Positions 1 to 64,000 of a stretch of DNA of 64,000 bases are shown here, one piece after another. The stretch is from Selaginella tamariscina (Eukaryota > Streptophyta > Lycopodiopsida > Selaginellales > Selaginellaceae), in contig PUQB01000326.1 in assembly GCA_003024785.1 (NCBI GenBank), forward strand, positions 1 through 64,000. Reading direction: 5' to 3'. Position 1 is the first letter of the stretch. Each line of letters opens with the position of its first letter. The translations under genes and the position numbers were made by a program. Under the pieces are notes generated by a model that did not search any database, had not been told where the DNA came from, and was given only the letters and a program-made list of their open reading frames with translations.

Positions 1-1310
1 AAACTCTGACAGAGGAGATGGAAGTCTTGGCTGATTTGGTGATTGATGGCAAATTACAGATTAACAACAGCAGCCCCACCTCTCAAGGCAATGGAGTTGA
101 AGACGGTTAGGCACTTCAAGGAGTGGTTGGGAATACACTGCCACAAACTGGGTTGGACCTCGGATTCAACATACGAAGAGGTCAGGAAATATTTGCATGT
201 GACAAATGATGATATGCTTGTCCAAATGGGTGAATCAATCGGTTGCACGCCAACGCCAAGAAGGAGAACATTGCGATGACACCTTCACTTATGGCGTCCC
301 TTCAGCAGCGAAGAATCGAGTTGAACCTTATAAAGGAGGATGCTACGAATCACGACCAGCCCTACAGATGTTTGTTGTTGGATTCAAAGACTTTATGGGT
401 ACCATCACTGCTTGTAGGAAACTGTTTTAATTATTCGTGATGAATCGGCGAGTGTCAAAAAATCCTTCGATAGACAGGACATTAGAGGATTTGGTGGAGA
501 AACTTAGCCATGCAAGCATGTACAAAGAAGGTATTTATTATTGAATTCATACTTGCACTCTTGATTGTATCTACGTTTTCAGATATTTATTTCTTGATTC
601 TTGCTCATGTCACCGATACCTTTGCATTCACCTTTGACAAGAGGAATAAACATCGTTGGACAGGATTTTATATGAATGATGCTGATTCGAAGTGCTTGGT
701 TGTTAGGAATGCGCCAAACAATTTCAAACTTCCAAATGACTGGACAGGCATCTGTTTGCACTTCAACGGCCCTGAACCTCCATCCGATACACCATAGCTG
801 AGAGTGACGTATTTGGCAATGTATGTTATCCAAACATTACAAGTCAAGCGGCACGGAGCATCGTCAACTTGATTAGGGGTCCTCACAGTGATGTGTGGGT
901 TTTTGACTACTGCACTAGGGGGTCCGTCTTGAAGGAGTGTTACCTTCAGGATACATGTGTGTTTGCCGTTGAAACGAATAAGACCGTGGTTAAGGACCTG
1001 AACAAGTGGATAAAGAGGTTCTCAACTGACTACCCCACAAACCCATACAGGAGTATTTGAGAAAGTTCCCTCCTGATAAGTGCGATAGTTCTAAAACGAA
1101 TCTGGTTCAATGTTTGAGTCTAAGGACAAACTTCAATCAGATATTAGACTGGAAGTTATCTCGAGGAGTACAGAATATTCACACACTCCATTACCCATGG
1201 AAACATCAACAGAAGATACGGAAGATCTCGAACCATCTCACAAGTGGCCTAGACCTTCTTCACCTCACTCAGAAGGTAATAGCAAAAAAGAATTGTTAAT
1301 GAGTTCTTAG
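1..1310 (+). pseudogene. ParB/methyltransferase-like gene of copy A, 3' part, broken
   Basis: The segment is collinear with 19530-20878 of the 14-kb copy and encodes the middle and C-terminal half of the same protein. Recognisable pieces are the block ending in a conserved IHCHKLGW stretch near 140, the segment HVTDTFAF near 608, and the C-terminal block with WVFDYCTRGSVLKECYL followed by VFAVE near 900-970. In bacterial beta-class DNA methyltransferases a comparable order (hydrophobic strand, Gly/Ser turn, then an acidic residue after the next strand) forms the AdoMet site; here the Gly-rich loop is degenerate. Several single-base indels shift the frame. The 5' half, with the ParB-like domain, is outside the window. 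Confidence 0.6.
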
Positions 1311-1418
1311 AGTGACAAATAATTGTAAATGAATGTAACATAAGGCATTTTTGTATATTTCGTTTATATTTGTACAGAAAATAAATTCTCAGGGATTAAT
1401 GAAGCTTTTAGTTCAAAC

Positions 1419-2728
1419 ATGAGTCACACATTAACAAGGTAAATAATATACCTTGATAATTTTAAGGTCAGCTAATTATCATTTTGCAAATGTAATGAAA
1501 TAGTTGAGAACATAGATTTTCAGCATTGCTATGAGGTAAGAGAGGGGTTTGGCAAAAATTTCTTGTGCCACATGTCAGAATGATAGAGTTCATGCAGGAA
1601 ATGAATAATAATGCAGCTCAAAACATCATTACCATGGGGACCACTTCAGTTTTTTCATCATCATTTCTATTGGCTTCAGTTCTGAAATTAATTTCTTCAG
1701 TGCATGCAATATCTGAATCTTGTAAGGATGATGTACAATTAAATGATAAAGGGATAGCAACGAGATAGTGTTAACAAATAAATGTGAAAGGGAGCAAATA
1801 AGTGATTTGCAAAGTATTCAAGAGGCAATGCTATCCCATGTTACTCATGGCCATATTGTGTTGTTGGATGTCAATGGTGTTCTGCTCCATCGACAAAGGC
1901 CCGAGGATAAGAAAAAAGAAATCAAACAAGGAGATTTCATTCCTTGTCATGGTAAATTTCAATATAATATTATTTTTCGTCCAGGGTTGGATCATCTCTT
2001 TCAAAAGCTTAAGGAGATGGGTGTGCTTGTGGGGATTTGGTCATGCATGCAGATTCACAACTTAACACCGCTATTGAATTTGCTTAAGAAACATTGTAGT
2101 GTTGCAGAAGAGGTGATTCATAAAGATTGAATTTTTGACCAACGAATATATTATAAACCTCTCGAATTTTACAATATAAAAAAAGAAAACAAGCCATACT
2201 TCTTCAAGAATGAAAGAATAATTGGACTCATGGGGAGATCAGTCGCTTAAGGATAATGAAGAACGCACAGATGTTAGTGGTAGACGACTCTCCTTAGAAG
2301 GCTATGCTCAACCAAAACATTGCTTGTATTCATCTAATCACTTTCGACCCATAATTCTGATATCGATATCATGAACGAGCTAGTGAACTACTTGGATACG
2401 TGCCTCAGAAAGAAGAATCTCAAAAACTTTTGTGAGCAGTATCCACTATATCAACATTTCCTAAAACTTTTCTTTCTCGTGATTTTGAATTTTATAAAAT
2501 GAAGAATAGTAACTGAGCGCTTTAATAATATTATTCTTAAGGAACATCAGTTTTTAGATGAGCCTTTATGCAGACCTTTTATCACATCTTATGCAATTGC
2601 ATTCGTGAGAGTGTTAGGTGGTGACAACAACATCAAGATATTGACCAAAATGATTTGATTAATCCGGAGAGTAATGATTTTAAACAAAATGAGAAGATTT
2701 CTCTGTATGATAGGAAGAAAATTTATAA
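1419..2728 (+). pseudogene. FCP1/NIF-type HAD phosphatase of copy A, broken
   Basis: The ATG at 1419 corresponds to the start deduced in the 14-kb copy at 20998. The core is well preserved: HIVLLDVNGVLLHR (HAD motif I, with Asn at the usual second Asp), RPGLDHLFQKLKEMG followed by VGIWSCMQ (motif II region), and LVVDDSPQKAML near 2276 (motif III/IV region). This arrangement is typical of the NLI-interacting-factor/FCP1 phosphatases. Unlike the 14-kb copy, frame is kept through PEDKKKEIKQGDF and through the DDSP motif. A stop replaces Trp after HKD near 2128, the acceptor AG before ATGTAATGAAAT is mutated to AA, and the C-terminal third has further indels. Confidence 0.65.
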
Positions 2729-3016
2729 AAAATTAACATGTTGATAAGAAAATGATTTCATTTGTATTTATGTTTGATACTATTTCTTAATTATTGTAAA
2801 TTATTTTTAAAATAATATGAATATTCTAAATATTTTAGGAATATTCCTTACTAAGTAAGGTTATTGAAGGATTAATTTATTAATTAATTAATATTTAAGG
2901 CTTAATTACATATTAATTAAATAATTAATTAATAATTTAAAACTTAAGTATTAATTAGTAATTTATTTTATATTCCTATTTTCACGTATCATGCCCACTT
3001 TAGTTACAACATGCAT

Positions 3017-3703
3017 AATAGGACAATCACCATTCTTCGCAATTACTTGTCAGCATCCCCATTGGTCCTTACATGCTCGTATTGATGTCTCTATCAATCC
3101 ATCAGGTAGAGATCATCTCAATCATTTATATTATATTCAAGAGGAGCTAGATCATCACCTCCACCATGCCCAAGCTTCCCAAAAGGTAATTGCTAATCAA
3201 CATCGATGTGCAACCCTACTTTTTAAATCAATGACCATGTTTGGCTTTTTTGACACAATCTCAAGACCACTAGGCCATGTGACAAGCTGGATTACCAACG
3301 ACTTAGACCATATCCATTGTTGGTAAGATCAATGATATCACCTTCCACCTTTAACTACCCACTTTCATGAAGGTCCATTGGTCTTCCATGTCTCTATGTT
3401 AGAACCTTACATGGCAAATACCAGCCGCACAATCCCACCACCACCACCAGTAATGGAGCTTAATGGTACACCAGAATACAAGGTTGCTACTATCCTAGAT
3501 TCAAAGCTTCTTCGTGGTAACCACTGGTAAGTTACACTACCTCATCACTAGGTTGGTTACTTTTCAAGTGATCATACTTGGGAATTAATTGAGATCCTTG
3601 CTCATGCTTAGGAGGCCATTTGCCACTGTCACTATCAATACTTGAACAAGCCAAGTCAAAACCATGGTGCAACTCATGAAATTCGTCGTTAAGAGGGGGA
3701 TGG
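3017..3703 (+). pseudogene. Ty3/gypsy integrase C-terminus and chromodomain (second chromovirus)
   Basis: Plus-strand frames give GQSPFFA then QHPHWSL, INPSGRDHLNHL, IQEELDHHL and KVIANQHR, the usual C-terminal part of a chromovirus integrase. A frame change follows, then LKTTRP..KLDYQRLRPYP, a block of prolines, and [26 protein letters not shown], which is a chromodomain. The reading frame is interrupted by several stops, so the gene is dead. It lies directly downstream of the right end of copy A, which inserted into this integrase. The coding relic runs into a polypurine tract (AAGAGGGGGATGG) at about 3691-3703 and then an LTR. Confidence 0.8.
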
Positions 3704-4142
3704 TGTCATGAACCATCATAATATATTGATGACGATACTAGAATATGCCTTGGGATTTGATACCAAAATATTTCTTGAGGTATTTCAAGATATTCTAGAA
3801 CAACAAACTTACATAACAAGTGTTACGCAAACATTATCAATATTCTAGATCTCACCACACATGCACTCTATCAAATCGTGTCATGCATGCATTTTAGCAT
3901 ACGTCTTGAACTCATTTATTTTATATTCAAAGGCGTGGCTCAAACTCCTCAAAGCAATATACAAAGAAACTCAAGACAAGAATCAAAACATTATGAACAA
4001 GTTGCAAGTGTTCTTTTGTTTAGTGAATTATTCTTTTGTTACTGTTTTTACTCTTTTGTTCATAAATAAGTAAACCATTGAATCAGAAGTATTTTTTCAA
4101 CATATTTTATATGGTGCACATTCTATCAACTATTCATTGACA
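3704..4142 (+). repeat. 3' LTR of the second gypsy element
   Basis: The segment starts TGTCATGAACC immediately after a polypurine tract and ends ATTGACA, so it has the TG...CA ends expected of an LTR. No second LTR copy is in the window, because the 5' part of the element lies beyond the left edge, so the right boundary is a reading of the ends only. No gene is seen inside. Confidence 0.6.
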
Positions 4143-6744
4143 AATTTAATAATAAATATTATTTATTCACTTTAATAATAGCTATACATCATAATCTACT
4201 ACACATTCTCACATAAGAATCTGCCATTGCAGTTGAAAATTTATTATTTTAATTAAAAAACCACAACTCTTATTAGTTTAATTTAAAAGGGAACTTCTGT
4301 TGTGACTATGAAAGAGATTAAATTATCCATATGTAAGTGTATTAATAAGTACCTTATGTTCCAATATGAAATCAATTGTACATTCACTTAAATTACATCA
4401 TGTAAAAGTTGAATTTCCACTTTGCATAGGCATTTTAAGCCTCTCTTCTATATAATAATAATAATAATAATAATCAATTTATGTATTATGATGTCTAAAT
4501 ATATTAAAAATTAAGAAAATCAAAATTAGAATATTACCAACAAGGACAACAGAATTGTGTTTACAATGTTTGCATGGTAGTTGTTATGTTGTTAACATTA
4601 TGAGTATTTACCTATAAATGAAAAATAATAATAATTAGCTAAATCACATATGTAGTTACTTACACATAAATTTTACATAATAATATTATGTTTGCACACA
4701 CACATTTACCAAAATACTATTTTGAAATGAAACATCATTTTGCATTTGAGTTGGTTTAAGAACTTCATTACTTATAAGATTCATATGTACACTAATGTTA
4801 CTACATTTTTGTGCATTGCAAGCATCTTTAAACATCGTGTTCCCTCTAGAACTTAATATATTAGATATAGCACACATCTTCATTTTTCAAAATGATTTAT
4901 AAATAAAATTATATATATATACATTTTTGTGTGTGTGTGTGTTTACTTATACATATATGTCTGTATATATCGAATTCCAAAGTAAAAAACATACCATATT
5001 TATTAAATTCTCAAGACTAATTCCCTAAAAACCTCATTAGTTGCAAGAACTAGACTTGAATCTAAAACTTCACAAACCTTAATCGAAAGTGCTATTATGA
5101 ATAAAAACTTATTCTAAACCTATGCATGAACCTAGGACCTCACGGTCCTAAAACACTATTCTAAATCCCTAAAACCTCAATTCTTATCCTTAAACCTTAA
5201 ACCAGCTTAATAAAGGGACAAATACTTATTTAAACCCTCATTCCATTTGACTATCTTATATCCAACATTTATGCCTTGTTACTTTTGTAGTTACCTCATA
5301 AGACACACTAATTACACCAAGATATATTGCACATGCATGTCGAATATCTTTATTTGTAAGATTCTTCAAACTAGTACGAACTTTTAACAATTTTTGACAC
5401 ATGACCAATAGCCTTCAACCTAGCATGATTTCATTTAAAGTACCACACATGAGATATAAATTCATTAATTGCAACATAAAGAAGTTATCGATCCTCAAGA
5501 ATTTCATTATCCACAATTGGTGATTTGTGCAAAATAATAATCCATAAACATATCATACACAATTGTAAAGTCTAATTGATAAATCTCTACATGCTTGTGT
5601 ACATTGTCTAAATTTTGTCATGTTGGCTTATGGTTTTTTTGTGATTCCTTGTTTAAATTTGAAAAAAAATTAAACTTATAATATACAAATATATGTAATA
5701 AAACTTAAACAATATATAATATATATACACACACAAATATAAATATACACATACACACACAAACTTACAGTAGCTTCTTTCTTTAGTAAAACAAAAACTT
5801 TCATACTCTATATCATGAATTTCTATTTATGTTCTCACCAAAACACAAACATCATATAACATCACTCAAAAGAAATTTCATGTTATTAAATAACCAAGTA
5901 CATTATTTCACAAAGTTCTTTATTTTATTAATTCTTGGCTTTTGTTTGGATTGTCGAATAACAAGTTTGCAGCAACCCTATAAATATTACTTAGTCCCTC
6001 AAAACGTGGATCTTTAAAATTATCAAAATCAACTTCTGAGATGTCAATTTTTTTAATTCTCTTAAATTGCTCTATCTTTAACATTCATCCAAAGTAAGAA
6101 ATAAATTCTTTAAACTCCAAGATGCAATTCTTTTTCATCACTTACTTATAAAATAATACTAAGTGTTCAGGAATGAAATGCAAAATTAAATTAAAAAGTA
6201 TAAATTTTTAAAAAAGTTAAAAAGGTAAAATAAAATAATAATGATTAAAAATACTTAAAGTAATAGCGTTGTAATGAGAAAATGTAAAATGAGAAAACAA
6301 AAGAAAAAATTAACACATGAGAATTTTCATATTTCACTTCATCTTCTTTGAAAAACAAATATATATATATATATAAAAACTAAAAATTATATTCAACATA
6401 ATTAAATTTACTTATTTCCTATATTGACTTATATTAATACTAAAATTTAATAAATACTCACCATCCTCTTTAAACAATTCTTCGAGCCCAAGAGAAAAAA
6501 GAAGGAATTTCATTTTGTAAAGCTATAAAACACAAATTTTGGTTAGCATGATTTTTGTTAAAAATAATATTAATATACTATATTATAATAAAAGTGACAC
6601 ATCTTAAGCTTGATAATTATTTTTTTAATATACAATAGCCCCGTGTTGCATAAACTCCTAGCTATGAAAATAAACTCGCTCACGAGTTTTCTAGTTGCCC
6701 GGCCTAATTCGTAGCACCCTACTCATAACCCTGTTTGAAACCAC
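4143..6744. other. AT-rich stretch without recognisable genes
   Basis: The stretch is strongly AT-rich, with short (ATA)n at 4451-4474, (GT)n near 4930-4941 and (TA)n near 6358-6376. The open frames are short and have no recognisable motif. Between about 4980 and 5220 there are CCCTAAA/CCTTAAACC-like phrases without regular periodicity. Nothing here can be supported as a gene. Confidence 0.6.
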
Positions 6745-7110
6745 CATGCTCAAAACCCTAAATTTTTTACATTTCTTAAATGTGAAAATATTTCATATAA
6801 TGAAAATATTTTTACATAAGTCACTTAAAAAATGGTCTAGATATTATTGTTACTTTACTAGGCATTGTGTGAATACCTCACACTTACTAGTCAAATACTT
6901 AAGTTTGTTAAGTAAGTGAATTCTTAAATAAAAAGTTGGTGTGAATGAGTTTTAAGGGCCATTCACACCCCCCTTACCTTTAACTTCTTAGGTGATAAGT
7001 TTTCACATCAACCCTTATTTTAACCTTAAATTAGTGAAATGTAACTCTTAACTTTAACTTCAAAATCTAATTAAGGGCAAGTCATTCACATAGAATCTTT
7101 TCTTTAAGTA
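6745..7110. repeat. AT-rich dispersed repeat (MITE-like), copy 1
   Basis: The block starting TGCTCAAAACCCTAAATTT and continuing through a CACTTAAGT-rich stretch to GTGTGAATGAGTTTTA is also present, shortened, at 45476-45690 beside the PTB gene. The two share order as well as sequence, so this is a dispersed family. It has no coding capacity. Terminal inverted repeats were not resolved, so MITE is only a likely class. Confidence 0.5.
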
Positions 7111-7723
7111 ATAAGGGATGTGTATGTTGATAAAAGATATGACATTTTAAGTTTATAACATAGAGAATGTAGAATAGTAACATTTTGCTATTATTTTAAA
7201 CGTCCAATTATACATATAAGTTCAGTGGGAAACAAGGAGCTTAAACTGGGGCAGTTTGTCATCATGGTTGAAGAGTTTGTTTCTGAGTGAGAGTTCAACA
7301 CCAACACCTTCTTGTACAACTTCAACGAATTATCCCTCCCATACAAATTCTTGTATAAGTTCCTTATCAGTTCCATATAGTGAAAATGAAGCTTTAAGTC
7401 TTGTTATGATGATAAGTTTCACATGTGCCCTCACCTTCACGTGAGGGTGAAGGCGAGGGTGAAGGTTACACATGACCTATATATTAATTTAAACTTAATA
7501 AGATTTATCTTTTAAAATAAAATAAATATAAATTAAAATTGTAAGCTTCTTAATTATAAATTCTTTTTCTATATAAAATAAATAAAATTAAAAATCTTAA
7601 CTATTTATATTAATATATTTTAAAAATCTTTATTAAACCTATAATAATAAAACACATGGCAAGAAAAAGTATATTTTTACCCTTACGAGAGAAAGAATTT
7701 AATTAAATCTAGAGACCCTTGTG
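7111..7723. other. AT-rich flank left of the gypsy LTR
   Basis: No gene is seen. A GTGAAGGTGAGGG-type inverted motif lies at about 7430-7466 (CCTCACCTTCAC facing GTGAGGGTGAAGG). The last four bases before the LTR, TGTG at 7720-7723, match the four bases after the opposite LTR at 27527-27530 and could be the target duplication of the gypsy insertion. Confidence 0.4.
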
Positions 7724-8221
7724 TGTCAAGCCACGATCCAGGACAAGGAAGTGAGCAGGATTCCGAGAAAAGGAAGTTTAACTTAGAAGCAGGACAAGGA
7801 GCAGGAACTAAGAACCAGGAACAAGATAAGAACAAGAGGTAAGGAGCAAGACAAGACAAGATTGATCGTAGAAAGACTGTGTTGATAGTAATTGATTGTA
7901 CAACAATTAGGTCAGAGCTTTTTATACTCACAACTCCAAGCTAATCTGGTCATAAGTTTAATCTGGTCATGAGCTAAAAATAGTGACCCTTATCCTCTAG
8001 GCATATCTTGTAGTATATCCTATAGACATATCTTATAGGAATATCTTGTAAGAATATCTTGTAGGCATATCCTGTAGGAATATTCTATAGGTATATCCTA
8101 TAGGAATATCCTGTAGGCATATCCTATAGGTATATCCTATAGGCATATCCTGTAGGTATATCTTATAGGCATATCTTGTAACTCGTATTATGTATCCTGC
8201 ATCCTGTATCGGGTCATGACA
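7724..8221 (-). repeat. 3' LTR of the nested-host gypsy element
   Basis: The LTR runs from TGTCAAGCCACG to GGGTCATGACA on the plus strand. The same ends and the same internal phrase ATTGATTGTACAACAATTAGGTC recur in diverged form at 26608-27526. It is only 498 bp against 919 bp for the other LTR because a purine-rich minisatellite is much shorter here. An array of 12-bp units related to CCTRTAGGCATAT fills about 8000-8180 and creates a spurious open frame on the minus strand. Confidence 0.85.
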
Positions 8222-8451
8222 GCACTTCCTCCTTAAGAACGAGTTCCACAAGTCTTGGGACCTGGTTTAGCAGGATAATGCCGATGGAAAGCAACAACTT
8301 TGGAAGAAGCATGGAGTAAGTTGGATGCAGGTTCTCAAGTGCGATCAGTAGGCAAATAACCTTTCCAATCCACCAAGTATTGAAGTTGGTGGTGATAAAG
8401 ACGAGAATCAAGGATGGCTGCAACTTGTACTTAGGTTCACCGTCAATGACC
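8222..8451 (-). pseudogene. Chromodomain end of the gypsy polyprotein plus polypurine tract
   Basis: On the minus strand the frame MVIDGEPKYKLQPSLILDSR leads, after one frameshift, into LQYLVDWKGYLP and then FHRHYPAKPGP, a typical chromodomain followed by the conserved chromovirus tail. Chromodomains of this class bind histone marks and direct insertion. An AAGGAGGAAGTGC purine tract immediately precedes the LTR and fits the plus-strand primer site. The segment is separated from the rest of its integrase (22605-23010) only by the TIR element. Confidence 0.8.
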
Positions 8452-8455
8452 ATAG

Positions 8456-8482
8456 ATGCAAGTTGTAACTAAAATGGGCATG
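8456..8482 (+). repeat. Left terminal inverted repeat of copy B
   Basis: It begins ATGCAAGTTGTAACTAAA and continues TGGGCATG. The right end at 22578-22604, reverse-complemented, differs at two of 27 positions. Right ends of other copies (2990-3016, 29993-30019, 30167-30193, 38075-38101) carry the same sequence including the outer ATGCAT-like hexamer, which argues that the hexamer belongs to the element rather than to the target. Confidence 0.85.
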
Positions 8483-8963
8483 GCTATAGTCCCATTTCCT
8501 TAATAATTAGCAATTTTAGCTATTTAATTAGCATTTTCTAATATTAAAGGAATATTCTTTAGAATATATGTTTGAAAATAGAATATTCTTTAGAATATTC
8601 TATTTTGTATTCTACCCTTTAATAAATTATAGCATTCATTGAACAAAAATTAATAACATTATAAAAGTAGAAGGTATTAAATTATATAATATATTGCCTA
8701 ATATAACAATTAAGGAAGAGCATAAGAGGTACATTATATAAATATTGATGTTGTTATTAAAATATTAATATTTAAATATAACATTATTAATTAAAAATTT
8801 GTAGTAGTAATAATATATATATAAAATCCTATAATAATATAGTCAATCTTCCATATCATTTTTTAAATTTATATAGTTAAGTATACAATTTGGTACTATT
8901 ATTAAAGAGTTTATAATAATTATGAATATTAAATATATGATATTTTATAATTTTGTAATTGCT
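8483..8963. other. Left subterminal AT-rich region of copy B
   Basis: The region is AT-rich with repeated GAATATTCTTTAGAATA-type inverted motifs near 8547-8605. No coding sequence is seen. It separates the left terminus from the stop codon of the transposase candidate. Confidence 0.5.
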
Positions 8964-11900
8964 TTAAGCTTCAGAAAACATACATTCCCTTGCAGTTTTG
9001 TTAATCGTGACTTTATCAACGCTTCTTGACATCCACCCATATCGAATGGATTTAACATTTATAAAACATGCTGGGTCTTTTTGATTGGGAGACCATGTTT
9101 TCTCTAGGCATCCATTATATCTTTCGCTCTCCTTCTCGTGTCGCCTTTTTTGTGGTTTGAACCATGCAACCTTAACAATACTATTTTTTGTGATTACTTC
9201 AGGTGTGTCGATAATTTGACCCATCCAAATAGGCTGATTATATGACGCATCTGGAGTAATGAGAACCATCATTAGTTTTTGAAGATCCTGGCAACAATCA
9301 AAGTATGCTTTAGGTTTTTGGTTCCTTTGTCCAACAAAGTGTGGGGTTTGCACTTCCACATCACTACTGGCTTCTATGTCGTCTATGCTCAGTGATGTCA
9401 TTTCAATCTCCTCTCGCCACCTTGTTTTAGGCCAGAAAGGGTGTTGCAATTCTGTACTTGTGACAGTAGGCCCTTCCAACTCTCGAACAACAGTCTCCCA
9501 ATAGTCGACCACATGCTTATATAGTTCTGAGTAACCAGTTGCCTTATCAGAATTCTTTGGCATCGATTTTTGAACCCATGCCACATATTTTTTGATGCCA
9601 TCAATAATAACCTCTTGTTCCTTGAGCTGGGCACTCAATGGAATAGGGTCTGGTTGTCCTTCTGGGAGAAGTGGCTTTCCATCCTCTCCACTTTTGAAGA
9701 GCATTAAGCCCTCTTTCGGTAACCACTCCTGCTCTGATGGCCGTAACTTGTACTGCATAATAGGTATACCATCTCGTATGGAGAAAAAGAATTGTAGCGG
9801 CACAAGGTGACCAACTAAAGAATCACTCCCTTCTTTTATATACTCCTTGAGAAATTTTTTGAAGTCTGGCACCTCAGTCACAAGCAAAGCACAACTTTTT
9901 TTGGAGATGCAATTTTCAAAAAGATTCATCATATGCGGTAAGTAAGTGCACTTGTCCTTTTTGTAGAGTTGGAGACCTTGCTGAAGAACGCATCAATATC
10001 TTCATGAGTGTGACCAACCATAAGGAAACTGAGCGTGATTGTTTCAAACACACCTTTGGCAACAAGCATTGACAAGTATGCTAGCACATATCTAGAAAAT
10101 AAAAGTAAGTATGAGCTTGAGAAACCCTTAAGTAAAATGATTTACCTATTTTTGTTCTCGCCTGCACAATTATCCATCTGTAAAAGCAAATGACGAGGAA
10201 GCTTATTTGATGTTGAGGACACATGTACACTATTTGAGCTAGATCCCTCCACTGAACCAGAACTCTCAACAGGGCCATCTGTTTTCTGTGCAGGCTGTTG
10301 ACAATGCCTCTCATATTCCCAAGTAGCCTCAAGTGCAGACGTGTTCATGAGAGCATTATGTAAAGGTTGAAGGTGTTGTTTCTTCACTTTGAGATCACTG
10401 ATAGGACTTGTCTGTGAGTGGGCTTCAAGGTTTCTGAAACACATGGCTAACGACCCAATAGTGAAATTGGAGTCGCTAGACCAATGTGGAAGTGAAAAGT
10501 GTCCATATGACTCACAACCGTGTCCATGTGTTAGCACACCTGTCAATGAAATCGGAAGTTTCATGACATTTCCAAGGCACTTTGGTGTTGCAAAGAGCTT
10601 TGGAATGCTGGTCTTTGAATGATCCATCTTGTCATGGATCAAGCACAGGTACTCTGATGGGCGTGACACAGAAAGCATGCGGTGTGCATAGTACTGAGAC
10701 CGGCAAGTTTGTTGTGCAATCATGTGGGCCTCCATCTTCTTTTGAATGGTAGTGATCTCCACCAAGGTTTTTGCACAAGCCTCTGCAGCCTTCAATGATG
10801 TACAAGTGTCACACTTGGAAAAGCTAGAGTGTTTTGCAATCTCCACATCCTTAAAATGAGTATTCCATATGTTGTTGAAGGTACCAGTGCAGATTGCTTG
10901 GAGCCCCATCAAACTGAGGCACTTGTTCACATGTTCACACAGCTTCAATTGAGTGTAGATTGAAGGCAAAACCTTGAGATTTTCCCTGACCCCTGCATTT
11001 GTGGTTCGGCATTTGTGAGGCATCCTGTCTGCATTTGCTTCCACAAAAGCCTTGAGTATCTCTATGGCTGCCATGATGTGAGAGCGGGTTTTGACCAAGC
11101 GAGTGTTCCCATGAACTGAGGTTCGCGCTCCATCTAGCCACTCATCCCTCCGACGGTAGAACGTGGTCTTTGGGATCCCGTATATACTGTACCAAGCTTT
11201 GAAGCAGATGGCCACCTTATTAAATACCATGGATGTACTCTGATAACCTGTGTCCGAGGCCATTCCATCAATACACCCAGTTAGTGCAGCATATACAAAC
11301 TCATGCCTTTGCTTTTGGGTGAGCATACGAAAGACATGTCTACATTGGGTAATTTCATTCCGGTCTGCCATCTGACAACACTTCTTCTTGCAACAGTCAA
11401 TCGTGGAAATGCTCGTAACACTTTCGGAAGATGTAGGATCCATCTTTACCCTCTTGCTGAAACTTGCAGGGGAAGATCTACAACCCATGAATCGCCTTTT
11501 TCTTACAATAGGACCAATGCAAGGAACCTCTTCAAATATGAGTTGTTCTTCCGGGTTGTTATTATTGAAATCCAACCCAGAATATGTTGAACCATCTTGC
11601 CGTCTTAATTCAGATGTTCGCCACCTCACGAGGGATCCAGGATACAATGTGCCATTAGGTGAAACCTCTGTCACAACTACACCCACGAAGTCGGACCCTA
11701 GTTTCTCTTCTGACACTGCTTCCATTGGATTTATAGCTGTGATGATGCCTCTTCCGACTTCAATCTCACGAAGAAAGAGAATCACCTCATCCATCACAGC
11801 AGGCAAGCCATCATCTGGTAAACTCGTGCTACTATTTGTTTGTGACTCTGCATATTCTGTGTCAGCCTTGACTTCATCCAAATTCCACAATACAGGAGAA

Positions 11901-12094
11901 CCCTCCTCAAATTCCATTCCCAGAACCTCAACATGCTTGTAAATGGTGTTCACCCATACGTACACACAAGATCCTTGGGCAATATTGTGACATGATGCAT
12001 TATTATCTCGAACTTCCACAGTTCCAGTGCCAACTATCTCGTTGTTCCGAAGAAGACATACTTTATCTCCAGTATTAAACATATTGTCCTGCAC
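8964..12094 (-). pseudogene. Transposase candidate, DUF7869-like, with one intron and one frameshift
   Basis: The first large block (10146-12094, about 650 codons) has an N-terminal stretch with VEVRDNNASCHNIAQG, a helix-turn-helix-like YGIPKTTFYRRRDEW near the middle, a paired-cysteine motif FSKCDTCTSLK, then YLCLIHDKMDHSK and LLLQMDNCAGENKNR. A 54-bp GT-AG intron at 10092-10145 joins it to YVLAYLSML..LMVGHTHEDIDAFF. One frameshift near 9980 then leads into CTYLPHMMNLFENC and an open 320-codon tail. This order matches eukaryotic proteins with the DUF7869 domain. Asp in IHDKMD, Asp in QMDNCAGEN and Glu/Asp in HTHEDID could form a DDE/D triad; that is inference. The marked 5' end is a GTG next to TTATGTGCAG, a likely splice acceptor, so an upstream exon or the ATG four codons later is more plausible. 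Confidence 0.65.
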
Positions 12095-12106
12095 ATAAAT
12101 AATTGT

Positions 12107-12236
12107 ATTATTTATGATATCTGTTTATGCAATATTTCTAAGAAATCTGAATTACGGTTACTTAATAATATGCATATGCAATAATACATAATTATGTTTA
12201 GAGATAATATCTCATGTTTGATTAATACAACTGATG
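12107..12236. promoter_or_regulatory. Possible 5' region of the transposase candidate
   Basis: This short AT-rich stretch lies between the 5' end of the minus-strand transposase candidate and palindrome array 1. TTATGTGCAG next to the open frame suggests that an intron ends here. A TATA-like run is present but cannot be singled out in such AT-rich DNA. Confidence 0.3.
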
Positions 12237-12706
12237 GGCGGGATTAATCCCGCCCACGAATCCCTCCGACGAGGAACGGTCGGCGGGATTAATCCCGCCG
12301 CCGACTCAACCCCTTCGGAGAGAGTCGGCGGGATTAATCCCGCCCACAATTCTTACGACGGGGAATGGGTGGCGGGATTAAACCCGCACATAACTCTCTC
12401 CAAAACTATGATTTCAAAGAGATCTCGGGATAAATCCTGTCCCCAAATCCTTAAAACAGGGATGTGGTGGCGAGATTAATCCCGCCACCCCTTCCCTGCC
12501 TCCTAAAATGGTTGGCGGGATTAATCCCGCCGACAACTCTTTCTAATAAATTCTGGTAACTCTTCATCAGTTGAGAAGGTTATCGGCGGGATTAATCCCG
12601 CCACTCTTTTTCAGTGGCGGAGAAGCATTGCCCGAGAGATGGTGGCGGGATTAATCCCGCCACCTCTTCGAAGAGGCGAAAAAGAAATGGCCGGATTAAT
12701 CCCGCC
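12237..12706. repeat. Palindrome array 1 (about ten units)
   Basis: The unit is the 18-bp perfect palindrome GGCGGGATTAATCCCGCC. Exact copies start at 12237, 12282, 12327, 12514, 12585 and 12644; degenerate ones lie at about 12371, 12469 and 12689. The first units are 45 bp apart. Spacers are unrelated short sequences of mixed composition. The GC-rich arms contrast sharply with the AT-rich surroundings. The array sits about 140 bp upstream of the outward-facing transposase candidate. Because the motif is palindromic, both strands read GGINPA or GLIPP-like peptides, so the open frames here are artefacts. Confidence 0.9.
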
Positions 12707-13349
12707 GCCCGGTTAACCTAGAATATTAAGTTAAAAGGATATTTAAACGGGATAAATCCCTAACGGAATATATTATAATCCTAATGCATTCCTAAACCCC
12801 TAAATTGTAATTTTAAGAGAGAATGTAAGAGAGTGAATCTTTATAAGTATTTTTAAATTTGTTTATAATACTTACTTGTAAACAGCACTGAAGGCGCCGT
12901 GCTTTCCTATAAAGAATAGCACCCAATTTAATCTCGCTCCTGAGATGATCACTATGAAGAAAAAAGAAGATCTAAAGAGTGAAAAATACAGAAATGAAGA
13001 AACCCTTGCCGGAGAAAGAACCAGATCTGAATTTGAGTGGGAAATTAAATGCATTTTCAAATTTACATGTCAGACCGACAATACATATGTCAGAAATTCA
13101 AATTTTTTAAAAAGAACAGAAAATAAAATTTAAGATGAGTTGACACAAATATCCGACACTCTGACATATATACTCTCCAGTTCCAATGAGTATTTTAAAA
13201 TTGCATTTAATGTTATTCAAGTGATTCAAGCTGTTTAATATTACGAAATTTTAGACTATATTCTACATTCTTAGTATTCAAGTATATTTATATTATATAT
13301 ATATATAAATATATACTTATACAATAAATAAATTGATATATTATTATGT
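12707..13349. other. AT-rich central region of copy B, left part
   Basis: No gene is supported. Two short facing open frames at about 12872-13133 lack motifs and overlap one another. A (TA)n stretch lies near 13294-13316. Confidence 0.4.
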
Positions 13350-14060
13350 ATCATTTAAAATATATTCATAGTCTGTTTATTATTATTATTTTTTAATTAC
13401 TCGAGTATTTAGTTTTCATTTCCTAGTATCAATGGGATATTCTTTATTATTTTATTAATATTTGAAGAATATTCTAATATTAAACCTGATTATCATAATT
13501 AAATTAGTCTTGTTCTTAATTATTGCAGTAATTATTCTACATTTGTATATATTAATGGGATTTTCTCAATTAATTTGTTATTATTTCAAGAATATTCCTG
13601 TGTTAAACCTTATTATCAATATTAAATTAATATTATTAAAACTATATATGACTATATATTAGATAAAATGATGTATTATTATGTATAATTTAAAATATGT
13701 TCATAGTGTGTATATTAATATCATTTCCTTAATTACTTGAGTAATTAATCTTCTTTATATTAATGGGATATTCTTTATTATTTTCTTATTATTCCAAGAA
13801 TATTCCAATATTAAACATGATTATGATAATTAATTTAGTTAATTATTTGAGTACTTAATTTACATTTGTATATATTAATGGGATTTTCTCAATTAATTTC
13901 TTATTATTTCAAGAATATTTCAATGTTAAACCTTTTTATCAATATTAAATTAATATATATTATTAAAACTATATATGGCTATATATTAGATAAAATCATA
14001 TATTATTATGTATAATTTAAAATATGTTCATAGTGTGTTTATTAATATTATTTTCTTAAT
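13350..14060. repeat. Tandem repeat of about 310 bp, just over two units
   Basis: Phrases such as ATAATTTAAAATATGTTCATA, AATGGGATATTCTTTATTATT and ATTAATGGGATTTTCTCAATT recur in the same order at about 13350-13680 and 13680-13990, with the start of a third unit to 14060. Copy D begins at 30194 within the same unit. The AT content is very high and there is no coding capacity. Confidence 0.7.
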
Positions 14061-14289
14061 TATTCGATGTTTGTTTTGCACACATATATAAACACAATCA
14101 TAAATTTACACACACATTACAAGAACTTACAAAAACACATATGCACACACATGCACAACCCTAAACCAAATGAAGAAATATGTTGCTTCTTTATTGAAAA
14201 CATCATGTTCAACGCATGTATGATATATGTACTCAATCTGTGTGTATGTAACACATTGAATTTACATGTGTAATATTTATATTAAGCTT

Positions 14290-15070
14290 GTTGGGAGCAA
14301 ACCCTAAACCCTGTGTATACATGTGTGTACAAAAATAATTTTTCAACACTCTCATGCATGATCCATCCTAAACCCTAAACCCTAAACCCTAATATGTAAC
14401 ACAATGAATTTACTCATGTAATATGTATGTATGTCTGTGTGTATACACGTGTGTATGTATATATGTGTACTCTGTATATATATGTGTACTTTCTGTCTTC
14501 TCTCATACATACACACCATGCATGATCCATGTTAATATGTACTGTCTCTCTTCTCAAACATACACACCATGCATGATCTATAATATGTACTCGGTCTCTT
14601 TAATATTATGTACTAATATGTATGTATGTCTGTGTGTATAATACACACCATGCATGATCCATAATATGTACTGTACAAAAATAATTTTTCAACACTCTCT
14701 CTTCTCTCATACATACACACCATGCATGATCCATCCTAAATCCAAAACCCTAAACCCTAAACCCTAAACCCATGTAATATGTATGTATGTCTGTGTGTAT
14801 ACACGTGTGTATGTTTTCTCATACATACACACCATGCATGATCCATCCTAAATCCAAACCTAAACCCTAAACCCTAAACCCATGTAATATGTATGTATGT
14901 CTGTGTGTATACACGTGTGTATGTATATATTATGTGTATTAATATATGCAATGTGTATGTATGTATTGATACACATAAAACTTTAACACTCTCATGGATA
15001 CACACATGTTAAATCCCTGCATGATTTATATTTTTGGGGTGTATGTGATACACCCACGCACACGCACGCG
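14290..15070. repeat. Telomere-type CCCTAAA motifs and CATGCATGATCC minisatellite
   Basis: Runs of three to four CCCTAAA units occur at about 14370-14391, 14746-14770 and 14862-14881. They are interleaved with a recurring phrase containing CATACACACCATGCATGATCC. CCCTAAA is the plant telomere repeat. The short internal runs make these interstitial rather than a chromosome end. The frames here are low complexity. Confidence 0.7.
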
Positions 15071-15227
15071 CTAATAATATAATGAAAGAATATTCGTTTA
15101 GGGCGAATCTATATTTTATTCTTTTTAGGGTTTAAGTATATTCTCAGAAGGAATATTCTATAGGGTTATATATATATTTAATTCCTTTAGGGTTTAGGTA
15201 TATTCTTAGGGTTTCAAGAGGCGGCGG

Positions 15228-16158
15228 CTGTGAAATCGGCGGCGGCGGCTGTGCACACAAGTGAGATCTCTATGTGTGTGTGTGTGTGTATGTATGTATA
15301 TATGTATAGGAGTGTGCGTATAATTTTATTTATTGATCTATCTCTCGCACACACACGCACACTCCTGTGTATATATATGTGTGTGTGGGTGTGTGTTTGT
15401 TTATCTGTATGATTTTTATTTGTTTCGCTCACACACCATACACACGATATACATATACACTATATATATATACCTATATACATATATACATACATATATT
15501 ATGTGTACCAGTATCTATATAATTTTTATTATTGATCTATCTCTCCCACACACACGCACACTGCTTTACATATATATATATTGCTTATATATTCACAGAC
15601 TCTCTCTCTTTCTCTATGGGCTATATATCTATATACACACATATATGTGTGTGTGTGTGTTTGTTTATCTGTATGATTTTATTTGTTTCGCTCACACACG
15701 CATACACACAATATCATATACACATATATATATACCTATATACATATATACATACATATATTATGTGTACCAGTATCTATATAATTTTTTATTGATCTAT
15801 CTCTCCCACACACACGCACACTGCTTTACACACACACACACACACACACCACACACACACCACACACACACACAACACAACACACACACACACAACACAC
15901 ATATATATATATATATATATTGCTTATATATTCACAGACTCTCTCTCTTTCTCTATGGGTTATATATCTATATACACACATATATATGTGTGTGTGTGTG
16001 TTTGTTTATCTGTATGATTTTATTTGTTTCGCTCACACGCATACACACGATATACATATACACATATATATACCTATGTACACACATATATTATGTGTAC
16101 CAGTACTGTATAATTTTATTTATTTATCTATCTCTTGCACACACACGTACACTCCTAT

Positions 16159-16189
<31 letters not shown>

Positions 16190-16275
16190 ATATATTATAT
16201 ATATATATATAATACACACACATATATATGTGTGTGTTTTTATCTGTATAATTTTTTTATTTATTAATTTTATCT
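15228..16275. repeat. CA/TA microsatellite block of copy B
   Basis: The block holds long (CA)n/(TG)n, (TA)n and CATA-type runs, preceded by a GGCGGCGGC-rich bit at 15220-15252. A 220-240 bp phrase around TATCTGTATGATTTTATTTGTTTC is repeated about three times (15400-15560, 15650-15800, 16005-16110). Open frames of up to 285 codons here are only Tyr/Ile/His/Thr low-complexity translations and are not genes. Confidence 0.85.
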
Positions 16276-16301
16276 CTCGCACACATGCTAAGCCCTCGAG
16301 C

Positions 16302-17862
16302 GGCGGGATTAATCCCGCCGCTATAGGTTTATGGCCTTGGCAGCGGGATTAATCCCGCCGCTATATGGTTGGGGCCATAGCGGCGGGATTAATCCCGCCG
16401 CCCATGGCCTGCGTGAGGGGCCTCGGCGGCAGAATTAATCCCGCCGCTCACCCATGCCCTGCGCGGAATGCGGCGGGATTTATCTCGCCAGCAATGGCCT
16501 GTGTGAAGGCCTAATGGGCGGGATTAATCCTGACGGATTCCGCGCAGGGCATTTACAGGGGATGGGCGGTGGGATTAATCCGCCGCTCATGAGGCTAACC
16601 GAAGAGCCTGCATGAAAGATCCTGCACGGAAGGCTAACCGAAGAGCTTGCATGACATGTCCTAACGCGTAAGGCGGCGGGATTAATCCCGCCGCCCAGGG
16701 AATTCACGCAGGACATGAACGGCGGGATTAATCCCGCCCCACGCTCATGCCCTTCGCGGAGGGCGGCGGGATTAATCCCGCCGCTCAGGCACTTCCGTAG
16801 GATATAAGCGGCGGGATTAATCCCGCCCACGCTCATGCCCTTCACGGAGGGCGGCGGGATTAATCCCGCCGCTCAGACACTTCCGCAGGATATAAGCGGC
16901 GGGATTAATCCCGCCCCACCCATCCCTGTTCAAAATGCCGTAGCCAATATATATGTGTGAGCACATGATTTACGAGAGGGCGGCGGGATTAATCTCTCCG
17001 AACCTTCATTGCCCGGTGGCGGGATTAATCCCGCCACCTTTTTTTTTTCCTCCATTGGTATGTTGAATCAATCCCGACTAACTCTGTCTGAGACGAAGAA
17101 GGTTTACAAAATACAATGGAGGGAACTAAGAAGGGTGGTGGGATTAATTTCATCATCCCTTACATGGTGAGCGGGATTAATCCTGCTGCGTACGCATGCC
17201 CTGCGCGGAATCGGGCGAGATTTATCCCGCCGCCATTGGCCTGCCTGAAGGGCCTAGGCGGCGGGATTAATCCCGCAAAATTTCGCACAGGGCATTGGTG
17301 TTCAGCGGGATTAATCCCGCCGACTAAGGCCCGAGTGAAGGGCCTGGGAGGCGGGATTAATCCCGCGTACACATGCCCTGCGCGGAATCGGGCGGGATTT
17401 ATCCGCCGCCATTGGCCTGCCTGAAGTGCTTAGGCAGCGGGAATTAATCCCGCCCGATTCCGCACAGGGAATTGGCGTCCGGCGGGATTAATCCCGCCGA
17501 GTCTTCAATGCATGTTGGGGAATGAATCCGCCACCCTTCGCTTTTTTCTCCATTGGTGAGTCGGACCAATCCTAAACGTTTCTGTCTGAGACATAGAAGG
17601 TTTAACAACATACCAATGGAGAGAATTGGGAAGGGTGGGGAAATTCATTTAATCATCCCTTACATGGTGGGCGAGATTAATCCCGCCTCCTTTCTGGAGT
17701 CACTGAAGGGGTGTGAGAAATAAATCCTGCCCAGTTTCTCTGAGACCGAGAAGGGTGGCAAGATTAATTCCGCACTTTGTTCAAGGCCTCCAGAAAGGTG
17801 GCGAGATTAATCCCGCCCACTCTTTCAGGAGGCATTGAAGGGGTGGCGAGATTAATCCCGCC
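16302..17862. repeat. Palindrome array 2 (30-odd units)
   Basis: The unit is GGCGGGATTAATCCCGCC again. Exact copies start at 16302, 16382, 16675, 16721, 16765, 16810, 16853, 16898, 17018 and 17481; many more have one to three changes. In the best part (16675-16915) unit starts are 43-46 bp apart. Spacers carry semi-conserved phrases such as ATGCCCTGCGCGGAAT. Common variants read GGCGAG for GGCGGG, a change expected from deamination of a methylated CCG on the other strand. The array ends about 230 bp before the first exon-like sequence of the plus-strand ParB/methyltransferase-like gene. Confidence 0.9.
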
Positions 17863-18089
17863 GCACCTTCCATGTAAATATATATGTGTATTAGTATATA
17901 TAAGTTGCATATCTCATTTTATTTCTTTTATCATCTTATCATAATATTTCGAGTAAAAGTTAGGAATCTATGTAAACTGTCCAGAGCTCACATTTGTGGT
18001 GGTTCTAAAACGAAATGTTATCTTTCTTTTTGCACTAGCACAAATGTGAGCTTCGGACAGTTAATTACGTCTACTTCTCTCTGTGTATT

Positions 18090-20878
18090 ATTTTTGTATA
18101 GATATGCCTTGTTCCATCCAATGTCACGTTCTCGGATCCAGAGGTCGTCAGTTACAACATTAATTTCGGGTGGTTTTGTCGACTTGTGGATAATGACGTT
18201 CACGTGTTCACTAATGATGTTGACCTTGGAGTTCTTCTTCAACTCAACGAAAGCCCATCTATGGAGGGGATCCATCTGGATGTCTACTTCGAAGATCTTC
18301 AGACTCATCGAGTAGGTGTATTGTCAGGAGATATTGCTTCACAATACAGAAAATCAGCAAGTGGAGCAATCTTCCCTCTTCACATTGAAGAAGAACACAG
18401 CGACATCATAAGGGAGATTGAGAGGGTGGCTCGGTCTCAGGTTCTCTACAGATCACGTTCAATTTGCTTAGGAAGCTTCGGGAGCTGGAAGAGTGTGCCG
18501 AGAACACTAGAACAGCTGCAGTCGGGGATCACACATGTTGATTCGGATCGCAAAAGAAAATCATCAATCGTTTTGTCAGCTGCACCTGTGGCATCTCATG
18601 CTGCAATAAGTCACAAGGAAATGATGTTGGATGATAAGATTTATCCTTGTAGGGTTAAATATTGCAGCGTCAACCCAAACTTCAATTACAGGCCACTCAA
18701 CCAGGAACGTGTAGCTGAGCTCATGGAGAAGATGAAGGACGACAATTCTTATACCGTTCCACATAATGCTGTTTTGTGTCCATACTATGAAAGAAGGAAG
18801 GGCGCTGACAAAGTCTGGATCACAACACCAGAACAACTCATGAAGATTCAGACGGAGAATAAAAATCTATCAAGTACTACATCATTAGTGGCCAGCACAC
18901 AATAACGGCAGCCCAACGACTTCTCGATGAACACAACAAAGGAACGATGGCAACAAAACTTTCCGAGCATACCCGTGAGAAGCTGACAAAAAGATCGGCG
19001 TTTTTAGCTAAGCCGAATCTCACAATCGAGCAGTACCATAAGTTATCGGCGGAATGGGACGCTGCCGACACCAACCACTACAACAGCAAAATATGGGAGA
19101 AGTTTAAACACACGCGAGCCGTGTGGGAATCTCTTCAGCGACCACAAAGAGCTACCGCAGGGAATACACAATCTGCGGAATACCGGGTAAGCAAATTGTT
19201 TGGGCGGGATTTATCTCGCCGGTATATTAATCTGTCTTTTTCCTCAGAGAGTTGAAGAAATTGCAGCAGTTGATTTTGCCCAGGTGGGCGGGAAGGAAAC
19301 ATCCTTTCTGATGATGTTGATTTCTTGCCCCGAAGATAGGATCTTTGCCAAATGGTTGGGGATTATGGAATCCTTTTCAAAAGGAACACTGAAGAAGAAG
19401 CAGACAAGTGAAGGGGAGCCCTCAGAAAAGTCTGCAAAGAAACCCAGTAAGACGCCGAAGGCTAAGTCTGTTCAATCTACAAAGGATGTAGACAACGATT
19501 TCAAGCTCACATGGTTGAAGCCTTTAAATGGAACAACGATGGAGGAGATGGAAGTCTTGGCTGATTTGGTGATCGATGGCAAACTACAAATTAATAACAG
19601 CAGCCCAACCTCTCCTTTTCATCTCAAGGCAATGGAGTTGAAGACGGTCAGGCATTTCAAGGAGTGGTTGGGAATACACTGCCACAAACTGGGTTGGACC
19701 TCGACTTCAACATATGAAGAGGTCAGCAAATATTTGCATGTGACGAACGATGATATGCTTGTCGAATGGGTGAACCAATCGGAAGATCTAGGCAAGAATC
19801 TATTGCACGCCAACGCCAAAAAGGAGAACATTGGGATGACGCCTTCTCTTATGGCAGTCCTTCAGCAGCGGAGAACCGAATTGAACCTTATAAAGGAGGA
19901 TGCTACGAATCACGACAAGCCCTACAGATGTTTGTTGTTAGATTCGGAGACTTTATGGGGTAACATCACTGCTTGTAGGAAACCGTTTCAATTGTTCGTG
20001 ATGGATCGGCGGGTGTCAAAAAATCTTTCGACAGATAGGGCACTAGAGGATCTGGTGGAGAAACTTAGCCGTGCAAGCATATACATAGAAGGTATTTATT
20101 ATTGAATTCATGCTTGCGCTCTTCACTGATACCTACTTTTTCAGGTATTTATTTCTTGATTCTTGCTCATGTCACCGATACTTTTGCCTTCGCCTTCGCC
20201 AAGAAGAATAGACATCGTTGGACAGGATTTTATATGAACGATGCTAATCCCAAGTGCATTGATACGTTGTTCACTTGGTTGTTAGGAATGCGCCAAACAA
20301 TTTCAAGCTTCCAAATGACTGGCCAGGCATCTGTTTGCACTCCAACGGCCCTGAACCTCCATCCGATACACCGATAGGTGAGTGACGTATTCGGCAATGT
20401 ACGTTATCCAAACATTACAAGTCAAGCGGCACGGAGCATCGTCAACTTGATCAGGGGTCCTCACAGTGATGCGTGGGTTTTTGACTACTGCACTAGGGGG
20501 TCCGTCTTGAAGGAGTGTTACCTTCGGCATACATGTGTGTTTGCCGTTGAAAAGGATAAGACCATGGTTGAGGACCTGAACAAGTGGATAGATTGGGTCT
20601 CAACTGAGTACCCCAACGAATCCATAAAGGCGTATTTGAGAAAGTTCCCTCCAGATAAGTGCGATAGCTCTGAAGGTGAATCTGGTTCAATCTCGGAGTC
20701 TGAGAACGAACTTCAATCAGATATTAGACCGGAAGTTATCTCGAGGAGTACAGAACATTCGCACACTCCAGGACCCATGGAAACATCAATAGAAGATGCA
20801 GAAGATCTTGAACCATCTCACAAGCGGCTTAGACCTTCTTCGCCTCACTCAGAAGGTAATAGCGAAGAAGAATTGTAA
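18090..20878 (+). pseudogene. ParB-like domain plus methyltransferase-like domain, copy B, broken
   Basis: Plus-strand frames give, in order, a segment around NDVHVFTNDVDLGVLLQLNE; a ParB-type block (FNYRPLNQERVAELMEKMK, then after a one-base frameshift at about 18868 YYIISGQHTITAAQRLLDEH); a Lys-rich linker; and a C-terminal part with HVTDTFAFAF, RNAPNNFKLPNDW and AWVFDYCTRGSVLKECYL followed by VFAVEKD. The last block resembles motif I and the following acidic residue of beta-class DNA methyltransferases, with the Gly loop altered. Introns read as 19187-19247 and 20092-20144. Frameshifts also lie near 20275 and 20380. About 430 bp holding the N-terminal exon, present in copy D, are deleted just before 18110. 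ParB-like is my firmer call; methyltransferase is tentative. Confidence 0.55.
19203..19220. promoter_or_regulatory. Palindrome-like site inside an intron of the ParB-like gene
   Basis: GGCGGGATTTATCTCGCC differs from the array palindrome at two positions and lies within the 61-bp intron 19187-19247. In copy D the same intron position, near 34747, keeps only a decayed GAGATTTATCTCGCC remnant. Confidence 0.6.
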
Positions 20879-20997
20879 TGAATTGATAGAGTGATGAATA
20901 GTTGTAAATGAGTGTAACATAAGGCATTTTTGTATATTTCTTTTATATTTGTACAGAAAATAAATTCTCAAGGATTAATGAAGCTTTTAGTTCAAAC

Positions 20998-22316
20998 ATG
21001 GGTCACACATTAACAAGGTAAATAATATACCTTGATAATTTTAAGGTCAGCTAATTATCATTTTGCAGATGTAATGAAATAATTGAGAACATGGATTTTC
21101 AGCATTGGCATGAGGTAAGAGAGGGGTTTGGCGACAATTTCTTGTGCCACATGTCAGAATGACAGAGTTCATGCAGGAAATGGATAATAATGCAGCTCAA
21201 AACATCGTTACCATGGGGGCCACTTCATTTTTATTGGCTTCAGTTCCGAAATCAATTTCTTCAGCGCATGCAATATCTGAATCTTGTAAGGATGATGTAC
21301 AATTAAATGATGAAGGGATAGGCAACGAGATAGTGGCAACGGATAAATGTGAAAGGGAGCAAACAAGTGATTTGCAAAGTATTCAAGAGGCAACGCTATC
21401 TCATGTTACTCATGGCCATATTGTGTTGTTGGATGTCAATGGTGTTCTGCTTCATCGACAAAGGCCCGAGGATAGAAAAAAGAAATCAAACAAGGAGATT
21501 TCATTCCTTGTCATGGTAAATTTCGATATGATATTATTTTTCGTCCAGGGTTGGATCGTCTCTTTCAAAAGCTTAAGGAGATGGGTGCGCTTGTGGGGAT
21601 TTGGTCATGCATGCAGATTCATAACTTAACACCGCTGTTGAATTTACTTAAGAAACATTGTAGTGTTGCAGAAGAGGTGATTCGTAAAGATTGGATTTTT
21701 GACCAGCGAATATGTTATAAACCTCTCGAATTTCACAATATAAGAAAGGAAAGCAAGCCATACTTCTTCAAGAATGAAAGAATAATTGGGACTCATGGGG
21801 AGATCAGTCGCTTAAGGATAATGAAGAACGCACAGATTAGTAGTAGACGACTCTCCTCAGAAGGCTATGCTCAACCAAAACATTGCTTGTATTCATCCAA
21901 TCACTTTCGATCCATATTCTGATACCGATATCATGGATGAGCTAGTGAACTACTTGGATACGTGCCTCAGAAAGAAGAATCTCGAAAATTTTTGTGAGCA
22001 GTATCCACCGTATCATACATTTCCTGAAGCTTTTCTTTCTCGTGATATTGAATTTTATAAAATGAAGGATAGCAACCGGGCGCTTTATAATATTATTCTT
22101 AAGGAACGTCAGTTTTTAGATGAGCCTTTATGCAGACCTTCTCTTATCACATCTTATGTATTAACAAGGATGGCAACTCCCAATTGCATTCGTGAGAGTG
22201 TTAAGTGGTGGCAACAACATCAAGATATTGACCAAAATGATTTGATTAATCCGGAGAGTGATGATTTAGACAAAATGAAAAGATTTCTTTGTATGATAGA
22301 AAGAAAGTATTTATAA
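20998..22316 (+). pseudogene. FCP1/NIF-type HAD phosphatase, copy B, two frameshifts
   Basis: The gene starts 120 bp after the ParB/methyltransferase-like gene. Exons read 20998-21017, 21069-21114 and 21177-22316; introns of 51 and 62 bp have GT-AG ends and join in frame. The protein would be about 400 residues. Near residue 105 is HIVLLDVNGVLLHR (HAD motif I, Asp-X-Asn instead of Asp-X-Asp), then RPGLDRLFQKLKEMG and VGIWSCMQIHN, and later VVDDSPQKAMLNQN with ITFDPYSDTD..DELVNYLDTCL, as in the NLI-interacting-factor phosphatases that dephosphorylate Ser in RNA polymerase II CTD or other targets. One base is missing near 21478 and one near 21838. The Asn at the acid/base position makes catalysis uncertain even before the frameshifts. 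Confidence 0.65.
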
Positions 22317-22577
22317 AAAATTAACATGTTGATAAGAAAATGATTTCATTTGTAATTATGTTTGATAGTATTTCTTCATTATTGTAAACTATTTTTAGAA
22401 TAATATGAATATTCTAAGATATTTTAGGAATATTCCTTACTAAGTAAGGTTATTGAAGGATTAATTAATTAATTAATTAATATTTAAGGCTTAATTACAT
22501 ATTAATTAAATGATTAATTAATAATTAAAACTTAAGTATTAATTAGTAATTTATTTTATATTCCCATTTTCACGTAT
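22317..22577. other. Right subterminal AT-rich region of copy B
   Basis: TTAATTAATTAATTAATAT-type runs fill the stretch between the phosphatase stop and the right terminus. The same tail follows the phosphatase gene in copies A, C and D and helps to anchor their right ends. GGAATATTCCTTACTAAGTAAGG at about 22428 is a near-palindrome. Confidence 0.6.
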
Positions 22578-22604
22578 CATGCCCACTTTAGTTACAACGT
22601 GCAT
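22578..22604 (-). repeat. Right terminal inverted repeat of copy B
   Basis: This is the inverted match of 8456-8482, containing TTTAGTTACAAC and ending GTGCAT. ATAG follows at 22605-22608 and matches ATAG at 8452-8455. Confidence 0.85.
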
Positions 22605-23010
22605 ATAGGAGGGAGGAGAAGAAGCATGACCAGGAAGAGAGAAGGATGATATGGCTCCAACAAAGAGGTGTGAAACACAAGATGAAGTTTCACCGTAGAT
22701 GGTAACTCGAGTCGGAAAGCTATAGGATTGACCTTAGCCACAATCCTGTAAGGGCCCAATCATTGAAAATCCAACTTAAAAGAAGGCATGTTGGTGCGAA
22801 TATGCCGACAAAGAAGCCACACGAGATCACCAATCTTGTATGCAGGTGCCGGTTGACGATGAGCATCAGCATGACGCTTGTACCGTTCCTGTGCCTGCTG
22901 AAGATGAACCCAGAGATCCTCATGTACCTGACAAGATGTTGGAGATGATCATGTACTGCAAGAGCGGAAGAAAGAGAAGTAGGAGGAGCAAAGTCAAACG
23001 TGGATGGTAG
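22605..23010 (-). pseudogene. Gypsy integrase, C-terminal part before the nested insertion
   Basis: Minus-strand frames give YKIGDLVWLL, LDFQWLGPYRIVAKV and VKLHLVFHTSLLEPYHPS, the conserved region between integrase core and chromodomain. It carries at least one frameshift. The next residues of the same protein lie at 8451 downward, on the other side of the 14-kb element. Confidence 0.75.
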
Positions 23011-23625
23011 CCTATAGTTGAGTTGGTGATTCGCAACTATTGGTGGCCTGGGTTGTGAGGTTTTGCGGACAAGTTTGTACGGAGTTGTGACACCTGCAAT
23101 AGGTTGAAGATGCCTCGTTAAGCACCCTCTGGTCTTCTTTGTCCTCTTCCTGTTCCTTCTGCTCCTTGGAGATCCATTTCTATGGATTTCCTCACAGATC
23201 TTCCTTCTTCTCATGGATTTGATGTAGTTCTCGTGGTGGTTGACTGTTTCACCAAACATGCTCATTTCCTACCATGTCATAAGACTGCTACAGGCCAGAC
23301 AACCACTGAGTTGGTGATCTGTAAAGTATTCCGACACCATGGTCTTCCTGAGAGCATTGTTTCTGATCGAGGCCCACATTTCATGTCCAAGTTTTGGTGA
23401 GAACTTCTTCGGAGTTTACAGGTTAAAGCAGACCTTTCTTTAGGATACCATCCACAAATTGATGGGCAGTCAGAACGCACGATTCAGACCTTGGAGCAAT
23501 ATCTTCGCTGCTTCATCAGTTACCAACGGACAACTGGTTAGACCTTCTTTTAATGGCGGAGTTTGCCTACAACAACTCCGTTCATGCATCTACATGCCAG
23601 ACACATTTCTTTGCTCTTACACACC
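23010..23625 (+). pseudogene. Gypsy integrase core, inverted relative to its element
   Basis: On the plus strand the frame reads NYWWPGL, CDTCNRLKMPR, SISMDFLTDLPSSHGFD, VDCFTKHAHFLPCHK, VSDRGPHFMSKFW, GYHPQIDGQSERTIQTLEQYL and EFAYNNSVHAST. These are the H2C2 end, the D,D,E core and the usual post-core residues of a Ty3/gypsy integrase. Flanking pieces of the same protein are on the minus strand, so this segment has been inverted in place. In-frame stops lie near 23057, 23119 and 23398. Confidence 0.8.
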
Positions 23626-24679
23626 AAAATGTCTTGTAGCCGGGGTATCATGATAACCCTGTACCACACAATCCTACAAACACCAACAGGAACGTACAGG
23701 AGACCTTCCTGATACAGGAGTCTGTCTTGTATGGCAAACAACTTGTAGTCTGTACGGGAACTGGAGGAAGAGGAACTTGCGATGTCATGACTAATGTGTG
23801 AAAACACATTCCTTGCCAAGTCGTCTATAGCCAACTGCAAACGGATGAACTCCACATTATCCCTGTCGAAGAAATACTTCTCCAACTTCGCATATAGGCC
23901 ATGCTCACGAAGCCTCTGTAGACTAGTTGTACATGCTTGTCATGAGCCGCCTGGTCCTTGGAGAAAATCAAGATGCCATCGAAGTAGATTACCACAAACT
24001 GGTCCAAGAAGTCACGAAAGATGTCATTCACCATGTGTTGGAACACGGTTGGGGCATTGGTAAGTCCGAAAGGCATCACCGTGTACTCGAAGTGTCCATA
24101 CCTTGTACAAAAGGCAGTCTTCCACTCATCGCATGGACGAATCCGTACAAGATTGTAAGCCCCTCGTAAGTCAATCTTCATGAACACCTTTGTTTCTTGT
24201 AGCCGATCGAGAAGTTCCGGCATAATGGCAACAGGTACCAGTTCTAAATGGTGACTTGATTTAAACCTCTGTAATCCACAACCAAACGTTTTCTTCTTGA
24301 CAAAGAAGATAGGTGCTCCTACAGGGGACTTTGAGTGACGAATGAAGTCGGATGCCAAGTTTTCTTTGATGTATTGACGAAGAACCTCCAATTCTGTAAG
24401 TGACAGTGCATAAATTGGTCCGAACAGTGGAGTCTTTCCTTCCACAAGATCGATAGGACAGTCGTAGGACCTGTGAACAAGAAGAACTGCAGCCTTGTGC
24501 TTGTTAAAAAGTTCTGAAATGATGATACTTGGATGGCAAGGAGGAGGAGAAGGAGAAGGAACAAGAGAAGGAGATTGAAAAACAGGGGAGTCAGATACAT
24601 GAAAAGTAGAAGAGGACGTAGGAGTTACTTGGAAGGCAAAAAGATGAAAAGGAGCAGGATCAGTGGCAAGTTCATGCAT
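23625..24679 (-). pseudogene. Gypsy reverse transcriptase and start of integrase, RNase H missing
   Basis: The frame shows IYALSLTELEVLRQYI, APIFFVKKKTFG, FMKIDLRGAYNLVRI, EWKTAFCTRYGHFEYTVMPFGLTNAP and VIYFDGILIFSKD. The last is the RT active site, where the usual second Asp of the YxDD box reads Gly. After LEKYFFDRDNVEF the frame jumps directly to a pre-integrase segment (DYKLFAIQDRLLYQEGLLYVPVG and an HDTPATRHFGV H2C2 start), so the RNase H domain has been lost. The frame ends at the inversion breakpoint near 23625. Confidence 0.8.
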
Positions 24680-25136
24680 GGTAGTGGTAAGAACTCGGAG
24701 AGGAGAAGGAGGGAGTTGTGATTGAAAAAGAAGAAGGATCTTGGGGTGTGGAACAGAAGAAGAGTTATGAAAAGAGCAGGATTGGGAGAAATATGTGTGG
24801 ATGTTGACGATTGGAAGAATCCTGTACAGAAGTCTTGTGGATGCACAAGAGTGAAGAGAGCCTGTGAGTGTGCTGACGAACCAATAGGAGGTGGATCCTG
24901 TTGAGGAGGAACCTTTGACACTGATACAGGATTGGAAGAACTATGTAACAGGAATTCATGAACTTATAGGAGTGGAGAAGCCTGCGGATGTGCTGAAGAA
25001 CTGATATGAGGTGAATCCTGTCGAGGAGGAGTCTTTAACACTAAATACAGGAATAGGCACGGTCAATCCTGTAGCTTGTACTGCCTCAAACACTAAGGAT
25101 GTATCCTGCACACATGAAGGTACAGAATTGATCTAG
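24680..25136 (-). pseudogene. Gypsy linker between protease and reverse transcriptase
   Basis: The minus strand continues the polyprotein in broken frames rich in Pro, Ser and Leu (for example PSLVPSPSPPPCHPS just downstream). Purine-rich phrases on the plus strand produce Arg/Lys-rich shadow frames. No domain is identified. Confidence 0.4.
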
Positions 25137-25480
25137 TTACTGGAGAGGAAAACATGAGCGTCCCAGACCTCTAATCGATTTGAAGATTTGCAATAACGAC
25201 CATGGCATGCCCAAAATGATGGGAGTCGACCGAGTCTTGATCAAGTTGAAAAAAATCGAACAGTTGAATACACCATGACTGCAAGAGAGACGTTTGGTAA
25301 CATGGGTAACTGTGCCAGAAGCAATTAGACAACTATCGGCCACCTTTACAAGAACTGCACGCTTCAACTTCACCACCGAAATGCCATGTTGAGTGCAAAA
25401 GTGTCATTTATGAAGCATGCATTTGCACTAGTGTCTAACAGGGCAAACTCCTTGAACTCTCGATTATTGAGATGAATGTT
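25137..25480 (-). pseudogene. Gypsy aspartic protease
   Basis: The frame FALLDTSANACFINDTFAL carries the protease active-site motif with Ser in place of Gly (DTS instead of DTG). A frameshift later, GVFNCSIFFNLIKTRSTPIILGMPWS gives the conserved ILGMPW end of the domain. The protease lies between gag and RT as in other Ty3/gypsy elements. Confidence 0.7.
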
Positions 25481-26507
25481 ACAGGAAATTGAGTGATGGA
25501 ATGGTATGAGTAGCACCAATGGAGCTGCACCTATGTCCAACTTCGTGGATCCTAAATAAAGTGAACATTGAAGTTTTTCGACTGAACTTCAGCTTCAACT
25601 TCATGCGTCTTGAACTTCCTTGCTTTAATAGGACATTCTGCTGCCTTGTGTCCTGCTTCACCACAATACAAACATAAATTTCACTACGGCGACGTTGCTT
25701 CTCAGCAGTGGAAAGTGAGCCACGCTTGTATTTCTCAACCTCCATAGGAATACTCAAGAAGGTGTCGCAGGAGTATGTACCACAGCTGCAGGATTGATTT
25801 GTAGGAACTGTTGACGGAATTTTTCCTGACGACGCTCGAACAAGCAGTTGTCGTAGCGAATGGCCTGTTGCATGATCTCTGCTAATGTTTAGGCATCCAG
25901 TAATGTAAGGAGAAGGTCCTTCAATCATCCCTCAACCCAAATGGAAGTGTTCAATCAATGCAGTTCGTCCCATGAAATGTTCATGCAAGTTGCTAAAATT
26001 TGGATGCATAGATGGAAGCTGGTCAAGATCCTTGTGTGAGCTTTCGTAACTTTGTGCATGTAGAAACGGTACTTATCGGGATTCCAAAGCAAGCTTCAAA
26101 AGCAGCCACGAAACCTTCAAAGTCTTTCATCAATGGGTCGTCACGCTCCAGCAAAGGGGCAAACCCAAGCCCGTGGAGATCCAACTATAGTAGGGATGCC
26201 AAAAGGCCAACCTTTTGTGCATCAGTGAGTAACAGCGTGGTTGCATGCGGATCAAAAGCTTGATTTGATTCAGGAACTCTTGGAAATCGGCATGATTGCC
26301 ATTGAACTTTTCCAGCATGCTGATCTTCGGCTCCGAAGAAGTGTTCAATAGAGAGGAAACCACGGATGCTTGAGAGAGAGCCTGCGCAGCAGCCTTGGAG
26401 GATGCATCAACAGTTGCATGCACCGCGTTGGTGGAACTTTGTAAATCTGTGACCACTTGGAGCAAAGTGGCCAGCTCATGAAGCAACATTTGGTTGAAAG
26501 TGCTCAA
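25481..26507 (-). pseudogene. Gypsy gag with CCHC zinc knuckle
   Basis: The gag frame opens at about 26507 with MSTFNQMLLHELATLLQV and continues to EPKISMLEKFNGNHADFQEFL, a normal capsid start, then shifts frame several times. At about 25620-25680 the minus strand reads CLYCGEAGHKAAEC, an intact C-x2-C-x4-H-x4-C zinc knuckle that would bind the element's RNA. Indels elsewhere make the gene non-functional. Confidence 0.75.
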
Positions 26508-26607
26508 AATTGGCCATGATCTATGAAAAGAAAAAGAAGAAAAAAAAAACCAAGGAAAAAAAAGTAACTGGGAATCGGAGAGTTATGAAAGGAGTTACTA
26601 TCAAAAC

Positions 26608-27526
26608 TGTCAAGCCACGAATCCAGGAACAAGGAAAAGAGCAAAATTCCGAGGACAAAGGGAGCTTGACTCAAAGAGCAAGATAAAAACTAGGAACTCA
26701 GGAGTAGAACAAGGAATTAGGAACTTAGGAGTGGGATAAGGAACTAGGAACTCATGAGCATGACAGGAACTAGGAACTCAGGAATCAGGAGTAGGACAAT
26801 AGAGCTTGACTCAGGAGCAAGACAAGGAACAGGATATGAACTAAAAACCTTAGGAGCAGGACAAGGAGCAGGATAGGAACTGGAGCAGGATAGCAGAACA
26901 AAGAGCAGAAATAGGAACTGGAGTAGGTTAGTAGGACAAGGAGCAGGATAGGAACTGGAGTAGGTTAGTAGGACAAGGAGCAGGATAGGAACTGGAGTAG
27001 GTTAGTAGGACAAGGACAGGATAGGAACTGGAGTAGGTTAGTAGGACAAGGAGTAGGATAGGAACTAGAACTCAGGAGCAAGACAAGGCACAAGATAGGA
27101 ACTAGAACTCAGGAGCAGGATAAGGTGCAAGACAAGAACTAGGAACTCAGGAGTCAAGAGTACGACAGAATCCAGGAGCAAGACAAGAGCAGGACATGAA
27201 GCAGGACAGGAACTAGGAACCAGGAGTGGATGAGAACCAGGGACAAGACAAGAGCAGGAGGCAAGGAGAAAGACAAGAACAAGGAACAAGAATGATCGTA
27301 GAATGACTGGTGTTGATAATAACTGATTGTACAATAACTAGGTCGGAGCTTTTATGTTCACACTCCAAGAGCTAATCTAGTCATGAGCCTAATCTAGTCA
27401 TGAGCTAAAAATGGTGACCATCCTCTAGGCATATCTTGTAACATATCCTATATGCATAATCCTGTAGGCATATCATGTAGGTATATCCTGTATCCAGAAT
27501 TCTATATCCTGTATCGGGTCGTGACA
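26608..27526 (-). repeat. 5' LTR of the nested-host gypsy element
   Basis: TGTCAAGCCACG at the left and GGGTCGTGACA at the right mirror the other LTR at 7724-8221. A purine-rich minisatellite (GGAACTAGGAGCAGGACAAG-like, including about four 36-bp units near 26905-27060) fills 26640-27290 and accounts for the extra 420 bp. No clear tRNA primer-binding site was recognised next to it. Confidence 0.8.
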
Positions 27527-29142
27527 TGTGCATGGACATGAGCATGTGTTTGAAGGTAAACACGTGTGTGTATATATATATAAGCATGTGTGCATGCATA
27601 AATTCATCTCTCTTTGTCCCTCTCTACACACACATATATATAAATAATGTTTTGTAAGATGTATAGACTCACATATTTAAATTATAATAGATATAATAGA
27701 TATTTATGAAACTCTTGGTATATACATACATTATATAGTTATTTTATTCACTACTATTTATAGAATATTATATAAAATATTACATGTAATACACGTAAGC
27801 TAACCTAAACAGGGGATCCTAGAATATGCTTTAGGGTTCTTCTGTGAAGCGGCATGGTCCATCCGCAGCGAATACGGCAGCGTCTTGGATGAGGATGAAC
27901 TCGTTCGCCAAGCCGAGGCCATGACCAGGATTTCAGGTATCTGGCTGTGTCAATATGTTATCTGGAGAGATTTCATGTATGTGTATCTATGCATGTGTGT
28001 AATAAATCTGCAATTTTGATGTGCATTCCAAAGATTTTGACTATATATATGCTTCAAACGTGCTTTGCAGATCCAGCAACATGGGTTTAACTCTCCAAGA
28101 TATGGCGCTGTGCAATATCAACAGTGGCCACTACTAGATGTATGTATTCAATCTGGTGAGTGGATTCACGATTATACACTACAGATTTCTATGTATGTGT
28201 AGGTTGTAGCGTGTGTGCTTTGAAGTGTATGTATATGTGCAGGATACTATGCTCTGTAATAGATGCATGATTTAAGTCCAACAAGTCTTAACATGGAACT
28301 ACTATACAACCGAAATCTCCATGGTATATGGTTTTATGTACATGGCCATGACTATTTGGACTGATGTACAAAGTGAGAGTAGTGCCGTGAGACTGTGTTT
28401 CTTATGGTACATTTAGCATATGTGTCTTTTTGTTCTTATTTCATGTTCTGTGTCTTCACATAGAATACAAAACTTGTTATATTCTGCTGTGTGAGATATA
28501 CTATGTACAGCTTGCACATTTTGCTGTCCATGGATAACACCTTGAGAGCACGATGGTTGTCATATGCAAAGATGTGTGCAAACTAACACCGAAGACAAAA
28601 AATAGGTTTATTCATTTTTTCATGTGTACTCCAACATATATGGTAGTCTCCTTAGTTAGCAATAGAAAACATTCTCATATAGTTATTGCAGGGATTATTC
28701 CTTGCTATATATATTATATAATTTAAATAATATTACATATAATATATAATACTCATCTAGTTATTGCAAGGATTAGAAAGATAAGTGAAAAAGTTTGGAA
28801 GAAAGAGAAGTGAAAAATAAAGAGATTTTAATGTTTATGTTTTTAATTTAATTAATGAAATTTAAAAAAATTTAAAAAGTTTTTATTAAGTACAAAAATC
28901 AATAAACACACTTAAAATTAAATAAAATAAATATATAGAAATAAATAGAAATTATTAATGTATAAATAAGGGTAAAACAAGGTAAAAAAATAATATTACA
29001 AGATATAGTAACTATAATAACTACAATGTAAAAAACAAACCAATGTCGACCCCTAGTATGTCAATTGTTACGAAAAACAAAGGCTTGTTTTTTTAGAGTG
29101 TTTTTACCCTAAATGACAAAAATTAGGGGTTTATTTTCTAGT
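27527..29142. other. Flank between the gypsy element and copy C
   Basis: No gene is firmly supported. A coding-like piece at about 27843-27935 reads CEAAWSIRSEYGSVLDEDEL and is followed by GT at an exon-like edge, but no family was recognised. Microsatellite patches lie near 27560-27590 and 27640. From about 28690 to 29060 the DNA is very AT-rich. Confidence 0.4.
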
Positions 29143-30019
29143 GAAGCAAGCCATACTTCTTTAAGAATTAAAGATTTATTGGGTTTCATGAGGATTTATT
29201 GGGCTTCATGAGGAGATCAATCAGTTAAGGATAATGAAGAACACACATATCTTAGTGGTAGACGACTCTCCTCAGAAGGCTATGCTCAACCAAAACATTG
29301 CTTGTATCTATTCAATCACTTTTGACCCATATTCTGATACCAATACCATGGATGAGCTAGTGAACTACTTGGATACGTGCCTTATAAAGAAGAATCTCAA
29401 AAAACTTTTGTGAACAATATCCACCATATCAAACATTTCCTGATGTTTTTCTTTCTCGTGATTTGAATTTTATAAAAATGAAGGAGAGCAACCGGGCGCT
29501 TACAATATTATTCTTAAAAAAACGTCATTTTTTAAATAAGTTTTTATGTAGACTTGGTCTTATCACAGCTTATGTATTAACAAGGATGGCAACTCCTAAC
29601 TGTAATTCGTGAAAGTGTTAGGTGGTGTCAACAACATAAAATTTGACCAAAATGATTTAATTAATCCGGAGAGTGATGACTTAAATAAAATGAGGAGATT
29701 TCTCTGTAGTTAAGGAGAAAGTATTTATAAATACATTAACATGTTGATAAAGAAATGATTTCATTTGTGTAATTATGTTTGATAATATTTTTAATTATTG
29801 TAAATTATTTTTACAATGAAGAATAATATGAATATCTAAAATATTTTAAGAATATTCCTTACTAGTAAGGTTATTGAGGATTAATTTGTTAATTAATTAA
29901 TATTTAAGGCTTAATTATATAATAATTAAATAATTAATTAATAATTAAACTTAAGTATTAATTAACAATTTATTTTATATTCCCATTTTTATCATGCCCA
30001 TTTTAGTTACAACATGCTT
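29143..30019 (+). mobile_element. Copy C of the TIR element (right end, phosphatase 3' part)
   Basis: It starts abruptly at AAGCAAGCCATACTTC, matching the middle of the phosphatase gene, and runs through DDSPQKAMLNQN and the AT-rich tail to the terminal repeat at 29993-30019. Frameshifts are numerous. The bases after the end (GTATAGGCATTAAGCAATTTC) resemble those after copy D (38102 on), so copy C and its flank look like a duplicated piece of copy D's right junction. Confidence 0.75.
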
Positions 30020-30129
30020 GTATAGGCATTAAGCAATTTCAAAGCACTTGTTTATAACAAAAGCCAAACTTAATGGTCCAGTAGTGAAGACACCATTTGG
30101 AAATATTCCAGAGTACTTAGTACTTACAG
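30020..30129 (+). pseudogene. Harbinger transposase fragment, duplicate of 38102-38210
   Basis: The segment carries AGCCAAACTTAATGGTCCAG and CCAGAGTACTTAG as at 38143-38200, encoding KAKLNGPVVKTP and IPEYL of the Harbinger transposase. It stops where another right-end fragment of the TIR element begins. Confidence 0.7.
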
Positions 30130-30193
30130 AATAATTAAAACTTAAGTATTAATTAGTAATTTATTTTATGCCCATTTTAGTTATAACGTGCAT
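30130..30193 (+). repeat. Isolated right terminus of the TIR element
   Basis: Only the last 64 bp of an element tail are present, ending in the terminal repeat 30167-30193 with a T in GTTATAAC. It abuts the tandem-repeat part of copy D. This is best explained by recombination or insertion at the left edge of copy D. Confidence 0.6.
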
Positions 30194-31600
30194 ATATGAC
30201 TATATATTAGATAAAATAATATATTATTATATATAATTTAAAATATGTTCATAGTGTGTATATTTCACTTTAATTCAATGTTTCTTTTGCACACATATAT
30301 AACACAATCAAGAATTTATATATACACGTGCACATGCATTAGAAGCACTTACAGAGACACATATGCACACACATGCACAAGTCGATGAGTGGATCACGAT
30401 ATAAATAAAGCATCTAGCTTTGTATTTACGATTTAGAGTTTAAAACTTAAACCAAACATTTATAGTTACACACATTCTACACTGGGACTTACATTATTTA
30501 GTGTTTAGAGTAAATTTATATTAAATAATTAGAAAAATGTGCATGGATTTAGTTTATATTAGTATAAAGATTTTATACTAATAATATATATTATGTGCTA
30601 TGATTGCTTTCAAATGTGTTTTTAATATTATTATGTCATTTTGAGTTAAAATTGGGTAAAATTCAAAATATATATATACAATTTATGTTTTCAATAAAGA
30701 AACAACATATCTTTTCCAGTTTGGTTTAAGGTTTAAACCCAATGCAAGTATTTATTATTAAATTTTAATATTTAATAAAAGTCTATTATTCGTATATAAA
30801 TACACAAGAAACACGTAAAAGAATTGTTGAAGTCAAGTATATAAACATAAAATCACAAATCATTCTACTGATTTGTTAATTAATTTTAAAAACTTCATTT
30901 TTAAAAATGCAAATTATAATTTGCTCATATTATGTATAATCCATATGTACTCAGTTTTGTGTATATGTAACACATGTAATATGTATGTATGTTTTATGTA
31001 TATACACGTGTGTATGTATATGTGTACTAATATATGCAATGTGTATGAAATTAATTTTTTAATACTCTCTCTCTTCTCTCATACATACACACCATGCATG
31101 ATCCATAATATGTACTTTCTAATCCATAATATGTACTGACATGACAATATTATATACTATGTACATATGTCTATGTGTATAATATTATATGTGTATATAT
31201 ATGTATTACTACACGTGAAAAATTAACATCTCATAGACACACATATGTTAAACCCCTGCATGATTTATATTTTGGGGTGTATGTGATACACCCACACGCA
31301 CACACGCACACAAATTTAAAATTATGATAATATAATGAAAGAATATTCGTTTAGGGTCAATATAATATTATTCTTTTAAGGTTTAGGTATATTCTTAAAA
31401 GGAATATTTGATTAGGGTTAATATATATTTTATTCCTTTTAGGGTTTGATATATTCTTAAGGTTTCAAGAAGAAAGGTGGTGGAGGGTAAGACATGCGGT
31501 GGTGGTGGAATATGAGAGCGGCTGTGCCATAGATCAGTAGATCTTTCTCTCAAAAGGCATGGCAGTGCAAAAGGCGCGGCGGTGCAGTAGGGTTTAAAGA
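30194..31600. repeat. AT-rich and CATGCATGATCC-type repeats of copy D
   Basis: This corresponds to 13970-15230 of copy B. The CACACCATGCATGATCC phrase is present near 31090, but the CCCTAAA runs are lost. No gene is present. Confidence 0.6.
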
Positions 31601-31796
31601 TTCACAGTGAAATCTCTCTCTCTCCATGCACACTCATGTGTATATATGTATGTGTGTGATAGAAAATTTATGATTTATCTGTATTTACATATACATTTAT
31701 ATGTGTGTGTATTTAAATATAATAAATTTATTTATGTATCTCTCGCACACACATGCACACTCCTGTATATACATACACATATACATATATATGTAT

Positions 31797-31893
<97 letters not shown>

Positions 31894-32070
31894 ATCTGTA
31901 TAATTTTATTTGTTTAGCTCACACATGCACATACACAATATACATATATACATATATATATCTATATACATATATACTACATATATTATGTGTGTGTATA
32001 TGTATAATTTTATTTATTTATCTATTTCTCGCACACACACGCACACTCCTATACATATATACATACATAC

Positions 32071-32111
<41 letters not shown>

Positions 32112-32245
32112 ATCTTATTGATTTATCTATCTCTAGCACACACGCACACTCCTATATATACATATACATATATATGTGTTTGTTCATCTCTCGTACATTC
32201 CTGTTATACATATACATATATATGTGTGTGTTGTGCAAGATTAAT
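31601..32245. repeat. TA/TG microsatellite block of copy D
   Basis: A (TA)n run at 31800-31842 is followed by a (TG)n run to about 31890, with another (TG)n at 32073-32108. The open frames across it are low complexity only. Confidence 0.85.
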
Positions 32246-32253
32246 CAAAGGGC

Positions 32254-32983
32254 GGCGAGATTAATCCCCCGCCACCCTTCACGCAGGTCATGAGCAGCAA
32301 AATTAATCCACCGACCCTTCCATGCCTAGTGGGCGGGATCAATCCTACTGACCGTCCGAGGAGGCGTGGAGGTGGTGGGAGGATTAATCCTGTTCATCGG
32401 GCATGGAAGGGTGGCGGGATTAATCCTACCACACTTTATGTCTTAATGAGTATGGGGCGGGATTAATCCCGCCCATCGCCATTATCTAAATGAAAGTGTC
32501 GTGGGCGGATTAATCCCGTCGACTAGGCATGGAAAGGGTGGCGGGATTAATCCCGACACCCTTCTCTATCTCCTGAATTAGTGAGCTGAAATAATCCCGA
32601 CCACTTCTGTCTGAGATGGAGAAGGGTGGCAGAATTACTATCGCACACCATTTCAGGGGACTAAGAAGGGTGGCAAGATTAATTTTGCCATCCCTTCCAT
32701 GATGGGCAAGATTAATCCTGCCACCCTTCTTAATCCCCTGAATGGGTGGGCCAAATCAATCCCACCTAGTTCTCTCTAAGACAAAGAAGGGTGGCGAGAT
32801 TAATCCCGCCACACTTCTCGGTCCTCTGAATGGGTGGGCCAAATCAATCCCGCCCAATTCTCTCTGAGACGAAAGGGTGGCAGGATTAATCATGTACACC
32901 TTTCAGGGGATTGTAAAGGGTGCGAGATTAATCCCACCCATCATTTCAGAAGGCATAAAAGGGGTGGCGAGATTAATCCCGCC
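32254..32983. repeat. Palindrome array 3, decayed
   Basis: It consists of degenerate units of the GGCGGGATTAATCCCGCC palindrome, with an exact copy at 32456-32473 and many GGCGAGATTAATCCCGCC variants. As in copy B, the array lies just upstream of the ParB/methyltransferase-like gene. Confidence 0.85.
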
Positions 32984-33308
32984 ACCCCTTCCATGTGAAT
33001 GTAGATGTATATTAGTATATATAAGTTGCTTATCTCATTTTATTTACTTCTATCATCTTATCATAATATTTTAAGTAAAAGACAGTAAACCATGTGAAAC
33101 TATCCAAAGCTCACATTTGCGGTGGTTCTAAAACCAAATGTCATTAGTCTTTTGCATTATCACAAAGGTGAGCTTCAGACAATTAATCTCGTCCACTTCT
33201 CTCTGAGACAAAGAAGAGTGGATGTGAATTTATCTGTGTATTAATTTTGTATATTCGGGTTTATACATGTGTGTGTGCATTTTTATTTGAATTGTATTCA
33301 TAGTGTAT

Positions 33309-36300
33309 ATTGTGCAGAAAGACGGTTTGATCAAACAAAGAGATTTAGCATTAGTATGGAGTCGTCATCAAATTTTGGATAAGAATTAAAATAAAATTTA
33401 TTATACTCGGATATGTGCTTAAGAACTAATCATTTTTGTATTCAGATGTGGAATTGAGGTGACATTGAAGACAAGAGGAGGTGATGAGATGGGCAAGGGG
33501 ATTTTAGAATCAACTTGGCCATATTTCAAAATAAATGGGAAGCACATTGGAGCAACTATGGTTGTTATCAAACTAACCTCTGTCACATCGCATGGACAAG
33601 CAAAACAATGGAAATTAGATTTACTAGTTAAGCACCCGAAAGTAGGCTACGAACCCAGATTGGACAATGCTCGACACGTATGCCTTGTTCTATCCAATGT
33701 CACATTTTTGGATCCAGAGGTCGCCAGTTACGACAAGAATCTCGGGTGGTTTTATCGACTTGTAGATAATGACGTTCACGTTTTCATTAATGATGTTGAT
33801 CGTGGAGTTCTTCTTTAACTCAATGAAAGCCTATATATGGAGGGGATCCAATTAATGTCTACTTTGAAGATCTCTATACTCATCGAGTAGGTGTATTCTC
33901 AGCAAATTGCTTCACAATACAGAACATCCATAAGTAGAGCAATCGTCCCTCTTCTTATCAAGAGAAGAACACAGCACATCATTAGGAAGATTAAGAGGGT
34001 GGCTCGGTCCCAGTTCTTACAGATCACGTTCAATTTGTTTAGGAATCTTCGGGAGCTGGAAGAGTACATTAGAACAAATGTAGTCGGGGATCACACATGT
34101 TGATTCGGATCGCAAAAGAAAATCATTTGTCGTTTTGTCAGCTGCACCTGTGGCATCCCATGCTGCAATAAGCACAAGGAAATGATGTTGGATGATAGGA
34201 TTTATGAGTGTAGGGTTAAGTATTGCAGCGTCAACCCAAACTTCAATTACAGGCCACTCAACCAGGAACGTGTAGCTAGCTCATGGAGAAGATGAAGGAC
34301 ACAATTCTTACACCGTTCCACATAATGTTGTTTTGTGCCCATACTATAAAAAAAGAAAGGCACTGAGAAAGTGTGGTGATAACACCAGAACAAATCATGA
34401 AGATTCAGACGAGAAGAAAAAATCAATCAAGTACTACATTATTAGTGGCCAACACACATAACGGCAACCCAACGACTTCTCTTAATGAACACAATAAAGG
34501 AACGATGGCAACAAAACTTTTCGAGCATACCCATGAAAGCTACAAAAAGATCGGCGTTTTTAGCTAAGCCAAACAACGAGCAGTACCATAAGTTATCGGC
34601 GGAATGGGACGTGCCAACACCAACCACTACAACAGCAAAATATGGGAGAAGTTTAAACACACACGATCCATGTGGGAAATCTTGCGACCACAAAGAGCTA
34701 CTATAGGGAAGAACAATGTGCGGACTACCGGGTAAATAAATTGTCTTGGGAGATTTATCTCGCCAGTATATTAATCTGTCTCTTTTTTTTCAGAGAGTTG
34801 AAGAAATTGCAGCAGTTGATTTTGCCCAGGAGGAAACATCCTTTTTGATGATGTTGATTTCTTGCCCCGAGGATAGATCTTTGCCAAATGGTTGGGGATT
34901 ATGGAATCCTTTGCAAAAGGAACACTGAAGAAGAAGCAGACAAGTGAAGGGGAGCCCTCAGAAGAAGTCTGCAAAGAAACCCAGTAAGACGCCGAAGGCT
35001 AAGTCTGTTCATTTACTACAAAGGATGTAGACAACGATTTCAAGCTCACATGGTTGAAGCCTTTAAATGGAACAACGATGGAGGAGATGGAAGTCTTGGC
35101 TGATTTGGTGATTATGGCAAACTACAGATTAACAACAGCAGCCCCACCTCTCCTTTTCATGTCAAGGCAATGGAGTTGAAGACGGTCAGGCACTTCAAGG
35201 AGTGGTTGGGAATACACTGCACAAACTGGGTTGGACCTCGGCTTCAACATACGAAGAGGTCAGCAAATATTTGCATGTGACAAACGATGATATGCTTGTC
35301 CAATGGGTGAACCAATCGAAGATCTGGGCAAGAATCTATTGCACGCCAACGCCAAAAAGGAAACATTGGATGACGCCTTCTCTTATGGCAGTCCTTCAGC
35401 AGTGGAGAACCGAGTTGAACCTTATAAAGGAGGATGCTACGAATCACGACAAGCCCTATAGATGTTTTTGTCGGATTTGGAGACTTTATGGGGTAACATC
35501 ACTGCTTGTAGAAACCGTTTCAATTGTTCGTGATGGATCGGCGGGTTCAAAAAATCCTTCGACAGATAGGGCACTAAGGATTTGGTGGAGAAACTTAGCT
35601 GCAAGCATGTATAGAGAAGGTATTTATTATTGAATTCATGCTTGCACTCTTCACTGATACCTACTTTTTAGGTATTTATTTCTTGATTTTGCTCATGTCA
35701 CCGATACTTTTGCCTTCACCTTCGCCAAGAAGAATAGACATCGTTGGAAATTTTATATGAACGATGCTTAATCCCAAGTGCATTGATACGGTTGTTCACT
35801 TGGTTGTTAGGAATGCACCAAACAATTTCAAACTTCCAAATGATGGCAGGCATCTGTTTGCACTCCAACGGCCTGAACCTCCATCCGATACATCGATAGC
35901 TGAGAGGGACGTATTCGGCAATGTACGTTATCCAAAATTACAAGTCAGGCACACGGAGCATCGTCAACTTGATCAGGGTCCTCACAGTGATGCATGGGTT
36001 TTTGACTACTGCACTAGGGGGTCCGTCTTGAAGGAGTGTTACCTTCGGGATACATGTGTGTTTGCCGTTGAAAAGGATAAGACCATGGTTGAGGACTTGA
36101 ACAAGTGGATAGAGAGGTTCTCAACTGACTACCCCAACAAACCCATAGGAGTATTTGGGAAAGTTCCCTCCCAAGAAGTGTGATAGCTCTGAAGAGGAAT
36201 CTAGTTCAATGTCGAGTCTAGGATTATCTTCAATCAGATATTAGACTGGAAGTTATCTTAAGGAGTACAGAACATTCACATACTCCATTGACCATGGAAA

Positions 36301-36398
36301 CATCAACAGAAGATATGGAAGATGTTGAATGATCTACCAAGCAGCTAAAACCTTCTTCACCTCACTCAGAAGGTAATAGCAAGAAGAAGATTTGTTAA
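33309..36398 (+). pseudogene. ParB/methyltransferase-like gene, copy D, with N-terminal exon
   Basis: Copy D keeps an upstream block lost from copy B. After TTTTGTATTCAG, a likely acceptor near 33445, the frame reads EVTLKTRGGDEMGKGI..NGKHIGATMVVIKLTSVT..KVGYEPRLDNARH and then joins the NDVHVFINDVD segment. A further possible exon reads KDGLIKQRDLALVWSRHQIL at 33317-33376. The ParB-type block (RPLNQERVAS..., IISGQHT) and the C-terminal block (WVFDYCTRGSVLKECYL, VFAVEKD) follow. Here the frame is kept at IDTVVHLVVRNAP, where copy B lost a base. Many other indels make it non-functional. Confidence 0.55.
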
Positions 36399-36497
36399 TA
36401 ATAGTTAGAGTGACGAATAGTTATAAATGAGTGTAACATAAGGCATTTTTGTATATTTCGTTTATATTTGTACATAAAATTAGCTTTTAGTTCAAAT

Positions 36498-37846
36498 ATG
36501 GGTCACACATTAACAAGGTAAATAATTATAAGGCTAGCTAATTATCATTTTGCAATATAATGAAACAATTGAGAACATGGATTTTCAGCATTGGCATGAG
36601 GTAAGAGAGGGGTTTGGCAAAAATTTCTTGTGCCACATGTCAAATGACAGAGTTCATGCAGGAAATGAATAATAATGCAGCTCAAACATCCTTACCATGG
36701 GGACCACTTCAATTTTTGCATCACCATTTTATTGTTCATTCTTAAATCACTTTCTTTAACGCTTGCAATATCTGAATCTTATAAGGATGATGTACAGGTA
36801 AATGATAAAGGGATAGACAATAATAGTGTCAACAGATAAATGTGAAAGGGACCAAACAAGTGAGTTGCAAAGCATTTGAGAGGCAATGCTACCCCTTGTT
36901 ACCATGGTCATATTGTGTTGTTGGATGTCAGTGGTGTTTTGCTTCATCAACAAAGGCCTAGGATAGAAAAAAAAAATCAAACAAGAAGATTTCATTCCTT
37001 GTCATGGTAAATTTTGATATAATATCATTTTTCGCCAGGGTTGACTGTCTCTTTCAAAAGCTTAAGGAAATGGGTGCACTTGTGGGGATTTAGTCATACA
37101 TACAGATTCACAACTTGACACCACTGCTGAATTTGCTTAAGAAACATTGTAGTGTTGCAAAAGAGGTAATTCGTAAGATTGGATTTTTGACCGCGAATAT
37201 GTTATAAACTCTCGAATTTTACGATATAAGAAAGGAAAGCAAGCCATACTTCTTCAAGAATGAAAAATTTATTAGGTTCATGGGGAGATCAATCAGTTAA
37301 GAATAATGAAGAACGCACATATCTTAGTGGAAGACAACTCTCTCAAAAGGCTATGCTCAACCAAAACATTAATTGTATCCATCAATCACTTTCGACCCAT
37401 ATTCTGATACCAATACCATTATGAGCTAGTGAACTACTTGGATACGTGCCTCAAAAAGAAGAATCTCAAAAACTTTTATGAGCAATATCCACCATATCAA
37501 ACATTTCTTGACGCTTTTCTTTCTCGTGATTCATCCTAGAATGAACTCCCAGGGGCCCAACGTATATTGCTCGTCCGCCTTGCTCCATCAAAAGAAGTTA
37601 GTAATTGGGTGCTCTACAATATTATTTTTAAGGAACGTCATGTTTTAAATAAGCCTTTATGCAGTTCTGTTTTTATCACAGCTTATGTATTAATAAGGAT
37701 GGCAACTTCTAACTACATTCGTAAGAGTGTTAGGTGGTGGCGATAACATAAAGATATTAACCAAAATGATTCGATTAATCCGGAGAGTGATGACTTAAAC
37801 AAAATGAAGAGATTTCTCTGTATGGTTAAGGAGAAAGTATTTATAA
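36498..37846 (+). pseudogene. FCP1/NIF-type HAD phosphatase, copy D, broken
   Basis: It aligns with the phosphatase of copy B from its ATG to the final stop. The HAD motif I region reads LLDVSGVLLHQ, so Asn-Gly has become Ser-Gly, and DDSP has become EDNS-like. A stretch of about 70 bp at roughly 37528-37600 has no match in the other copies and replaces part of the C-terminal region. Frameshifts and stops are frequent, so this is the most decayed of the longer copies. Confidence 0.6.
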
Positions 37847-38101
37847 ATAGATTAACATGTTGATAAGGAAATGATTTTATTTGTAATTATGTTTGATAAT
37901 ATTTTTAATTATTGTAAACTATTTTTACAATGAAGAATAATATGAATATTCTAAGATATTTTAGGAATATTCCTTACTAAGTAAGGTTATTGAAGAATTA
38001 ATATTTAATTATTATATAATAATTAAATAATTAATTAATAATTAAACTTAAGTATTAATTAATAATTTATTTTATATGCCCATTTTAGTTACAACATGCA
38101 T

Positions 38102-38580
38102 GTATGGGCATTGAGCAGTTTCAAAGCACTTGTTACAACAAAAGCCAAACTTAATGGTCCAGTAGTGAAGACACCATCTAGAAATATTCCAGAGTACTTA
38201 ATCACATATGGAGGTTATGATCTTTGGGTTGGCATGTTGACACCATTCCCACATCGTGATGAGTTCGAAGATGATGAATATGCATTATATAATTACATGC
38301 ATTCATCAACAAGGATCGCAGTTGAGAGAGCATTCGGGCAGTTGAAGATGCAATGGAGGTATCTAACCAAGAAAATATATCATGGAGACCCTCAATAGCG
38401 TGCAGTGTTGTGCTATCTTGCACAACGTTATATTGGACATGTCAGAGAGGTTTGTAGAAGAATGGTCTAGAGAAGATCATGATCCAAGCTACGAGACAAT
38501 ACGAGCACCAGGGCGATGTCTATCTGGAGGAGCATTCAGAGATGTTATTATGAATCATGTTCTTAGCCTACATGTTTAGT
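38102..38580 (+). pseudogene. PIF/Harbinger DDE transposase, C-terminal part
   Basis: The frame contains YGGYDLWVGMLTPF, then YALYNYMHSSTRIAVERAFGQLKMQWRYL, the conserved C-terminal signature with the catalytic Glu of the DDE_Tnp_4/HARBI1 family. After a short break comes CCAILHNVILDMSERF, also typical. The N-terminal two-thirds are cut off by the right end of copy D. The Myb/SANT-like partner gene of the same element lies downstream on the opposite strand. Confidence 0.85.
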
Positions 38581-39361
38581 TTTTGGAGTTCATCGTTCTT
38601 ATATACAAAAACTTGTTTTTTGGTTATTGTTTAATCGTGTGTGTTTGTTTAGGGTATGTGGTAGTTGTAGTAGGCGCAGCTCTGCAGTGCCAAGCACAAC
38701 AACATCAGCAACACCAACAGCCACAAAAAGCGATATCCACATGTCTAGGTATGTAGTCAAGTTTTGGAGTTGGAACGGTTCTTCTTCTCGGTGGTTGCTG
38801 GCTTCGTCAAGTTTGCATTTATTGGAAATGCTTCTAATTAAATAATTTACATATAAAATAATAAAAAATTTAAACTTTCAATATGATAGAAACTTAATAC
38901 AAGAGGATGATTTGATCCATGCTTGAGCTGTAATAGATTAAATTAGATATTAAGTAAATAATAAAAAAATACTTACCATGTTCACATTTGAAAATAGCGT
39001 TTAAGGAGATCATTGGTGCGTTTGTGCTGTTCTTCAATGCTTTCTATTCGTTTAAATTCTTTATTTTTTTCTTTTTGTTCTTCCTTCTGAGCACACATTT
39101 CTTCTTTCTTTGTGACTTACAAAATGCTGCTTGAGTCTTCTTCATTTGTTTAACTAGACCTTCAGCACCACGAGGAGCACGTTTCCTTTTTAATTCTGTT
39201 TCTGTAGCTTGTTTTGTATTTTTGTTTTTTATTTCTTATTATTAAAATTAATTTATAGGTGTTCCAGCAGGTCCTAGTACCACCAGCACAAAAAGAGCTA
39301 GACACCAAGGTCATGCAAATTCTTAATAACCTTGTCCACCTGTTTTTCAAAATGGTACATA
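38581..39361. other. Harbinger intergenic region with short unassigned frames
   Basis: No domain was recognised. A Ser/Thr-rich plus-strand piece (SAVPSTTTSATPTATKS) near 38690-38735 and Lys-rich minus-strand pieces near 39050-39200 are low-complexity leftovers. Confidence 0.35.
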
Positions 39362-39445
39362 TGGACTTCTTCAGAACAACAAGATAGTTGGTACTAGAAC
39401 TGTAGAAGTTCGAGATGATAATGCATTATGTCATAATAACACTCA
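39362..39445 (+). pseudogene. Relic of the transposase-candidate N-terminus
   Basis: The plus strand reads LLQNNKIVGTRTVEVRDDNA followed by LCHNN. This matches LLRNNEIVGTGTVEVRDNNA followed by SCHNI in the 8964-12094 gene at 19 of 25 positions. Only this short piece survives. Confidence 0.6.
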
Positions 39446-39688
39446 CCATTATCATCATTTAGAGGTGTTGTTTGCTCTCCAAATGTGTCATCATCATTGA
39501 TTACGTTGTCTTCAAATGGAGATGAGAACCTCCAACCAGATGTATTACTTGTTAAACCCTTTGGATCCACTGTCCTATTATCACCTAGCCATATCACCAT
39601 CTCCTCATAAACATCGTTATAGAAATCTGTTGGTAGCCCACGATCTTTCTTCTCTTGACCACTCAACCGTCAAAAGTCAAAATGACCA
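39394..39688 (-). pseudogene. Harbinger Myb/SANT-like protein, 3' part
   Basis: The minus strand reads SGQEKKDRGLPTDFYNDVYEEMVIWLGDNRTVDPKGLTS, typical of the Myb/SANT-like DNA-binding protein that partners PIF/Harbinger transposases. The upstream half is displaced to 44308-44870 by the LTR retrotransposon. One in-frame stop occurs near 39670. Confidence 0.65.
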
Positions 39689-40372
39689 TGGTTGACAATG
39701 GCCCGTCATCGCGGCCATCCGACAAGTCGCCACCGGCGGGGACAAGCGGCTGGATGAAACGCCGGATAAGGGAGGTACTGCAGGTATGGACTGATGGCGA
39801 CTGGTGTCAGGTGACGGTGTAAGTGAGCAAAGATCTGATTGTCCGAACCAACTACCCAGGGTACGTGGGACAACACGCATGGGGAGGCACATAAATGTGG
39901 CAGGCAAGATTTTGTCACTAGGCGGCGGACCAGTGAGAGAGCGCCACCTATAGCTAGGGACTAGTGGTAGGTACCCACTATATAAGCCGGAAGGCTGGTA
40001 GTGGGTCGGGGGTCTTTTTGGAGTCAAGTCTGCGTCTTATAGATTACTCCACTGTCGGAGATAGTTGTACTCAGGCAGGCAATATATATATCCATTTCCT
40101 TCTATTCTCCAGACAAGCGGGCGTTCCCCGCTTGCCGACTCCTGGGTCCCGCAATCCTCTCTGCCCAGTCATCTCAGTAGAACTCCCCTCTCACCTATAC
40201 ACGGACCCTCGTGGCGTCTGGGTAAAGGCCATCCCAATACTTCACATTACTTCTGAGGTCAGGCCGGCGTCCCGGCAGAACCCTGGGGGTTGGACGCCCT
40301 CAACAGCGTCCTGGCGACCATGGCAGCTTCCTGAGCAGCACCACATCTGGCCTGCGGAGTCCCCGACGATCA
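39689..40372 (+). repeat. 5' LTR of element I
   Basis: It runs from TGGTTGACAATGG to CCCCGACGATCA, contains a TATATAAGCC promoter-like box near 39980, and is matched at full length by 43624-44307. Confidence 0.85.
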
Positions 40373-40409
40373 TTTGTTGCGACCACGGAGAGGTAGATAG
40401 TACACATAG

Positions 40410-42379
40410 ATGGAGTTCACTGTAGCAAGTAAAGTGGCGGTCCGACGAAGAGCCGGGATTAACTCATTCGAGCAAATAGAAATCGACGAGCAACAGCTGA
40501 CCAGGAGAATGCGACGGGCCGGTCGAGGGAGATTGATGGACGGCGGCGAGGCACCTCGGTTGCCGCAATCGGCCCCTGCCTCACCTAACCGAGGGAACGA
40601 CGATAACGCCGCATGGCCGAATCTTCGAGCAGCGGTAAACTTGGCACACTAGCTGTCATAGTTTTACTATGACTCAACCCTTTACTTTGGGGTCTGACTG
40701 TTGTTACCTACCGAGTTGTGTGACGAACCCTAGATGTAGTAGGAAACAGGCCCACTTAGTGCACTTGGGTATCTGGTGATGGTCCGGCCGGGTGTCATTA
40801 GGTATTTGCAGGAAACTCTAGGTGAAGCTAGAACTTACCTTCTAGAAACTCTCCCTCGGTTTGACGTTCTAGGTTATAAAGTATAGCTTGTCAAAATAAG
40901 GGTTAGGGACACTCCTAGGGTTGACCTAACCCTAGGGTTGCCCTAACCCCACGCCCTAATACCCCCCCTAGGGGTTAGGTTTAGGGTTAGGTTAGGACAA
41001 CCAGTTTCTCTAAGGGCTGGCATTTTCCGTGCCAGCCCACTTACTCATTTAGGTAAACAGGGGGGGGGGGGTCCGTCACATAAATAAGGTAGAGTATATG
41101 TAGTGAGGCTTCCTGGGTTCAAAAGAGAGCTCGTTAACCTCCTACCGGTGCAAGCTAAGCTTGTGTCATCAAGGTGCAACCCTCTGTTGTGCCGCCCAAA
41201 CTTCCACACGACAGGGGTACAAACCCACCCTAGGGTTAGACTATCCTTATCGTTGGCAGGATCTTGCCTTTGAGACAAGGGCACGTCACTTCCAAGGAGT
41301 TAGCCAGATTCCTTGGTCCGAAAACCTGCTTGCAAGCTCAAAGGTATTGCCCGAGTTCACGTTCCGCAGAACTAGTGGTTGAGGCCTTGCTCCGGCCGCC
41401 TCAACCACGCCAAGCTAGGAACGACACCTAAAGCTCGGCTAGTCCGTGTATCCTGATCCACAAGGTGAGTCTCGTTCGTGGGCTTAGTCAGTTAGGGGTT
41501 GGAGTTCCTAAGGCTTGGGTTCCTAATACGGGTTATTTTACCAGATTCCATGGGGTTCCAGAGAGGGGATTTCAGGGTTGGCACCTGGCAAGCCGCCTTT
41601 GTGGCACCAGGTAAAAACTCTGACACTAGCGGCAGAGGCGGTCGCACGCCGCTAACGACGAAGAAGGATATGAAGGAACTGCAGCACGTTCGGACGACAA
41701 TCCAGGCACGAGGCGGCAGAGGCGGTCGCACGCCGCTAACAACGAAGAAGGATATGAAGGAACCGCATCACGTTCGCCCGACAGTAACCTACGAAGCAGA
41801 GTGGGACGGATGGCGAGACAATGAAAGCCCTCCGTCTCTCGACGTAGGTGAAAGTGACGGCCACGAAGAGCTCTCATACCAACAAGCAGAACCAGTTTTG
41901 ACGAGTACCCCCGAAGGAGGAAACTTTTCCGGCGAGTTAGGAAACAATTACGATTGAATGAATTCTTCAACCTTCCTTGGGAAGAAGTAGAGGACCCAGG
42001 ATCTAAGGAGAAGGCCAGACAATTCCTCCAGTCAGCGGAATTAGTGGCTAGTCAAACCGTAGGGGATACAATTCTGCACGGATGGAGTGCCATCTTCCGC
42101 ATTATGTTTGATGAACTGGCAATAGTCTTCCGGCTACCAGGGGACGGCCTAGCCCTAGGGGAATGCTCGGACATGGAGGTTCAACGGCCCGCCACCACAG
42201 GAAGTCATGGACTACGAGGCATACAAGCGAAGGAAGAAGCAGCCGAGTTCGTAACGCTAGTGGCTTTCATGCTCACAGGAAGAACAGGGAGTCGGATCAC
42301 CAGACGATTGGTGAACAGTCTTTGCAGGGCGTGGGAGGGAGTTGCGATAATTGGGCTGACTGCCTTAAGCAGTACCTGA
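40410..42379 (+). pseudogene. Element I gag-like coding region, split by a solo LTR
   Basis: The first part (40410-40652) reads RRRAGINSFEQIEIDEQQL and stops where the solo LTR begins. After it, 41626-41957 encodes a 78-bp direct duplication (GRGGRTPLTTKKDMKE twice), and 41954-42379 gives FFNLPWEEVEDPGSKEKARQFL and later FVTLVAFMLTGRTGSRITRRLVNSL. The FMxTGRT block recurs at 56560-56600 in a related element. The function is probably capsid-like; no zinc knuckle was found. Confidence 0.5.
40654..41625 (+). repeat. Solo LTR with CTAGC target duplication
   Basis: The 972-bp segment starts TGTCATAGTTTTACTATGAC and ends AAAAACTCTGACA, flanked by CTAGC at 40649-40653 and 41626-41630. No internal retrotransposon sequence is attached. 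The same family recurs at 51387, about 53110, 54904 and 62957. Confidence 0.9.
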
Positions 42380-42465
42380 TTCTGGCTCTAACTAGTGGGA
42401 TTCACGGGGTTTGAGCCGGCACTAAGCAAAGGCTACCCACGGCTGGACACATTGCTATTTTGACC

Positions 42466-42837
42466 ATGGGCTCGTTCGGCCGAACGGTAGTAAGAGCACC
42501 ACCACCATTCCAAATGGGGGAACAGCCAGAACCCCCGGAGTCAATAGAAGAACATGATTCAACAGAGGGAACGGCGTCTACAGAAGAATAGGGCTCAACA
42601 GAAGAGCAAGCATCAACAGAGGAGCAGGCGGAGGGTAGTCTCTTTCCGGACCAGGAATCACCAGGGTATGTACCACGGGAACCCATCCACATGATTCCCC
42701 TGGCTATAGGACCCCCACTACCGAAATCCTCGTCAGACGCAATGGAGCAATCTACCGGACCCAGCCAGGGAGGAAGAAGGACAAGCCCGAGGACGAATGC
42801 GAGAGCCATAGCGATATATGACGGCCTCGACCTCCAA
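42466..42837 (+). pseudogene. Element I acidic ORF with STEE repeats
   Basis: An ATG at 42466 opens MGSFGRTVVRAPPPFQMGEQ, continues with repeats of the type STEEQ and ends ...YDGLDLQRWQGNTTT. One in-frame TAG lies near 42591. It is Pro/Glu-rich with no recognised domain and lies between the gag-like region and the coiled-coil ORF. Confidence 0.4.
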
Positions 42838-42839
42838 CG

Positions 42840-43580
42840 ATGGCAAGGGAACACGACGACATAGTGACAGAACTCACGGAACGGCGGCAGGAAGCCCGGG
42901 AAGTCGCCCAAAGGGCCAAGGAGCTATTGAGTGAAGGAGGCCGACTGTGTATGATGACAATGAAGAGAACGAAGGACGCCTGGGAAAGCTGGAGCAAAAA
43001 GAGAGCGGACTTCCAGTGGTTGTACAGTGAGTGCGAAACCCTCCTAGGGCTACTCAATGATGACCAACACGCTCGCAGCCGGGTCATAGCCGGAAGGGAA
43101 CAATAGATACAGGAATGCAAAGTTCGATTAGAACGAAGGTGTAGGGAGCTCGCTGAGGCACAAGCAGAACTAATGGCAGTCAGAAGGGAATTACTAACAA
43201 GGACGCAATTCTCCAAAACCAGTACCGCACCTGCAACCATCCAACCGGAACCCCTACTTAGGAGGCCAGAAGCGAGCGGCCTGGGGCCAGCTAGCCCGGT
43301 TCAGGACTTGGCTCGGACCATCAAGGAGCTAGAGGTACACACCCAGCTACATGCCCAGCTCCTCGCGGCAAGGGAACAGGAGCTGCAACACTCGCAAGAA
43401 CGGGTACAGGAGTTGGAGAGTCAGCTTCAGCAGGCCTGGGAGCAACAGACAAAGTCTGAGGCAAGGCTCCGATGGGTGATCGCGCTTCGAGAGGTGACCA
43501 TCACCACATTAAAGACCACGCTAGCGGCAACAGAGAGCGAGATCGCCATGTACCGGGAGCTCCAAGGAGCAGATAACTAG
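42840..43580 (+). pseudogene. Element I coiled-coil protein, one in-frame stop
   Basis: A single frame runs from MAREHDDIVTELTERRQEAR to EIAMYRELQGADN and is broken only by TAG at 43104-43106. Both halves are rich in Glu, Gln, Arg and Leu in heptad-like spacing (for example QELQHSQERVQELESQLQQA), so it should form long coiled coils. A decayed relative lies at about 57130-57640. No enzyme motif is present. Confidence 0.55.
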
Positions 43581-43623
43581 GGCACATGGCCTGAGGACGT
43601 GCCAACGAATAAGCCCGGGCATC

Positions 43624-44307
43624 TGGTTGACTGTGGCCCGTCATCGCAGCCATCCGGCAAGTCGCCATCGGCGCGGACAAGCGGCTGGACAAAACGCCAA
43701 ATAAGGGAGGTACTGCAGGTACGGACTAATGGCGACTGGTGTCAGGCGGCGGCGTAAGTGGGCGAAGATCCGATTGTCCGGACCAACTACCCAGGGTACG
43801 TGAGACAACACGCGTGGGGAGGCACATAAATGTGATAGGCAGGACTCTATCACCAGGCGGCGGACCAGTGAGAGAGCGCCACCTGTAGCTAGGGACTAGT
43901 GGTAGGTACCCACTATATAAGCCGGAAGGCTGGTAGTGGGTCGGGGGTCTTTTTGGAGTCAAGTCTGCGTCTTATAGATTACTTCACTGTTGGAGATAGT
44001 TGTACTCAGGCAGGCAATATATATATCCATTTCCTTCTATTCTCCCGACAAGCGGGCGTTCCCCCGCTTGCCGACTCCTGGGTCCCGCAATCCTCTCTGC
44101 CCAGTCATCTCAGTAGAACTCCCCTCTCACCTATACATGGACCGTCGCGGCATCCGAGTAAAGGCCATCCCAATACTTCCCATTATTTCCAAGGCCAGGC
44201 CGGCGTCCCGGCAGAACCCTGGGGTTGGACGCCCTCAACAGCGTCCTGACAACCACGGCAGCTTCTTGAGCAGCACCACATCTGGCATGCGGAGTCCCCG
44301 ACGATCA
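43624..44307 (+). repeat. 3' LTR of element I
   Basis: It is the same length as the 5' LTR, with roughly one difference in twenty by eye, concentrated in the first 80 bp. It ends GACGATCA, followed by AACCA. Confidence 0.85.
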
Positions 44308-44870
44308 AACCACTTAGAATGCTTTTTTCGTAATCGTAGATCTTCTTAAACGCAATCATCATATGTTCCCACTTCTTTGAAGTTGAAGAGCATCCCTATA
44401 AACCTTATGTTCTAAGTAGTAAGCTTCTATGGAGTCCCACCTATCATTCAACCTCCGATTCTTCTATTTACCACCACCTACTTTGTACCTTGTGTTTTCC
44501 AAGTGTTTAGTATAGTTTAAAGTATTAAGTTCATATGAAGACCATATTTTCCCCTTCCTTACATTGTAAAAAGCTTGAACTTCCACAGTTCAATGCTTGA
44601 ACTTTCTTTTCTTCCCTTCCTCTAAATGTACCACAAGCTCTTCAAAAGCAAACCGTTGCAAATTTACTTCTTCATTATTTTATATGTAAACAAACTTTAA
44701 TCATTTCTTATTTGAAAAAAGAAACTTACCTCAATAGAAATACAAGCTACAAAAACTTGGGAAGCTTGAAAATAATCCACATTTGATAAAGGACTCCTTC
44801 TCATGTCGCTGCCTATTGGTGTTGATCCAAAAATAAAGAACATGTACACCCTAAATCTCACACAATCTGA
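44308..44870 (-). pseudogene. Harbinger Myb/SANT-like protein, 5' part
   Basis: Minus-strand frames give KKWEHMMIAFKKIYDYEKSI next to the retrotransposon and RRLNDRWDSIEAYYLEH further up, with MRRSPLSNVDYFQASQVFVA before a likely donor near 44731. Together with 39394-39688 this is the trihelix-like Myb/SANT protein of the Harbinger element. Frames are broken in several places. Confidence 0.6.
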
Positions 44871-45475
44871 TTGATTAAGATAATAACAACTAGCATCGAT
44901 GTCACTTTAAATCAATGATTAGAATTTGGGTCGGATGCACCTAGCCCCCTCTGGGTGGTTCTCGCCACCCAACCGTGGCCGAGTGCACCTAGCCCAAGAT
45001 GGGCACTCTAAGGCCACTGTTACATGTGGACACCCGGGTCCCGGGCACATGTAACACCACCCTTACACCAAGCCCAATTGCAACTCAGCCTAGCTTCCAA
45101 GCCCAGCCTGACTAGCTCGGCCCAAAGAAGCCAAACTATTCAACTCAATTGACTTTTCAATTGGGTTTACACCAAACTCAATTGAAAATTCAGCCATACC
45201 TCCAGTCAGGCCTCCAAGCCCATCATGTCCATGACTGAGCAGGCCATGGAGAGCCTCCATAGAGATCTTCTTTTGTAAATGGCCCTATGAGATGCTCAAT
45301 GCTTAAGATGCTAGATGAAAGAATGAGAACAGAATTTGATGAGAAACCTCCTTGATCACGTCTTCTTCTGTCACATGCCATTCCCTTCTGCTGCAATCTC
45401 TTGCATGCTATTGCTGCCCACCCTTCTGCTGCAATCTCTTGCATGCTATTGCTGCCACCCTGCTCACAAGCAATC
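44871..45475. other. Intergenic region with a hairpin and a small tandem duplication
   Basis: Perfect 11-bp arms TGTTACATGTG (45018-45028) and CACATGTAACA (45046-45056) enclose a GC-rich loop containing CCCGGGTCCCGGG. At about 45386-45459 the phrase CTTCTGCTGCAATCTCTTGC is duplicated in tandem. No gene is supported. Confidence 0.5.
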
Positions 45476-45690
45476 TTGCTCAAAACCCTAAATTTTAACA
45501 TTTGAAATACACGTGAAAATATTTTACTTTTCTTTTTAAGGGTGCGAACGCCTTACATTACCAATCGAACACTTAAGTAAGAGAATCCTTTTTAAATTAA
45601 ATATTAGTGTGAATGAGTTTTACACTTAAAAACTAAGTTATGTGCCTTACTATTTAAAAAGCTAAGTTAAGGGTTACAAAGAATAAAGAT
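45476..45690. repeat. AT-rich dispersed repeat (MITE-like), copy 2
   Basis: This is a shorter relative of 6745-7110, beginning TTGCTCAAAACCCTAAATTT and including GTGTGAATGAGTTTTA. It lies just beyond the 3' end of the PTB gene. Confidence 0.5.
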
Positions 45691-45866
45691 GTCTTCAGCA
45701 GACTTGTGCAGTGAACTATTTTCCTTGCAACTTATTCATTTTATTATTTCTCCCTGGAATAGATTACTAAAACCAAAATCTAGATCCCCCAGGAGTGAAT
45801 GTTAGAAATTCATATTTGATTTAACATAAATTCAGCTGTATAAAAGCTTAAACAAACATCTGTACC

Positions 45867-48160
45867 TTATATGTTAGGAAGCTTGGAAAAGGCAAGCCGC
45901 ACTGTGGAATTCTTCAGGAGTGTCGCATGCTTGCAAACGAGGGCCTCGGTCGCCTGCTCCTCGCTCTCAAACTGGACAAGAGCCTGTTTCTTGCCATTTG
46001 CCTCGAAGACCTGCAGATTCAGGTCTGAGGAGAGAACGTAATAAGGTTCACCTAGAAACAAACCTTGACGTTTTGGATGTTCCCATGCTCCGACAAGTGA
46101 CTCATCAAATCTGCCTCTGTAACGTCCGTTGGCAGGCTGGAAACGTGAATTATCTTTGTAGGAGAGCAGCAATACTTGTAGTTCTTCATGGCATTGCGGT
46201 TGAACCTATTCAAGTTGGATGACAAGTAATCGTGCGTGTCCTGTGAAGGGTTGATCTGTGCATGCTTTGAGTAGTTCACCTCCATTCGCTTTCCAAAGAG
46301 CACAGTCCCCTGCCAGAAACTGCTTTAGCCGGAAAACCATGTAACCCTTACCTTACACAAGTTTAACATTCAGAACTGCACATGATTTCCCACATACCCT
46401 CAAATAGTAAACAACAAGTTCGGCCTGAAAACCATCTCCCATTTGTATTAGTGCATGGTCCGGTTTATTGTGTAAGAACTTTATCCGCACGATATTTCCA
46501 TAGTTGGAAAATAAGTTGAAGAGCTTGTCCGCATCAATCTTCTGCAAAAGCAAATTACTACGTGAAATGAGCTACAAGAATTAGCTACAAAATACAACAA
46601 CCATATCTACCTCGGAAGGCAGGTTGGATGCAAGGATTGTGCATCGCTCGTTTGTACCGGAAATTCCAGGAGGAAGAGTTCCACCCGAAGCTGCAGCTGC
46701 AGCAGTTGCTGCTGCTGTCATCGCCTGAAGTTAAAACATGAGACCAATTCTTTTACGATGTGGAAAACACATACCTGGTAACCAAGTGGTTGAGATCCGG
46801 GACCCTGCTGAAAGTTAACTGCAAAGAGGATCTGAATAAAGCTATGGTAAGTTGAAAGTGACACTAACCAATTTGCCCGGGGGGTCTTGGTGGCATAGCA
46901 TAAATATTCCCAGCGTCCAAAATAGACTGTTGAACCAGTGTATTTGCCTACAAAATACAGATTTAAAACACCACAAACACGTGCGTGCGCACAGAGATTG
47001 CTACCGTTACATTGTTGTTCGGAGCCGTTGTTGTTCCAGCTCGTCCAGGCTCAGTTGGTAAAGAATTATTAGTATAGTCCCTGGGTGGAAAAAACTGTAT
47101 TGAATATTGGTTAATTAATATACAGAAAAGGAGCCATTACCTCGAGCGATCGTTGTTGAAGTTTACTTGAAGCTCCGGGAGGCTGGGAAGTGGTAGACGC
47201 ACACAAACTCGGATACAAAATCTTAAATAATATAAAGCTTACTTGGAAAACTGGATGTCCAACGTGCAGCAGCCATCATAGATGTTACGACCTTGCAAAG
47301 CGGATTTAGCAAAGACGGCACTTTGCTGGGAACCGTACTGAATAAGCGCTTGGAGACCTGAATGAGAACACGAGATAATGATGTGATCAGATTGAATAGT
47401 AAGACGATAAAATAATGACCACGCAGACAAAGGAAAAGAATGAAATGAAACAAATAATAGAGTAGAAAAGAAGAAGCTGACCAGCTGACTTTTGGAATGT
47501 GACGATCTTTTCGACATAGCCATGAGGACTAAAGACTTGGTGCAGCACATCCACGGTGATGGGGTAAAGCGGGTTGTGAATAGTAACTAAGAGGATTCGG
47601 TTGTCCTGAAGAAGACCCACGTAAAAAGAACGGGAACAAGAAAGGTGAAACAAAGAAGAAAAGGAAATAAAAGCTTGTCTTAAGGGACAAACCTGATCAC
47701 CAGCCGAAGAGCGTCGAGGTTGTGCTGTTTGCTCAGAAGTTGTTAATTCCTGATGCGACGAGAATTGAACGTAAACATTCCTTCCCCTGCCGATGTCATT
47801 CTCAATACATAAGTGGTTATAAAAATAAACAGCCAAACCTCACAGTCGGCTGAACCGATGTATAGTACTGCATGACACCGAGTGCCTGATTCATGTCTTC
47901 CATTTGTACAAGTGCCTGCAAAATGTGTGACATCTTAAGTTTGTGCGCATTTGGGATCGGTAGTGTGTGTTATATTACCTGATTCTTGGCTCTCAGCAAA
48001 ACCATCTTGCTGACTGAACCGAATGGTTGGATAAGCCCAAGAATATCATTCTGCAGGATATAGAGATCACTAAAAATCACGAAATTAATCATAAACGGTT
48101 TACCTCTGATATCTCTTGACCAACATTCCTGATATGAAGAACCTTAGAGGGTTCCGTCAT
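45867..48160 (-). CDS. PTB: Polypyrimidine-tract-binding protein homologue (PTB, four RRMs), 14 coding exons
   Basis: This nuclear RNA-binding protein would bind pyrimidine-rich RNA and regulate alternative splicing. Exons (minus strand): 48104-48160, 47979-48050, 47839-47915, 47693-47786, 47482-47605, 47243-47357, 47141-47182, 47011-47080, 46869-46947, 46775-46818, 46611-46724, 46398-46541, 46064-46309, 45867-46010. They total 1422 nt, or 473 residues. All introns are GT-AG, 49-124 bp, and phases agree throughout. RRM1 (about 6-80) has VLHIRNV; RRM2 (about 102-180) ILLVTIHN; an Ala-rich linker follows near 260; RRM3 (about 284-357) CTILASNLPSE; RRM4 (about 397-470) IIHVSSLP. The block LNRFNRNAMKNYKYCCSPTK is diagnostic of plant PTB. 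The ATG follows an intron (48161-48214) in the 5' leader. No stop or frameshift was seen. Confidence 0.95.
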
Positions 48161-48214
48161 CTGGAATGCAGAAAATATCGCATATGCGTGTGAAGCATAT
48201 AGCAAATCACTTAC
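48161..48214 (-). other. Intron in the 5' leader of the PTB gene
   Basis: GTAAGTGATTTG at the donor and GCATTCCAG directly before the ATG bound a 54-bp intron. The upstream non-coding exon begins at 48215 and its start was not resolved. Confidence 0.7.
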
Positions 48215-48359
48215 CTCTAACGTCAGATCCTAAGAAGGGCCGCACGCCCAGCCGCTTGCTGATCCTTGCCGTTAAAACCCTACTTGCCCAAACCTTAGCT
48301 GCGTGATATACTCTGTTTAGGGCAATGCCGAATGAACGAAGGTATGCTTCCTCCTCCAA

Positions 48360-49550
48360 ATGGCGTTCGTTTGACCAGCATCAGGGACCATCCAATGTGT
48401 GCAATACGCAAAGACCGGTAAGCTGTAGTGCGGAGCCCCAACTCCTGTATGCTTGGTTACGTCCAGAATGGTCAGAGCTAGTTTGAGGGCGTCCATCGAC
48501 GGACCTGCGCACTCGTTCCTTGCGGCAAGCTGACTGGTGACGAACAGGGCCTGATAATTGACTGTAGAGTCAAGTCGTTGAACGTGCCATGCTCATTCAC
48601 TTACTTGCGACCACTCTGACTTGTCGGTTGGTTTCCATGACATAACATGGTGTCGTGGCACGCCTTGTTAACAGGAGGCACGGGCAGAGCTGGCACTGCA
48701 GCTCTTCTCGCGCACGAGACCGGAGCTTGATTTCTTGCATTGACAAGGCGTGCAATTTGAGAAGAGGCATTCTTTGCCAGTGCTTTAGTGAACTATGTGA
48801 AAGCGTGGCAAAGGCAAGGGCAGTGTTTGCCGGAATGAGGCGTTGTTTCATGGATGGCTCTGGTGCTGGCTTATGCCAAGGCACTGAAGCTTCTCCCCAA
48901 TGGAAGGCCAAGGAATGGTTCCTGATGCTTGGACTTATGTGGCGGCAATTGCGGATATAGCGTCCAAGTAAAGCTTAGACAAGGCTTTTCATCTGCACTC
49001 GCAAGCCGTCCCTTCCAACTTATTCGTTGCACCGAGCTTGGGGAACGTGTATGCTAAGTGCGTCATCGTGTTCGCACGCAAAGTCTTTCATCCTATGCAT
49101 CACCAGAGCATGGTTTCTGGAACACTCTTGCTGACAATGGGGAGGCAAAGGTGACATTGGATCTTTTTGTTTGCATGAAATCTCAAGCATTTGCTCCTGA
49201 AGAAGATGCTCGTCCCTACGTTGCAGCCTTGCAGGCAGCCACGCAGGTTTGGTGGAGCAGGGCAATATATTTATATTGAAATCAGGCAGCAAACTTGACT
49301 GCATGATCCATCTTCATCTTCTTGGATGGCAAACCACACGACGATGCTATTCAACTGGTTAAACTCTATGCCTTTATGAGCCAAATGTCATTACTCTGCA
49401 CACTTTATTTCATGCCCAGTTTGGTTTTAAGCAGTGCTAAAATATATCATATCGTCTATTCAGTTACTGGAGACCAGCCGAACGTAGAAATAGGGAGACT
49501 TGCGTATGAATAACTGGTCAAGCTAGATGACAAGCAAGCATCAAGTTAGT
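48360..49550 (+). pseudogene. Pentatricopeptide-repeat (PPR) protein gene, decayed
   Basis: Pieces in several plus-strand frames match plant PPR repeats: LGYVQNGQS near 48460, GMVPDAWTYVAAIADIASK near 48915, a stop, then SLDKAFHLHSQAV, NLFVAPSLGNVYAKC and FARKVFHPM near 48980-49090, FAPEEDARPYVAAL near 49190, and a C-terminal piece GDQPNVEIGRLAYE plus LVKLDDKQASS near 49470-49545 like the E motif. PPR proteins bind organelle RNA. The frames are broken by many indels, so the gene is dead. It lies head to head with the PTB gene and about 150 bp from its leader exon. Confidence 0.7.
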
Positions 49551-51119
49551 TAATACTTAACAGTGGCAAAACTTTAAAGAAGCCTGGGGATGTAGGCTCA
49601 ATTGCGTGAGGAAAAGAGATGCAAAACCTTGGAAGACACTGATGGTTAGGTAGTTCACAAGTTCAAAAGCTGGAGATAAGACTAGGAGCTGGAGATGAGA
49701 CTGGTGAGGAGGAACAAGAAGCGAGCATTTTTGTGCAACGTGACAGACTCGACAGTCCCTGGAACCGTAATAAAAAATTTTAAGCTTGTTTATAAGGATT
49801 CGAGCCATAGTTACCAATTAACGCGTTCGGGTGAAAATTTGCCGTTAGTAACACGTTCGTAACGCCGCGTTCGTAACACACGTTCGGGTTTGAGTCACTC
49901 TCTTTTAAAGATTCCGAATCTTTATATTTAAATTTCTCACGTTCGGTTGCTTTGAAACCAAACGTCGCGTTCGAATGAAAATTTGCCGTTCGTAACGCCG
50001 TTTGTAACACGTACGTATGCAACGTTCGGAAGTTCGGCGGTAAGTTCGAGCTATATTTGAGGATGGCTGAAACGGACTCTTCCAAACGTGTAGAACAGCT
50101 TTATATTTTTAAATTTTTTTTGGTACGTCGGTGGGACATGATGATTCGCTCGAAGGGTTATAAGGAATAATCTCACAAGCACGAAGTGTAAGGTGAGTGA
50201 GCATATCACATAAGCCGTGTGACTGAGCTTATCCCGTAAGCTGCAGAATTAGGGCAGTTGAAAAGTACTGTTGCAGCTATGCCGCTCAGTTCTCTCTACC
50301 GCTAAGAGAGAACTGCGGTAGACCTTCATAATTAGCTTTAACTATTAGCTTTAATTATTGACAAGGGGACTTAGCTAGTTTTCATTATCCACTCCTTTAC
50401 ATGGACATTTTACATGTGTACGTCTACAATGCCATACATTGTTATTTATTAGCTACATTGTTATTTATCAGCGTAGTGAAATTTTCCTAGTGGTTAAAGT
50501 GGTTTTAATTTAAACCATTCACTTTGTGTATATAAATTAGGGTTTTGGAGTAATATAAGATGTACATTATGTATTTCAAGCTCTTACATTGTGAAAATGA
50601 GGAGCATCTTTAATTGTACTTACAAAGTTCTTAAATTGTGTCTTTTTTCTTTAGATTTTCTTTATTTGTTTAGATTTAGCTTTTTCATTGTTTATATATG
50701 TATAGATTTATATATATATTTTTTCCGTTTATGGTTGCACAATAGGTAAATCATTTGTATATAGAGTAATTATTTATGCAATTATTAAATGTTATACAGG
50801 TAATTGAATAATCAAATTCAACTAATGGTGACATTCACAGCACATAGTGTTACTTCTCATATTCATGTTGTAAATTCTAGATTTCTTATGGGGTGAAGGC
50901 CTTGGCGTCAACAACATCTGGTTGGTACCACTGCAATAGAAGGTCTTTATGTATCGGATCTTTTAAAAAAATAAAGAATTACATAAGTAGAAAGGGTCCT
51001 CATATGAATAAGTTAAAAACCCCTCATCTTTTTTTCGGAAGTATCATCAAGGGATTCACTTAGCATTAATTCATTATGTCTTTACTTTTCAAGTTCAATT
51101 TGATAACATAACACATTTT
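49551..51119. other. Intergenic stretch with GTTCGTAACG-type repeats
   Basis: Between about 49825 and 50035 the phrases CGTTCGTAACGCC, AAAATTTGCCGTT and ACACGTTCG recur in irregular order. The rest to 51119 is AT-rich without a recognised gene. Confidence 0.4.
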
Positions 51120-51386
51120 GTTTTTCTCTGTGTTAGTTGATACAGGTTCAAGTATATATTTTATTCTTTAATTTCTTACTACACGTTGTAGTCTTTATTT
51201 GCACTATATTGTAGAACCAGTCTTTATTCTTTATGGTAATGGACACATTCATACTTGTTCATGGAATAAGATTGATATGACCATTTATGTGGACGGTCGT
51301 GAACTTGACCTTTCAATCTTTATAGGTGGTGCCGAGTCAAGCTTTTGATTCTTAAGATGTATTAGTTGACTCGTAATCATGCTAAG

Positions 51387-53035
51387 TGTCATAGTTTTTA
51401 TATTTACTTTTATTTTGGAGCTGATTGTTGTTATTTATTGAATTATGTTGATAAACTTTAAGTGTAGAAGAAACAAGCTTGTTTAATGCACTTGGTATAT
51501 AGTGATGGTTTGATTGGGTGTTATTAAGTATTTATAAAAACTTTATGCGAAGCTAACACTTTCATTTAAAAAAATTTATATTTGTTTTATGTGTTTTGAT
51601 TAGGTTCTTGGTTAATTTTGATGAGTTTGGCATGTTAAATATGGGTAGAAACACCCCTAGGGTTGCCCTAACCCCATGCTTTAAACCCCTCTAGTTAGGG
51701 TGATGGGTCGTTAAGTTAAAACTCACTAAGTATATTCCCATTGGGAATGAAATTTCGTGCTAGCCCACTTTACAAACAAGAAGAGGGGGAGGGACACATA
51801 TTAAGTAATACATGTAGTGAGAGTTCATGAGTTCATGACTAAGCTTGTTATTTTTTTATCAGTGCAAGCTTTTACTTGTGTCATTAAGGCACAACCCTTT
51901 ATTATGCCACCTCAACTTCTAAATAATAGGGGTATGTCCCTCCTTTAGGGTAGCCTACCCTTAACATTGATAAATCTATGCTTGGGAGGTCTTGTCAAAC
52001 TGCACGTTTCAAGGGTCAAAAATTGAGGCATGTCTCCAACCTCCTCCTCCATGTCAAGCTAGAGTAACACTCACAATTAAGCAGGACACATCCATGTCCT
52101 TGTTTAACTATGGGAGTGGGATCTTTCTTTACCAAGTTCTTAAGGGTTCATAAAGGGGTTCTAAAGTTGGCATTTGAGAGCCACGTTTATGCCACCTAAT
52201 GTAACTCTTGAATCTAAGGGGTTATAGCATGATAACTCACATCTTGGAAAAACAGTGTGACACTAGGCTAGATGACACACAATACAACATTTGAGGGCAC
52301 ACCTTTAGGGTTATCTCAAGGGCTTAATGCCAAGGGGTTGGATACTATAACAAGCATGCATGCTTATGTTCACATTAGGGTGCTAAGCCTTGACATTTTC
52401 TTAAAGGAGGTTAGGTTTCCTAATTGGATGTGCTATTACACACTTGATTAAGGAGAGGGTCTTCTCATTAGGATCTAAGAGTTGAACAATCTAAGCTTGT
52501 TGGCAAGAGCCCATTCATGAGGCACTTGCAAAGTTGTGTACTTAGAGTTATCCAAATAAAGCCTTGGAGAGTTTTCTTACCAGAACACTCGGGTTCGCCT
52601 ATGGCGCACATTTGTGTCCTTACTAAGTACTAGCCTTAGGACTAAAGTATGACTTGACCACTCAAACCCTTAAGGGTTAGTGGTGGGTTAGGGTACCCTT
52701 TGTTGCCTTAAAGGGGTTGTACTCTTGAATGAGGGTGATTCTTCAAGGCATAAGTGACAATGCCTTAACTTTGTCATGAGGAGGTATGTGCGGGACACAT
52801 CTCCTTGGTGGGGTTAGGGCATGAGCTTGTTTAGATCTTATGGAGCAAGATCCTAAAGTCTACTCAGGTTATCCTTTGGAGTTTGGAGGGTAGAACCCTA
52901 AGTCTCATGCTTATTTGGACATCTTAAGGTTGTCTTGGAAGACTTAGCGTTGCTCATATAGGATGTTGACACTGGATGGCCACTTGGTAACCATGTGTTG
53001 CCACGTGTTAGCCCTTCAGATTAAAAACTCTGACA
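51387..53035 (+). repeat. Solo LTR with CTAAG target duplication
   Basis: It starts TGTCATAGTTTTTATATTT and ends AAAAACTCTGACA, flanked by CTAAG at 51382-51386 and 53036-53040. At 1649 bp it is the longest member of the family also seen at 40654 and 54904. It interrupts a protease gene. Confidence 0.85.
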
Positions 53036-53109
53036 CTAAGTGTGACATTAAAAGTCTTCCCTTTGTTTGACTCTTCCTTATCTTTCTTCCATTTTTTTTA
53101 CTTCTATTC

Positions 53110-54546
53110 ATGTTATAATTTTTGTTATAATATTTACTTTTACTTTAGTTGATTGATGTTACCTATTGAACTATGTTGATAAGCCATAGGTGTAAAAGAA
53201 ATAGGTCTGCTTAGTACATTTGAGTATATAGTGAAGGTTTGGCCAAGTGTCATTAGGTATTTATAAGAAACTTTAGGTGAAGCTAACACTTTCATCTAAA
53301 AAACTTTTATCTTCATTTTTCATGTCTCGGTTGGGTTATTAGTTACTTTTGGTGTTTGGCATGTTAAATATGGGTAGAGACACTAAGGTTGACCTAACCT
53401 TAATATTGCATGCTAGCTTGCTTTACAAAATAAGAAAATAAGGGGAGGGGGGACCTCTGTCACATATATTAAGTAGTACATGTAGTGGGGTTAATGATTG
53501 AGCTTGTTATTCTTTTACTAGTGCAAGCTCTAGTTTGTGTTGTTAAGGCACAACCCTCTTATGCCACCTCAACTTTTAGACAATAGGGGTACGTCCCTCC
53601 TTTGGGGTAGCATACCTTTGACGTTAGCAAATTCGTGCATGGGAGGTCTTGTAGGATTGCACATTGCAAGGGTTAAAGGCTGAGGCATGTCTCCAATTTT
53701 CTCCTCGGTGTCAAGTTAGGTGTAGCACTCACGTTTGTGGCATCTAGTGTAACTTTTGAACCTAAGGGTCTATGGCATGATAGCTCACATCTTGGGAGGC
53801 AGTGTCAGTACAAGGTTCAAAAGCATGCTCTTTGGGGTTGTCTCATGGGTTCAACGCCAAAGGGGTTAGATACTTTAGCAAGTAGGCATGTTTGTGCTCA
53901 CATTAGGGTTAACCTTTAGGCATTAGCTCAAGGGAAGTTAGGTCTCGTAATTGGTGTTAATGGCACACTTGGCTAGGGGGTGTTCTCCTTAGGATCTAGG
54001 GGTTGAACAACTTAAGCTCATTAATAAAAGCCCTTTTGTGAGGCGTTCACAAGGTTGTGCGTTTAGAGTTGTCCAAACCTAGCCTTAGGGAGTTTACTTA
54101 GCAAAACACTCGTGTTTGCCTATTGATGCCACACTCGTGTCTTATTAAGTACTAACCCTAAGTTTAAGATATGGCTTGGCCACTCAAAACCTTAGGGGTT
54201 AATCATTGTTTAGGGTACCCCTTGATGCCTTAAAGGGGGTGATTCCTCAAGGGTAAGTTATGATGTTTGGCTCTGTCACAAGGGTTTGTGCAAGACATGT
54301 CTCTTTAGTAGGGTTAGGGCATGAGCTTGATTAGGTCTTTCAGGGTAGGATCCTAAAGTTTACTTGAATTATCCTCGAGGGATAGTCATTCTAGGGGACT
54401 TAGGATAAGACCCTAAGTCTTGTGCTATTTAGGCATCTGAGTCAAGCTCTAGGGGTTGTCTTGAAAGACTTAGCGTTGCTTAACAGGTGTTGACACTAGA
54501 TGGTCACTTGGTAGCCATGTTAGCCCTCCAGGTTAAAACTCTAACA
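53110..54546 (+). repeat. Degenerate LTR of the same family
   Basis: Order and phrases follow 51387-53035 (for example GCACAACCCTCTTATGCCACC and GGTTAAAACTCTAACA at the end), but the first bases have decayed and no target duplication was found. Confidence 0.65.
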
Positions 54547-54903
54547 ATTCCACTTTGACCATGTGCTTTTCACTTTTGTCTCACTCTTACTTCATGTTAT
54601 CTTTTTTTCATGCTCTTCCATTCCCTCTCTAGATCTTTCATATGATTATTGTGATGCAATCATTAATCAGCTCAAGAAGGAGTATATTGATACTTTCAAC
54701 TTTGACTTATTGGGGTTAAGATTGTAACACCAACTGGGGATGTTAGGCGTACTTGTTCGACGTCGAATTACCAAAAGAACTCAAGATTATCGGCAAATGT
54801 TAAGAAGATGTTGAAGAATGGTGTTATCTAGAAGTCTTGAAGTCCTTAAGTGTGCAAACCTCATCTTAAGACCAAGCTAGATGGGACCCATTGGTTCTGC
54901 ATT

Positions 54904-55416
54904 TGTCATACTTTTTTACTATGACTCGACTTTTTGCTTTGGAGGTTAATTGTTGTCACTTATAGGAAGGGGGGATCTATCACATAAATAATGTAGAGAC
55001 ATTATAGTGAGAGTTTCTAAGTTTCAAAAGAGTGCTCATTATTCTCTACCAGTGTAAGCTTAGCTTGTGTTATCATAAAGTTGGCAGGATTACACCTTTG
55101 TGATTGAGTATGTCATGTCTAAGGAGTTAACTAACTCCTCTTGTCCAATAACACGTTTTGCAAGAATAGTGGTTGAGGCTTGCTCCAGCCGCCTCATTCA
55201 TGCCAAGCTAGGAATTATACTCAACTCGGCTAGCCCATGCATCTTGACTCACGAGGTGAGCATTGACCATGGACTTGGCCAACTGAGGGTGTGAATTCTT
55301 AAGAGACATGTTTCTAACATGAGTTATTTTATTAGATTTCATGGAGTTTCTAGAGGGGGTTTTTATGCTTGGCATTTGCTGAGCCGCATTTGTGGCATTA
55401 GGTAAAAACTCTGACA
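54904..55416 (+). repeat. Short LTR of the same family followed by a primer-binding site
   Basis: It starts TGTCATACTTTTTTACTATG and ends AAAAACTCTGACA. TTGGTATCGGAGA directly after it resembles the initiator-Met tRNA primer site (TGGTATCAGAG), so this is the 5' LTR of an element rather than a solo LTR. Confidence 0.75.
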
Positions 55417-56185
55417 ATTGGTATCGGAGAAAGTTCTCTGTGGTCAATAGAACTGCCTAAAGTCATAAGGTGTGTGTGTTTAGATAACTTTAAATGTTTA
55501 ATTACTTTATCACTTTTAGTTGACATGTCTGTATTATTCATAAAGAGTTTAATCATGTGAGTTATCAATCTTTAAAGAACACTTGCTTAGTAAGTCGGCA
55601 TGAGATTTTAGGTATGACAAAAAGTCTTGTGTTAGATTGAGCTTATGTGTGTGGGTATATGACATGTGCAGGCTGTTTCCAACTTCATGTCAAGAATATT
55701 CCAAGTATAGTCTCTAAGTGTCAAAACTGGGGTTCAACATGATGAACAATAGAAAACAACTAGAGCCTGAGGCAAAGAAGGCTATTGTTGAGGCTCTAAA
55801 TGAGGAGATGGATGAAGGTGACCTAGGTCGACCTCATAGGAATAGACCACGACTTGATTGGTGAGGAATAACGATGGATGGCCTAAATGAACTTCAAGGG
55901 GTTGTTTTATGGTTGAATGATCGAATTGATAATGTTGCCATTTGATAAATGCAACTAGATGTTCTGCAACCTAATACATGAAAAAAGAAGAAGCATGATT
56001 TAGAGTCATGTTTCTTTTAATCAAATTCTTTAATAAACAAAGATAGAGTTGGTCCTAGTAAGTTTAAAGCTAGTTAAGACTTTGGATTTTGTGGGTTCAG
56101 AAGAGTACAAAGTTTTGGATGATTGATTATATGATATTGAAAGTTACTTCGAGGCCACTTACGTAAGAAGGTAGAAAAAGGTTGT
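55417..56185 (+). pseudogene. Gag start of the element behind the 54904 LTR
   Basis: From about 55740 the frame reads NNRKQLEPEAKKAIVEALNEEMDEGD and, after stops, MDGLNELQGVVLWLNDRIDN, a gag-like start. It is cut at about 56170-56186, where sequence related to element I begins. Confidence 0.5.
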
Positions 56186-58390
56186 GTGTGCCAAGCAGTT
56201 CCTCAAGGGGAAAGGAAACAGATGCAGCTGCTCGAACTCTTTGAGGGCTCGCCTCGTAGGGAGAAGTGGAGAGACCGAAATTCGCTGAGCAAGCCTGCTA
56301 ATTCATCCATATGGTATGGAGAAGGGAAGATCAAGCAAGCGGATATTTGGTTCAGGTTGGGTGACTCAGCGTACTTCTGCATTGACCCGAACCAGCTGGC
56401 CACCGTGTTCAAACTACTGAAGGATGGCATACTCCTAGAAGAGCTACCGGACCCCGAACGCTAGTGGTTCCATGCCAGCCGAGATGAGATAGCACTATTA
56501 TACTCATCATATAGAAAGGGAATGATGTGGATGAGTTCCTAGCACTCACAACTTTCATGTTCACCGGAAGAACGAAGAGGCACATTGCCACTCGACTGGC
56601 GAATGCCTGGGAAGGAGTCATCATGTACTAGACGGACTGCCTCAGGCACTACATGATCCCAATCCTAACCAGAGGCATCAACAAAATCCAGGACGGAGGC
56701 TCACCATGACAGGCCACCTCAGCGTAATGCTCTCATGGATCATCAGCCGAGCCCCAATTCCCTTACCAACCTAGCTTCTTTCGGACACCACTAGGAGTCA
56801 GGGGAAGGAGAACAAGTAGGCACTAGCCAAGCTGACAAAGGGAAGCAGCCGGCCACACCAGATTCATCACAAAAACGGCCAAGAGAAGCATCCTTGTAGA
56901 GCAGGCCGGGGGAAGGAGACTACGGGAAAAGGAGTGGAGGCCCCCAGCCACGGAGTCCATACTGACATTTCCCCTAGTGGAAGTCCCTGGAATACCACGA
57001 CACCTGGCACAAGGGCCATAGGGCGCGGGGAGTGTCCAAACGACCCATCATAGGCAGCCAACCCAGGTAGTGAGGGGGAAGATACAGGTAATGTGTTGGG
57101 TGAGACTTACCGGCACTATCATGTTAATGGGCAATGGGCCACCTTAGTGCATCTCAAACTAGCCAAGGCCTTCAATCAAATAATGTACAACGGCTTAGAC
57201 CTCCCTAGAGTGTTTACAAAGCACGATGCCATAGTAAAGAAGCTCATGGACCACTGCCATACTATTCAAAAGGAAGCCAAAGGGGTATGCAGAACAGCTT
57301 CTCTAGGGAGTCCAACTATGGAAGATCGCGAAGGCCGAGAGGAAGCAAGCAGAAGAGGTGTGCCAATAGTTAGCTGACAATGCACTGGTCGAGGCCCCAC
57401 ATTACCCATTGTGGACCACCATGGAGTTAGAGGTGAACATCCAACTATAGGCTCGACTTGTTGTAGTAAGGGAACATGAGTTGCAACACTCACAAGAGTG
57501 GACTCGGGACATGGAGGTCCAGCTTAAGCAAATTCAGGAGCAACATGTAGGGTTCAAGGCAAGGCTATGGAGGGTGACTGTGCTACGGGACACAACCATC
57601 GTTGCCCTAAAGTTGAAACTAACTGTAACATAGAGTGAGATCACTATACCGCTAGCACTATGGGGTTGAAGGCTGAGGGTATGGCCCAAGGATGTACGAA
57701 TGAATAAGTCCGGACATCTAGTTGACGGTGGTTTGACCACTGTCAAATCGCCAACTGGCACAAACGAGCAATGGGACCGAGCAACAAAGCGAGGAAGGTA
57801 CAATAGGTACTAACCGACAATGATAGTTGTTAGGCGGCGCTTAACCCAGGCATAAATCCGATCGTCCGAATCTACTACCAAGGTACCCGGGACATCAAGC
57901 ATGAGAGAGGCGCATAAATGTTATAGGCAGGACTCTGTCACAAGGCGGCAAACTAGTAGGAGAGTGCCACCTGGACTAAGGGTCTAGCACTAGCCAACCA
58001 ACTATATAAGCAGGAAGGTTGATAGTGAATCGGGGTCCTTCTAGTCTGTCATCTTCTTCTTTGTATCTTGCTCCACCTTCTTTGGGGCAGCTTTATATCC
58101 GGACATGCATATATTCCTTTTGTCCACCACCTCTCTCATTTACTCTCCTCTTGCCCTGCTCCTAGTCCGACGATATACCAACAAGGAAGTGAAAGCACTC
58201 TACTTAGGAGAACTCCCACTTACCTGTACATGGACCCTCATGGTGTCTGGGTAAAGGCCATCTCAGCACCTTCTAGTGCTCCGTGGTAAGTCCGGTTCAT
58301 TGACACAAACCTTCGGGATTGGATGCTACCAACAGCGTCCTGGCAACCATTGAGGTTCACCACATCTGCCTACAGAGCCCATGACGACCA
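56186..58390 (+). mobile_element. Decayed second copy of element I, 3' half with LTR
   Basis: FLALTTFMFTGRTKRHIATRLANAWEG near 56540-56620 parallels the FMLTGRTGSRITRRLVNSL block of element I, and 57100-57640 parallels its coiled-coil ORF. A degenerate LTR at 57719-58390 ends ATGACGACCA. All frames are broken. Confidence 0.6.
57719..58390 (+). repeat. Degenerate LTR of the element I family
   Basis: Recognisable phrases include ATAAATGTTATAGGCAGGACTC, CTATATAAGCAGGAAGG and the end GACGACCA, as in 43624-44307. The initial TG has become TA. Confidence 0.65.
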
Positions 58391-59587
58391 TACACTTATC
58401 ACTTAAGTGAGTAGGGTAGAAAGGTAGACTAGGGAGAATTAGTCATATTAGGATTACAACGAGAGTTATGAACTCTCCACAACCTCAAAAGTAAGGATAA
58501 GAAGACAACGGTTTTCCCAATTCTACACCAAATTTTATTGACACTGCATATTACAACATAGATTTAGTACTAACATGGGCACCCGTAATATCAACAAAGA
58601 TGTCTTACTGGTTAGGACTCACAACATAGTATCCGAATAACATTATCAATGATCGTAATTTGGATGCCATACTACCAATCAAGCCTAGGAAAAAACCACA
58701 ATCACATGCAAGAAGGTAATAGGAAATGCACATACAACAACCCACATAACACTTCCTTGACAACGAGGACAAAGAGGATTGGGAGATGCATCACAGACCA
58801 ATGCCACGAGGGGATAATCGAAGACCACACATTCCGCATTCAACACCCGCTCCTCCAACACAAATGGACTGCAATAATTCAACACCAATAATCATACCAC
58901 TAGAGCAGTCACATGAAGACAATGTCCTAACACCAAGACCGCCAAAGGAGGTACATAATGTGCCAAAAGAAGTACAGAATCCGATTGTTTAGGAGCACAT
59001 CAAGAACTGCATCCATCATCACCAACACCTAGACAACAAGCCAAGAACAACACCCAGCATATAGGTAATGAGCAAGAACCCCACTCTGAACCACAACATA
59101 TGAGGCATCACGCTGTAGATCAACAAGAGTAGGACACATACAGGAGCTCCAAGAGCACTCGAGATCAAACAGCTTCATCGGCACTACGCATTGCGGACCA
59201 ACCAACACTAGAAACACCAAATGGGCAAGTCTCCATAATCAACTCTCACATCTCTGTAGTGTAGTCGACTCCTTAATACGTCAAGTAGATGTTCATTGCA
59301 ATGAGACAAGTCTTGCACAAAACAACTTAGGATCGTTGTAACTCCACCGACAAGCAACTCCAAGAACAATCCAACATTATGTGCCATCTAAGCGAACAAC
59401 ATAAGGTACTCATAGATATGGTGCACAACGCGTCTTTACTAAGATGAAGGATTTCAACCCACCAACTACCACTACTACCAGGGACATTGAAGAACTCCGC
59501 AAACTCCACGAAGAAAACCACAAGCTGAAGATTGTTGTGGCTTTATCTGTGAGACTACAATGGGACCATCATAAGGTTGCATCGGGG
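58391..59587 (+). pseudogene. Internal region of a decayed LTR element, low-complexity ORFs
   Basis: Frames rich in His, Asn, Gln and Pro run from about 58649 to 58990. A later piece, TTTTTRDIEELRKLHEENHKL near 59480-59530, is coiled-coil-like. No enzyme domain was seen. It ends where the LTR at about 59590-60229 begins. Confidence 0.35.
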
Positions 59588-60229
59588 TGATGCAACAGTT
59601 CCAGTCCGAGGGATTTTATTATCATAGTTAGCCATGTAGGAGATTTCAAATTATGTTTTTTTTTGGGGCATATAATGGGAAAAACACCAAAAATAATACA
59701 TATTGTGAAGTTAAATGGGAACACATAATTACAGGCTACTACCATCATACAGTAGGAAAGAATCAAATGAGAAGACATGACAAATCAAATACAAAGGCTG
59801 AAACAAAATACGGCTTATCCATAATTGCAAGGAGGACATTACATAACGGATTGGATAAGAATGAAGGGAAGTTACGATAACTGCTAGTACAAGACCAAGA
59901 GTACGAGTATAAATAGACCATAATAGGACTAGCAAAGCCTCCCAAGTATACTGTTTATTGTACTATGTGCCATGAGTGGACATAATATATGTTTCCCCTC
60001 TCTCTCAATACGTCTTGTCTTACTTGATTTTTCCTAATATGTTGTATACTTTTCTCTTCTCAATATTGTGTCAGGATCTGTAGTACTATTACCTACTAGA
60101 TACCTTGCCATCCTTACCCTTTTCCGACCTTCTAAAGTCTGATTTGTTTACTATCTCTCTATCCCCTTATTTGGGCTGATGGTGGCAACCACTGCTATGT
60201 TTTAGTATTAGGATTTTCTTAGTTCAACA
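59588..60229 (+). repeat. LTR in plus orientation, inverted partner of 62137-62715
   Basis: The right end reads TTCTTAGTTCAACA. Most of the segment from GGGGCATATAATGGG onward is present as reverse complement at 62137-62700. The left boundary is uncertain within about 70 bp. Confidence 0.6.
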
Positions 60230-60599
60230 CTTTTAAGAAGAAAGAAAACATTGTAGCAATGCATGAAGATATATGGTTGACCACGACAAACATTGTAGTT
60301 CTCTGCATTGAAGGTATCAAGTTGGAAGGAATATCAAAAGATTTGGTGAATATTCTAGGGATATATTGTGAATATGATTTACTAGGAGGATTGAACGCAA
60401 TATAAAAGTACATTTACTAATTAATGCTTAAACCAGACGTCCTGACTTAGAAACTAATGCTAAAATGTGTATCACATATGACAATTGTACATAAGGATAA
60501 AGTATGCATGAACATGTGGAAAATATCCATGCATGTTTGTTAAATTGCTTTGTCCCTCTAGAAGCCTTGTCCTCTCTGAATCCAACGACATCCATTTGA

Positions 60600-61568
60600 T
60601 TAGACTAAGGAAATGTCAAGAAAGAAGAAAAATGTGAAAGACAATGAGGAAGGATAATGAAACCCTAGGGTTCCTGGGTGGTGGTCAATCCACGTAATTA
60701 TTGCCAGCTCATATATATCGTTGTTCCTTCTTTTGCCCATTATATGGCCTTTGTCGATAGTCATATGGGTTGGTATTCCGAGTTTGTGGATATTCATATG
60801 TGTTTGTATTCCAGTTCGTGTGGTGGTGGGTAGCCTTCAGCTCGCTCGATCATCGCTTATGGTTTGTATCCCATACTTCAACACTGTCTTGCTTTGTGTC
60901 CTAACACTCCACACATCTAACATTTTGGTATTTTGCATTCCAATGCACTATGTCCCTCGTTCTTGCATGTTGTGTAAAATACTGTTCTAGGTCGTGCTCA
61001 TATTTCAGTCTCTTTCTTATGAAATCTTCGTTGTTCATGTCCCTCATCCTCTATGTATCTTGGTGGTATCAAAATTTGATTTGTTCAGCCTCTTTTATCG
61101 CATCTCTTAAGTCATGTGGTTTTGTTAACCATATTTGGAGTTGCAAGCTTTCTCATAGTCTGTTGACATACCACGTTCTTGATAATTTGTCATTAACATC
61201 ACCACTTCACAGAGATTATATATTTTTCAAAACCTACATGTATAATCTTCTACTGCTTCTGTAGGTCCCTATCGTAATTCCTGCAATTGAACTATTGGAT
61301 CTCGTCAGCAATATTTTTGTACATAGTAATTCTTGAATAGCGTGAGTAATGTGTTGTACTTATCAATTATGATGGCATTCTCATAATACAAATCACTGGC
61401 ATCTCCTTTAAGTGTGAAAGGGAAAATCCAAAGCTTCTCATGTTCATTCATAATTTCGTTTGCCTCACATGTCTTCTCAAATTGTTGAATATATTGATTC
61501 GTATCCTCATGCTTCAAGCCTGAAAAGGTAGAGGGTACAACTTTCTCTGTAATTGTTAGTGTCCCCAT
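60600..61568 (-). pseudogene. Gag of an LTR retrotransposon, minus strand
   Basis: An open block at 61305-61568 reads VVPSTFSGLKHEDTNQYIQQF, then EKLWIFPFTLKGDASDLYYE, typical of the retrotransposon gag domain. Near 60955-61000 the minus strand shows TTCKNEGHSALEC, a CCHC knuckle whose first Cys is Tyr. A Gln/Asn/Tyr-rich tail follows near 60700-60800. The gene faces away from the LTR at 62137-62715, as expected if that is its 5' LTR. Confidence 0.65.
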
Positions 61569-62118
61569 TATCTTGAGTGCCTCAATAGGAGCAAATCCCA
61601 GTAATATCGTGTCAGTACACGTCTTTCTCTATCTTTGTATTCGTCATTGTTGTCCTCTTCTTCAGTCGACTTGTCATGTTCCAATTGTCATTGTGCTACT
61701 TTGCATGCTTCCAAATACTCCTTATGCCTATGTTCTTCTTGTTCCTCCAATCTTCTCCGACTCTCACTCATAGCTTGTCGTCGTAAGTATCACTCCTTGC
61801 ATTCTCATTGTTGTTTTACTCTTATCTCTTTGTATCATTGATGTTCTACAAGAATCTGATGGTATTCATCCATTCACTAACTACTAGATGTAGCATATCC
61901 ATTCTCGTGCAGTTGTTGTTGAGCGTTCTTTCGTCTCTGTGACAGCTGACCCGATCGTATCAATTACTCACTTTGTAGTATGTGGAAAGCCTCGAATTCT
62001 TCTACCGTAATTTCTCTTCGAACTCTAAAACTTCCTTGGGTATCAACCTACCCATTCTGGTACATTCCTACACACATTTTGGTACATCCTTACATCCCAT
62101 TCCTACTAATACGACCAT

Positions 62119-62134
62119 CCCTTTGTGGTCGCCA
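62119..62134 (-). promoter_or_regulatory. Probable tRNA primer-binding site
   Basis: On the minus strand TGGCGACCACAAAGGG lies two bases inside the LTR end (GTTCAACA), the usual position of a retrotransposon primer-binding site. Confidence 0.5.
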
Positions 62135-62136
62135 TA

Positions 62137-62715
62137 TGTTGAACTAAGAAAATCTTAATACTAAAACATAGTACCGTTAGTCAGTATTAACGGTTGAAAG
62201 GAATAAGGAGATAGAGAGATAATAAATAGATCAGACTTCAGAAGGTTAGAAAAGGGTAACAATGGCACGGTATGTAACAGGTAATAGTACTATGGATCCC
62301 AGCACAATGATGAGAAGAGAAAAGTATATAACAGATCAGGAAAAATCAAGTAATACAAGACATATTGAGAGAAAGAGGAAACATACTATGTCCACTCATG
62401 GCACATAGTACAATAAACAGTATACTCGGAGGCTTTGCTAGTCCTATTATGGTCCATTTATACTTGTATTCTTGGTTCTGTACTAGTAGTTATCGTAACT
62501 TCCCTTCATTCTTATCCAATCCATTATGTAATGTCCTCCTTGCAGTTATGGATAAGCCGTATTCCATCTCAACCTTCTCACTCATAATCATGTCTTCTCA
62601 TCTGAGTCTCTCCTATTGTATTATGATAGTAGCCCATAATTCTATATTTCCATCTGACTCGTTTTTAGTGTTTTTCCCATTATATGCCCAAAGAAAGAAA
62701 TATAACTTAAACATT
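62137..62715 (-). repeat. 5' LTR of the minus-strand gag element
   Basis: On the plus strand it starts TGTTGAACTAAGAAAATC and continues as the reverse complement of 59588-60229 up to ATTATATGCCC near 62690. The outer boundary is approximate. Confidence 0.6.
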
Positions 62716-62956
62716 GAATGGAAGATTGGTTAAATGAGACTTGAGGTTCATTGATGAAATAAACTTGTCACAATGTTAGAATACTTTCATGAGATAAAGA
62801 TGGTTCATGATGAACCATTTTATTTCCATCCTAAAAACCGCACTATTTTTGTTTCTACAAAATGATTCATAACAACTTTTTGTCATTGCATGTTCAAACC
62901 AAAACAAAAGGGGGAAGCAATAAACCAAAATGAAAATAGGGGAATACAAGGGCGGT
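62716..62956. other. Short AT-rich stretch
   Basis: No gene or repeat was recognised. Confidence 0.4.
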
Positions 62957-64000
62957 CATAGTTTTTACTATGACCTTTACTTTTACTTTAGACTTGATTG
63001 TTGTTACTATGTTGTCAGGCTCTGGATGTAATGAGAAATAGTCCCACATGGTGCACTTGGTATCTAGGATAGTCCAATTGGATATCATTAGGCATCTCGA
63101 TAAACTCTAGGTGAAGGCAAAACTTACCTTCTAAAAACTCTCCCTTTGTTTTTTTCTCATGGTTTGATTGGCGTGTCAAATATGGTTAGGAACCCCTTGG
63201 GTTAACCTAATTCTAGAGTTTCCCTAACCTCATGCTTTAAGCCCTTCCCCCTTCCCCCCCAACCAGAGGGTGGTTAGGTTAAGAATTTAATTCACTAACT
63301 GGGTTTAGCTTTTTCGTGCTAGCCCACTCTCACAATTAGGAAGGGGGGGGGGGGGGGGCAAGGGCTCCATCATGTAAATAAGGTATGGATATTGTAATGA
63401 GAGTTCCTAAGTTCATAATTATTTTTTACCAATGCAAGCTAAACTTGTGTCCTCAAGGCACAACTTTTTATTGTGCTACCTCAACTTTTAGACATTATAG
63501 CTACATCCCACCTTTGAGGTAGCCTACCCTTAACTTTGGTAAATCCACGCCTAGGAGGTCTTAATAGAGTATACATTCGAAAGCTCAAATGTCTTTAACC
63601 TCTTTCTCTATGACAAGTTAATTGCAGCACTTGCAACTAAGCAAGGCACATCCATTTTTTGTCTAACTATGAGCATGGAATCTTGGCTAACAAGTTCTTT
63701 TTTATATTCCTAAGGTTCACAAAGGGGCTCTAGAGTTAGCATCTTTGAGCCACGTTTGTGGCATCATATGTAGCTCTTGAGTTTGAGGGGCTATGGTGAG
63801 ATAACACATCTTGGGAAATAGTGTCACATGAATATATGACATTAGGCTAGATGACAAATGGTACAATGCTTGAGGTTACACCCTCTAGGGTTGTCTCACT
63901 GTTTAACACTGAGGATAGTAAGTAGCATGCTTGTGCTTGCATTAAGGTGCTAACCCTTGACCATTCACTTAAGGAGGTTAAGTCTCGTAATTAGGTATGC
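62957..64000 (+). repeat. LTR of the TGTCATA family, cut by the window edge
   Basis: It begins GTCATAGTTTTTACTATGAC and follows the order of 51387-53035 (a long run of G near 63345-63358, then GCACAACTTTTTATTGTGC). The initial T is not conserved and the right end lies outside the window. Confidence 0.7.

Follow-up and report, generated by a model that had tools for sequence, protein, structure and literature searches.

The DNA between positions 8456 and 22604 of Selaginella tamariscina contig PUQB01000326.1 (assembly GCA_003024785.1) is a transposon of approximately 14 kb with terminal inverted repeats (TIRs). It belongs to a real family, present at high copy number in this genome, whose ends pair at other places as well. 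We analysed positions 1–64,000 of the forward strand of the contig, referred to here as the window. In our view, the element is most probably (at roughly 60%) a member of a giant, recently multiplied cut-and-paste family of Sola-like type, in which the second of its three genes would bind palindromes in order to control or protect the element.

Ends, target duplication and copies

The left terminal repeat (8456–8482, plus strand) begins ATGCAAG and differs at two positions from the right terminal repeat (22578–22604, minus strand); both emerge from the end search and from the genome-wide pattern. On reading, the inverted ends diverge beyond 27 bp. Six end sites with three or fewer mismatches were found in the window, whereas 100 shuffles gave 0.00 on average. 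The exact end pattern occurs 2,675 times genome-wide and the reversed-pattern control not at all, and the two controls together rule out a chance origin. A DNA query with the right end yielded 0 candidates even though such ends exist, and carries no weight. A genome-wide search with pairing of ends within 5–30 kb had been proposed in an earlier note on this DNA; among the 100 genome places listed, 17 of 27 adjacent convergent end pairs face inward at 9–17 kb.

The window copy is flanked by the duplication ATAG at 8452–8455 and 22605–22608, which was located by reading the flanks and by reference to empty sites. All six empty sites fetched from elsewhere in the genome carry a single ACAG at the insertion point. 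As the empty site assigns the outer A and T to the element, the element starts ATG. Identical 4 bp flanks were found for 11 of 21 end pairs, with a matching duplication absent from the other ten. The matching 27 bp inverted ends and the ATAG duplication, both of which had been pointed out in the earlier note, are thus upheld.

Two outward-facing gene units flank a low-complexity core and palindromes in the window copy, as had also been described previously and as our reading of the window confirms. The core (12707–16301), delimited by sequence reading and copy comparison, consists of AT-rich repeats, TG/TA microsatellites and CCCTAAA runs; together with the palindrome arrays it is the most variable portion among the copies. 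When gene content was compared between copies, as the earlier note had advised, the markers of genes 1, 2 and 3 were all present in each of 11 full-length copies. The window copy itself is damaged, with frame breaks in all three genes and a loss of approximately 420 bp of gene 2 at 18100/18102; the missing stretch is present in all ten other copies compared.

Four further right-end matches lie in the window, all on the minus strand and ending at 3016, 30019, 30193 and 38101; the window has one left end in total. Right-hand gene pieces are found elsewhere in the window at 3–2727, 29145–29707 and 33459–37836, giving three relatives on the plus strand: the end of gene 2 with gene 3 and a right end at 2990–3016 (3–3016), a gene 3 fragment with a right end at 29993–30019 (29145–30019) and an older right-hand unit with genes 2 and 3, many stops and a right end at 38075–38101 (33459–38101). 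An earlier count of three related copies in 64 kb is therefore a fair one, but these are right-hand pieces whose partner end was not found in the window.

Proteins of the two gene units

The left unit holds a DUF7869 gene on the minus strand (gene 1), the main gene, which the earlier note missed. Exon 1 (10146–12082, within an open reading frame at 10142–12094) encodes the N-terminal part with the motifs CCxxxCC, HDKMD and LLLQMDN, and is followed by a predicted 54 bp GT...AG intron (10092–10145), a stretch that is absent from homologous proteins. Exon 2 (8964–10091), the limits of which were set from splice signals without RNA, encodes the C-terminal part of the DUF7869 protein with VGHTHEDID and has a frame break near 9941–9962. 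The protein matches the DUF7869 profile (PF25273) at 47.7 bits against a gathering score of 26; its named relatives are two only, both from a fern. Two of the acidic motifs have invariant aspartates, while the third, GHTHEDID, offers E or D. RNase-H-fold transposases place acidic residues on the first strand, the fourth strand and the helix that follows. The predicted strand order is RNase-H-like, in a weak model with a mean pLDDT of 55.9; an earlier model had a weak core and a mean pLDDT of 53.5. Foldseek returned nothing at E ≤ 0.001 with the gene 1 model, a Hermes transposase chain ranking seventh at E 3.3. In structural comparison all Z values were below 8, a level attainable from common arrangement, and the top match (Z = 7.2) falls in another region of the model and involves unrelated helices. 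In P0001, a homologue of gene 1, the N-terminal part weakly resembles TNP1/EN/SPM Transposase_23 (0.00066; 19.9 bits, cut-off 21). One later N-terminal segment of the gene 1 family gave a low score against gene 2 (three-sequence search, 12.9 bits), and the other N-terminal and C-terminal segments searched against gene 2 gave no match.

The RNase-H-type order and the motifs HDKMD, LQMDN and VGHTHEDID support, but do not prove, the view that gene 1 is most likely the transposase. The element is then not merely 'cargo': the large cargo-bearing family of the earlier note stands as a large TIR family with its own genes, while the cargo label does not suit a left unit that most likely encodes the transposase.

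Gene 2, in the right unit, encodes a four-exon protein on the plus strand. In one other copy (C46) the stretch missing at 18100–18102, as identified by copy comparison, comprises exon 1 together with the beginning of exon 2. The remaining part of exon 2 (18102–19186) contains the ParB-like motif region and a frame break near 18863; it is followed by a predicted intron 2 (19187–19247), which includes a palindrome site at 19203–19220, by exon 3 with predicted limits (19248–20091) and by exon 4 (20145–20878), which carries a methyltransferase-like FDYCTRGS motif and is broken in frame in the window copy. The protein is ParB-like by motif only (RLNQERVAELMEKM ... YYIISGQHTITAAQRL, read by eye), and its methyltransferase-like resemblance lies in FDYCTRGSVLKE ... 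FAVEKD. No significant support for either was obtained from Pfam, PHROGs, NCBIfam, PDB sequences, phage tblastn or 5.8 billion proteins. The DPPY-type catalytic motif is a mark of N4/N6 DNA methyltransferases, and a scan of the gene 2 region in 11 copies detected none; as this usual motif is missing, the methyltransferase-like part is probably non-catalytic or altered. What survives of the earlier ParB-like/methyltransferase-like description is therefore a motif resemblance. A dN/dS comparison of eight copies was unable to reveal selection on gene 2 and is uninformative, as these copies diverged too recently and the signal is dominated by compensated frame breaks. Genes 2 and 3 are open in most scored copies, fractions that are biased upwards because only the best of 6,570 and 6,908 candidates, respectively, were scored.

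Gene 3 (21144–22316, plus strand) encodes a NIF-type HAD phosphatase, as the match to Pfam NIF (PF03031; 3.2e-9, 37.1 bits, gathering score 21.8) confirms for the HAD phosphatase recognized earlier. Frame breaks lie between 21461 and 21838 in the window copy; in many other copies the frame is open over approximately 400 codons, and the NIF profile scores approximately 45.8 bits on many genomic copies. A PDB sequence search with the HAD piece gave chance-level matches only. Other NIF genes are also present in the genome, and the element protein had no significant match to 20 such loci sampled.

Relation to known transposons

The earlier note could assign no named superfamily. The 4 bp duplication, acidic motifs, giant size and gene pairing, the last as in Ectocarpus Sola1-1, narrow the element to Sola-like, although this falls short of proof of membership. 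The Sola superfamily is described as having 4 bp target duplications, an acidic-motif (DDD) transposase, sizes that can exceed 15 kb and an occurrence in a moss (PMC10741241, available in part); the 4 bp duplication is shared (11 of 21 pairs and six empty sites), in a likeness drawn by description. The closest precedent is Sola1-1_Ec32, a 21.5 kb Sola-1 transposon of the brown alga Ectocarpus, in which a second gene on the strand opposite to the transposase encodes a ParB-like and DNA-methyltransferase protein of 1104 residues (PMC12477816, available in part). It too is a giant DNA transposon with the same kind of gene pairing, and is likened to the present element by description. The available part of PMC12477816 mentions neither arrays nor a phosphatase for it. 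The Selaginella element differs in its plant host, its added NIF-type HAD phosphatase, its core-flanking palindrome arrays and its lack of the canonical methyltransferase motif.

VANDALs belong to the Mutator superfamily and are not known to carry a ParB-like or phosphatase gene. En/Spm (CACTA), with TNPA and TNPD, is likewise a plant element of large size that encodes a second, DNA-binding protein besides its transposase, and the weak TNP1-like segment in the gene 1 homologue is reminiscent of it. The VANDAL21/VANC anti-silencing system of Arabidopsis resembles the present element in its element-encoded second protein and in its motif arrays, which differ from copy to copy and are located within introns as well as upstream of the gene for the transposase, but its target motif has nine bases compared with the 18 bp palindrome here (PMC5735166, available in part). 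According to the available part of PMC10741241, CACTA/En-Spm elements have CACTA/CACTG ends and a 3 bp duplication, Mutator/VANDAL elements a 7–12 bp duplication and Ginger elements 5'-TG...CA-3' termini with TIRs of 40–270 bp. The first are excluded by the ATGCA ends and 4 bp duplication, the second by the 4 bp duplication, and Ginger by the ATG start, as given by the empty site, and the 27 bp inverted ends.

Palindrome arrays and their possible role

Both gene units start beside arrays of the 18 bp palindrome GGCGGGATTAATCCCGCC. With up to four mismatches allowed, array A (12237–12706) has nine sites upstream of gene 1 and array B (16302–17862) has 27 sites upstream of gene 2. Each of the 11 copies compared has retained the arrays, with 35–48 sites per copy and a commonest spacing of 44–46 bp. 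The earlier claim that the element carries its own DNA-binding sites holds insofar as repeated palindromes are present; judged from their sequence, these are candidate sites.

In the mechanism that we favour, gene 2 would be an element-encoded DNA-binding protein, with the 18 bp palindromes, approximately four helical turns apart, as its predicted targets. Occupancy of the palindromes could place both outward-facing units under transcriptional control and, by analogy with VANC on VANDAL motif arrays, might protect the element from host silencing. The methyltransferase-like part would probably have lost its catalysis or have a different one. The weakest step is that the NIF-type phosphatase might act on RNA polymerase II or a chromatin partner, favouring transcription of the element.

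The arrays might instead be transposase-binding or structural sites of a transposition complex, with gene 2 only an accessory and without an anti-silencing role. We consider this less likely. En/Spm subterminal repeats serve TNPA in such a way, and the retention of the arrays, the Transposase_23 match of P0001 and the weak score of a gene 1 segment on gene 2 would all suit it. The window-copy arrays, however, are not subterminal but internal: they adjoin both gene starts, at distances of 3.8 and 4.7 kb from the ends. Capture of genes 2 and 3 along with the arrays, as passengers without a role in the life of the element, appears unlikely. The presence of other NIF genes in the genome and the failure of dN/dS to demonstrate selection on gene 2 agree with such capture, but relatives within the window contain both of these genes again, genes 2 and 3 are open in most of the best matches scored, all three markers occur in every full-length copy compared, the HAD protein is not significantly matched among the sampled NIF loci, and a similar second gene has been reported in an Ectocarpus Sola1 transposon (PMC12477816, available in part). 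Least probable is an active gene 2 methyltransferase that marks its own arrays: the motif resemblance and the published N4-cytosine/N6-adenine assignment of the Ectocarpus product (same source) speak for it, and the absence of a DPPY-like motif from the 11 copies scanned and of any profile match for gene 2 speak against it. Integration of bacterial or phage DNA into the nucleus was rejected in view of the predicted introns in genes 1 and 2, the fern origin of the named gene 1 relatives, and the lack of a phage match to the ParB-like part and of a plasmid match to the gene 1 homologue.

A more speculative form of self-recognition, which we regard as doubtful, would have the ParB-like protein load on its own palindromes and spread over the element as a clamp that excludes host silencing or holds copies together, with the methyltransferase domain as a DNA reader. 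The palindromes recall bacterial parS, but here there are approximately 40 sites per element copy. If true, a plant nucleus would contain a coat of parS/ParB-like type, perhaps switched by nucleotide.

ParB-like/methyltransferase genes have been described on transposons of brown, green and red algae, where their products are viewed as accessory proteins that may be self-modifying, and no target is named for them in the available part of PMC12477816. A similar gene pairing was thus already known from a brown alga; the plant host, the NIF-type phosphatase and the palindrome arrays are added here, and the left unit suggests a transposase function for the uncharacterized Pfam domain DUF7869. In this plant family, whose exact ends number 2,675 in a single genome, a gene of this kind stands beside a clear, repeated candidate target, which opens the idea of self-modification to direct testing.

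Ends, copy number and insertion sites

The window copy of the element (8456–22604) is bounded by 27 bp inverted ends that differ at two positions, with ATAG flanking each end. The 26 bp end pattern TGCANGTTGTAACTAAARTGGGCATG has 1,361 + 1,314 exact occurrences in the 300.7 Mb genome, compared with none for the reversed pattern used as a control. One check suggested in the earlier note was to pair such ends across the genome. Among 100 listed end places there are 27 inward-facing neighbour pairs, 17 of which are spaced 9–17 kb apart, and in 16 of these 17 an A-type end is joined to a C/T-type end. Outward-facing neighbours lie at this spacing in four of 19 cases among the same places. If the 100 listed places are typical, we estimate that several hundred copies retain both ends. 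Of 1,510 candidate matches to the leftmost 245 bp, 40 near-full ones were scored; these are 99–100% identical, and at least part of the family has therefore spread recently. We note a third end type, with T replacing A or C (TGCATG...), at 20 of the 100 listed places, including L041, L046, L049, L053, L054 and L056.

Flanks were read for 21 end pairs, a set of 11 that includes the window copy and a further ten. Some of the latter are convergent pairs 6.7 to 28.8 kb apart, which may be shorter derivatives and nested insertions. Identical 4 bp flanks were found in 11 of the 21 pairs (ATAG, TAGA, AAGA, CGTT, CTAT and TGGT in the first set; ATGT, ATTA, ATAA, TATC and TTTT in the second) and not in the other ten. 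The window element is inserted into a repeat, and its joined flanks match across the join at all 40 scored places. Six of these places were fetched and aligned, and each reads ...GACCACAG... once where ATAG stands twice in the window. An ungapped 45-base comparison gives 13–16 mismatches, because the empty sites differ by small insertions directly after the join.

Two other features of the window are noted here. Long inverted repeats at 59709–62659 (arms of 184, 149, 72 and 63 bp, 81–91% complementary, about 2.0–2.8 kb apart) may form a fold-back or TIR element of their own. An ORF at 38096–38398, beginning at the right end 38075–38101, resembles, by eye, a PIF/Harbinger transposase fragment.

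Gene content of the copies

Ten additional copies, selected for paired ends, are 13.9–15.0 kb long and share 96.5–99.2% identity with the window copy in the left unit and 95.2–99.2% in the right unit, with lower identity in the core and arrays. Scattered frame breaks differ in position from copy to copy, which fits homopolymer assembly errors or young decay. CCCTAAA runs, a plant-type telomere repeat, occur in the core (window 14373–14878), and (CCCTAAA)2 or longer is present in nine of the 11 copies.

The window copy lacks 417–420 bp at 18100/18102 that are present in all ten others; in one of these, C46, the first exon of gene 2 and the beginning of the second fall within this stretch. The four exons of gene 2 in C46 can be read open for about 876 residues, as far as DLNKWI, after which the frame breaks. 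The 456-residue exon piece has 6,570 candidate matches in the genome; 93 were scored, and 84 of these contain no stop. The ParB-like and methyltransferase-like halves of the earlier label for this protein draw on the motifs RLNQERVAELMEKMKDD ... NAVLC ... YYIISGQHTITAAQRLL and FDYCTRGSVLKECYL ... FAVEKD, respectively. Profile and homology searches with gene 2 supported neither half of the label, and no DPPY-like motif was found in the gene 2 portion of any of the 11 copies; five DPPY-like strings in four copies lie, judging from neighbouring letters, inside the palindrome array preceding the gene. We therefore regard the label as unproven but plausible, with some help from the published second gene of the Ectocarpus element Sola1-1_Ec32 (PMC12477816), which was read in the same way. 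Directly before gene 2 (window 17977–18060, and also in C46) is an inverted repeat with 22-base arms and two mismatches by eye.

Residues 19–70 of P0001, a homologue of the likely transposase encoded by gene 1, weakly match TNP1/EN/SPM Transposase_23, slightly below the cut-off. A later N-terminal segment of the gene 1 family scores weakly on gene 2, hinting at a small domain common to the two predicted proteins.

The HAD phosphatase assignment of gene 3 held, as indicated by a Pfam NIF match (3.2e-9) of the C-terminal piece from C46. One uninterrupted copy encodes 359 residues counted from the first listed start. Of 6,908 candidate genomic matches to the gene, 113 were scored; 86 of them are stop-free, many with frames of 403–406 codons. 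The element group scores 45.8 bits against NIF, far less than other NIF loci of the genome, which reach 166.9 bits, and the element protein had no significant match among 20 of those other loci that were fetched.

Palindrome arrays and relation to known elements

The palindrome arrays described earlier are present throughout: each of the 11 copies carries 12–28 exact and 35–48 near (≤4 mismatches) occurrences of GGCGGGATTAATCCCGCC, compared with none in one shuffle of each copy. The perfect palindrome is the most frequent site sequence (231 of 450 sites), and 219 of 400 tabulated spacings are 44, 45 or 46 bp. The bases flanking the 18 hold little information; conservation inside is partly by choice, as sites were selected by similarity. 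Genes 1 and 2 of the window copy each have an array upstream, A and B respectively, and a single site falls within the second intron of gene 2. In VANDAL21 (PMC5735166), targets of the anti-silencing protein VANC are likewise arrayed, in variable number, upstream of the transposase gene and within introns.

The present element is a variant of a kind of transposon already reported. According to a plant review, Sola elements have a DDD transposase, make 4 bp duplications and are known from a moss (PMC10741241), and a fern genome paper describes SOLA elements as substantially more numerous in Azolla than in Salvinia (PMC6786969). The literature searched yielded no description of a phosphatase, palindromic arrays or a plant host for such an element.
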